Shown here: positions 1 through 64,000 of the stretch, one piece after another
Layout of the letters: each line of letters opens with the position of its first letter
How positions within the stretch are numbered: position 1 is the first letter of the stretch
Assembly: GCA_948099385.1 (NCBI GenBank)
Contig: CANUEZ040000204.1
Span: 496,001 to 560,000 of the forward strand
Source of the DNA: Fasciola hepatica
Taxonomy: Eukaryota; Platyhelminthes; Trematoda; Plagiorchiida; Fasciolidae
DNA length: 64,000 bases
Direction of reading: 5' to 3'
Program-made: the position numbers and the translations under genes
The notes under the pieces: model-generated
Databases searched by the model: none
What the model saw: the letters and a program-made list of their open reading frames with translations, nothing else
What the model was told of the DNA's origin: nothing

Positions 1-175
1 AATCCTATGTTCCAACACTTCGCCATTTATGGGCCTAAGTAAAACCAAGACATTCCCATTTGATCAATCCACACAAATTGCTGATATAATGCAATTGAGC
101 AGTAGCAGAGTAGATTTGTATAATATGATTCTCCATGCAGCTTGAACACTGAAGTGACCATTGAAAATGATGGAA

Positions 176-300
176 GCACTGTACAGCTGTTTGATCCCCT
201 AAGGGAATCATGAGCATTGCAAATGGACCGAGTCCACACGGGGACACGTACAAGGGTTGGGGTGAACGATTGTCAATAGAACACCCGAACCACAAGGCTA
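176..300 (-). ncRNA. Decayed hammerhead SINE module inside each monomer (first unit shown)
   Basis: Read on the minus strand, the monomer has a pol III A-box-like TAGCCTTGTGG at 300-290. It then has a degraded B-box position TGTACGTGTCC at 252-242, where the canonical form is GGTTCGANTCC, and a hammerhead-like block at 219-176. The hammerhead order is helix I strand GCAATG, core CTCATGA (214-208), stem II TTCCC/GGGAT, core CAAAC (193-189), loop AGCT, cleavage triplet GTA and helix I strand CAGTGC. Relative to the functional cores CTGATGA and GAAAC, G5 and G12 are both C, which should abolish catalysis. The same layout recurs every 423 bp to 14.9 kb. Assignment to the schistosome alpha-type SINE family is by recognition. 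The module is probably a fossil rather than an active gene. Confidence 0.6.
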
Positions 301-3300
301 TGCGATATGGCTCTGAACGCTTTGTTCAACATATACACTACATGATATAGCACACTCCTCAAACTGGCTTCGGCTTTCAAATTGGCTTTTTACAGTGAGA
401 ACCAAATTCTCGCACACCGATCCAATCCTATGTTCCATCACTTCTCCATTTATGGGCCTAAGTAAAACCAAGACATTCCCTTATGAAAAATCTACACAAA
501 TTGCTGATACAATGCAATTGAGCAGTAGCAGAGTAGATTTGTATAATATGATTCTCCATGCAGCTTGAACACTGAACTGACCATTGAAAATTATAGAAGC
601 ACTGTACAGCTGTTTGATCCCCTAAGGGAATCATGAGCATTGCAAATGGACCGAGTCCACACGGGGACACGTGCAATGGTTGGGGTGAACGATTGTCAAT
701 AGAACACCCGAACTACAGGACTATCAGATATGGGTCTGAAGTCTTTGTTCATTGTATAACGTTCATGATATAGCACTTTCCCCAAACTGCCTTCGGCTTT
801 CAAATTGGCTTTTTACGGTGAGAACCAAATTCTCGCACACCGATCCAATCCTATGTTCCATCACTTCTCCATTTATGGGCCTAAGTTCAACCAAGGCATT
901 CCCTTATGAACAATCCACACAAATTGCTGATACAATGCAATTGAGCAGTAGCAGAGTAGATTTGTATAATATGATTCTCCATGCAGCTTGAACACTGAAG
1001 TGACCATTGAAAATGATGGTAGCACCGTACAGCTGTTTGATCCCCTAAGGGAATCATGAGCATTGCAAATGGACCGAGTCCACACGGGGACACGTACAAG
1101 GGTTGGGGTGAACGATTGTCAATAGAACACCCGAACCACAAGGCTATGCGATATGGCTCTGAACGCTTTGTTCAACATATACACTACATGATATAGCACA
1201 CTCCCCAAACTGACTTCGGCTTTCAAATTGGCTTTTTACCGTGAGAAAAAAATTCTCGCACACCGATCCAATCCTATGTTCCATCACTTCTCCATTTATG
1301 GGCCTAACTGAAACCAAGGCATTCGCTAATGTACAATATACAAATATTGCTGATAAAATGCAATTGAGCAGAAGCAGAGTAGATTTGTATAATATGATTC
1401 TCCATGCAGCTTGAACACTGAACTGACCATTGAAAATTCTGGAAGCACTGTACAGCTGTTTGATCCCCTAAGGGAATCATTAGCATTGCAAATGGACCGA
1501 GTCCACACGGGGACACGTACAAGGGTTGGGGTGAACGATTGTCAATAGAACACCCGAACCACAAGGCTATCCGATATGGCTCTGAACGCTTTGTTCAACA
1601 TATACACTACATGATATAGCACACTCCCCAAACTGGCTTCGGCTTTCAAATTGGCTTTTTACAGTGAGAACCAAATTCTCGCACACCGATCCAATCCTAT
1701 GTTCCAACACTTCGCCATTTATGGGCCTAAGTAAAACCAAGGCATTCGCTGATGAACAAGGTACACAAATTGCTGATACAATGCAATTGAGCAGTAGCAG
1801 AGTAGATTTGTATAATATGATTCTCCATGCAGCTTGAACACTGAAGTGACCATTGAAAATGATGGTAGCACCGTACAGCTGTTTGATCCGCTAAGGGAAT
1901 CATGAGCATTGCAAATGGACCGAGTCCACACGGGGACACGTACAAGGGTTGGGGTGAACGATTGTCAATAGAACACTCGAACCACAAGGCTATCCGATAT
2001 GGCTCTGAACGCTTTGTTCAACATATACACTACATGATATAGCACACTCCCCAAACTGGCTTCGGCTTTCAAATTGGCTTTTTTCCTTGAGAACAAAATT
2101 CTCGCACACAGATCCAATCCTATGTTCCAACACTTCGCCATTTATGGGCCTAAGTAAAACCAAGGCATTCCCTTATGAACAATCCACACAAATTGCTGAT
2201 ATAATGCAATTGAGCAGTAGCAGAGTAGATTTGTATAATCTGATTCGCAATGCAGCTCGAACCCTGAAGTGACCATTGAAAATTCTGGAAGCACTGTACA
2301 GCTGTTTGATCCCCTAAGGGAATCATGAGCATTGCAAATGGACCGAGTCCACACGGGGACACGTACAAGGGTTGGGGTGAACGATTGTCAATAGAACACC
2401 CGAACCACAAGGCTATCCGATATGGCTCTGAACGCTTTGTACAACATATACACTACATGATATAGCACACTCCCCAAACTGGCTTCGGCTTTCAAATTGG
2501 CTTTTTGCAGTGAGAACCAAATTCTCGCACACAGATCCAATCCTATGTTCCAACACTTCGCCATTTATGGGCCTAAGTAAAACCAAGACATTCCCATGTG
2601 ATCAATCCACACAAATTGCTGATATAATGCAATTGAGCAGTAGCAGAGTAGATTTGTATAATATGATTCTCCATGCAGCTTGAACACTGAAGTGACCATT
2701 GAAAATGATGGTAGCACCGTACAGCTGTTTGATCCCCTAAGGGAATCATGAGCATTGCAAATGGACCGAGTCCACACGGGGACACGTACAAGGGTTGGGG
2801 TGAACGATTGTCAATAGAACACCCGAACCACAAGGCTATCCGATATGGCTCTGAACGCTTTGTTCAACATATACACTACATGATATAGCACACTCCCCAA
2901 ACTGGCTTCGGCTTTCAAATTGGCTTTTTACCGTGAGAAAAAAATTCTCGCACACCGATCCAATCCTATGTTCCATCACTTCTCCATTTATGGGCCTAAG
3001 TAAAACCAAGGCATTAGCTCATGAACAATCCACACAAATTGCTGATACAATGCAATTGAGCAGTAGCAGAGTAGATTTGTATAATATGATTCTCTATGCA
3101 GCTCGAACATTGAACTGACCATTGGAAATTCTGGAAGCACTGTACAGCTGTTTGATCCCCTAAGGGAATCATGAGCATTGCAAATGAACCGAGTCCACAC
3201 GGGGACACGTACAAGGGTTGGGGTGAACGATTGTCAATAGAACACCCGAACCACAAGGCTATGCGATATGGCTCTGAACGCTTTGTTCAACATATACACT

Positions 3301-5449
3301 ACATGATATAGCACACTCCTCAAACTGGCTTCGGCTTTCGCTTTCGCTTTTTACGGTGAGAACAAAATTCTCGCACACCGATCCAATCCTATGTTCCATC
3401 ACTTCTCCATTTATGGGCCTAAGTAAAACCAAGACATTCCCTTATGAAGAATCTACACAAATTGCTGATACAATGCAATTGAGCAGTAGCAGAGTAGATT
3501 TGTATAATATGATTCTCCATGCAGCTCGAACATTGAACTGACCATTGAAAATTCTGGAAGCACTGTACAGCTGTTTGATCCCCTAAGGGAATCATGATCA
3601 TTGCAAATGGACCGAGTCCACACGGGGACACGTACAAGGGTTGGGGTGAACGATTGTCAATAGAACACCCGAACCACAAGGCTATCCCATATGGCTCTGA
3701 ACGCTTTGTTCAACATATACACTACATGATATAGCACACTCCCCAAACTGGCTTCGGCTTTGAAATTGGCTTTTTACGGTGAGAACCAAATTCTCGCACA
3801 CCGATCCAATCCTATGTTCCATCACTTCTCCATTTATGGGCCTAAGTAAAACCAAGCCATTCCCTTATGAACAATCCACACAAATTGCTGATACAATGCA
3901 ATTGAGCAGTAGCAGAGTAGATTTGTATAATATGATTCTCCATGCAGCTTGAACACTGAAGTGACCATTGAAAATTCTGGAAGCACTGTACAGCTGTTTG
4001 ATCCCCTAAGGGAATCATGAGCATTGCAAATGGACCGAGTCCACACGGGGACACGTACAAGGGTTGGGGTGAACGATTGTCAATAGAACACCCGAACCAC
4101 AAGGCTATGCGATATGGCTCTGAACGCTTTGTTCAACATATACACTACATGATATAGCACACTCCCCAAACTGGCTTCGGCTTTCAAATTGGCTTTTTAC
4201 AGTGAGAACCAAATTCTCGCACACCGATCCAATCCTATGTTCCATCACTTCTCCATTTATGGGCCTAAGTAAAACCAAGCCATTCCCTTATGAACAATCC
4301 ACACAAATTGCTGATACAATGCAATTGAGCAGTAGCAGAGTAGATTTGTATAATATGATTCTCCATGCAGCTTGAACACTGAAGTGACCATTGAAAATTA
4401 TAGAAGCACTGTACAGCTGTTTGATCCCCTAAGGGAATCATGAGCATTGCAAATGGACCGAGTCCACACGGGGACACGTACAAGGGTTGGGGTGAACGAT
4501 TGTCAATAGAACACCCGAACCACAAGGCTATCCCATATGGCTCTGAACGCTTTGTTCAACATATACACTACATGATATAGCACACTCCCCAAACTGGCTT
4601 CGGCTTTCAAATTGGCTTTTTACGGTGAGAATCAAATTCTCGCACACCGATCCAATCCTATGTTCCAACACTTCTCCATTTATGGGCCTAAGTAAAACCA
4701 AGGCATTCGCTGATGAACAATGTACAAAAATTGCTGATACAATGCAATTGAGCAGTAGCAGAGTAGATTTGTATAATATGATTCTCTATGCAGCTCGAAC
4801 ATTGAACTGACCATTGAAAATTCTGGAAGCACTGTACAGATGTTTGATCCCCTAAGGGAATCATGAGCATTGCAAATGGACCGAGTCCACACGGGGACAC
4901 GTACAAGGGTTGGGGTGAACGATTGTCAATAGAACACCCGAACCACAAGGCTATCCGATATGGCTCTGAACGCTTTGTTCAACATATACACTACATGATA
5001 TAGCACACTCCCCAAACTGGCTTCGGCTTTCAAATTGGCTTTTTACGGTGAGAACCAAATTCTCGCACACCGATCCAATCCTATGTTCCATCACTTCTCC
5101 ATTTATGGGCCTAAGTTCAACCAAGGCATTCCCTTATGAACAATCCAAACAAATTGCTGATACAATGCAATTGAGCAGTAGCAGAGTAGATTTGTATAAT
5201 ATGATTCTCCATGCAGCTTGAACACTGAACTGACCATTGAAAATTTTGGAAGCAATGTACAGCTGTTTGATCCCCTAAGGGAATCATGAGCATTGCAAAT
5301 GGACCGAGTCCACACGGGGACACGTACAAGGGTTGGGGTGAACGATTGTCAATAGAACACCCGAACCACAAGGCTATGCGATATGGCTCTGAACGCTTTG
5401 TTCAACATATACACTACATGATATAGCACACTCCTCAAACTGGCTTCGG

Positions 5450-7564
5450 CTTTCGCTTTCGCTTTTTACGGTGAGAACAAAATTCTCGCACACCGATCCA
5501 ATCCTATGTTCCATCACTTCTCCATTTATGGGCCTAAGTAAAACCAAGCCATTCCCTTATGAAAAATCTACACAAATTGCTGATACAATGCAATTGAGCA
5601 GTAGCAGAGTAGATTTGTATAATCTGATTCGCAATGCAGCTCGAACCCTGAAGTGACCATTGAAAATGATGGAAGCACCGTACAGCTGTTTGATCCCCTA
5701 AGGGAATCATGAGCATTGCAAATGGACCGAGTCCACACGGGGACACGTACAAGGGTTGGGGTGAACGATTGTCAATAGAACACCCGAACCACAAGGCTAT
5801 CCGATATGGCTCTGAACGCTTTGTTCAACATATACACTACATGATATAGCACACTCCCTAAACTGGCTTCGGCTTTCAAATTGGCTTTTTGCAGTGAGAA
5901 CCAAATTCTCGCACACAGATCCAATCCTATGTTCCATCACTTCTCCATTTATGGGCCTAAGTAAAACCAAGACATTCCCATGTGATCAATCCACACAAAT
6001 TGCTGATATAATGCAATTGAGCAGAAGCAGAGTAGATTTGTATAATATGATTCTCCATGCAGCTTGAACACTGAACTGACCATTGAAAATGATGGAAGCA
6101 CCGTACAGCTGTTTGATCCCCTAAGGGAATCATGAGCATTGCAAATGGACCGAGTCCACACGGGGACACGTGCAATGGTTGGGGTGAACGATTGTCAATA
6201 GAACACCCGAACCACAGGACTATCAGATATGGGTCTGAAGTCTTTGTTCATTGTATAACGTTCATGATATAGCACTTTCCCCAAACTGCCTTCGGCTTTC
6301 AAATTGGCTTTTTACGGTGAGAACCAAATTCTCGCACACCGATCCAATCCTATGTTCCATCACTTCTCCATTTATGGGCCTAAGTTCAACCAAGGCATTC
6401 CCTTATGAACAATCCACACAAATTGCTGATACACGGCAACTGAGCAATAGCAGAGTAGATTTGTATAATATGATTCTCCATGCAGCTTGAACACTGAACT
6501 GACCATTGAAAATTCTGGAAGCACTGTACAGCTGTTTGATCCCCTAAGGGAATCATGAGCATTGCAAATGGACCGAGTCTACACGGGGACACGTACAAGG
6601 GTTGGGGTGAACGATTGTCAATAGAACACCCGAACCACAAGGCTATCCGATATGGCTCTGAAAGCTTTGTTCAACATATACACTACATGATATAGCACAC
6701 TCCTCAAACTGGCTTCGGCTTTCGCTTTCGCTTTTTACGGTGCGAACAAAATTCTCGCACACCGATCCAATCCTATGTTCCATCACTTCTCCATTTATGG
6801 GCCTAAGTTCAACCAAGACATTCCCTTATGAACAATCCACACAAATTGCTGATACAATGCAATTGAGCAGTAGCAGAGTAGATTTGTATAATATGATTCT
6901 CCATGCAGCTTGAACACTGAACTGACCATTGAAAATGATGGAAGCACTGTACAGCTGTTTGATCCCCTAAGGGAATCATGAGCATTGCAAATGGACCGAG
7001 TCCACACGGGGACACGTACAAGGGTTGGGGTGAACGATTGTCAATAGAACACCCGAACCACAAGGCTATCCGATATGGCTCTGAACGCTTTGTTCAACAT
7101 ATACACTACATGATATAGCACACTCCCTAAACTGGCTTCGGCTTTCAAATTGGCTTTTTGCAGTGAGAACCAAATTCTCGCACACAGATCCAATCCTATG
7201 TTCCAACACTTCGCCATTTATGGGCCTAAGTAAAACCAAGACATTCCCATGTGATCAATCCACACAAATTGCTGGTATAATGCAATTGAGCAGTAGCAGA
7301 GTAGATTTGTATAACCTGATTCGCAATGCAGCTCGAACCCTGAAGTGACCATTGAAAATTCTGGAAGCACTGTACAGCTGTTTGATCCCCTAAGGGAATC
7401 ATGAGCATTGCAAATGGACCGAGTCCACACGGGGACAGGTACAAGGGTTGGGGTGAACGATTGTCAATAGAACACCCGAACCACAAGGCTATGCGATATG
7501 GCTCTGAACGCTTTGTTCAACATATACACTACATGATATAGCACACTCCTCAAACTGGCTTCGG
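5450..7564. repeat. Five-monomer (2,115-bp) higher-order repeat, copy A
   Basis: This block starts at a monomer variant in which the usual TTTCAAATTGGC is replaced by CTTTCGCTTTCGC. Its first four monomers carry a series of rare variants that recur in the same order exactly 2,115 bp downstream. These include the AAAATCTACAC variant, GTGCAATGG at 6,170, CGGCAACTGAGCAATAG at 6,433 and GAGTCTACACGG at 6,572. The fifth monomer differs between the two copies, so the duplication is either incomplete or has been overwritten by conversion. Confidence 0.7.
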
Positions 7565-9679
7565 CTTTCGCTTTCGCTTTATAAGGTGAGAACCAAATTC
7601 TCGCACACCGATCCAATCCTATGTTCCATCACTTCTCCATTTATGGGTCTAAGTAAAACCAAGGCATTCCCTTATGAAAAATCTACACAAATTGCTGATA
7701 CAATGCAATTGAGCAGTAGCAGAGTAGATTTGTATAATCTGATTCGCAATGCAGCTCGAACCCTGAAGTGACCATTGAAAATGATGGAAGCACTGTACAG
7801 CTGTTTGATCCGCTAAGGGAATCATGAGCATTGCAAATGGACCGAGTCCACACGGGGACACGTACAAGGGTTGGGGTGAACGATTGTCAATAGAACACCC
7901 GAACCACAAGGCTATCCGATATGGCTCTGAACGCTTTGTTCAACATATACACTACATGATATACCACACTCCACAAACTGGCTTCGGCTTTCAAATTGGC
8001 TTTTTGCAGTGAGAACCAAATTCTCGCACACAGATCCAATCCTATGTTCCAACACTTCGCCATTTATGGGCCTTAGTAAAACCAAGACATTCCCATGTGA
8101 TCAATCCACACAAATTGCTGATATAATGCAATTGAGCAGTAGCAGAGTAGATTTGTATAATATGATTCTCCATGCAGCTTGAACACTGAACTGACCATTG
8201 AAAATGATGGAAGCACCGTACAGCTGTTTGATCCCCTAAGGGAATCATGAGCATTGCAAATGGACCGAGTCCACACGGGGACACGTGCAATGGTTGGGGT
8301 GAACGATTGTCAATAGAACACCCGAACCACAGGACTATCAGATATGGGTCTGAAGTCTTTGTTCATTGTATAACGTTCATGATATAGCACACTACCCAAA
8401 CTGGCTTCGGCTTTCAAATTGGCTTTTTACGGTGAGAACCAAATTCTCGCACACCGATCCAATCCTATGTTCCATCACTTCTCCATTTATGGGCCTAAGA
8501 TCAACCAAGGCATTCCCTTATGAACAATTCACACAAATTGCTGATACACGGCAACTGAGCAATAGCAGAGTAGATTTGTATAATATGATTCTCCATGCAG
8601 CTTGAACACTGAACTGACCATTGAAAATTCTGGAAGCACTGTACAGCTGTTTGATCCCCTAAGGGAATCATGAGCATTGCAAATGGACCGAGTCTACACG
8701 GGGACACGTACAAGGGTTGGGGTGAACGATTGTCAATAGAACACCCGAACCACAAGGCTATCCGATATGGCTCTGAACGCTTTGTTCAACATATACACTA
8801 CATGATATAGCACACTCCCCAAACTGGTTTCGGCTTTCAAATTGGCTTTTTACGGTGAGAAACAAATTCTCGCACACCGATCCAATCCTATGTTCCATCA
8901 CTTCTCCATTTATGGGCCTAAGTTCAACCAAGGCATTCCCTTATGAACAATCCACACAAATTGCTGATACAATGCAATTGAGCAGTAGCAGAGTAGATTT
9001 GTATAATCTGATTCTCCATGCAGCTTGAACACTGAACTGACCATTGAAAATTCTGGAAGCACTGTACAGCTGTTTGATCCACTAAGGGAATCATGAGCAT
9101 TGCAAATGGACCGAGTCCACACGGGGACACGTACAAGGGTTGGGGTGAACGATTGTCAATAGAACACCCGAACCACAAGGCTATCCGATATGGGTCTGAA
9201 CGCTTTGTTCAACATATACACTACATGATATAGCACACTCCCCAAACTGCCTTCGGCTTTCAAATTGGCTTTTTAGGGTGAGAACCAAATTCTCGCACAC
9301 CGATCCAATCCTATATTCCACCAGTTCTCCATTTATGGGCCTAAGTAAAACCAAGCCATTCCCTTATGAAAAATCTACACAAATTGCTGATACAATGCAA
9401 TTGAGCAGTAGCAGAGTAGATTTGTATAATATGATTCTCCATGCAGCTTGAACACTGAACTGACCATTGAAAATTATGGTAGCACCGTACAGCTGTTTGA
9501 TCCCCTAAGGGAATCATGAGCATTGCAAATGGACCGAGTCCACACGGGGACACGTACAAGGGTTGGGGTGAACGATTGTCAATAGAACACCCGAACCACA
9601 AGGCTATCCGATATGGCTCTGAACGCTTTGTTCAACATATACACTACATGATATAGCACACTCCGCAAAATGGCTTCGG
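7565..9679. repeat. Five-monomer (2,115-bp) higher-order repeat, copy B
   Basis: This is the second copy of the block that starts at 5,450. It begins with the same CTTTCGCTTTCGC junction and carries GTGCAATGG at 8,285, CGGCAACTGAGCAATAG near 8,548 and GAGTCTACACGG near 8,687. All lie 2,115 bp from their counterparts. The same junction variant also occurs at 3,335 and 9,680, which are again 2,115-bp steps, suggesting that the five-monomer register once covered a wider stretch. Confidence 0.7.
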
Positions 9680-12600
9680 CTTTCGCTTTCGCTTTTTACG
9701 GTGAGAACCAAATTCTCGCACACAGATCCAATCCTATGTTCCAACACTTCGCCATTTATGGGCCTAAGTAAAACCAAGACATTCCCATGTGATCAATCCA
9801 CACAAATTGCTGATATAATGCAATTGAGCAGTAGCAGAGTAGATTTGTATAACATGATTCTCCATGCAGCTTGAACACTGAAGTGACCATTGAAAATGAT
9901 GGAAGCACCGTACAGCTGTTTGATCCCCTAAGGGAATCATGAGAATTGCAAATGGACCGAGTCCACACGGGGACACGTGCAATGGTTGGGGTGAACGATT
10001 GTCAATAGAACACCCGAACCACAGGACTATCAGATATGGCTCTGAACGCTTTGTTCAACATATACACTACATGATATAGCACACTCCACAAACTGGCTTC
10101 GGCTTTCAAATTGGCTTTTTGCAGTGAGAACCAAATTCTCGCACACAGATCCAATCCTATGTTCCAACACTTCGCCATTTATGGGCCTAAGTAAAACCAA
10201 AACATTCCCAAGTGATCAATCCACACAAATTGCTGATATAATGCAATTGAGCAGTAGCAGAGTAGATTTGTATAATCTGATTCGCAATGCAGCTCGAACC
10301 CTGAGGTGACCATTGAAAATTCTGGAAGCACTGTACAGCTGTTTGATCCCCTAAGGGAATCATGAGCATTGCAAATGGACCGAGTCCACACGGGGACACG
10401 TACAAGGGTTGGGGTGAACGATTGTCAATAGAACACCCGAACCACAAGGCTATCCGATATGGCTCTGAACGCTTTGTTCAACATATACACTACATGATAT
10501 AGCACACTCCCTAAACTGGCTTCGGCTTTCAAATTGGCTTTTTGCAGTGAGAACCAAATTCTCGCACACAGATCCAATCGTATGTTCCAACACTTCGCCA
10601 TTTATGGGCCTAAGTAAAACCAAGACATTCCCATGTGATCAATCCACACAAATTGCTGGTATAATGCAATTGAGCAGTAGCAGAGTAGATTTGTATAACC
10701 TGATTCGCAATGCAGCTCGAACCCTGAAGTGACCATTGAAAATTCTGGAAGCACTGTACAGCTGTTTGATCCACTAAGGGAATCATGAGCATTGCAAATG
10801 GACCGAGTCCACACGGGGACACGTACAAGGGTTGGGGTGAACGATTGTCAATAGAACACCCGAACCACAAGGCTATCCGATATGGCTCTGAACGCTTTGT
10901 TCAACATATACACTACATGATATAGCACACTCCCCAAACTGGCTTCGGCTTTCAAATTGGCTTTTTGCAGTGAGAACCAAATTCTCGCACACAGATCCAA
11001 TCCTATGTTCCAACACTTCTCCATTTATGGGCCTAAGTAAAACCAAGACATTCCCATGTGATCAATCCACACAAATTGCTGATATAATGCAATTGAGCAG
11101 TAGCAGAGTAGATTTGTATAATCTGATTCGCTATGCAGCTCGAACCCTGAAGTGACCATTGAAAATTCTGGAAGCACTGTACAGCTGTTTGATCCCCTAA
11201 GGGAATCATGAGCATTGCAAATGGACCGAGTCCACACGGGGACACGTACAAGGGTTGGGGTGAACGATTGTCAATAGAACACCCGAACCACAAGGCTATC
11301 CGATATGGCTCTGAACGCTTTGTTCAACATATACACTACATGATATAGCACACTCCCTAAACTGGCTTCGGCTTTCAAATTGGCTTTTTGCAGTGAGAAC
11401 CAAATTCTCGCACACAGATCCAATCCTATGTTCCAACACTTCGCCATTTATGGGCCTAAGTAAAACCAAGACATTCCCATGTGATCAATCCACACAAATT
11501 GCTGGTATAATGCAATTGAGCAGTAGCAGAGTAGATTTGTATAACATGATTCTCCATGCAGCTTGAACACTGAACTGACCATTGAAAATGATGGAAGAAC
11601 TGTACAGCTGTTTGATCCCCTAAGGGAATCATGAGCATTGCAAATGGACCGAATCCACACGGGGACACGTACAAGGGTTGGGGTGAACGATTGTCAATAG
11701 AACACCCGAACCACAGGACTATCAGATATGGGTCTGAAGTCTTTGTTCATTGTATAACGTTCATGATATAGCACTTTCCCCAAACTGCCTTCGGCTTTCA
11801 AATTGGCTTTTTACGGTGAGAACCAAATTCTCGCACACCGATCCAATCCTATGTTCCATCACTTCTCCATTTATGGGCCTAAGATCAACCAAGGCATTCC
11901 CTTATGAACAATCCACACAAATTGCTGATACAATGCAATTGAGCAGTAGCAGAGTAGATTTGTATAATATGATTCTCCATGCAGCTTGAACACTGAACTG
12001 ACCATTGAAAATGATGGAAGCACTGTACAGCTGTTTGATCCCCTAAGGGAATCATGAGCATTGCAAATGGACCGAGTCCACACGGGGACACGTACAAGGG
12101 TTGGGGTGAACGATTGTCAATAGAACACCCGAACCACAAGGCTATCCGATATGGCTCTGAACGCTTTGTTCAACATATACACTACATGATATAGCACACT
12201 CCCCAAACTGGCTTCGGCTTTGAAATTGGCTTTTTACGGTGAGAACCAAATTCTCGCACACCGATCCAATCCTATGTTCCATCACTTCTCCATTTATGGG
12301 CCTAAGTGAAACCAAGGCATTCGCTAATGTACAATATACAAATATTGCTGATAAAATGCAATTGAGCAGTAGCAGAGTAGATTTGTATAATCTGATTCGC
12401 AATGCAGCTCGAACCCTGAAGTGACCATTGAAAATTCTGGAAGCACTGTACAGCTGTTTGATCCCCTAAGGGAATCATGAGCATTGCAAATGGACCGAGT
12501 CCACACGGGGACACGTACAAGGGTTGGGGTGAACGATTGTCAATAGAACACCCGAACCACAAGGCTATGCGATATGGCTCTGAACGCTTTGTTCAACATA

Positions 12601-14968
12601 TACACTACATGATATAGCACACTCCCCAAACTGGCTTCGGCTTTCAAATTGGCTTTTTACGGTGAGAAACAAATTCTCGCACACCGATCCAATCCTATGT
12701 TCCACCACTTCTCCATTTATGGGCCTAAGTAAAACCAAGCCATTCCCTTATGAAAAATCTACACAAATTGCTGATACAATGCAATTGAGCAGTAGCAGAG
12801 TAGATTTGTATAATATGATTCTCCATGCAGCTTGAACACTGAAGTGACCATTGAAAATGATGGAAGCACTGTACAGCTGTTTGATCCCCTAAGGGAATCA
12901 TGAGCATTGCAAATGGACCGAGTCCACACGGGGACACGTACAAGGGTTGGGGTGAACGATTGTCAATAGAACACCCGAACCACAAGGCTATCCGATATGG
13001 GTCTGAACGCTTTGTTCAACATATACACTACATGATATAGCACACTCCCCAAACTGGCTTCGGCTTTCAAATTGGCTTTTTACGGTGAGAAACAAATTCT
13101 CGCACACCGATCCAATCCTATGTTCCACCACTTCTCCATTTATGGGCCTAAGTAAAACCAAGCCATTCCCTTATGAAAAATCTACACAAATTGCTGATAC
13201 AATGCAATTGAGCAGTAGCAGAGTAGATTTGTATAATATGATTCTCCATGCAGCTTGAACACTGAACTGACCATTGAAAATGATGGAAGCACCGTACAGC
13301 TGTTTGATCCCCTAAGGGAATCATAAGAAATGCAAATGGACCGAGTCCACACGGGGACACGTGCAATGGTTGGGGTGAACGATTGTCAATAGAACACCCG
13401 AACCACAGGACTATCAGATATGGGTCTGAAGTGTTTGTTCATTGTATAACGTTCATGATATAGCACTTTCCCCAAACTGCCTTCGGCTTTCAAATTGGCT
13501 TTTTAGGGTGAGAACCAAATTCTCGCACACAGATCCAATCCTATGTTCCAACACTTCTCCATTTATGGGCCTAAGTGAAACCAAGGCTTTCGCTAATATA
13601 CATTATACAAATATTGCTGATAAAATGCAATTGAGCAGTAGCAGAGTAGATTTGTATAATCTGATTCGCAATGCAGCTTGAACACTGAACTGACCATTGA
13701 AAATTATGGAAGCACTGTACAGCTGTTTGATCCCCTAAGGGAATCATGAGCATTGCAAATGGACCGAGTCCACACGGGGACACGTACAAGGGTTGGGGTG
13801 AACGATTGTCAATAGAACACCCGAAACACAAGGCTATGCGATATGGCTCTGAACGCTTTGTTCAACATATACACTACATGATATAGCACACTCCCCAAAC
13901 TGGCTTCGGCTTTCAAATTGGCTTTTTAGGGTGAGAACCAAATTCTCGCACACCGATCCAATCCTATGTTCCATCACTTCTCCATTTATGGGCCTAAGTT
14001 CAACCAAGGCATTCCCTTATGAAAAATCTACGCAAATTGCTGATACAATGCAATTGAGCAGTAGCAGAGTAGATTTGTATAATCTGATTCGCAATGCAGC
14101 TCGAACCCTGAAGTGACCATTGAAAATGATGGAAGCACTGTAGAGCTGTTTGATCCCCTAAGGGAATCATGAGCATTGCAAATGGACCGAGTCCACACGG
14201 GGACACGTACAAGGGTTGGGGTGAACGATTGTCAATAGAACACCCGAACCACAGGACTATCAGATATGGGTCTGAAGTCTTTGTTCATTGTATAACGTTC
14301 ATGATATAGCACTTTCCCCAAACTGCCTTCGGCTTTCAAATTGGCTTTTTACGGTGAGAACCAAATTCTTGCACACCGATCCAATCCTATGTTCCATCAC
14401 TTCTCCATTTATGGGCCTAAGTTCAACCAAGGCAATCCCTTATGAACAATCCACACGAATTGCTGATACAATGCAATTGAGCAGTAGCAGAGTAGATTTG
14501 TATAATATGATTCTCCATGCAGCTTGGACACTGAACTGACCATTGAAAATTATGGAAGCACTGTACAGCTGTTTGATCCCCTAAGGGAATCATGAGCATT
14601 GCAAATGGACCGAGTCCACACGGGGACACGTACAAGGGTTGGGGTGAACGATTGTCAATAGAACACCCGAACCACAATGCTATCGATATGGGTCTCAACG
14701 CTTTGTTCAACATATACACTACATGATATAGCACACTCCCCAAACTGGCTTCGGCTTTCAAATTGGCTTTTTACGGTGAGAACCAAATTCTCGCACACCG
14801 ATCCAATCCTATGTTCCATCACTTCGCCATTTATGGGCCTAAGTAAAAACAAGGCATTCCCTTATGAACAATCCACACTAATTGCTGATAAAATGCAATT
14901 GAGCAGTAGCAGAGTAGATTTGTATAATCTGATTCTCCATGCAGCTTGAACACTGAACTGACCATTTA

Positions 14969-15000
14969 GATAGGGCACTCATATTTCGATAGGTCACTCA
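14969..15000. repeat. Short duplicated motif at the satellite/palindrome junction
   Basis: GATAGGGCACTCATATTTC is followed immediately by the imperfect copy GATAGGTCACTCATAATTT. The right outer end of the palindrome (31,451-31,458) carries a single complement of this motif, GCCCTATC. The left edge has therefore gained a copy or the right edge has lost one. The duplication lies directly against the last satellite base and marks the breakpoint region. Confidence 0.8.
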
Positions 15001-17267
15001 TAATTTGTTGGGGCAAGTGCACAGTTCATTACACGTTATATTCATGTTCATACGTATATCCAATATACATATATATCTGATGGAACTCTACAAATCGGCT
15101 ACTGTTATTCATAAAAAACCGTTTACGAGACACACTCAAACTGCAGTTAGATTGGGTGCTGACTTGTTTTGGGCATTTCACCAGGATATAATAGAAGAAG
15201 AAATAAAATGACTCTTTTCAACCAAATGGCTTACCACGCCGCAATCATATGCACTCTTTTATAACTCTCGCAAGATTGTGATAGAAAAACAGGAGCCGCT
15301 ACAAAATGTGAACCATACTGATGTTGCTATAGAACTATAATGTCGTGAATTGAGTCATGACACAATGGGCATTATATTCGTTTGTGCCCGCAAGTTGCAT
15401 GTGTTATAGAGCTATCAGTGAACTGATGTTACAGGGTATCACACAATCACTTCCGACCTGTCATTCGTCCTGTATTTGTATTTGAATCTGTAGCACACAT
15501 TTCGCGATTGCACTATCTGTGCAAATCATGCGGGTGAGGTGTAAGATTACAGCTCGTCGATTGGGAATGCACTCGACCGCACCGAGTCAGGTTTAGAAGA
15601 GCAGCAGCTAGTGTTACTTGATTTGCTCTTCGGTGGGGCAAGTGTGTATAAGTCCTCCTCTAAATTCTTGGAAACTATAAGGAAATACGTCCAAATGCGG
15701 GCTGGCAAGCTGCACATGTTTTGGATTGGTCATGTGCATACAACACTGCAGTACTGTTATTAATTGTCCAGTGGGACCAGTAAACTTTGAGCCATTTTAC
15801 CCTGGGCTTTCATTCTAGCTACCGGATTTGATTCGTTTGCTCTGATATGCTTACAGAGATTGATGCCGCGGGAAACTATTTTCTTCACCTGGTAAAATTA
15901 CAAATAAAGTAATAAATAACTAAGAATAATAAATATCAAGCTTTTGCTACTCACCGCCTCTTGTATCTTGAACAGATGGCCACTCGTGATTATGTGAAAA
16001 AAAAGTATAAACTAAAAACTCTTCATATATTTATATTGCCGAACGGGTATTTCTCAGGATACATCTGAGTAATTATGTACCTACAATCCTTCTTCGTTGT
16101 TTGGTGCACGGTGCAAACTCTATTCAAATAGCTAGTCAACTCCTTAAACAGTCCCAAGAACAATCAAAACAACTTGTGCCGTTCTTTTCATAGTGGATCA
16201 AATAATAAAAGATGCATATCGTCATAAGTATATGAGAGTTATGTCGATATAACAGTGATGCTTATTATCATGGACGCTGTACAAGCTAAAGTACACGCCA
16301 AAGAATAGAAACCCGTGCTATTTTGTCAAGTATGGACGTCTGAAAGTTCTCTCGGTACAACTCGACTTTGAATTGCTTTTTAGATTCAGTTGATATGACA
16401 CGATTCTCACTTCTGATAAGGCAAATCAAACAATCAATAGGTGTTTCTATGAGTTTTAGTGCTCAGCACACAGTCAATGATGAATAGGGAGCTGTTCCAC
16501 TTAACAAGCAAAATCAAGAAAAATATAGATATTTTTTGGGAGGTTGAACATATTCAGTCGCATGTTCTTAGTTGAAAACTGTCAAAGGTGTAAGGTATTC
16601 TCTTTTCAGAGAATTCCTCTTCCAGAAAATATGTCCATCTTATGTATCAATTTACTTGCCAATGACGTGTTCTATTTTGGTCAATGGCGCTCCTTCATTC
16701 TAACTCAAAATAAGTAATGTTATAGAAATCTTCAACGTTCAAATCAGGAATCATTACATGCTTGATTTGGGATTTAAATTGTCATTCCTGAATACTTCAG
16801 ACAAAAATTTAAATTTTCATTTATAATAAATGTGGCCTTTTAATTGAACAAATGATATCCCCGGTAGGATTTCAAAGCACGCTCCACCAGGTGGTTCGTT
16901 GTGTTGCCACCACCGACAGTGTATTACACAGCGGGGATCTAACGCGTTCTGCTCTTTAATGTCCATTTACTAATTCTCCTAGCCAATTTTCGCGTCCAGG
17001 ATTTTCCGTTTACCAGCTGTTTTTATCATATCAATAAATTACCAAGCACCGTGCAGCTCCACTGAAGAGATGATTCGTTTACGCACTGTGTGAGCAAGGC
17101 AAAGCCGTTCAGAACCATCGTAAATTGAGTGGAGCAACAAGTGTGAGCAAAATATAAAAGTACATAACTGTGCCTTGCCTGATCCTAAATCCAGCTATAT
17201 CAAAGGATTCACTGCCCCAGACACATTTAGGTTCGAAATACGTGACCGAACCAAAACAGTGCATAGT

Positions 17268-17980
17268 ACGGCTGGGTGTAACAGAAATATGGTGGAACAA
17301 GCTGTTACCCAGGTGTGTAAAACATTGGTTCATATAGACACATGAACAAAATCTATGAGGGTATTTTCATTATGAATAGGGAAATGGGTTAGGCATTGTA
17401 TGTTCTAACATATGCGTCTGTGTCGCAGTGGTCGAAATTTTCTCGGGCGATTTTGTGAGGAAGTCACTACAGGTATGAATGAGTTGACGAATGGATGAAT
17501 AGGTGAATCAGCTAACGAGTGAATCAATATAATGTGTTCATGTGAAAAGCTGGGCGTAAATTTCATTGGTTTACACGGTAACCAGAATATTATTGTCCGG
17601 AATTACTCCATGCACAAACCGTACATCGACGAATGCTGGCAAGCTTGCAATTATCTTCAGAAGGATCTTGGTGCATTTACGAAGCCATTTTTTATCGCTC
17701 ATTCAAATAACACGCATTTTGGATATTGAATGGATCACTGGAAACGTCATTCATTTATAATCCTATTGTAACGGGAACAAACTACCATCTGTTGGTGTAC
17801 TGGTTGGCTCCAACCCCTTTGAATGTGGGTTTTACTCAGCACTGGAATTGGCATCTTTACAGTTAAAATATTCATCGTTGCCTAATCAACATTACCAAGC
17901 TTGGCGTTGTGGAATGCCTTGTGATACGCTGCCCAATTTCCACGGACCTCTGGCTGACCTCTGAGGAATATCTCGAAAGA
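17268..17980. other. Segment present only in the left arm (about 710 bp)
   Basis: The two arms match up to GTGCATAGT at 17,267 and again from AAAATATTACC near 17,980. Between these points the left arm has about 710 bp, while the right arm has roughly 11 bp reading, in left-arm orientation, GCATAGAATAA. The right arm thereby shows a TGCATAG tandem duplication at the joint, which looks like repair filler and favours a deletion in the right arm over an insertion here. The segment includes a loose run of TGAATNAG-like words around 17,475-17,530 and no recognisable gene. Confidence 0.85.
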
Positions 17981-19429
17981 AAATATTACCCCAAAGGAGA
18001 AAGGGTCCACTGGGAGCCTAAATAAAACGCAAAACACCGTGCTTAGAAAAGTTTTCAGAAAAAACAGCTCAGCAAACATTGTTCAGCCAACCATGATTCG
18101 TCTATAAGTTACTTCAGTATTTGGGAAATCGCCATGCAACAGTGGTCCAGTGCATCCGTGGACATTCAAAAATGCTGTAGGATTAGTCGGTAGAAGCAAT
18201 TTACTGTATTCCACCCGGAAATGCCGAAGATGGGCACAAAATGGCATCATCAGAATTCACCTTTAGTAGTTGAAGTCGTTTTGGTATTCAATGGTTTTCC
18301 GAAGAACTACTGTTATTCACCAAACAAACGCACTCGATGCAGAACTGTTTCTTTCTTTACCACGGTAAATCTTAGTAAGCGCTTTCGGCAACAATGAAAA
18401 ACAAATCCTCAAATAATTTGTTCCATTTAACAACAAAGTTGCAAACAGTTATAGTAAGTCTAGTAATTTTTCAACGCGTATACCTTTATCTCTGACTCAC
18501 CTTTGAGTGTCACCGTAGTCTCTGACCTGTGTGGATGATCTTGTGACGTGAGCTGGGATTGCCAACCGTAATTTCAGTAGTCTTCAGTTTACACCAGTAT
18601 CAATGGACTTAATCTGATCTCTCGCTTTCATGCGTAGCCTTCAGTCCATGTCGCATTCAGTAGGGCAAACTCGGCTTTTGACCAAATTCCACCCACAGCC
18701 GAGTACTGTTTTCAAGGAAATCAGTGTGTGGGGTGAATGATCTTCGGTCTGGGACGTGAAGCCTCAATGACGCTATAGCCTGATTGACCAACACGTGCTG
18801 TTCACGTGGTGGCTGATCCCAAAAACATTCGCCGGTAAAGAGCCCAACCTCACCTATCCATTCCGGCCCATGTACACCATCATCTGGTTGCAGACACTGC
18901 AATGAGTGTCACTTTCATAGTTTCTGCCTGTTGAAGCGCAACTGATACAAACACCTTTCCCTGTTCGGAAACAAATGTGATATGTGTCAACCCCAGAGCA
19001 TCCAAGAAACATGAGTCCCCAGTCAGCTCTAGCTGCCTGCCTGTTCTGACAAGTCATCCGTCCATAACATGACGACTGCAAGTACCTAAATGTTGGAAGC
19101 TTGTAAATGTTTAGACCAATGGCCAGTGTGCTCGCATCCAACAGGACTCTTTGTCCGAAATCTTAAACAGATCGGAGAAAATATAGAATGAAAGCGGTCG
19201 GACAGAAACCCAGCCTCAACAAAATTTTTTCACTCGAGCTCAATGGGCCAGAACTGATTTTATTACAGCCTTTTATGAGAGGGACATTTCTGCAACCTGC
19301 ATTGTCAACAAATCCTATATAAACCTAGGATTAGCTGGACTAAATCGATAGAAAATTTAATTTTTTAGCAGTTTATGCAACCAAATGAAAACAACATCTG
19401 CATCTCCGTAAAAAAATCAGTTACTATGA

Positions 19430-20960
19430 CGATTTACCAAAATTTTCAAAGACAAACGGTCTCTGTACATAGACTGAAGCTATTCTCCAGCTAAAAAGAT
19501 GTGGCCGACCTTTGTCTTGATCAAAACCGCTGGTCCCATGCGCCACACTAAGGCTTATCCATCCAGGACTAAAGTAACTCGAAGACCTTGTTATTCCGAT
19601 TCCCGATACCGTCCCAAGTTGGGCCGTTCCAACTGTGATTGTACTCAAGCAAAGCGGCTCAGTTAGATTATGCACCGACTTTTCTACTGACCCCAGTTTG
19701 ACATTTTAATACATGTGTTAACCAATCCCAGTGGCAGAAGATATGTTCATACAAGTATAACGCATTGGATGTTTCGCGAAGCTTGACATGGCTGAAGCAT
19801 ACTTCTGGCTAGAAATCACCCCACAATCTAGATCGCACCTGACAACCATTAAGCAGTGGGGTCTTCATCAATTCACGGGAATTCAGTTCGGTGTGGAAAT
19901 GGTTCCGGCTGTATTTGAAAGGGTGGTAGACACCACGGTTGCTAAATCTCTTGCTACAGCTGCGTGTCATGACGATATCCTATACGTTGAACAGTCTTCA
20001 GAATAAATTTGCCGAAGTCTCGTTGACGTCCAGAAACGTGTCCGAAATTTAAGTTTGCGCCTCAAACCCGAAAAACATCAATTCCTCCTGATTTTTTCAG
20101 CGACTGGGAAATATTTTTTGATGCCACTGGGATGCAGCACGCCCCCGGAAACATCTGCTAGGTGGAGCAAAGCTCGCGCCACACGACGAGTCATCCGTAA
20201 GATCGTTATCAGACATAATCAGCTAATACAGTGCATCCATACCTGATCTACACCGAGTACGTGCGCCACTCGCCCATTTGCTCCAAAACGACACCCAATG
20301 GAGTTGATCGAAACCGGGACAGATAAGCTAAAAGCATCAAAAACAAATGCTGACATTCGAAATATTTCTGACACAGTACGACGTGAGACTACTTCTCGCG
20401 GTGGATGACGATGGGTTCATCATGGTATCATTGTCTTTCTCTGTCATACCATTCCCAATGGGTCGGAAACGCTGTGGCACATGCCTCCCACGGTCTAACG
20501 CTGTTTCAGAAGAACTACGAACAGAGAAAAAAGAGGCATTGGCACTCATATTTGCGACCAAGTATTTTCACAAAATATTTTTGGTCATGACTTTCTTTAG
20601 ATCATGGATTGTACTTCGCTGTTGTCAATTTTCGAAAGAGAAACACTTTCTGGAACTTGAAGTTGGGAAGAAACAACCACAATTTTTATCAAAATTTTGT
20701 TAGAATATTCCACAGTGGTGTGTCTGCCGTTTATTACACATGGCATGTTTACTGTTTTTGCTGGCCGATAACCATGTCCGTCGAAATCACATGATTATCC
20801 ACTGCATCCACCAGTTCAATTGCGAATGCATTTGAGAGAAGAATGACGGCACTGCGAAACGCATTTCATTTGCGTAATACGAGCTCAAGCAAATCTCAAC
20901 AATGGCACATAATATCAAACTTTTTTCTCGCACGGAATCTTTACGATCGTTATAAATACA
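19430..20960 (+). pseudogene. Ty3/Gypsy (CsRn1-like) pol relic: RT and RNase H, left arm
   Basis: One frame reads VPTVIVLKQSGSVRLCTDFS near 19,625-19,685, then PIPVAEDMF. It continues as FAKLDMAEAYFWLEI at 19,771, FGVEMVPAVFERVVD near 19,890, and the catalytic box CHDDILY near 19,967. These are successive reverse-transcriptase motifs. The two catalytic aspartates remain but the usual Tyr-Leu before them is Cys-His. Weak similarity extends upstream to about 19,430. Downstream, RLKPEKHQFLL follows after a frame change. RNase H traces then appear in alternating frames: FLTQYDVRLLLAVDDD, GNAVAHASHGLTLFQKNYEQ and EALALIFATKYFHK, ending near LLSIF at about 20,630. Several in-frame stops and at least three frameshifts make it non-functional. 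Integrase, protease, gag and LTRs were not recognised. The element would have encoded retrotransposition enzymes. The CsRn1-type placement rests on motif style. Confidence 0.85.
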
Positions 20961-22857
20961 TTTCTAATGTGTGCACATTTGCACTGTTGTATCGCTATGA
21001 GGGGCTGAAAAAGCATGAATTGGTAGGTAATACTGCCATGTGTCTGGGCTATTCTAGCGAGTCGTATTGGGTTGATGCAGGCAACAACAAATCATTGTCG
21101 ACAGCTACATAGAGAAGTTCTGAAAAATTCTCAGCTGATCGATTTCACTAACTAATCTTTCCACTAGGTCAGAATACATGTTTCTCAAAAAACTATCTTG
21201 CTGGAGAATGATTCACATGTTGCAACATGACGGACATAATAAAGTGTCCCTCATCATCAAATAGCACCAAGTTCCAATAATTCCGAGTCCTTTTATGTGC
21301 CTTTCGAGAACAACTTGCATGCGGCCCTTTGCGCAAATCGAATATTGGTCGTACCCTGTGGATGAAGTTAAAACCGTGTTCCCAGTTTCCGTATGTAACG
21401 AGGCTGTTGAAGAGTATTTTGAAATATTGGCTTTCTAAACTTGACCCCCGAAGAATCAACGTTATACCGGTATTTATCCGTCGATAATCTTAGTTTCACG
21501 GCAACGTTTGCTGACCGAGATAGGGTCTAGGTAATCAGGCCTAACACCCACAGCCTTGGTCGATTTTCCGTAATTTGCCTACTGACAATTGGGAGAGTAG
21601 CCCTGTGCAGAATACAGTTTAAATGAGCTAAGACAATTTTTCGGAATGTATTCACGATATCATGAGCACACCAAACATAACACAAACCGCGTTTCAAAAT
21701 ATCGCCTGAATGTGATCCAAACAAATATCGACAGCTATTTGAGAGATTTCCCCTTGATTTTAAAGGCTCAAGGCCTTCGACCACCAGCAATTGCGAACAG
21801 TTAGCTGCGATTGATAGGTCCTCCTGTTTTTATCTTTGTTCGCTTGTTGGAATGTGTCGGCAACCACGGTAATGAGGTGTCTGTATTCAGTTTGTACTCA
21901 TCACTATTTTCACTCACATAAACTCCATTTGGGTATCTTTTTCACGTTTTTGGGGCTAAGGCCGTTTGTGCGAGATATGCACAGCACGAGAGTGTTGAAA
22001 TGGTACTATATGAAAGGTCATCTTTCTCTGGTTGGAAACGAGGATCCTGCCAATTTGATATGATGGTCAGTATTTTCAGACTTGCTTCATTAAGCAAGTT
22101 CAGTGTTGTACGACATACTGGAAAGAGAACGTGGTATAAGGAAAATGTCTTGCAGGCTTGAAGATCCACTGTACTATATCGATAATCCAATTATGATCTG
22201 CTGGTAGATGAAATGGATCTCATCATTGCCAAACCCATGGTATACGCTTGTGGACGTGCCCAATAACAGGATACAATATATAATCCTCCATCTTTTGCAC
22301 CCTTTAGGCAATATTTCTGATGCAAAACTCTGAAAACACCTCAGAAATTGTATCAGACCATGATTAACACCATCCACCAAATTAGAATCACCTATCCAGA
22401 ACGATCAAAGCAATGTACATATTCGGAAGCTTTTTTGAAATAAAAACTTTTGGTCGTGAAGAAAGCTGTTTTATCTTTCTCAAACAGGGTCACTCATTAG
22501 CATATATTTGGGCAAAATTTGTAAGACTTAACAGTAGCTGCCCGTCGAGTCCTGCCCACAGTAAATCACCTGATATAATCTCATGGTGTATGGTCCTATT
22601 CCTCGTTCAAGGTCATATACCAGTTCTGCCAAACACTTACTCGATGGTCACGCTTGAAAAGCGGAAATATTGTTTCACTGATACAAATGATCAGTTTCCA
22701 GTTTTGTACTTTCAAACTCCTATTCAAATTGCCTACTAGAGAAGGGGAATCTGAATACACCGTGCGGATGGAGTCTGGATAGGGCAATGGATTAGGAGGG
22801 ACAACTACCGAACAGAACCGATAAGAGTGGAGATACCTAAAGTAAGCGTCCGATGGC

Positions 22858-24289
22858 CTACGCTTTACCACTGCGTGATATCCGGTTTTCTGGACTTCTT
22901 GAATAATCCCCTTCACTTTTGGGATTTATGATCCAATTGCTTGCTTTCCAAGCTGACAGGATTTGCTACAGGGAATGGCTGGGGTGGGAAAGAATCATCT
23001 TGGCGAATATTTTGCGCAACTACGTTTTCGAATCGCAAACGTCGAAGATAGGAGAGCCCATGGGAGTCATTGAGACAAGACTTTTGATGGCCAGGCCGTC
23101 GCGTGGTGTGATGAAATCTCTCCCAAGTAGACCAGGAAAAATAATAAAATAGCGATAGGCTAAGATGAGAAGAAAATGTTCACGAGAAAGCCTGAGTTGT
23201 TAGTCAACAGACTTGATGAACTTGCATCAACTTTAGTACTTCCAGTTCCATTGAAGAAGTTGACTTTCAGTCACGAGAGTAATGAAATCAGAGAGTCAAA
23301 GTACTACAGCCTTGAAAGAGGTAGCGAACGTGGAACCAAATCAAATGCGGATGATTAGTCGGGGTAAATACACTGGACGGTTCCCATGAAGGTTTTTTTT
23401 AGATGATATGACCAAATGAATCAACTGTTGGTTGTTTACGCAAACCGATGCCGTCCATGGGGAACAACAAAACGGGAGTGTATTCGACTGACGATAGCGC
23501 GCTCGATCAACTTGGGCAAAGAATAAGTGATGGCGATGGGACGAAAATGTTTTGGCAAAATTTAGAAATTGGAGCGTTTCAGAATAAGTATTAGTGTCAC
23601 GAGTTTACAAGGGGTGAGATTAGCACAAGCATTCAATATTTGTTGAAGAAGAAAGCCGTAATTCCGGACAGCTAGCTTGCTGGTAATTCGAGCATAGTAG
23701 AGGATAAACTGTTTTCATCTATATCCGAAGCTGATTTTAAGGTTCATATAACTTGAAGGAGCAGAAGGAAAGCAGAATTTTAGGGTATCCGATGAAGGAT
23801 GAATAAACACTAGGTACGGGCTGCCAAAAGTTTTATCGCTCTTCTCGTCCACTCAGAAGCCGGATTTCATGCCAGAGCAGTTTTTCATTGGAACGATAGA
23901 ACTGGTGGACAAGGGTCGTATTCAGCCTACGTATATCTTGTTCCATCTAAATGGAGTATCGTTTCATCAAAGCCTGGTAGTGTGTTTTGTGATCATGTAC
24001 TTGTAGCCGTTTCAGCGATTTCAGCAATGAAGCAGCTATCTTTTCATTGTTAAAAAGTAGTATCTAGAAGGCAACGTGAGCAAATCTAGTGAGCAAAGAG
24101 AGTAGTCGAAATTAAACCAAACAGAAATAATAGAGGTGGATTTTTGAAGTAGGGTAATGATAGTGAGTGACAGGTTCCCAGAAATGTCTTCTATTTTTGT
24201 CCTGATGTGTGAACACTGGGCTGATCGTGAATAAATTTACGATCTGATACTAAATAGAGTGATGACACTTGTTGAAACAGGAGCTCTTA
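22858..24289. other. Single-copy spacer at the centre of the palindrome
   Basis: This 1.43-kb stretch separates the two arms and has no counterpart elsewhere in the window. It begins just after the last paired base on the left and ends where pairing resumes on the right. It contains a degraded non-LTR reverse-transcriptase fragment on the minus strand. The short plus-strand frames at 22,919-23,152 and 23,176-23,358 do not resemble any family I know, and the second lies antisense to the RT trace. Confidence 0.9.
23270..23620 (-). pseudogene. Non-LTR reverse-transcriptase fragment in the spacer
   Basis: Read on the minus strand, the translation contains KHFRPIAITYSLPKLIERAI at about 23,555-23,495. 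It is followed after roughly 64 residues by IYPD, a stop and SSAFDLVPRSLPLSRL around 23,365-23,305. These fit two successive reverse-transcriptase blocks: the FRP(I/V) block and catalytic motif A with the AFD aspartate (23,340-23,348). The spacing is normal for non-LTR elements. A stop interrupts motif A and another lies between the two blocks. The catalytic YxDD region was not found. The fragment is isolated and degraded. It lies outside both arms, so it was either never duplicated or belongs to the sequence around which the palindrome formed. Confidence 0.55.
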
Positions 24290-27200
24290 GCCGTCGGACG
24301 CTTACTTTAGGTATCTCCACTCTTATCGGTTCTGTTCGGTAGTTGTCCCTCCTAATCCATTGCCCTATCCAGACTCCATCCGCACGGTGTATTCAGATTC
24401 CCCTTCTCTAGTAGGCAATTTGAATAGGAGTTTGAAAGTACAAAACTGGAAACTGATCATTTGTATCAGTGAAACAATATTTCCGCTTTTCAAGCGTGAC
24501 CATCGAGTAAGTGTTTGGCAGAACTGGTATATGACCTTGAACGAGGAATAGGACCATACACCATGAGATTATATCAGGTGATTTACTGTGGGCAGGACTC
24601 GACGGGCAGCTACTGTTAAGTCTTACAAATTTTGCCCAAATATATGCTAATGAGTGACCCTGTTTGAGAAAGATAAAACAGCTTTCTTCACGACCAAAAG
24701 TTTTTATTTCAAAAAAGCTTCCGAATATGTACATTGCTTTGATCGTTCTGGATAGGTGATTCTAATTTGGTGGATGGTGTTAATCATGGTCTGATACAAT
24801 TTCTGAGGTGTTTTCAGAGTTTTGCATCAGAAATATTGCCTAAAGGGTGCAAAAGATGGAGGATTATATATTGTATCCTGTTATTGGGCACGTCCACAAG
24901 CGTATACCATGGGTTTGGCAATGATGAGATCCATTTCATCTACCAGCAGATCATAATTGGATTATCGATATAGTACAGTGGATCTTCAAGCCTGCAAGAC
25001 ATTTTCCTTATACCACGTTCTCTTTCCAGTATGTCGTACAACACTGAACTTGCTTAATGAAGCAAGTCTGAAAATACTGACCATCATATCAAATTGGCAG
25101 GATCCTCGTTTCCAACCAGAGAAAGATGACCTTTCATATAGTACCATTTCAACACTCTCGTGCTGTGCATATCTCGCAGAAACGGCCTTAGCCCCAAAAA
25201 CGTGAAAAAGATACCCAAATGGAGTTTATGTGAGTGAAAATAGTGATGAGTACAAACTGAATACAGACACCTCATTACCGTGGTTGCCGACACATTCCAA
25301 CAAGCGAACAAAGATAAAAACAGGAGGACCTATCAATCGCAGCTAACTGTTCGCAATTGCTGGTGGTCGAAGGCCTTGAGCCTTTAAAATCAAGGGGAAA
25401 TCTCTCAAATAGCTGTCGATATTTGTTTGGATCACATTCAGGCGATATTTTGAAACGCGGTTTGTGTTATGTTTGGTGTGCTCATGATATCGTGAATACA
25501 TTCCGAAAAATTGTCTTAGCTCATTTAAACTGTATTCTGCACAGGGCTACTCTCCCAATTGTCAGTAGGCAAATTACGGAAAATCGACCAAGGCTGTGGG
25601 TGTTAGGCCTGATTACCTAGACCCTATCTCGGTCAGCAAACGTTGCCGTGAAACTAAGATTATCGACGGATAAATACCGGTATAACGTTGATTCTTCGGG
25701 GGTCAAGTTTAGAAAGCCAATATTTCAAAATACTCTTCAACAGCCTCGTTACATACGGAAACTGGGAACACGGTTTTAACTTCATCCACAGGGTACGACC
25801 AATATTCGATTTGCGCAAAGGGCCGCATGCAAGTTGTTCTCGAAAGGCACATAAAAGGACTCGGAATTATTGGAACTTGGTGCTATTTGATGATGAGGGA
25901 CACTTTATTATGTCCGTCATGTTGCAACATGTGAATCATTCTCCAGCAAGATAGTTTTTTGAGAAACATGTATTCTGACCTAGTGGAAAGATTAGTTAGT
26001 GAAATCGATCAGCTGAGAATTTTTCAGAACTTCTCTATGTAGCTGTCGACAATGATTTGTTGTTGCCTGCATCAACCCAATACGACTCGCTAGAATAGCC
26101 CAGACACATGGCAGTATTACCTACCAATTCATGCTTTTTCAGCCCCTCATAGCGATACAACAGTGCAAATGTGCACACATTAGAAATGTATTTATAACGA
26201 TCGTAAAGATTCCGTGCGAGAAAAAAGTTTGATATTATGTGCCATTGTTGAGATTTGCTTGAGCTCGTATTACGCAAATGAAATGCGTTTCGCAGTGCCG
26301 TCATTCTTCTCTCAAATGCATTCGCAATTGAACTGGTGGATGCAGTGGATAATCATGTGATTTCGACGGACATGGTTATCGGCCAGCAAAAACAGTAAAC
26401 ATGCCATGTGTAATAAACGGCAGACACACCACTGTGGAATATTCTAACAAAATTTTGATAAAAATTGTGGTTGTTTCTTCCCAACTTCAAGTTCCAGAAA
26501 GTGTTTCTCTTTCGAAAATTGACAACAGCGAAGTACAATCCATGATCTAAAGAAAGTCATGACCAAAAATATTTTGTGAAAATACTTGGTCGCAAATATG
26601 AGTGCCAATGCCTCTTTTTTCTCTGTTCGTAGTTCTTCTGAAACAGCGTTAGACCGTGGGAGGCATGTGCCACAGCGTTTCCGACCCATTGGGAATGGTA
26701 TGACAGAGAAAGACAATGATACCATGATGAACCCATCGTCATCCACCGCGAGAAGTAGTCTCACGTCGTACTGTGTCAGAAATATTTCGAATGTCAGCAT
26801 TTGTTTTTGATGCTTTTAGCTTATCTGTCCCGGTTTCGATCAACTCCATTGGGTGTCGTTTTGGAGCAAATGGGCGAGTGGCGCACGTACTCGGTGTAGA
26901 TCAGGTATGGATGCACTGTATTAGCTGATTATGTCTGATAACGATCTTACGGATGACTCGTCGTGTGGCGCGAGCTTTGCTCCACCTAGCAGATGTTTCC
27001 GGGGGCGTGCTGCATCCCAGTGGCATCAAAAAATATTTCCCAGTCGCTGAAAAAATCAGGAGGAATTGATGTTTTTCGGGTTTGAGGCGCAAACTTAAAT
27101 TTCGGACACGTTTCTGGACGTCAACGAGACTTCGGCAAATTTATTCTGAAGACTGTTCAACGTATAGGATATCGTCATGACACGCAGCTGTAGCAAGAGA

Positions 27201-30200
27201 TTTAGCAACCGTGGTGTCTACCACCCTTTCAAATACAGCCGGAACCATTTCCACACCGAACTGAATTCCCGTGAATTGATGAAGACCCCACTGCTTAATG
27301 GTTGTCAGGTGCGATCTAGATTGTGGGGTGATTTCTAGCCAGAAGTATGCTTCAGCCATGTCAAGCTTCGCGAAACATCCAATGCGTTATACTTGTATGA
27401 ACATATCTTCTGCCACTGGGATTGGTTAACACATGTATTAAAATGTCAAACTGGGGTCAGTAGAAAAGTCGGTGCATAATCTAACTGAGCCGCTTTGCTT
27501 GAGTACAATCACAGTTGGAACGGCCCAACTTGGGACGGTATCGGGAATCGGAATAACAAGGTCTTCGAGTTACTTTAGTCCTGGATGGATAAGCCTTAGT
27601 GTGGCGCATGGGACCAGCGGTTTTGATCAAGACAAAGGTCGGCCACATCTTTTTAGCTGGAGAATAGCTTCAGTCTATGTACAGAGACCGTTTGTCTTTG
27701 AAAATTTTGGTAAATCGTCATAGTAACTGATTTTTTTACGGAGATGCAGATGTTGTTTTCATTTGGTTGCATAAACTGCTAAAAAATTAAATTTTCTATC
27801 GATTTAGTCCAGCTAATCCTAGGTTTATATAGGATTTGTTGACAATGCAGGTTGCAGAAATGTCCCTCTCATAAAAGGCTGTAATAAAATCAGTTCTGGC
27901 CCATTGAGCTCGAGTGAAAAAATTTTGTTGAGGCTGGGTTTCTGTCCGACCGCTTTCATTCTATATTTTCTCCGATCTGTTTAAGATTTCGGACAAAGAG
28001 TCCTGTTGGATGCGAGCACACTGGCCATTGGTCTAAACATTTACAAGCTTCCAACATTTAGGTACTTGCAGTCGTCATGTTATGGACGGATGACTTGTCA
28101 GAACAGGCAGGCAGCTAGAGCTGACTGGGGACTCATGTTTCTTGGATGCTCTGGGGTTGACACATATCACATTTGTTTCCGAACAGGGAAAGGTGTTTGT
28201 ATCAGTTGCGCTTCAACAGGCAGAAACTATGAAAGTGACACTCATTGCAGTGTCTGCAACCAGATGATGGTGTACATGGGCCGGAATGGATAGGTGAGGT
28301 TGGGCTCTTTACCGGCGAATGTTTTTGGGATCAGCCACCACGTGAACAGCACGTGTTGGTCAATCAGGCTATAGCGTCATTGAGGCTTCACGTCCCAGAC
28401 CGAAGATCATTCACCCCACACACTGATTTCCTTGAAAACAGTACTCGGCTGTGGGTGGAATTTGGTCAAAAGCCGAGTTTGCCCTACTGAATGCGACATG
28501 GACTGAAGGCTACGCATGAAAGCGAGAGATCAGATTAAGTCCATTGATACTGGTGTAAACTGAAGACTACTGAAATTACGGTTGGCAATCCCAGCTCACG
28601 TCACAAGATCATCCACACAGGTCAGAGACTACGGTGACACTCAAAGGTGAGTCAGAGATAAAGGTATACGCGTTGAAAAATTACTAGACTTACTATAACT
28701 GTTTGCAACTTTGTTGTTAAATGGAACAAATTATTTGAGGATTTGTTTTTCATTGTTGCCGAAAGCGCTTACTAAGATTTACCGTGGTAAAGAAAGAAAC
28801 AGTTCTGCATCGAGTGCGTTTGTTTGGTGAATAACAGTAGTTCTTCGGAAAACCATTGAATACCAAAACGACTTCAACTACTAAAGGTGAATTCTGATGA
28901 TGCCATTTTGTGCCCATCTTCGGCATTTCCGGGTGGAATACAGTAAATTGCTTCTACCGACTAATCCTACAGCATTTTTGAATGTCCACGGATGCACTGG
29001 ATCACTGTTGCATGGCGATTTCCCAAATACTGAAGTAACTTATAGACGAATCATGGTTGGCTGAACAATGTTTGCTGAGCTGTTTTTTCTGAAAACTTTT
29101 CTAAGCACGGTGTTTTGCGTTTTATTTAGGCTCCCAGTGGACCCTTTTTCCTTTTGGGGTAATATTTTTATTCTATGCACTATGCACTGTTTTGGTTCGG
29201 TCACGTATTTCGAACCTAAATGTGTCTGGGGCAGTGAATCCTTTGATATAGCTGGATTTAGGATCAGGCAAGGCACAGTTATGTACTTTTATATTTTGCT
29301 CACACTTGTTGCTCCACTCAATTTAAGATGGTTCTGAACGGCTTTGCCTTGCTCACACAGTGCGTAAACGAATCATCTCTTCAGTGGAGCTGCACGGTGC
29401 TTGGTAATTTATGGATATGATAAAAACAGCTGGTAAACGGAAAACCCTGGACGCGAAAATTGGCTAGGAGAATTAGTAAATGGACATTAAAGAGCAGAAC
29501 GCGTTAGATCCCCGCTGTGTAATACACTGTCGGTGGTGGCAACACAACGAACCACCTGGTGGAGCGTGCTTTGAAATCCTACCGGGGATATCATTTGTTC
29601 AATTAAAAGGCCACATTTATAATAAATGAAAATTTAAATTTTTGTCTGAAGTATTCAGGAATGACAATTTAAATCCCAAATCAAGCATGTAATGATTCCT
29701 GATTTGAACGTTGAAGATTTCTATAACATTACTTATTTTGAGTTAGAATGAAGGAGCGCCATTGACCAAAATAGAACACGTCATTGGCAAGTAAATTGAT
29801 ACATAAGATGGACATATTTTCTGGAAGAGGAATTCTCTGAAAAGAGAATACCTTACACCTTTGACAGTTTTCAACTAAGAACATGCGACTGAATATGTTC
29901 AACCTCCCAAAAAATATCTATATTTTTCTTGATTTTGCTTGTTAAGTGGAACAGCTCCCTATTCATCATTGACTGTGTGCTGAGCACTAAAACTCATAGA
30001 AACACCTATTGATTGTTTGATTTGCCTTATCAGAAGTGAGAATCGTGTCATATCAACTGAATCTAAAAAGCAATTCAAAGTCGAGTTGTACCGAGAGAAC
30101 TTTCAGACGTCCATACTTGACAAAATAGCACGGGTTTCTATTCTTTGGCGTGTACTTTAGCTTGTACAGCGTCCATGATAATAAGCATCACTGTTATATC

Positions 30201-31463
30201 GACATAACTCTCATATACTTATGACGATATGCATCTTTTATTATTTGATCCACTATGAAAAGAACGGCACAAGTTGTTTTGATTGTTCTTGGGACTGTTT
30301 AAGGAGTTGACTAGCTATTTGAATAGAGTTTGCACCGTGCACCAAACAACGAAGAAGGATTGTAGGTACATAATTACTCAGATGTATCCTGAGAAATACC
30401 CGTTCGGCAATATAAATATATGAAGAGTTTTTAGTTTATACTTTTTTTTCACATAATCACGAGTGGCCATCTGTTCAAGATACAAGAGGCGGTGAGTAGC
30501 AAAAGCTTGATATTTATTATTCTTAGTTATTTATTACTTTATTTGTAATTTTACCAGGTGAAGAAAATAGTTTCCCGCGGCATCAATCTCTGTAAGCATA
30601 TCAGAGCAAACGAATCAAATCCGGTAGCTAGAATGAAAGCCCAGGGTAAAATGGCTCAAAGTTTACTGGTCCCACTGGACAATTAATAACAGTACTGCAG
30701 TGTTGTATGCACATGACCAATCCAAAACATGTGCAGCTTGCCAGCCCGCATTTGGACGTATTTCCTTATAGTTTCCAAGAATTTAGAGGAGGACTTATAC
30801 ACACTTGCCCCACCGAAGAGCAAATCAAGTAACACTAGCTGCTGCTCTTCTAAACCTGACTCGGTGCGGTCGAGTGCATTCCCAATCGACGAGCTGTAAT
30901 CTTACACCTCACCCGCATGATTTGCACAGATAGTGCAATCGCGAAATGTGTGCTACAGATTCAAATACAAATACAGGACGAATGACAGGTCGGAAGTGAT
31001 TGTGTGATACCCTGTAACATCAGTTCACTGATAGCTCTATAACACATGCAACTTGCGGGCACAAACGAATATAATGCCCATTGTGTCATGACTCAATTCA
31101 CGACATTATAGTTCTATAGCAACATCAGTATGGTTCACATTTTGTAGCGGCTCCTGTTTTTCTATCACAATCTTGCGAGAGTTATAAAAGAGTGCATATG
31201 ATTGCGGCGTGGTAAGCCATTTGGTTGAAAAGAGTCATTTTATTTCTTCTTCTATTATATCCTGGTGAAATGCCCAAAACAAGTCAGCACCCAATCTAAC
31301 TGCAGTTTGAGTGTGTCTCGTAAACGGTTTTTTATGAATAACAGTAGCCGATTTGTATAGTTCCATCTGATATATATGTTTATTGGATACACGTATGAAC
31401 ATGAATATAACGTGTAATGATCTGTGCACTTGCCCCACCAAAATATGAGTGCCCTATCGAAAT
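24290..31463 (-). repeat. Right arm of giant inverted repeat (about 7.2 kb)
   Basis: This is the reverse complement of the left arm. Pairing resumes at CCGTCGGACG near 24,291-24,300 and continues to about 31,463, with the single outer motif GCCCTATC at 31,451-31,458. The arm is shorter by about 700 bp because of the deletion-like joint at roughly 29,168-29,180, where TATGCAC is tandemly duplicated. The Gypsy pol relic appears here on the minus strand with the same stops and frameshifts as its partner. Unlike the left arm, this one is not bordered by satellite sequence. Confidence 0.97.
26187..27717 (-). pseudogene. Ty3/Gypsy (CsRn1-like) pol relic, right-arm copy
   Basis: This is the mirror copy of the relic at 19,430-20,960. 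The minus strand reads the same RT blocks, including FAKLDMAEAYFWLEI and the altered catalytic box CHDDILY near 27,175. The split RNase H traces also match. All frame lesions I checked are shared with the left-arm copy, so the element was already dead when the arms were duplicated, or the arms have been homogenised since. I saw no copy-specific inactivating change. Element ends cannot be placed. Confidence 0.85.
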
Positions 31464-31899
31464 TAGAGGGGACATTTGCGGGCCTAGATCCAATAATCTT
31501 ATCCATATTGAAAAAAATCTGTCAATGAAAAAGCACTTGCCCAAATAATGATGATAATAACAATAGAAACACTGCAAATAACCAGCAGAATATCAGTTAC
31601 AACCACTAATAACAAAACTATTACTGGAAGTGCAGGATGTGTAAATCCTTCATAATTCTTTTATGCTGAAAAGACTAGCTGAAAAAAGTACGGTTTCGCA
31701 CCGGAAAAATCCAGGAATGGTAGGTTTCACCATACATAAAAGTTGGTACTTATTTTACCTCCTGGTCTACTGGAAACTCATGCAGAAGGTTGGTCTAATG
31801 TACACCACTATAGTTATGCAAGTTGTAGTGGAATGTTTTCGTAATAATCCTTGTGATTTATTTTGATACGGCGGGTATATTTGATTAAAATTCGGAACT

Positions 31900-32510
31900 A
31901 ACCATTGTTGACGGCGGAAATCCTAAAGAAATATATGAAGCTCTGAACCCACATGCTAATAAAGACAGGCTCTATGAAATGTTTCATTCTATGGGCTCAA
32001 CATTGTTCCTTATGGCATTGTGTATCCACATTTTCATGGCTAATCTGAAGTGAAACCTGCCACTCATGAAAGGATTCATATTGATCTTCTATCATGGGAA
32101 AAATTACGAAAACCTTATTGGGTCGAAATCTGTGTCCAGCAAAATTATTACACGGAAATTCTTATTCATAACTCAGGTTAAAAACTGACAATATGCCATG
32201 GTGCTTACGAAATTTTATGTTGGCAGTAAATTGCATACTCATTTAGATATCCATTTGCTAGTATGGAGTCAACCGGGGTAAAGACATACTTTATTTAAAT
32301 TTTGTCATCCACCAGTGTTCGGATGAAGCTTCATTAGGCCAAGAGTTTCGACCTAAATAACGAGAAACTTATCAAGCTCAGTGGTATTTTCATGGTCAGT
32401 GATAATCAAGCGGTTATCATAAACGAGTGGAGACTGCAATGGCGATCTAAGTTCATCACTTTTTTCTGGCCTCACACTAATTAGGCTGTATAATGATCCC
32501 CCATGCCGTA
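31900..32510 (+). pseudogene. Probable Gypsy integrase relic
   Basis: One strand of translation contains ERIHIDLLSWEKLRKPYW near 32,067-32,125. This resembles the start of the Gypsy integrase core, where an aspartate follows a W.RIH or W.RLH motif. Further on, GIFMVSDNQAVIINEW lies near 32,383-32,432, followed about 33 residues later by FFWPHTN near 32,463-32,485. The last two match the VSDNG and HPQ(S/T)NG blocks in order and spacing. The interval from the first block to the second is about 40 residues longer than usual, so an insertion must be assumed. Stops occur throughout. No zinc-binding domain, RT or LTR was recognised nearby. The assignment is tentative. Confidence 0.4.
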
Positions 32511-35500
32511 CTACTAATTCGCACTCTCATGTAAAAGAGGTCAACTGATTATGAAAGCATTATTACGGTTAGCTTTGTACGATTAACAGTTCTGAAATAT
32601 TCATGATTTGAAACGCATACGCTTACCATAATCTTTTTATCCCTCACCACTTGACAGTGATGTCCAAAAACGTTCAGAAAGGATGGTATGTTTTCCATAA
32701 ACAAGGTGACACACATTTTTTATTCCAGAAAATTCGCAAATGAGTAATCGATGGTGTTTACTTTTCCGATTAATCTTGATGACGGAGTATTTGTTCAGGC
32801 AAGATGTGGACCTCAGAACCTTCGAGAAAACAATAAATAGATACCGACGTATCAACCAGAAGTGCATTGCTTTCTTACTTCCGTTCTACAGGAAGGCGAG
32901 TAACCCGTTTTCTTTACTCAGTCACTCACCATGTAGAACTTCATAACATATCTTGGTTCAAACTAACTGTTAGTATGTAACGTGTACCTGCAAGTACGGT
33001 TAGGGGAAATATGTCGATCACGGTGAATCGGTTGCACTGATCGATGGTGAATATTGCTAGTCAGTCCGGATATACAGCTTCAGCGAAATGATAAACTGAA
33101 TGACACAAAAGTTTTAATTTATTGTTGCCCACGGTGGGTACGCTTTATTCTCTGGGGAGCTTCAGTTCCCTTATGCATCGGAGAACAAAACGCATGTTTG
33201 GGGACAAAAAAAAACCCTCGGTTTTTCTCTTTACGCTAATGAGAAGAGGCTTCCACTGACTGGGTGAGTTATTTTTGCTGCTGCATCAGTGGAGAATGTG
33301 CCAGCGCAAAGGTACAATGGAAATGTGTTGGAAAAATGCTCTATCCTTTCTCGTCTCAGTAGCAGTATCGTAGCTGGCAGCAACTCCACAAGAAAACCAG
33401 GAAGCATTTATTTTGAATATTTGGCGCGACCGTCAAAGTCACACTAGTGGTACACAATGATGGCATGTTTGCCTATTATGGACATAGATGAATATGCTCT
33501 CAAAGTCACCAAATCTCAGTCATTTGTATACTGAGGCGAATCAAATTTAAAAATTCTCTCAAAGAGCGTTTTTCGATGATCGATGTCTCAGAGGATCTTT
33601 ATGTTTTTGATGAACTAGATATTTTCATGTGAAAATTGTCTGTGATCAAGTGACCGTGGTCGGAGGACCATTCTGTCCCAATGGAACTCATGCTTCTCAC
33701 AATAATATGAGAAGAGCGCGCTTACAAAACAACTGATGGTCATTCCTTGCATCCACAATATAGTGCAAAGACCTTCGTCATTCGTTTCGCTGTACTTTAT
33801 GAGGGTAATAAGCGGGCTACCAGAAACGTGTTCCAATGAAATTAGTTAAAAGATAAGACCATGTGAGGAACCTTGACGTAATAGGGCTCATTTTACTGGG
33901 TACTACGTGAACATCGACGATGGAGGAATGTTAATCACCGCTCTTCTCCTATGTAATGCAAAACATAAGGAGCCAAGAAACCACTATTTCCGATGTGGGA
34001 GTTAAAGAACTTCTTAGACAAGCCCATTTACTCCAGGTAGTGCCTCAAGTTATGATTCATGAGAATGTTCACACGATAGACACCAATGAATTCGTTCATT
34101 CATCACATGCGTCTGGAGTGGCGGAACCATGGGTATTATGATGAATAATTTGCCACATATGCCAAAACATCTCTGACTTGATAGTGATGAAGGATTCCGT
34201 CTTAGCCTTGGATAATTGGTTCTAATCAATTTCCCCATATTATAGTACGGACAAAAAACACCACACAAGAGAAAAATATAATTAGTTTCGACATAACTGA
34301 ATCGACACGTTCCATGTTAACAAGCGAGACTAAGTGTATGAGCGCGGGAACAAATGTGCATATCAATAAACGAGGAAGATTGTACGCAGCGAAAAATGTG
34401 CTGCCAGTTTTTGAGTGTACCAGCACTTTTTCTATTTTCGATTAACGTTCTCACATTTGTGGACGGAAGCCGAGCAGACAACTAGACCACGCTCAGACAG
34501 ATCGCCACTACCATCTACATTGGTGTAGGTGTTGATGCTTGCTTATGCACTTATGGGCCCCGGTTTACCGAGGTTTATTTCTGTTTTTGCAAATCGTGCA
34601 TGTGCAACCAGAACGAAAGAGTCAGCCTCCCGCAAACTACACAAAGACGTTTTTTTGAGTTTATCGTGCAACTTCCTTCACAATAGTTTCTAAGTGACAT
34701 GAAACATGAGTGTTACGACCGAAAATATGAGGGAAATATTATTCTATTTTGGTTCAAGCACTACCGGTTGGAAACCCAATTTTAATCTGATATCACATTT
34801 TTTGCGCGCTGAGCACATATACCGTTTTTACTGCATTCACGTGCAAGTAATCAGAACACAAACATGACTTTGAACGTTCCGCGAATGGGAATCGCAACAC
34901 GGAAATGATAATATTAACTCGATTCCTCCGAAAATCGCATTCCAGTAAGATTTCTCGAAGTGTGTCATATTATGGTGAATAAATAAAGAGTTACACAGCT
35001 TTTATAACGATTATGACACCTTATTGTTTCGCTGCTCAGCCGATGATCGAAATGTGAGTTAGAGGGTTTTGGTGGGTGCCTTTTATTTAGGTCACTTCAG
35101 AAGATTTTCATTGCTGCCTCAGTATCCAGTTTGTTTGGAAAAACATACACAGAAGTTCCCATAACTGATAAACAATCGAAGAGCTGCTTCAGTATTAGCT
35201 TGGTATCCTGTATATAACAAAGGACCGAGAGTGCTATTGCCTATGACACTCATACCTCTATAGAGCATCCCAATTGGAAGTTGCTATTCAATATTCTGTG
35301 TCATTTGCCATGGCGTTCATACAAAGTAGGTTTTGAAACGGCGGGCTTAACGTGTTGAATGAGCACTAACTGATGAATTCCTTGGATCATATTCTTAGTG
35401 AAATTGTCTGACATGCTAGAGATTGTACAGTTTCAGGAATTGAACGTTCTTCAGAAGCACCGTATCAATTCCTTTATCACGTTCTTTTCGTTTTTTGCAA

Positions 35501-37595
35501 TGAATAACAGGTGGAGAGACAACAGCTTCTCAGAGGTCTGACCCCAAAAGGTGGTACAATTCTGAATGTGGAGGTTATCGTCTTTGAAAAGTTCCTTTTA
35601 AAGAACATCGATCACAGAAAAACGATTTTTATACAGGTCACATCTTATGGAAACAAAAGTAAAGAACCTGATGTGCTGCCCTAACTAACGTGTCTGTAGG
35701 CTTCCTCATTCCGTTCCTTTTTCCTATCATTATTTTTATATAAAAATGACACCAAGATGAGAACGATTGATATTCGAAGATGAGTGTATCAAGATTTGAA
35801 AGGTCCAGTGAGATTTCGATTTAACGGTATGGTAGACGGAAAAATCTATAGCAGTTGAGCTTTATTTTTCATCAGGGTATCAGTGTGTCTGCATCGCGTC
35901 TATTGGAAATTAACTGTGTGGCCTTGACAGCGTTCGGTTTTTCAGCAGATATTTCTGCTCGCACGAGTCTGGTTGTTAGATGCACGTGACTACTTTACAT
36001 AAAATCGTGCTTCATATCGGGCCTAAACTATTTACAGGAGAACCTTTAAATGTATGACTGAGTCATCAAAGTCCACGGAGTGCAACCCTGTTACCGAAGT
36101 GTTTGATGATGAAGCCTCGATTGGCCTTCTTCTTTTATTCTGTATTTATCCACTAAGGCTGCCAGTTTTGTGATTAGATTACAACCGATATGAACCGCTC
36201 CACCACAGCAAGCAAATTAAAGGAATAATTTCAAACGAATCGATCATGAGAGTCGACACATCACTATTTGTTCCAGTTAAAAATGGACCAAATCAACACG
36301 AAAGAGTCAGCCCTAGAATCCCCCATCCCACATTCACTAGGTTTTACCCAACTATTTTCACAGTGTATTTGTATATAATTCATTCTGGGCATCTTGGCTA
36401 CACCATGTATTAGGTTTTGTTTTCAGCAGAATTGCAAGGTGCTAGAAAAGTGGAACCGTTGCACCTCCAAATTAACCTCATTTGTTCCCAATGGATTCCT
36501 TCTTTATCCCTAAAGCATCATAGAAAGCGCAGGAATACATCTGTTTTTCCATCTCGAAAGTGAAACGCTCAGGCTTGCGTTATTCTTTTGTAATGCACTA
36601 CAACTGATCAAAATCTGTCGACAACTTACCATTGTGCAAATGTATAATACTCATGATGGAAATAGGTAACTAGTTTAGATATTGTATTATAGAGTTCCCG
36701 TTTGCCAGTAACTGATCGAGCGTATACTTCATGGTCATTCTGACAAAACTATGATTCAAACATCCAATGCAACTAAACTGAAGAAGAATTATTGAAAAAT
36801 CAGTAACAGACTTTCCACTCTCTGAATTTGGATAAAGTTACGATGGCAGTGGTTGTGCAGGTCACAAAATTATTACAATTTGCAAGTGCATTTTTAGGAA
36901 CACGAAACGAAAGTTCGGTACCCGTGAAATCAGCTGAACTCCCAAGTTTAACAATCTATTCGGTGCTTCAGATGCGGGATTGTAAAGGCCTACCGATTGT
37001 GGGCAATAGGTACATACTGCTCCACACACACTTGACAGGATCACGTAGAAAAACTGTGCTCAACGAAATCAAGTAAAGCGGGATTGGCAGATTGTCAAAC
37101 AACCCAACTGCTGTATTTGATACGAGGCTTCAGTGGAGCAAACATATGTGCTCATCAGACCGTAAGGAAAAACATTATCTGTTCAAGTACTAAGAAATAA
37201 CGTTTTTTTATAATATGACTTATCATCCAGTGTGAATGTCCAACTTATCAATAAAAACAGTGGAAATAATCAACGGGTATTCATTCCACATCAAAGACCA
37301 TCAACAGTGCATGACCACTGGACCCAAATGGGAGCTCATGTCAACGAATGTTACTTAAACGCCCTAATCGCAAAGCCATTTAGGTTGAGTTTCAACAAGT
37401 TACTGAGCTTATTTTTCAAATGAAATATACCCCTTACGAATGTAAGCAAATAATTTTTCGCTTAGCGCGGGACATATGATGTACGGTGTATCTGTCGTGA
37501 CTTAACTAAATGGCTTGGTATGCGGAAAATGGTGCTAACACTTCAGACCAGTGTCGGAAGTGCTCTTTACTCTGCCATACTTGAATTCAGTTTTT
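32511..37595. other. AT-rich sequence without a recognisable gene
   Basis: Only short, stop-limited frames (under about 85 codons) occur on either strand, and none shows a motif I recognise. There is no obvious tandem array and I see no tRNA- or rRNA-like segment. It is probably intergenic or intronic sequence containing TE remains too decayed to read. Confidence 0.5.
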
Positions 37596-37599
37596 CGTG

Positions 37600-37790
37600 G
37601 AGTCCCAAAGTCGATAATCCAGCAGTTAGGTGTTCGTCCCACAGTCGTGTACTTTGGGTTTGAGTCGTTCGGAAATCTTGATTGATGTGCAATGCTGGTG
37701 ATTATCAATAAGGATAAAACAGCTGTACCATGACCCTTTGGTTTTCAATGGTGATGTGTGTGCTCAAACTACACGATCAATCACGATATG
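37600..37790 (+). mobile_element. Dispersed hammerhead-SINE copy related to the satellite
   Basis: On the plus strand a degenerate A-box-like CAGCAGTTAGGTG near 37,620 is followed by a B-box-like GGTTTGAGTCG (37,657-37,667). After these come GATGTGCAATG, the core CTGGTGA (37,695-37,701), a stem II TTATC/GGATA-type arm pair, AAAAC (37,716-37,720), AGCTGTA and then GGTTTTCAATGGT. Every block has a counterpart, in the same order, in the minus strand of the 423-bp monomer and in the 52-kb relic. The core changes (A6 to G, G12 to A) should make the ribozyme inactive. The 3' end is not clear. It supports a dispersed SINE origin for the satellite unit. Confidence 0.6.
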
Positions 37791-37799
37791 CCATTTTCA

Positions 37800-40480
37800 A
37801 CATCTTAGAATGTATCGGTCATTACACAAACTCCCCTAGCCACTCAGATGCAGTTCACTTGGCTCACTCCGTTTCCTCTTTTGCAAAACTAGTAGATGCA
37901 ACGTTGGAAGTTGTAATTTGTATGAAACTAATTCAGCAAATGATCATATTCAGCAATTAAAAGTCGATTCTCTATACGGATTATTTAGGGCCTGCTAGAT
38001 GAAGAGAGAGAGCCTCATACAAATACGAAATCGAGTTCAATAATGCCGCGTTTTCGAGATTGACAGTGATTTATTTTGTATAAGCGACTATCAGCTCACA
38101 TTTGATTCATGACTATGCCTGAAAAAGACGGAGATTTTTCGCCTCAGTCGGCGAATTCTCATTAACTTGTGGACTTTGGAGTCTAAACAAATTAAAAAGA
38201 TGGAAAATAATACTGAAAATTTATTATATTCTTTTGTTATCTGCGGAATACCTGAGAAGGAAATCGATTGATCTGATTGCACATGACTTCTGTTCGTATA
38301 GACTTTGTATTTGTGTTGATAACTCTGTTTTATTTTAGTCGACTTGGTCAGAATCAAAGTCAGATACAATATGGTCTGGATAGGCATCTTTAGGAGGAAG
38401 GGCTTAAAGAAAGACAGGAAAAAATGTCTACGTATGCCGCACAAATAGGATGATGGACCGATTTCTTGACTGGGAAAGACAGGATATGCTTTCCTGAAGA
38501 GAGATTTTAGTATAAAAGGTTCCAATGAAACAACATGGCACTAGACATTTATTTTTCGTGTCACTGTGCACAACTTCATTATCACGCTTCAAAAGACCTA
38601 GAGGAAGTGAGCGAAAACAATATTATTGTCGGAGTAAACGCAGCATACGCTACATAAAACAAATTTAAACTGACGATAAAAGGATTTTTTCTGAGAGTGA
38701 AGCGGCAATTTATTGACAAAGTTTAGTTTTAAATCAAATCGCTTGGTCAAATTGTTCCCGTTGAGGTAGATTGTTCAGTACAAAAATGAAAACGTTTGCA
38801 GTGAAGGGATTTCACGCTATTCACCTTGACACCATCGATAAATATATCAACCCAGTAAGGTACACAAAATAAAAATTACAGAAAGCACCTTCCGTAGCAA
38901 AATCTTTATCGTTCAAATTTGCTTTACGACGCTGACGTGACACGGCCACCATTCCATTGGCATACACGGTAGCTCGCCGTTCAACATTTATGATACTACA
39001 CTGGTTTAGTTATGGGGTTTTTCGGTTTGGAGAATTATCACGAAATCTCACTGTGGAGCAATTCGAATTCTTTCATGACATCATATTTATTCTAGCAGAA
39101 TCGAAATTATTCGAACTGAATTTTTTCCGTTATTAACATGGACCCCTTTTGACACTCACATTCACGATCAACTTTTCCGAAATCAGATTATGAAAAGACC
39201 TTCGATGAGTCCACAAATAAATCTAACAGCGTCAAATTGTATAACACAGATGATGTTTCTATATACTTGGTTGAGTTGAGGACGTTTTGTGATTGGATTA
39301 GCATAGAACACAAAAGTAACCAACTAATTAAGATTACGGACAGAGCGGGTTGCTTTGCACACTGTGGAGCTGGCCATAGATTCGTCAAAAACCTGTTTGA
39401 TATGATATATTTTTGTTATATTATGTAGAGAAAGCGTTTGCTCATAAGGCTGATTGCATATATGAACAGTAGTTCCTTCAGAACACGCTATACCTCGCCC
39501 ATGTAACGTTGAATCCATTTTGGGGCAGATGCAAGTAATCAACAAACACGAAACGATTCTAATGAATTCAAAAATAAATCAAAATGAAAATCAAGATTGA
39601 AGATTGCATTAGGAGTTCGGATATTTTTTTGTGGTGACACTGTTTGATTACCTTAGAATTCTGATTTGACAGGTAACTTTGAGGGGTTCTAGGATGCTGA
39701 TACGGAAAAATGAAAGTGTCTGCAGCCGAACCTGGAATGCAAATTCGAAGAAAGTATACTGAGATCTGGATGACAACATTCCAGAACAAAAATGTCGTAT
39801 TGAGAAAATGGCCAGAAAAACGAATTAAGGTGAATTCCGTCCACTGCATCAGGATACAGGTTTGGTTGGATGTATTTGCATAAAAATATATATCCAACAA
39901 CCAGATGAGCAAGGATCATGTTTGAGCAGAAACACGTGAATATACAGCATCCTTTAAGGAAAGTGTGGCCAGAAGTGCGTCAGTGGTTGGTGGGCTGATT
40001 GGGGGAAAGTTGGCCGGTGTTTCTTCGAGGGGTGCCACGAGTCGCCCTTGTCAGTCGTTAGACGGATCAGTTCTACCGCGCAACGTTTCATGATAATCTC
40101 GTGCAACTATTGAACAGTTTGAGATGTGTTATTTATTGGTATTGATCGTGTAACTCTCTTCAATAAAAGCTTATTTCAACGTCTATTACTCAACGAAAGA
40201 GTAACATTGCCGGGGGAGTTTTAGGATTGATGACACAATCACTACAAGTCAGTCTTGGAACACTAGCCTCTAAAGAGGGAGAGGATTTGAAGACAGTCCA
40301 CAAAATTCAGATCATTTTTGTTTGTCAGTGGAGAGGAGTGTGGCGAGGAACTCATACTACTCACTAGCTAAGTAAGTCGTTGGGTGCTTGAAAGCTCATT
40401 ATGTCCTCATTATGTCATAAAGCGATAATAAATTTGAATATGCCATACAAATTGAATGCAACAAAATGAAGAAAGGTACA
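37800..40480. other. AT-rich sequence without a recognisable gene
   Basis: The longest frame is 144 codons on the minus strand at 38,091-38,525. It is rich in Ile, Leu, Phe, Lys and Ser, has no start context or domain I recognise, and looks like a chance frame in AT-rich DNA. I see no structured repeat here. Confidence 0.45.
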
Positions 40481-40580
40481 TGAATCGGAAGATGGCATCC
40501 CCGATTTGATCCCGACTGCCCTCGTATAGGCTGGATTCCGAGTACGCAACTACGCAGTTCTGTCTAGCTTGGTTACTCAT

Positions 40581-40612
40581 CAGATGCTCAGAATCCTGAT
40601 GTTTAGCATCTG
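40581..40612. repeat. Short perfect inverted repeat
   Basis: CAGATGCT at 40,581-40,588 pairs perfectly with AGCATCTG at 40,605-40,612 across a 16-bp loop. It lies just upstream of the microsatellite block at 40.69-40.87 kb. No function can be assigned. Confidence 0.7.
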
Positions 40613-40690
40613 TCTATCACGCTCGTCTTTTGGATTGTAACACTACTATTTCAGCTACCATCAGTGCTAAAAACAATATTGCTCACTGTG

Positions 40691-40745
40691 CTAATACTAC
40701 TACTACTACTACTAAAATGATAATCACACCGGCACTACTACTAAT
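40691..40745. repeat. ACT trinucleotide microsatellite
   Basis: A run of six or seven ACT/CTA triplets (40,691-40,714) is followed by a short second block ACTACTACTA near 40,734. Imperfect TAG-type triplets on the other strand also occur near 44,888-44,912. Confidence 0.85.
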
Positions 40746-40803
40746 ATAACGGATAAGTCTACAACTGGTGCTACAGCTACTCATTTCAATTCGACGACAA
40801 GGG

Positions 40804-40866
40804 ATGTATGTATGTACGTATGTATGATACATGCATACATATATATGTATAAATGTGTATGTATTG
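40804..40866. repeat. TATG/CATA microsatellite with internal dyad symmetry
   Basis: GTATGTATG-type tetranucleotides turn into CATACATATATATG, so the block is partly self-complementary and could extrude a hairpin. It directly precedes a TATA-like TATAAAAG at 40,889. Confidence 0.8.
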
Positions 40867-40985
40867 GGTTACTTTGTTGTGTTATCTGTATAAAAGCACT
40901 ACACGGAGAGTACAGCTCACTGAATAAACTAAGTGATCATAATAAACCTCTCTGATTTATTTAACAGTCAGCGGTGAAATACTGA
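40867..40985 (+). promoter_or_regulatory. Compact TATA plus poly(A)-signal segment, possible solo-LTR remnant
   Basis: TATAAAAG at 40,889-40,896 is followed within about 35 bp by AATAAA (40,923-40,928) and by a second AATAAA at 40,941-40,946. Such a close promoter-to-polyadenylation arrangement is typical of LTR U3-R boundaries. I could not identify matching LTR ends, target duplications or a second copy, so this may be coincidental in AT-rich DNA. Confidence 0.2.
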
Positions 40986-40989
40986 ATAT

Positions 40990-43900
40990 CCTTGAAAATA
41001 CGGTTTGTATTCATCGACCGTTATAAATAGCTAATAGATACAGCTAAGTACTGGTGTCTAATCCACTTGTTCACATAACACGTTATCCCATAATCACTGA
41101 CCTCTCGAAGAAAGCGGATTGATCAACTACGTGGACTTACTTCTCGAAGCTTCTGTTAGGTAGTCTTCATTTTCATTTGGCAAAATGATACCACACAAAA
41201 AAGGGACGTTGTCGCCATGGCACTAATGGTATCCCCTTGTTGATTACGATCCGATATATTGCTTAGAAGCCCAGCTGAACGATCAGAAAGTACCTAACAT
41301 AATAGACCTGATCAGTAATAATGTTAGTGACCAAAACCACTGATTCAACTTACGTGCTATATCCTTGAATGTGCAAACAGTCAACCCGTCTAACTTCTCA
41401 ACTTTATTGAGGGATTCAAGATTTGTGAAAGAGAATTTGCAATTACTATGGCCAAACGCTGGAAAAGATTAAAAAATATATGGGGAAACGTCTTTGTTTA
41501 CCAAATCCCATCGAAGCAGAACAATTTTTCAGTAAAATGATTTACCTTTGTAAAAGGAAACAAATTCCAGCTCACAAGAAGAATGAAATTGCATTGCACC
41601 GCACACGAAACAGAACAAAAAGACGCACAAACCTCATCCTTCGCTGATTTAGCCTTGAAGTTTGCCTATTTTCAGAGACAAACGGTAGCGTAATTGACTG
41701 ATATGATGTGCAACCGATATCTTGCCGGTTGCACGTTGTCCACCTGCTAATTCGTTATGCACGTGTTACCGTTTTTTGTTATTCTGCTATTGTTTATCGA
41801 TATGCATGATCTGTATGTTATAGCTCAGCAAAGTTCTGCTTGCACGCTCTGAAGTTATTCATGGAAAACATGGTACAAGTATTGTTTGCCACAAACCGAT
41901 GCCCTTCATCAATTTTATGCTAATTATGTCACTGACCTTTCATATCTGTTGACTACCATGACACTAGTGTGGACTGGAAACTATGGTTAACATTACCACC
42001 GATGAGAACAGCATTTCCGTGTTATCTAAGTAGCCACTAGGTTCAACCTTTCCAATCCCAGTGAAGTTATCCACTCCAAGTCAGAGACTCCTCTTAGCTT
42101 TCAAAAAACTGCTGCTTATTATATGGCGATGCGGTTTAATCTCACTTGATTTTGACTAAAGACATGAAATTGAATCTCCATTTGTTTATTCGGAGCTCCG
42201 TAATACGAGGTTGTTGTGAGGTATCTGAATAATTAGGGATTGGAAACCAAACTTTATGAATGCCGTTTTGTAGCCTTACCAGAAACAGGTTGCAGGCACA
42301 ACATGGAATTTTGTACCGCAGTGCACTCATTTATTTGACCGGTCTTTTCATCATCCAAGTCCATAAAGGAGCTTGGATGAACCATATAAATCTCTTTTGG
42401 TTTTGTGATATGACGCATATCTATATATCCCGTCTTGCAAATGACAACGCACTCTACGAAGTGTTTTTTCCGAATTTGGATTTCCTCAAGCGCATAATGG
42501 ATGGTGAGTGAGAACTATTTTGATAAGTCTCGACTAAACGAGCTGAAAAAATGCATAGACCCCACACAGACATGTTTTCTCTACTAGAACCAACCGGAAA
42601 TCGAGCGCACCGCATGTGTGCATGTCGTTCAGAACGGTCAACCCAAATAATCAATCCGGACTGACTCGTGAAGATTTGTTGCTCCAAAAATCTAACAGTG
42701 AACGTCAAACCCAATCTACATTATGAAGGGAATTTAGTGAATCTTTCCCCATAATCCGCATATTCACCAGAAACATTATAACAAATAACGTAAGTGGACC
42801 GTTGGAAGCATAAGTACGCTGTGAAAAACAGATTCTGTTTCGCGAGAATGAATTATTCTGATCTTAACAGGTTTCCTATTGTACGACTGGCCAATACCGC
42901 ATCGGCTTTTATATAAAAGAAACGCTTTTTCAACGGGATACAAACAGCCAAGACGTTCGGAAGAAAAGTTGGATTGAGACTATAAAAATATCTTAAGACT
43001 CGAAACAACAGGCCGGATCATTGCAAAAAGTACACATTCACCCTTTTTGTTTGGTGGCGCTTAGTTCGAGAAGAAGCGTACTACCGGCAACGGTTTTCGT
43101 TGGCTTCTGAAATGGGTTGAAACTATATTGATCCACGAGTGGCAATGCGAACAAATTTCCTTGACGAAAACATAACTGGCAGACTTCTAAAAATAAGTTT
43201 TGTTCCGTTATTTTTCATCGTCATTCGGTTAATTTTGTTTGAAGGAAAACTAGCTATAGGTGAGACAAATGTGTTGCTTTTGAAATGAATTTTGCTATCG
43301 AATTTGTATTGCAAATATTTCTTTCTTCTCAGAGTGACAGCCGTGAAATTCAGGATTAGAGACCTGCAAAATTCTGTTAACTTACTTGCATTTCTGTGTG
43401 CTTGCGAAGAACAAGAGACTAATCCGGTACACCTGAAGGTAAAAATTATAACAACAAACGCATTTACTGTGAAAAATGGAACCGACAATACCGGTTGGAT
43501 TGCCTGGAAAATAGTGAGCATGACACAAGTTAGCAGCTACACAGTAAATACCCTCTTTGGTTATTTCCCAATAGCCCTCAACTAGTGATATAGATGTTCG
43601 TTCCTTACTATCAGAACCAACATGTAGCTGATGCCTGTTGTCCTATTTTTGACTTATTGCATTGTCTGGTCTGCGTTTACCATTCGTGAATAAATTGAAT
43701 CTTACCAAGATAAAATATTTTTGTTTTCAAAAGCAAAGGTTTTGAGAGGCATACATCATATTGCACAAAGAAACATTGATAAATAACAGAATTAGTACAC
43801 CAAAGTGTGAACTTTGGCGAGATTTCATCTACGGGTGATAAACGGACGGAGTAATTATCCTGTTTTCGTTCTCAAACGTCACCATCACACCCACGGAATA

Positions 43901-46900
43901 AGGAACTATATCAATACGCATGTGAAGTTGCAGCCGAATGTTCTTCTTTGCACTGTTTCAGGTTTCAGAATCTTACCCCTCAGAAGAATGAGCAAACCCT
44001 TGACACCCCACAAACTGGGTAAAGTCAGTGTGCGATTCCGTAACCTCTGCAACCCCAGAACCCCATTCGAAGAATCATACGCAATGAAAACTGAGGTGTG
44101 GAGCATCTACCACGAATCGTATGATAAACATGAGTGTTGCATATTCTGGGAGGATAAAATATTCCTCCAGAATATATTGAATAGGAAGATAGGTAGAAGA
44201 AATTATTCCTCTTGTTCACCATATAGTTACTATGACTGAATTGTGGAGACCAGTTACGGTTTAGGATCTCACACATCAGGGTCAGCTTGCCTAAGTGTGC
44301 ACTAGGACTTGGAATCTAATAGGCATTCTCCTTCCGTTTCCCTTATATATGGGCAAGTTTTTTTACATACTTTGATGAAAATATAACTGGTATGGTGCTG
44401 AGATATCCCAGTCGTACCAATCAAGCCAAACTGTATTTCAGTGGGTGTGCGATGTCTTTGTGAATGGAATTTCACAAGTGCAAAACAAGATACATCTAAT
44501 TTAATGAGCTCAAACTGAAGTAAAGATTCATGAAGAAGACGCGCTGGCTGAACATTGCGATAGACGGAGCTGTACCGATGCACGTGAATGCTACGGAAGG
44601 GGGACTGAAACTGCTCTGTTTTCTGTGCCACGCCCAAAACGATTGTCATTGACCAAAACAAAACAAATGAGTGGACTGTGTAGTGTTGGATACTAGTAGT
44701 TTATCGAGCAATGCAACAACCTGATATGTCCATTGAAGTGTGCACTGCTGTGGTGTATTTGTAACGTATATCTAAATATATGTAACATGACTGAATGGAA
44801 GTGAACAATCCACATACGTATATATATGCGTTTAAAATGAATGGAAATAAGAACAACTAATCAGAACAATAATAATAGTTATTCCCCACTGATAGTAGTA
44901 GTATTAGTAGTTAGACAATATTAGATGCTTTTCGGTATACTTGCAGAAAAGCATTGATACGCACCTGGAATAAACATGGTCATGAAGTATATTGAGACTA
45001 TCGGGTTTGCATACAATTGGGAAATGCTCGTTCCATCGAGTTCTGGGACCATTTATTATTCATGGGGATGACTGTGAAACAAGCCCGTAGGAATTCCGAC
45101 TTTAACAGTTGGTCTTCATTCATCCACAACCAAATGTTTTCTACCCGGAGAAGTGAAGGTATGCATTGCTCAACTCATGTATCAGACGACAGCAAGCTTT
45201 TACTCATTCTCCTTCTCGACCTACAAAACAGAGCGCTTGCTAGTTTCTCTGGTCACTCCAGCAAAGTAGCTTATTCCTAACCATAACTAGTGCAGAATTT
45301 ATGCCACTAGTATGCTTTCCAAATAGGCGGTTTGGGTGAACCTCGAGAGACCAAAGAGGAATGCAACTTATAAAACTGTAAATATTCCTATGTAATCACA
45401 TTTTCCAAAAGGTTATCCAATGCCACGGCGAATTCCAGGAACACATTGATAAAGTCAGTGATAATACTGTTTGAACCACATCTCCGATAATTGGAGTGGA
45501 GGACTTTCGCTTTGGTGAACCACTTAAGGTAAACCTTCTGTTTCAACGGGGATCCACTACTGACCAACCAAAAGGTAAAATGCCAAAGAACCTTACGAGT
45601 TTTATGAAAAAAATAACCGCTCAGTTTCAAATAACAGTGGAAAACAGGTTTTATACAGGAGAACTAATGTATCAATTGTACACTCAGACCTAGCGGGAGC
45701 ATGTTTGAAATCTATTGATATGCCGAAATATTGACCGATCCACTTGGATGAAGGTTGGAAAAGAACCAACCCAAGGTTTGAGGAAGTTCATTTTTTAGGG
45801 TAGTTTCATGTCATAAGCCTGACGAGCAGCAGTCGCTAGCTCATTCTGACTAGGAAATGCATACATGGGGCTATTTGTGATAAATCTTTAGGCTCTGCAT
45901 TGGCACTAAAAATCTTGAGTTAGAAACGCTGCCAAAGGTTCCAAAGCAAATGCAAATACGTGCTACGGATATAAACTACCGAGAAGATAGCAGCTCTAAA
46001 CAGTTTACACATGAGGTATTGAGTTGTTCGGGAAGGGAAGATTCCAGCGATCATGTATTTGGTAAAACGCGAAAACATCTTGAGGTGAGTTTCGATTCAT
46101 TCCTTTTCTGAACTGTAAGTTACCCACAGACGCAATTTGAACACTGAATTCGCCCAAATAGTTTAATACCTGAAAGCATTAGACTGCTCGTTGTATGATG
46201 GCTTGCTTTTCTAATGATGTGAGTCATGAGTGAGTTATACTGATTGGTGCGGATTCGTCCTTCAGGCAAATCCTATGAAATACATGTGGAACCTTGCTGA
46301 TGTTCATCAGAATAACTTGAGTACACTGTTTGAGCGTTGTGTATACCCAAATGGTTATTGCGTAAACGGTTGATATACTGGTAAATGCTTTCCACCACAA
46401 CGGCGTTGCGAACAAGCCGATGTTCGCTGTCAGTTACAGAATCCTACACCGCAGTGTCCTGGCTAACATTGTCATCAAGGTGGGTTCTGAATATAACGAA
46501 ATTTTGATGTTCACTGAGTCGTTAGAACAACCACTAATATGTGTTTCTTTTGAAGTACATTCGGTGCCATGGAAACAGTCGAAACAAAGTTCAACTCCAC
46601 AATGACTGTTTCTAATAACGTCAAAATAAACGGTGAAGGCATTTGGTACAGGCAAAAATGCTTCTGCAGTCACAGTGGATATGTCAAGCTCTGGATGGTT
46701 CATAGTATATGAGGCAACCGTTAAGGTACAAGTAACGTCTGAAAATGTATGAAGGTAGTTCACAACAGAAGTAATAATTTGAGGGTGACGGCATCCATTA
46801 TATGGCCTAATTGCCACAACGAGGGCATTGTATATGAGTAGCTGGACAGTTTGTTATAATTTACCTGTTGGTTGACACTGCCAACTCGGTAGCATTATGT

Positions 46901-49900
46901 AGCAACAGACGTTTGTTGAGGGAAGTGTTACGAAGTTTATACTCGTTTTACACATTAGGCAGTCCGGAAATTTGTTTTCCATCCATTACCAACCGCAATC
47001 GCCAAGGCTAAATTGCAAATACTATTTTTCAGGAATCACAGACTACCTTAGAAATGAATTCATTGAGTCTCCCACCTGCTTGCTGTTCTTTCCTGAAAGA
47101 ATGGGCAGTGACTATATTAGTTCGGATTCCCTTGGTGTTGTCCGAAACGGAGGGAACGGTCTCGAGGTTATGTTTCTCGGTGAAGCATAGGGCGTTGATA
47201 ATCATGGGTCTTTCTCACGTAAGAAGTTTCAAGGCCGTTTAAATCTACCACCTTACGTCACTCGCAAATGAGGATGAAACCGGATCTGTAAGTCGACGTA
47301 ATCTACGCTGTAAACACAAGCACAGGAAAGTGACCTTAGAAATTTGAGCAGGTAAGTATATTCGCGGGCCAGAATCACGTATCAAAATAAACGCAAGCCA
47401 AGGGTACAATCGATTCATACCACTCAAGGCCGTCAGACGTGTGACATTATCTGATTTATCAACTTAGTCTGTAATGATATGCGACTAGTACGGAACTCAT
47501 ATATGTATTTCGGTGCATGTGTTCATAGGTTTGAGGGATATCTATCCGCTGTATGCAGGGAGAGCGTCCGTGTGACTGTACAAATGCACAAGCATCCGCT
47601 CAAACCCGACGGAACCGTCCTGGCAGTCACCACCTGGCCCTCAATAAGTCCACTAGTGTTATCCATACTTGCACATCAACTTGAACGCTGCTTATTTAGA
47701 AGTGCTTAACAATGGTGGAAGGAGCGACAGAGTGCCCTGACCGTAGTTAGCAGAATGGTGGGTTAGGCATTGATTCCGTTTGATGCGTTCCACAACCCTG
47801 ACTTGCACCAAGTAGCTAAAAAAATAATTTGTCACGGACGTACGAAGGCAGAGCACAAAACAAATCATTTTCACGAAATTCGGGCTCAACCTCATTCGAA
47901 GTGTTCTGTACCAAATACATTTCAAAGTGGTTATGAAGTAGCTGGTATAATGTTTATTCATTGCCTTGGTTCGCTATGAAGTATACTGTTGGCAACACAG
48001 CTGCCTTGTGTTGCTTCCCGAAATTATTATCTGAAACCCCGATCTTCGTGATTTGGAATATTGTCGAAATGGACTCTCAGGAAGTAGTTAGAGGTTACAA
48101 TTCAAAGGTTAAATCTTCGAAGCAGCATCATAAGGGACTACTTAAAGTTAGCAGTAAAAGTATTGAACAAAATGAAGATTTTGTCCTATATGTTCGGGAG
48201 GGAAGGATCTGCCAAAAAAATTTTGAAAATATGTGTAATCCGCATTCGTATTTCATCTGATCCTATCATCATATACAGTTTGAAGTATAAATTGATGTAA
48301 TGCTGGGCGCATTTCAAAAGTGGCCGAATTGCAATGTAATCATACTGACAAATCATGAGGATGGCAGGCTGGTATAAGCGTGAGCAAATTACGAAACACA
48401 TAACACTTTCATACAAATACACTCTCAGCCCATTCATAATTCGACTGACTGGAATGAATGGGCACCAGCAAGTGCTCCTAGCGATCTGTGTAAAAATGAA
48501 CATGTGCGTGCGCATATGTGTCCAGTGTTGGATGAAGCTGATGCATGTTCCAACAGACAGGCAGTGCCTGTCTTCCAAAGGGTGAATAAGGATGGTAACA
48601 TAGCTTTAAAATACGCTAGTTTATCAAAGTCAACTTTATTTTTCAGAATCAGAGATATATCTCACAGTTTGACGACCGGAGGAAATGACACATTTGGTAG
48701 AATCTTGATGTTAATTCAAATTAAAAAAATATTTCACACAGGAATTCGCTTGCTCACTGGTAGTTTTTAAACGTTATGATTCACTGACTAGTATTTCGCT
48801 GGGTCACCGCGTCTTCCGTACTATTAGAGACTTTCACAGTGTGAGGGGCCTCGATTCACATGCTGCGAAGCAGTCATCTCACAGAGAAATATGAACCACA
48901 AATAACGCAGAGGAGTAAACGCTTGAGCTCGCTGCTAACACCCACCTTGTTATGCGTGCTCATTGCTTTCAATATGAACCTTCAGATGGCTGGAGTGATC
49001 TGTAGAATATCGTGGCAGTTGACAAGAACACCCATCATCCAAGACTTTCCAAGAATATCATTGTTACTTTCACAGTTATTGGTAGCCCAAAATGTGTATC
49101 AGGTCCATTTATTTGCACGAGGTACAGATTGCCGGAAAGACTCAATCACGGACCGCACATGCAATCGAGATCAGTCGTGAGACTAGGCGAAACAACATAC
49201 GCACTGATTCGACACATGTTTCCCAACGATGCTAAAGTGATCAGTTTTTTTTATGGCATTCCGTAATTCGGCAATGTACATAATCGAAACGCGTGTATAC
49301 TGTGGAAATCCGGGGTTGCACACAGTTTATCGGCAATTCTGCTAGGTTCTTTTATGAAATGTCTGACAGTTCCGGTGACTCTTTACTTGTCAATTCCCAC
49401 CCTCCCGACTGCAAGTTCATCCGTCGGTGAACAACACCGGTGTATCGTGCGATTTCCTAGCTAAAGGAAGAAAATACACCGTGAATATTAAGCTGACAAA
49501 CATGATATCCCCATAATAGAAAGACTGCCATGAAAAAAGACATCAGGCAAATTTCGACAGCCTGACATCCAAACTGATTTTGTGAAAAATTCTGGTGGTA
49601 ACCAACAACTTGTAAAAATAAATTTCTGTTCTGAGTTTCAGTGGCTGTGTTTGACTTAACGAAACCGAAAGAATGAAATAAATAGTATAAAAAATAGAAG
49701 AAACTCATTGAAGAGTTCTAATTATCCGATTGAGTGTCTGGAATAAGGAGGGGTGACATGCAGACGGATGAGTCAACGCTGACCATGTACCACGCACAAA
49801 TAACTTTGTGGCGTAAACAGGCATAAATAACTCACGTCACAACCCCGCTCACGTATGCTGCCACTGACCGGTTTGCCAAGACAGTTAGAGTACTAGAACG

Positions 49901-50590
49901 AATTTTCTATGCGCCCCTAATTCTGGCCTCATAAGGCAGATGCTTACTGTTGCCGTAATGGCCAATGTTCGCAGCTTGGTTGTTCTAAAAATATGCCCTA
50001 GGAAGTGGTAGACTATAGGTAAAGTCGAATGGAGGTCTGTTGACTGATTGGTTTCAAATAAAATTGAGATAATGGGACTTGAAGTGGAACCCTTTCCTCC
50101 GTATCCAAGCCATCGTAGGTGGTTTTCCTCAATGAGTTTGAGTAGCTGCCTTGTGGTTCGAGTTTGAATTATATTTCCAAAAGACCTTTACGTTTCAGGA
50201 TTCTTGCCACATCCTTATTGAATATAAACAGTAGGCTCACAATTACCATTGATTGAAACTAGAGCAGTAATAAACTAGTTTGCAGAAGTCGTTTCTGGTC
50301 ACCAATCTTAGATTGATTTGAAGTTATTCAATCCAACATATAATAAATGGGACGTTTATCATTGATTTCGAACTTGTACACCACTGAAAACCGTGATGAC
50401 ACTGTAAAATCAAAACACCTACAACAGATATGGTAATCAAGCTCTGTGTGTTCTTTACCGGAAAGTCTTCGTTTTACATATGCCAATAGAGTGAAGCGAT
50501 CCAGCATGGAAGTTTGTAACCGTGAGGGAAATGCTCGGCCAAAATTCCAAGTCAGTACTGGAAAGGCGCTACTTAACGTGGTCTACAAGT
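40990..50590. other. Long AT-rich stretch without a recognisable gene
   Basis: Many short frames occur, the largest being 141 codons (plus, 43,814-44,239), 132 codons (minus, 43,123-43,521), 130 codons (minus, 48,186-48,578) and 127 codons (minus, 46,434-46,817). None has a motif, domain or splice pattern I can defend. A TAG/AAT-rich low-complexity patch lies near 44,860-44,920 with a TATATATA patch just before it. Real exons cannot be excluded, but I cannot call any. Confidence 0.45.
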
Positions 50591-50594
50591 TCAA

Positions 50595-50770
50595 TAAGCC
50601 GTTAGGAGCAAGCCCGTATGTCTCTGTCATTTGGGTTTTCGAGTCACCCTGGGTTCGAGCCTCAGTTCAGGCTCCTTGCATAGCACTGCTGGTGATTCCC
50701 CACAAGAATGAAACAGTTGAACAATACCACCATTCAAACATTCCCAATGCATGATAAATCTTAGTATATG
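50595..50770 (+). mobile_element. Dispersed hammerhead-SINE copy with conserved B box
   Basis: On the plus strand, TAAGCCGTTAGG near 50,596 occupies the A-box position. GGTTCGAGCC (50,652-50,661) is a good pol III B box about 50 bp further on. A hammerhead-like block follows: helix I strand GCACTG, core CTGGTGA (50,689-50,695), stem II TTCCC/AGAAT, GAAAC (50,710-50,714) and AGTTGA. GAAAC is intact, but A6 is G and the cleavage-side stem III base is changed, so activity is unlikely. CCAATGCATGATAAATCTT near 50,742 may correspond to the CATGACGAATCAT part of the satellite relatives. Confidence 0.55.
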
Positions 50771-52317
50771 AAGTCTACTGTTCTGCTGTTCCTTGACCAG
50801 TAAATAACTAAGATGCATCATTCAAAATAACAGTGGAAATGCATGTAAAACCTTGCCACAGAAATAATTAACAATAGTGAAAAATGATAGTAGCATCAAT
50901 AATGTTTGACAAAATAGGCTACCTGTCTTATACAAAGAATAACTAGAAGCTAGTTCATGTTTTTTGGGAATTCATAGTAGCTGAGGTGATTGAGGCTGAT
51001 TGGAATAAAAGTGGCAATGTATCAGCTGATAGTAGGACGGACGCTATTTTCAATTCAAGAATTATCTGACCAGATAATCCATTGGGAATTTCTTGATAGT
51101 GGTTTCCAATGACCCAATCTCATCTCAGCAACGTTGTTCATTTCTAGTGAGGTTATGACAATAGGGACATTTTGTTTGTAGTGACATTTTGCCGTGGCAA
51201 CAAACAGTATATTCTAATCTGTGAACTAGGAATAACCTGGATGAGACGATTTCACTTTGCATCGTTCCAAAGATCAGTAAATTGTCCCAAACTGGTTGTT
51301 TGAGTGGTTTTTAATTCGAGTGAGTTAATTTGCCAGTTATTTGCAAATAAAAGTAATTCCTACAGCTATTGCTGAAAACACGCTGCTTGTATCGTTTTCA
51401 AGAAATACACAAGCACTTTGTTTATGAAACTCTGCAGTATATATCCTCTTTGACTGTTTTTACTTCCTGAAATAAATTAGATAAATGGTTTATTTAATTT
51501 GTTGCACTTCATCGTTACCGCCAAAGTACAACGGACATGCGCAACAATACTCTGTTTGTTATATTGCCAAAATAATTTCACCAATTTATCAAACATTCGA
51601 CTGCGCTGACAAATCTCACTTGTTCCCAATAGGGCTAATGAGTTGTGCAGTTTGGGAAGTGAATATTCAGCTTTGTGAGCCTGACCAGTGTTCTCAGCTT
51701 GGTGCTGTTGTAATACATCATCGCCCTATTGCTTACGAAACTGAACGTTCTCGGATCAGAAACAGATAACTAATGGCATCTTTGATAGTGTTTGCGTTCG
51801 TGGACTGCTTACCATATAAGGCAGCATATTAGGACTCCATAGCGATTCGCTCGTGAACAGCAATAACAATGAAGATATATATGACTGGAGAAAAAAAATG
51901 TTTTCTGTTTACGAATCGCTCAGTTAGTATTTTTTAACACCGTACAAACAAAAGTGTTGTTTCAAAACTCAAGCAAATACGGTTTTGGCTTGTGGCTGAA
52001 TGATCGAAGAACCACGACCAAGAAATTGATGTTTACGTCTTACGGCAACGTGGAATACAAAAAGTCAAGAAAAGAATGTATACCAAAGATAAGGTTACCT
52101 ACAAGTAATTAGCAGATACGTATCTTCTATCTGGCTTCAGGTACCGACTTCAGAGCGAAATTTTGGGCATTTCACTGTGCTGAAGTAACATCAGCTTTTA
52201 AAATTCCCCGGCTATCTCGTTGAAAACGTCTCTCATACATCGACATTTGTCAATAATTAGTAAGTAAGATGTTCAGGGCCTGACTACAGTTCTATTTATC
52301 AGGGATCTGTTTTGCAT

Positions 52318-52930
52318 AATGCTACTGACTGCACTTAATCGCACTGGAAACACCACAACCAAATTTAATTTTTGTCAAAATATGATTCGTCATGCTGCTT
52401 CAACTCTCAACTCTCCAATGAAAACCATGAATGAAAGGTACAGCTGGTTACTTCTTGTTGGGAATCAGTAGCAATGCACATCCACCAAATCCCCACGGGG
52501 ACTCGAACCGGAGATGAATGATTGTGAATCGAATACGCGAACCACAAGCCCTTCTGGGCTGGCTCTCAACTGTTTGTTGAACACCTGCACTACATGATAT
52601 AGCACGCTTCCGTCACTTACTCTGAACAGTACCAACCCGCTTCCCGCATAGCGATCGACTCCTATGATGGGTGGCTTCTCTGTACCAGCCTAAGTTCAAC
52701 AAAGCCGTTCAGCTTTATGAACAACCTACAGAACGTGGCAGCTATGTGCACATGAGTGGTATGGCATTGAATTTTGTGTAATGATTCATCATGCAGCTTG
52801 AACGCTCAACTCGGCATTGAAATCCATGGAAGCACTGTACAGATGTTTCATCCTTTTTAGGAGTCATCAGCAACGCACATCCAACAAATCAATACGGGGA
52901 ATCAAACCGAGGGTTATCAGCTATCAAAAC
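52318..52930 (-). mobile_element. Diverged partial dimer of the satellite/SINE unit
   Basis: Both a full and a partial copy of the 423-bp unit can be followed here, greatly diverged. Shared blocks include CACTACATGATATAGCAC, CCTAAGTTCAAC, CATGCAGCTTGAAC and GGAAGCACTGTACAG. Equivalent positions in the two copies are about 399 bp apart (52,499 and 52,898). On the minus strand copy 1 has a canonical B box GGTTCGAGTCC (52,509-52,499) and an A-box-like AGGGCTTGTGG (52,552-52,542). Copy 2 has the B box GGTTTGATTCC (52,908-52,898). The leftmost 40 bp are uncertain. It is a single locus, not an array, and is older than the array by sequence divergence. Confidence 0.8.
52832..52880 (-). ncRNA. Near-intact type I hammerhead ribozyme sequence
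   Basis: In copy 2 of the 52-kb dimer the minus strand reads helix I strand GCGTTG, core CTGATGA (52,870-52,864), stem II TCCT/AGGA closed by an A-rich loop, core GAAAC (52,849-52,845), a four-base stem III loop ATCT, GT, cleavage base A and helix I strand CAGTGC. Helix I pairs fully if two G-U pairs are allowed. Stem III is the minimal two-pair form known from schistosome hammerheads. The predicted cut lies between the complements of 52,838 and 52,837 after GUA, which obeys the NUH rule. The one clear defect is a C/U mismatch at the first stem II pair (10.1-11.1), so activity may be reduced. Confidence 0.65.
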
Positions 52931-53653
52931 GGTTTTTTCAAAATTGACCTCAATTCGGTCCACGGAAAAAGGTAGTATTCAAATTTTTTAAATCTTTGCG
53001 AAACCAAGGATGATTGTTTTGAAAGCTTTGTCAGAAAAGCCGTCTATGCTAGTGCTCTGGTAATCCGTAGGCAGTTGCAATTATCTGAACAATACTACCA
53101 TGATGAAATAACCTGTAGCCCGAACGTGTAACCAAAACAAATACAGAATATAAAAACGGTTTCAAATTATTAAAATGAAATTCGGCACAAGCAACGAGAA
53201 TTGCTGGTTCTTGGCCCGAGATTGAGTCCATTTTGGATTTTGGTTTCGCTTGTTTGGGAGAATCGGTCTGCTGGGAAAATTATTCACATCAGATGCTATA
53301 AGAATGATCTGTTTAGTATACGTTTTTCCGTTCGGTCGCGGGACATTTACTGGGACCATGAATTGCATTACTATTGCACACCACTGGGTATCCCGGTTTG
53401 ATCCGATGGAAGCTTGATTAGAGAACAAACTCTCATGGCCAATATATTTGCATTTATAGACGGGGAAGCAAAGTTTACGAACAACATGTGTGCTGAGGTA
53501 TGGTTTTCAATGTGAAAGGGCAACTTCCATTTCCCTTTTCTTAGTTAGGATCGGCATTCATCAATCAACAAAACCAATGCCCTCCATCTAATGATGTTTA
53601 TGACTACACGATACAAATCTTCATGACGACTTGAATATATCTTACCGAGTAAA

Positions 53654-53684
53654 TGTGGTAAGCTGAAACTTGTTCGCACAACTT
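53654..53684. repeat. 31-bp dispersed repeat, copy 1
   Basis: TGTGGTAAGCTGAAAC, then a variable base, then TGTTCGCACAAC recurs at 55,810-55,840 with 29 of 31 bases identical. Flanking sequence is only weakly similar. This is longer than expected by chance in a window of this size, so the two sites probably mark fragments of one interspersed repeat family. Confidence 0.6.
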
Positions 53685-53861
53685 TAGAAACTTCGTTATG
53701 GTTTGTCAGTGGACTCTCCAAATAGGAGCCTTCAGTCACTGTCTTGATTGTTTTGAAGAAATAGGGCACTTGAGAAGCTATGAACCGCATTGTTATGAAA
53801 GTAACTTTGACCGTAGTTTACCTTCGTCCACGACTGGGAAAATGGCTAATGAATTATTATG

Positions 53862-53892
53862 TATATATACATATGTATATATACATATAATA
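53862..53892. repeat. TATATACATATG dyad-symmetric microsatellite
   Basis: An alternating purine-pyrimidine run of about 30 bp with strong dyad symmetry (TATGTATATATACATA and its complement). No function is assigned. Confidence 0.75.
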
Positions 53893-55809
53893 TTCAAAGA
53901 AGGATACACTAGACATGCATGCAGAGCCGTGGAGACATGAAGCACATTACAAAAGTCGGTGCCGTGCACATCACACGCTCAATTACACTTAGTTCATTTC
54001 GCTTGTGATTACCCGACTCACGTTTCGCAAATGATCATGGTGGTTGCTCTTATGGATACAACGTACAATAAGATACAACATAAACTCATTCAGGTATGCG
54101 TTCCATTTCAAACTTTATTCATCCTTGCACTTTTCAACATACGTGTTATGATTTCTGGGTTAGCGTGATTTTTCAGATAGTTCATCAAAATAAATGAAGA
54201 AATCAAGCCATAGCTTTCGTAAACCTAACATTTTTGCAACGAAAAAATGGCGGTTGCATGACCGACTCAAGTTTTGGTTTTCGATTGAATGCCAAAGCCA
54301 CGCATACTTTGGAACAAACTAACGATACAGGCTTTCAAGAACCGGAACATTTTGCAGTAATCCTAGTAAAAACGAAAGGGGTCCTTATATTGTGATACTC
54401 TTGCATATCGTTCAGTATTCTCGATTTGGCACGTGAATCAGCAAATCTCACAAATAGTGGTACATGAAACAAACAGTGGAAACACTGAGGATACTTTTTA
54501 GCCCATATGAGTCAGCAATATTTATGCTTTTTTAAGACTGTTTTTAAAAGAGGCAACCCGTTTGAAACGACTGTTCTTGTCTTCGCCTACACAGCCTCCC
54601 CAAAAGCCAGCGGCTTTTGTTATTCTGGAAGGGCAATCGCGCTTGTTAAAAATGAATATTCCGCAGTACCTGAACCTGGATTTCTTGCCCAAATTCGTTA
54701 AGTTTAGTCTTACCGAAATATTGCGCGAGAATGCAATTTCGGAATGGATTCATTACACTGAACCTAGTGTCTTTCTTTTTGACGAAGTACTTGTCACCAC
54801 AGCCTAAATGGAACTGGTGGATAATATCTGAGGCTTCTCTATCAATACAACAGTCAGACTGCTCTCTGAAGCTTAATCTTGTAGTGGTCTGCACTATGTG
54901 TAATTGGGCTGCCAAATATTTTCTGCCCAGTGCACATCTTTAGTTGTGACCATAATTTTGAAATTGTAGTCACTGTTTGTGGGAACGAATAAAATGAGTT
55001 GTTGACTTTCGGCCGTGGATGCGGGCTCCATTTTGCAACGTGGTTCTCGATGAGCTTTTCCAGATAACCATTGACTGTAGGGAATTCCTCTTATGTGATC
55101 ACAATTACAGGTCATCTAGCTGCATGGGTAAGTTTTCTGACACAACCAGGTTTTAAAAGCAACCGGGGTGAAACTGAAAACTGCTCACAACTTCAGTCGT
55201 ATTTTGCTTCTCTATGATTGGCTTCTTGTAATGTGCCATCCAAATGCTTTCCGAATAAATTTCAATAAAAAGAAAATCTAGAGTGGATTGTTTTCTCAGG
55301 GCCAAGATAAATTACGATGTACAGAACCCCTAATATTTTGAACTGGAATAAACGGTCAACATTTGAAATCATTAGGATGTTCTAAATAAACCATTTGTGC
55401 AACGGAAACTAGCTCATTCGACGGGCCAGCTTTTCTGATCATTCCCAGGAAAGTATCTCTTGGTGCAAAATCTAGGTGGATTCGTACCGACTCAAACCAA
55501 GTCTGGGTGTTGACCTTTTCCTTGAACTGAAAGCGGATATACACGGTAAACAGAAATATTACTTCCTATGAGAAATCAATAGGGAAATGCAGTGCAATTT
55601 CGCAACACAATGATATCTCGGAGGTAATATGCTGCCTTTCGAGGACATCGTTTAGTAGAAAGAGATTCACCATGCATTAACAACAGTCTATGAGTCTTCG
55701 CTGCACAAATATCGGGATTATTTTTTAGCTTTAAAGAGGTTTCATAGACAGAGATATATGAGGTTTTTCCCGAATGAACCAAGAATATCGACTAAAAGTA
55801 GGGGAAAAG

Positions 55810-55840
55810 TGTGGTAAGCTGAAACATGTTCGCACAACAT
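55810..55840. repeat. 31-bp dispersed repeat, copy 2
   Basis: This is the partner of 53,654-53,684. It lies inside a 164-codon minus-strand frame (55,731-56,225), and the related site likewise lies inside a minus-strand frame in which the translations share VVRT(C/S)FSLPH. A coding origin in a mobile element is possible but I cannot name the family. Confidence 0.6.
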
Positions 55841-57659
55841 GGTCCACAGTTCCCAAACAATGAAAGTAGTCGTTGATGCGCATCCACTGATTACACCATA
55901 ATATAAAAACCTGTGGCGATCGAAGTAATCCAATATTTAGCCACCAGATCAACGAAGCTGGTTTGCAGTGATCTGTTGATCTATAACGATAAATGACACA
56001 TCGTGACAAACTATGGAAGCAGTGTGAAAGCCAGTTCGAATTCGCTGGTAAATTCAAATGACTCACAGACCTGACTCCGTCACAACCACTAGAGCTGGAG
56101 AAGCCTAAGTTCACCCTTTTTGTTGTGTGCAACAAGTAACAATTCAGCAGACGAGTAATTCGAATGTTTCCGACGTTGGAAAATGAGAGGCATATGAAAG
56201 AACCACAGACCAAAAGGAAAACCACTTTCTCATAATCCGGAATAAAAAGGGGAAAGTAAATCCCAATAGGTTGACGTACATAGAAAAGGTGCGTCCGAAA
56301 TAAAAGGACTGCTAAATGAAAAGGATAAACAAATGCGATAAGAATTTGTGTATTCCCACAAGACCACCATCGGCAGCGTTCTTGTCGTGGCCTAGAATAT
56401 TCTTCAGCTCTAAAACCTTACTGAAAGCAAATAAATGAAGTGTTTGAAATATTTTCTGAAATCCTTGTTGCATCATAAATAATGACCGGGAATGACAACG
56501 TGGTGCTCTTGTTGTGTGTGTGGTATTCTATTCGGTTATTTTTCAACGATGAAATCATACTTTTACTGAAATAGGAAATACGAAAAAGTGGCACTATATA
56601 CATACTGTGGAGGAAAGGAACTAAACTAAATCTTATTCCATACCACAGAAGTATAAACCCTCCCAGGTTGGTTGCAACAGTAATATCGAAATACGTGCCC
56701 GTATTTTTCTTTCCGTTTTAAATTATCTGTCACCATGTTCTCTTTACGGTTACACACAGATGTTTGATATATGAACTTCCATATCCCGTATTTTTGCTTG
56801 CTTCTTACCAATGCTGATCAGAATTTGGTTCAATGTCAGTATTATTGGTTATCATAACAAATTTTCCTGAAAATCTGCAACGAAGCAAACTGTGCGGAAG
56901 ACAAAACACAGGTTAATAAAATGAAAACGGGAAGAACTTCCGTAATGTGTCAGATTTGGACGGCCTTAATATGTTATACACCATAATGTGCCCCTCCAAA
57001 AGCACTGACCAATTCATTGCGGTGCAAGGAAAAAAACGAGCAACTTTTTTCCGGATCGGCATCTGTCCACACGACGGAATATGTTTTGAGTGAAACCCGT
57101 TGTTGTCTGCGGAATCTTTCTCACAATCGTTTCTATGGTGGGTAAGAATGTGATTAAATGGAATGAGACGATTCAGATCTGGGAGGTGGTCGGACTGAAA
57201 CGGCGTCCCCCTATCATTAGTGATAAAAAAGGAACACCGGTAATTAAAAAAAAAGTTATGTGAAACATTTTCCTCATCGTTTCACTGGATGTATCAGTTA
57301 AAAGCGGTCGACACATGTGAAAATGTGGTGAAGATCTAACCATATCAAAGTGGTCAAGTTTCCTGTGATTATTCCGGTGAAAGGCAAAATCACATGAAGG
57401 TCAGTCTTACTCCGTTGACAATATATGCAGATTATGGTTCCAACGAGAGAATTACCACTCATATTCGGTCAAATGTACCAGTCGGAAATAAATTTGATCG
57501 GAGTACGCAATACTTGATGAGATATGAATTACAAGTCTGCAGAAAGCTGGCAGGGAAAGAAATATCGAGAAAAAGGTTGAGGCATACAAGTGGAAACAGC
57601 ACACAATTGTACCATCTCATTTTGAAAAGGGATGAATATTTTATTATTAATTAGGAGAA

Positions 57660-57745
57660 TGAGCAGTGGCTCAGTGGTTAATGGTCATTCTCAAACCTGC
57701 GCAATCCCTAACAAAATGAATGGTCTCGGGTTGTCTAGCCCATTG
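57660..57745 (+). mobile_element. tRNA-derived SINE head (second SINE type)
   Basis: TGGCTCAGTGG at 57,667-57,677 is a textbook pol III A box (TRGCNNAGTGG). About 62 bp downstream GGTTGTCTAGCC (57,729-57,740) resembles a mutated B box. The sequence does not fold as a complete tRNA by eye and has no hammerhead block. It therefore looks like a separate tRNA-derived SINE, or a tRNA pseudogene, rather than another copy of the satellite family. It sits just upstream of a non-LTR retrotransposon relic. Confidence 0.5.
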
Positions 57746-57989
57746 ATAACTGATAGTGGGAGAACATCAGCGATTAGAATACCGCACTCTTAGCACCACC
57801 ACTACTTTTAAAAAAGCTCTACATAGTGAATCGAAAAATATTCGTCGAATAATTAACGGTTGTTGAAAGAAACACAAAGCAAGACGGAAACTTGTTTCTA
57901 CGGATTAAATGTTGTCATGTATGGTTTTGCTAACTCTGATCGGCAACACTATTTGTTCCCTTACTGGAAGCGTACCGAAGTTGGAAATA

Positions 57990-59290
57990 AGCACAGATAA
58001 GTGCCTTTCCTCTCCAAGAAACCTGGTTCCATGAAGTTTATGATCATAGTAATAACAAGCTAGAAGGCTTCAGAGATTATAACGTCGACAGTCGTGTCCT
58101 GAATATCAGAGAAATGGAGGTGTCATTACATACTTATTCAAGTTTGATGCAAGTCAGGACATGTGGGCGCCACTGTTAACATAGGTATTTCGATAATTTG
58201 AGTGTGCCGTTTTTGTAAGTGTCTTGATTCCTCGAATACTACCCGGTAATCATTTCCAGTGCCTAATAGAAACATTTGCCACAGCCTTTGTGGAAGAAAC
58301 TGATTCACTATTGCGCATAATGTGAGGAGATTCCAGTAGATATCATGTCAGCTTTTGGACAGCATTGTTTTCAATGGACATTTTAATTTTTTCTTCCAGG
58401 ATGTATACAAAATAATATATGTTTTTTGTCAATAACGATATTCTGTTTGGAGTAGGGCGTCGTCATATCACTGGAAATTCTGATAACAGAAGATTTCGAC
58501 ATGCCACTTCTAAACATAGCAAGACCAACCGCGAACAATTTACCCAGTGCAGTAGTACCTAAAATAGGAAATAGGAGCGCGACCCTACTTTTTATCTCTA
58601 AATTCCCAGAAATAACTGCACAGTCTAATGTGGGTAGTTTTTTGCGCTCGAATCCGCCAACGCACTGTGGTCTTCCGAATAGCTTTTCAAAATTGTGGTA
58701 AGAAAATTGTTGTGCATGAGAGACTATTCACTTTTGAATCCATCAGTCTTTCTCCCCCAGCCTCACACAACTACGGTACGGGGAAGAACTCACATCCAAG
58801 TTCAAGCATTAAGTACTCACAAAATCTTTTCAAAAAAAGTATCATCAGTTAAAAAGACCAAATGCGATCTGCGCTCAATCGATACTAGTGTACTAAGTTA
58901 CCAAAGAATGCATAATATTTGAAAGATCCTGTAGGGAAATTCATCCAGCGGTTGCAAACCGAAGGTGGATGTTCAGGAGCTCAGTCAAAAGGATAGTAAA
59001 GTCACCTGTCTCATTTCAACGAATATGCGGATTACACTTTTCCAGAGAACAACATCACATCTTATTTGAAGTGCAACGAGTTTGCAGAGGATGAAATACA
59101 GTGAATTCGAGGAAGTTAAGTGGGCTGCATGGCGTATCTTCGATGGTACTGAATGAATATGCTACCATCACATTCCCGGTTTTATCAACCAACACAAGAA
59201 TAACATATCTGGTTGTTGGAGAGTCACTACATCACACCCAAACGAAGAGAGGGTACCTCTTAGTTCCGGCCTAAAGCTTGCACATCCGTT
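57990..59290 (+). pseudogene. CR1/Jockey-type non-LTR retrotransposon relic (endonuclease to early RT)
   Basis: Ordered traces can be read on the plus strand. LQETW at 58,012-58,026 followed by LEGF near 58,066 matches the start of an APE-type endonuclease. About 105 residues on, IM, a stop and GDSS (near 58,320-58,337) fit the GDFN block. LLFISKFPEITAQ near 58,582 fits the D(L/I)(I/V)F block before the SDH motif. Next come KDPVGKFIQRLQ at 58,922 and HFNEYADYTFPEN at 59,012, which match the linker before the RT. GVSSMVLNEYATITFPVLS near 59,130 and the later RGYLLVPA near 59,250 match RT blocks leading to YRPVSL. Many stops and frame changes make it inactive. The catalytic RT core beyond 59.3 kb was not recognised. 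Confidence 0.6.
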
Positions 59291-62200
59291 GTTAGAAACA
59301 TGTTCAGGAGACTCACGTTTCAAAAATGACATAAACATTGAACTGATTTAATCCAAACCAGCGAGCCTATAGCTAGTCATACTTCACTGTATGTGTTCTT
59401 GCCTGTTTGTCCGACTACATAATTTTATCCCTAAACGAAAAACAAACCAAAACTGGGAGAATCCAGTTTCCAGATTATACTGATGCCTTCATCTGTGGTT
59501 GAAGAGGAAAGTTGCTTCACATTCGCTCTGCGAGTACCATTCAGACTTTCATCATTGTACTTTTATCTGACCACGTCCAATTTCGACAACCCTTTGGTCT
59601 TGTAACGCGCAGACAATGTGGTATTTTTTGTAGACTACCTCAATGAGCCTGATTTTCCTGTTATGCAGCAAGGGTTTTGAACACATTCGAGTGGTCTTCG
59701 GACAGCAACATAACTGTGAATTTTTTCAGATTTCTTGATTTGTTTTTTTTTTCTTTTGTGAAAAAGACGGGTATGTAGACATTGTAAAATTGACTCCACA
59801 TGCATATGCTAACAAAAATGGCATCCTCTGGCTGCCGTCAGTAAAGTACCTTGCATTTATTCGAACACAAAATCTATTATGATCTGACCATATTCTCACC
59901 GTTCCACAAAAGTCAGGGAGATATCTTTCTTTATGTTTATACCAAAACAATTCTCAATGCTACGGGTGTATGCCTTTATCCCGCACTTTCACCCAATGGA
60001 TCAACTGTAATCGTTCCGGGCTAAACGCAATTGACTTCAAACTTGTTTCCGATTTGATCAATATTTTTTCAAAAAGTGTCATCATAACGAATGTTTGCTT
60101 TGCTGAGATCTGTTGACAAAGCTATTCCATTCTTGCCACAACATTTCTACAAACCTATTCAACGACGGCGCTGATTCAGTTCACAGTGATCTATTTAAAA
60201 GCGTTGCAAATTCCTCAACTCAGGAAAATTACCAACACTTTTTCGTTGTACGATAGCTTACAACTGTTCTGTTATCACCTATATTGCACGACTCCTTAAC
60301 AAGCCCGGTCAACAAGAATCTCAGTGAACTGGCATTTTTCCCTAGTTTTTTCATAGTTTCTTATTTACAGTATAGTACGTGATTATGTGACTGCTGAATT
60401 TTGGCCCCTCGGGACGAATAAAACGTGTTTGTCTTGACTTTATCTGATGTAAATCATATCAATGGCATACGGGAAAAAGAGTTATTTGTCTGATTTCCAT
60501 TAGTGAATATCGGTGGCCATTTGAAGCCAATATACAAAATAAATGCTCGGAATAAGTGTAAACAATGCTCCATAATTTCCAATTGTAAGGCAATCCAATA
60601 GCATTTTGTGGCTACTGAACCAGCACAGAAATCACTCTTATTTCTAGGTCTTGTGGATCTTCTAGTGGAATGCCTTAAAAAACAATCATGCACGTTTTCT
60701 GTTTGTGTTTCTTGGGTAGCTGTTGAAAGTGATACAACTAGTTGCAACTGGTTATAAACTCCAAGTAACTGGTTGGGCAAATTATCATATTCCGGATCCT
60801 ATACCTGGGTGAGTAATAAACTTTAGGATGGATACAGACTCCGGACTCGGCCTGTTTTCGGAGTGTTTTTTCAGTTCAAATTTTCATTCACGTTTGTGGT
60901 CGTTAGGTGTTTTAATCCTTGAGAGTCAAAGTCTGCCTCAATCTTAGGTAAAGGATTCTTGGTCTTTCGAGAAACCGAACCAAGTTTAATCTAATGCAGA
61001 TTTAACGATCAAAGAGTGGTAGTGACCTGCAGTCAATTTGAACTGGAAAATGATGCTGAGAGATAAGTTCTTTTGCATTCGGTGGTTTCTGAATTACTTG
61101 GATGACTTCATTCAAAAATTGAATATGCTCTGTACTAATCTCTTTCGTTTGCACAATCATTCCACGAACACAAATAATCCATATGAAAGCTGGTTTCGTT
61201 GCAGGAATACGCTGGTTATGGAACTTAACCCAATTCTTGCGCAAATATACGTATTGTTAGAAGAATTGGTAACCTTCACATGGTATCGCGAAGTTTTGGT
61301 AGGCGAGTCATTGAATATCATTTATATTATTGTTATCATACATGCATTCCTGAATACATTTAGGACCGTCTAGGTGTTTTGAACACATACGCATCAGCGA
61401 TATTTTAAGCTATCCACGGTTTTTCGACTTATGGCTGACATTTCAACAATTGAGGAGGGCTTGTCAGAATCCCAGTCTCCCTGTGCTGGTCGACGTTGCT
61501 CAGCCCGGTCTCCGACCATTTTTCACGGCCCATCAGAGAGTAGAAATACCCATACACGTCTTCCCATTTTTTTATTTTTCCTGTAGTCCTCACAATGGTA
61601 GTTTTCTGGAGTACTTAGTGAAATGAAAAGTGGTAAACATCAACTCAATTGCAGTAATTAGCTGATCCACAGAACAATTTGTTGGTACAACACGTGACGG
61701 AGCAATCTAGATTCAGCAGTGCTTGTGTGTGTGTGTTTGTGATTGCATGTGCACGGATTTGGCAGTCGTGGGTCAGATATTGATTCATCTGGATTCTTAA
61801 GACGACCGATTTATTGGCAACTTGCATATGACGATGTTGCACAGTCTGGTTATTTCCCCTATTTCTGCAGAAAATCAGTCTGTCGGGAGGTATTTCAAAA
61901 ATATGTTGGTAGAATAATGTTGGCTAATCACATGTTGATTTTAATTCATGAGAGAATGGTGCCCGGATGCAAGATGATTTGTTTCTGGTCAAGGTTTTGA
62001 AAATTATAGTTGAAATTGTAAGGTAGAAGTGAGTTGGTGTTTGAAAAGCAGAGAAGAATCACGGGGCTTCTAGATGGGGTAAACATGAGCAGTCTATCGA
62101 TAAAAGTTTATGTCCCAAAATGGAGGTTCATATAGGAGGTACACTGAAATTATGCAACAGAGTAGAGTAACGAGCACACCAATGCACATGTCAACGGTTC

Positions 62201-63690
62201 CTTGACGGATCTGATACGTATCATTCGAAGAAATGTCAGTCGCTATACGGAAACCATTTGGAGTAGACCAGAGGAAACAAATATCGTAAAAAGGATGTCG
62301 ATTATTAAAGAACATAATTGTTATTCATGCTTCCGAACAGTTACACCGAAAGTACTTTGTGCCCCAAAAAATATGCTTATCTCGTCAATATGAAGTGATA
62401 CTGATTGCGTTGGCAACTAGCCTGTGATAATCGAGTATGTTGTCAATGGAATTACCGTTTGCACTGTCTCCAGATGACAGAATGTTTTCGATGGTTTGCC
62501 ACATACAGTGAAAAACAGAACCGCGAGTGCTATAAGGGCGAAGACATATAACACATTAATTGTGATTGAGAGAGGCAACATTCGCACTCCAATGGTTAAC
62601 TCGTCCATTGCTCAAAACCTTTTTACGGATATTGTACCAATCAGTCTGGCGCTTTATGACTTCCTGATTCATGGATTTCACTGCAGACGTTCGTTTCAGT
62701 AGGGGGATCTGTCGAAATGAACCATTGGGAGAACGCCGCAAGGGTTATTGAGGAGGTTGACACAGAGGACCAGTTAGACTGAGTTTGAGAGTACTCCGCT
62801 CATGGTTTGACTAACTACTAAAATAAAGAGAATAATTAGTTTATCGACTTCGTGTGTCGTTCCCGAATACCCAGTGACATTATTCAACAATTGTGATCCC
62901 ATCAGATTTTTCAGTTTGTCGAATTATCCCTCTAGATCTCTTCAAGCTATCAGCAAATAGGCGTTCTGGTCGAAGTTGCACGCTCTTCTGCTCAATAAAT
63001 TTGAAACGACCATTACGTAGAGCACGATGATCTTTGTCTTCTACTGCGATTGCCACTTTTGCAATTGATCGTACAGTGAATCCGATTTCGCAAAGTAAGT
63101 AATCTGGACGTAGGATATCGATTTTGTTCTATTCACATGTAGACAGTGCAACTGTATTGTTCTCTTGGCCATGAACTTGTAGACTGACGATATTTTATAC
63201 ACACAGTCGTTTTAGTTCTTACTTGATGTCCACCAATGATAGGTGAACTAAGTGCAACCACGAGTAGTGAACCTGTGAACCTTGTTCTCAATTGAATACG
63301 TTTCTTCGTCTACGCGCAAACTACGCATTCACAAATACATTATTTTATCTACAAAATATACCTTATTTTATGGGGAATTGATAAAACAATTCCACAGTCC
63401 CATTCAACCTAGGAAAATTATTTTAAATAAGTTCATCATTTGAAAGCTTTTTTATGTTTTTTTGCCAAATTACATTTTCACAGTTGGTTACGTCGTGAAG
63501 TAGTGTGGAATGTTCTGTAAACAAAACAAGACGAAGACCAGACCAACTGAGTCAAATAATCAATAGCCGTGGACCAGCGAGGAGATGGGTAATGAAATGA
63601 AAGACTCCCTCAACAGACGAACAAAACCACGTCGAGTATGAATGGAACTCAGTGAAATCTAAGACAACTGGATAGACAGTCTAGTTAGGT
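59291..63690. other. AT-rich sequence without a recognisable gene
   Basis: It may contain the decayed 3' part of the non-LTR element that starts at 57,990. The frame at 60,454-60,780 (minus) includes HSTRRSTRPRNKSD, a basic run of the kind seen at pol C-termini, but this is not sufficient for a call. A short GT run lies at 61,724-61,740. No tRNA or rRNA was seen. Confidence 0.45.
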
Positions 63691-63699
63691 GGCTACCGG

Positions 63700-63765
63700 T
63701 TAAGCAATCAACCAGTTCAATCGAATCAACCAATTGGAGAAGAGGGTCAGCCAGTTAGCGGCAAA
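63700..63765. repeat. Degenerate AACCAGTT-like short repeats
   Basis: Words such as CAACCAGTT, CAACCAATT and CAGCCAGTT recur irregularly across about 60 bp. They could belong to the leader of an unrecognised LTR element, with TATAAACG following at 63,845, but this is only suggestive. Confidence 0.35.
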
Positions 63766-64000
63766 CACTCGACCAAAACGGAGGAGGAATAATATGACAG
63801 TATTGAGTTTGACGTTACTGTAGCGCGGTTTCGGAAAGGAACTTTATAAACGATTGCTCATATTTTACCAACTGAACCCTTGGCCGATCAGATACAAGTG
63901 TTCTTCACCCGTCTTGTCTTCTTCGTTACAATATCCCTCCAATTACCCTTCTATGTATTCAAAGTTTTCTACCGCGCCTAATAAAAGGGTGACGTTTCAT

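Follow-up and report, generated by a model that had tools for sequence, protein, structure and literature searches.

Hammerhead ribozymes have been described within repeats of 150-450 bp in newts, crickets, schistosomes and other animals (PMC7229834, PMC2837043, PMC8490949). Metazoan non-LTR retrozymes are characterised by a type I hammerhead in tandem repeats of 150-450 bp, with coral copies ranging from dimers to 62-mers (Cervera and de la Pena 2020, PMC7229834); the same article counts 126,247 hammerhead motifs in the axolotl, and proposes that retrozymes travel as circular RNA, naming Penelope-like elements as strong candidates. The mover of animal retrozymes is presented as an open question, Penelope-like elements being put forward because the two have hammerheads in common, form tandem copies and co-exist (PMC7229834, PMC7761336). 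As described, Penelope-like elements occur as head-to-head inverted copies and partial tandems with an optional tail of 30-40 bp, which in the rotifer described is carried by one inverted terminal repeat, and both strands are cut and extended in vitro (PMC3846280, PMC11167929).

Satellites of comparable composition are also in print. In Schistosoma mansoni, hammerhead-bearing SINE-like repeats (SMalpha and W elements) likewise form satellites, some with altered cores; compared by description, our sequences belong to another fluke family, have units of 400/423 bp rather than the 335 bp of W36.2_W001, and keep the core in none of 162 sampled monomers of the fasciolid satellite (PMC8490949). The pDo500 satellite of Dolichopoda cave crickets also contains a hammerhead, but the majority of its sequences are reported to be capable of active folding (PMC2837043), in contrast to those 162 monomers. 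Squamate reptiles likewise possess tandem repeats born from SINEs, described as derived from SINE portions and less amplified than typical satellites (PMC10702118), whereas the fluke satellite comprises a whole unit and about 2% of the assembly. Since hammerhead satellites, including degenerate schistosome ones, have been published, the decayed satellite is of a known kind, and the preliminary description of this DNA, which presented the conversion of a hammerhead SINE into a long, uniform satellite of this monomer size as new, was too strong in the light of these hammerhead repeats and SINE-derived satellites. The new part is the insertion structure of the living relatives. Like the retrozymes described in PMC7229834, these relatives carry a type I hammerhead in tandem units of 150-450 bp; to that description they add scars with two fixed 3′ ends and mostly mixed head-to-head pairs, as well as an entire array, about 19 units long, enclosed by a target duplication, whereas the satellite has no intact ribozyme core. 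Unlike Penelope-like elements as described (PMC3846280, PMC11167929), the fluke element encodes no protein and carries a tRNA-like head.

Descent of the satellite monomer

The window analysed here, 64,000 nucleotides of the Fasciola hepatica genome, opens with a tandem array (Table 1) whose copies show 94% matches, bearing out the long satellite that had been reported from the letters alone. Its COX1 places the host among the fasciolid flukes and outside the schistosomes. The array extends leftward beyond the window, with 14 further full monomers at positions 490001-496000 of the contig (C204, locus L050). Higher-order repeats were sought in the window array and none were found, identity being flat across lags of 1 to 14 monomers, and ten open frames from the window matched no Pfam family at E≤0.1. 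Genome-wide, we counted 75,562 places of the decayed satellite type, or about 2% of the 1.5-Gb assembly, using a pattern that differs from the compared intact-type sequences at 6-7 places (counted by eye). A count of 99,155 places for a 22-mer around the A box was rejected as a measure of the satellite: with three mismatches allowed and the dispersed element only two bases off the 22-mer, it pools both.

Table 1. Positions of the satellite array, its landmarks and the dispersed relatives within the window
Feature	Position	Strand	Remarks
Satellite array, 35.4 monomers of 423 bp	1..14966	- (strand with ribozyme ancestry)	TRF
Decayed hammerhead, first monomer (recurs about every 423 bp)	176..220	-	core G5 and G12 are C
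Broken B-box position, first monomer	242..253	-	
A-box-like TAGCCTTGTGG, first monomer; remnant of tRNA-like head	290..300	-	
Inverted fragment of dispersed element, 76%	37203..37265	-	3′ end at unit position 70
Old dispersed copy, 72%	37628..37783	+	core CTGGTGA and AAAA
Old dispersed copy, 68% to unit	50434..50723	+	core CTGGTGA
Dispersed relative, 1.34-unit partial tandem (offset 402 bp)	52379..52914	-	outer 3′ end at unit position 61
Hammerhead of the 52379..52914 copy	52832..52876	-	CUGAUGA and GAAA letters kept

The minus strand of the satellite aligns colinearly with a dispersed element, 400 bp long, from this genome, with identity at 318 of 397 aligned positions. A partial element consensus (295 bp) aligned to the doubled monomer at 248 bits, against a maximum of 26.5 bits among 1,000 mononucleotide shuffles, so that the proposed alignment of monomer and dispersed copies gives a match well beyond chance. 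Dispersed relatives had been placed near 37.6, 50.6 and 52.5 kb of the window, and all three places hold them (Table 1).

The preliminary description had assigned to the minus strand of each monomer an A-box-like sequence, a B-box position and a full hammerhead with a GTA cleavage site. The order of these parts and the GTA site are indeed present, but the B box is disrupted by a 5-bp insertion and substitutions, and the hammerhead is not full: G5 and G12 are each kept in 0 of 162 full monomers (window and seven fetched stretches), so that the CUGANGA...GAAA core of a type I hammerhead is missing, and the former core bases sit in a predicted 8-bp hairpin. The suggested Rfam hammerhead search gave no match in the window array, either at the gathering score or at E≤10; its sole RF00163 match in the window was the hammerhead of the partial tandem, at 19.4 bits (E 7.5), under the cut-off of 34. 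In two satellite stretches (L043 and L046), neither the Rfam tRNA nor the Hammerhead_1 model matched at E≤1, and ARAGORN returned 0 tRNAs. Both the homology and the loss of ribozyme core and B box are directly established.

As the monomer is colinear with a unit read as tRNA plus hammerhead from its own genome, the claim that it descends from a SINE-like element with a ribozyme is right, and sequence comparison strongly supports the 423-bp monomer as a decayed, amplified form of this 400-bp non-coding retroelement. That the hammerhead and tRNA layout is accidental, in a satellite with no true ribozyme ancestry, would fit the missing Rfam match in the array; we give it practically no credence in view of full-length colinearity and of the 248 bits scored against an element in whose units Rfam recognises tRNA and hammerhead. 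The dispersed elements might instead have escaped from a pre-existing satellite, with which they have one unit in common. This is very improbable: dispersed units hold the ribozyme core and cloverleaf while G5 and G12 are missing in 162 of 162 monomers, and the loss of core and cloverleaf is much more probable than their recovery. No intermediates between element array and satellite happened to turn up among the sequences examined.

Within the window array, positions 140-240 show little variation. Functional constraint on this former ribozyme segment was considered and rejected: the pattern fails across 162 monomers from several arrays, and is taken as local history of the window array. A C>G mutation signature at TCA, noticed post hoc and given no part in the argument, is absent within the array and present in pooled dispersed copies (17/397 versus 19/2,529).

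The dispersed element and its insertions

When the same genome was searched with RF00163 (288,504 candidates at first look, 74 scored), 38 matched, 37 of them above the cut-off and the best at 40 bits, and 28 of 30 hammerhead loci cut out belong to the 400-bp element family. The dispersed element has the core, the three helices and the Rfam score of a type I hammerhead, for which self-cleavage is predicted, and, as in tRNA-derived SINEs, a head that resembles a tRNA and includes both the A and the B box. For two arrays (L055 and L056), Rfam lists 24 tRNAs, 23 at 33.1 bits (cut-off 29) and one at 28.3, together with 24 Hammerhead_1 matches at 28.8 bits, under the cut-off of 34. ARAGORN calls tRNA-Val(CAC) 18 times in L055 and five times in L056; counted by locus, the call is made in 1 of 16 loci of one set and in 3 of 7 element loci of another. 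We consider it probable, jointly with the wider scenario below, that a head resembling tRNA-Val(CAC) and, downstream of it, a type I hammerhead make up the element, a 'non-LTR retrozyme' of the SINE-alpha sort. Units measure 398-402 bp, and single arms reach 4,425 bp, or 11 units.

The insertion anatomy of these living relatives was observed directly at 62 loci with 101 arms. Neighbouring arms stand head to head in 37 cases and tail to tail in two, a share that is biased in that some loci were picked for two places lying close. Some loci were chosen as listed close pairs or arrays, later ones are part of the remaining listed places, and loci were also selected by ribozyme similarity; overlapping or repeated insertions (L026, L053, L031, L023, L080 and L081) were left out of these counts, and two loci (L010 and L033) represent another hammerhead family and yielded no arm. 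Outer 3′ ends fall at two sites about 33 bp apart: 87 of 101 arms have theirs in two end windows covering 31 of 400 positions (uniform expectation 7.8), as against three of 101 for 5′ ends. One end of each kind occurs in 25 of 27 classifiable head-to-head pairs, a number reached by 3 of 200,000 shuffles, the other 10 of the 37 pairs having an end outside both end windows. With broader end windows 25 of 26 pairs are mixed (L023 included). The strict end windows were fixed after the first locus set; in a hold-out set they accommodate 27 of 31 arms (23 of 27 minus duplicates), but that set offers just six independent pairs that can be classified, five of them mixed.

Flank repeats of at least 9 bp accompany 20 of 62 insertions, versus 1.0% of mismatched flanks, in keeping with the target-site duplications of more than 4 bp that retrozymes have when duplications are present. 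Among these 20, three are TA repeats and one an AAT repeat. L055 is one insertion of about 19 units (7,572 bp) within a single 12-bp flank repeat, 13 of its 17 full units being identical to the majority. By eye, the flanks show no poly(A) tail, and a few copies end in TA repeats.

Possible origins of the arrays

Penelope-type insertions have two 3′ ends 30-40 bp apart and a tail on one head-to-head arm; with ends about 33 bp apart and mostly mixed pairs, the scars resemble this Penelope 'tail' signature. They support reverse transcription primed at two ends, with ribozyme RNA in circular or multimeric form as template, which would seed satellite-like arrays at once. We infer that the element is transcribed, presumably from its tRNA-like promoter, and that the transcript is cut by its own hammerhead and turned circular or multimeric. 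A Penelope-type reverse transcriptase may then copy the RNA, with both ends of a staggered break serving for priming. Synthesis would begin at one or other of two sites about 33 nt apart and in some cases continue through many units, and the two cDNAs would join head to head, often via 1-6 bp of microhomology. Such insertions would be tandem arrays already formed. One array may subsequently have lost ribozyme and promoter and grown by recombination into the satellite, which would now spread as DNA with the ribozyme dispensable. This full scenario, in which a retrozyme-like element, Penelope-type mobilisation and tandem insertions lead to a satellite by decay and recombination, is the one we think probable.

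Twin priming places an inverted copy on the 5′ side, and the outer end of the inverted arm is then expected to vary. Ordinary LINE-driven SINEs with such 5′ inversions could account for the tRNA-like head and for inverted copies on the 5′ side; they would not lead one to expect 87 of 101 arms ending at two fixed sites with pairs mostly of one end each, flanks lacking a poly(A) tail by eye, or multi-unit arms of up to 4.4 kb, and we judge them improbable. Penelope-type machinery could also have copied linear multimers made by read-through transcription of an array, with no circular RNA involved. The elements already stand in tandem arrays, and a Penelope element is reported to have inserted uncut RNA in vitro, the ribozyme not being needed for insertion there (PMC11167929). 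This variant is rather unlikely in our estimation: 48 of the 65 copies scored retain the hammerhead core (L056-L092 plus three stretches from the window, L055 excluded; a sample biased by selection for similarity in that region), as expected if cutting matters.

Returning to the ribozyme-dependent scenario, the ribozyme-keeping relatives seem to insert repeat arrays that are already formed, a possible route by which long tandem arrays appear in one step and not via slow unequal exchange. A stronger version, that satellite arrays can be born in a single retrotransposition in which a Penelope-type enzyme copies a ribozyme-SINE circle repeatedly from both ends of a break, giving a head-to-head array of about 19 near-identical units, with the abundant satellite as a descendant minus the ribozyme, has in our view somewhat less than an even chance. 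The window array is a satellite that outlived its own ribozyme. For its living relatives, fixed ends, mixed pairs, head-to-head arms and duplications provide a direct, countable test of the Penelope role.

Counting against this role, element ends had no sequence in common with the 3′ end of the one Penelope-like family compared (two copies). Candidate autonomous partners are encoded in the same genome: a GIY-YIG domain search gave 90 matches among 150 scored, seven of them in putative Penelope-like open frames of 828-829 amino acids, with the domain near the frame end in the two copies read.

Descent of the satellite from a dispersed element

In a search of the host genome with the hammerhead model RF00163 (288,504 candidates at first look), 74 were scored and 38 of these matched, 37 above the cut-off. 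Thirty of these loci were cut out, and 28 belong to a single family matching the 423-bp satellite monomer. A partial consensus of this element aligns with the monomer at 211/259 positions and 248 bits, as compared with 26.5 bits for the best of 1,000 shuffles. The majority unit of one element array is 400 bp long and colinear with the entire monomer (318/397 aligned positions identical), the surplus length of the latter coming mostly from two insertions of 18 and 5 bp. Judged by these alignments, descent of the satellite from a hammerhead-bearing element is real, as the preliminary description had proposed for a SINE-like ancestor. The two exceptions among the 30 loci, L010 and L033, carry a second, distinct hammerhead family (1501-1545 in each), with an upstream tRNA-like stretch recognized by eye.

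In two element arrays (L055 and L056) the Rfam tRNA model gave 23 matches above its cut-off and one just under it at 28.3 bits, the hammerhead model gave 24 matches at 28.8 bits, under the cut-off of 34, and ARAGORN called tRNA-Val(CAC) 18 times in L055 and 5 times in L056. The same call was made in only 1/16 loci of another element set. Two 10-kb satellite stretches gave no Rfam tRNA or hammerhead match and no ARAGORN tRNA.

The full hammerhead layout described previously is present on the minus strand of the satellite monomer, but its core is not intact: the consensus has C in place of both G5 and G12, and each of these residues is kept in 0/162 full monomers, drawn from the window and the satellite stretches L043-L048 and L050 (L049 yielded none). 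Such core changes are established to abolish or slow hammerhead cutting, as restated in PMC8490949. The Rfam hammerhead search that had been suggested as a check found no match in the window at the gathering score and none in the satellite array at E<=10. MFE folding places former core bases inside a predicted 8-bp stem II hairpin, and the B box is interrupted by 5 inserted bp and altered by substitutions. To judge from its sequence, the satellite hammerhead is no working motif. Relative to the element, the satellite consensus shows C>G (or G>C) changes at 8/15 TCA/TGA sites and 3/102 other C:G sites when read on the ribozyme strand, a post hoc comparison; this excess is absent from variation inside the array (3/646 vs 88/5,605).

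The window occupies 496001-560000 of contig C204. Within its array, identity is flat across lags 1-14, and the array extends leftward beyond the window (stretch L050). The adjoining inverted repeat is either a palindrome of recent origin or a fold-back introduced in assembly. The same satellite occupies contig ends (C204, 1-50 kb and 3.00-3.022 Mb; the start of C205), so its arrays appear to break the assembly.

Coordinates of the satellite, inverted repeat and element array
Feature	Sequence	Position	Description
423-bp satellite array	window	1-14966	35.4 copies, 94% matches
Large inverted repeat	window	14978-31468	begins 12 bp past satellite end
Outer arms	window	14978-17267/29179-31468	99%
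Inner arms	window	17989-22857/24290-29158	100%; 1,432 bp between
Stretch L055 (element array)	contig C8	10422500-10431900	head-to-head arms of ~8 and 11 units on opposite strands

Hammerhead satellites are known in newts, crickets and schistosomes (PMC7229834, PMC2837043, PMC8490949), altered cores in schistosome W satellites (PMC8490949), small tandem retrozymes (hammerhead-bearing retroelements) in many phyla (PMC7229834) and SINE-derived satellites in reptiles (PMC10702118), so the window satellite alone is a variation on a known type. The interest lies in the insertion anatomy of the element and in an array apparently inserted in a single step.

Insertion anatomy of the element

Arms (one-strand runs of an element copy) from 38 further stretches, the RF00163 loci and two intact-type 30-mer loci were mapped to the 400-bp unit; removal of six overlapping or repeated loci left 62 loci with 101 arms. 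Neighbouring arms lie head-to-head in 37 cases and tail-to-tail in 2, a share biased by the choice of some stretches for close pairs. The 3′ ends fall within unit positions 58-72 or 88-103 in 87/101 arms, against 7.8 expected uniformly, and the 5′ ends in 3/101. Both ends lie inside these end windows in 27 of the 37 head-to-head pairs, and 25 of the 27 combine one of each kind; shuffling their ends gave a mean of 13.75 mixed pairs and reached 25 in 3/200,000 trials. The end windows were defined on the first set of loci. In a hold-out of 20 loci they accommodate 27/31 arms (23/27 without L080 and L081), with ten head-to-head pairs and one tail-to-tail; five pairs are mixed, two unclassified and three alike, the last (L079-L081) being a single insertion repeated. 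This identical head-to-head structure occurs at three places on two contigs and is thus probably a duplicated segment.

In 26/37 head-to-head pairs the two arms overlap by 1-6 bp where they meet. Direct repeats ≥9 bp long occur at the flanks of 20/62 insertions (three TA repeats and one AAT repeat among them) versus 1.0% of mismatched flanks, and repeats ≥7 bp long at those of 31/62 versus 6.1%.

Multi-unit insertions and a proposed Penelope-type mechanism

The L055 insertion spans 7,572 bp between copies of the 12-bp repeat ACTAAATCTTGT. Thirteen of its 17 full units equal the majority sequence, and unit changes are few and private, except one found once per arm; the plus arm ends at ~50, beyond the strict end window. 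All five full units of L056 are identical. The simplest reading of L055 is that a multi-unit product was inserted in a single event. Alternatively, the array may have been enlarged after insertion; its unit number is as given by the assembler.

A Penelope protein in purified form cleaves both strands and extends them, initiating reverse transcription at two sites whose spacing matches the 30-40 bp tail (PMC11167929). Two-ended priming of this type would turn the 3′ ends to the outside and bring the 5′ ends into contact, which is how the element arms are arranged. Animal retrozymes were proposed earlier, on indirect grounds, to move by Penelope-like elements (PMC7229834, PMC7761336); we found no report of such insertion scars for retrozymes among the open-licence papers searched. 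A genome search for the GIY-YIG domain gave 90 matches among 150 scored (302 at first look), seven of them in open frames of 828-829 aa. Among the matches listed, those at most 5 kb apart form ten head-to-head, no tail-to-tail and seven direct pairs. The domain lies near the frame end in both copies read of one putative Penelope-like family. The 3′ end of that family has no sequence in common with the element ends, and the sole strong element match nearby is a separate old copy in the flank.

Genome abundance

With as many as 3 mismatches allowed, a dead-ribozyme 30-mer matches the genome at 75,562 places and its reversed control at none, from which we infer ~32 Mb of satellite (75,562 x 423 bp), or ~2.1% of the 1.5-Gb assembly, extrapolated from a short pattern with whole monomers assumed. 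The intact-type 30-mer occurs at 46,336 places (control, 0), not all of them intact since it covers only part of the core. CTGANGA and GAAA are kept in 48/65 scored cores of fetched element copies (L056-L092 and three window stretches), a sample biased by selection on similarity. Translated with the trematode mitochondrial code, COX1 shares 94% identity with its best hit (annotated as Fasciola gigantica) and 84% with Fasciolopsis, so the host is a fasciolid fluke. COX1 recurs every 14-15 kb on C429, C468, C471 and further small contigs, which suggests assembly of mitochondrial DNA as head-to-tail multimers.
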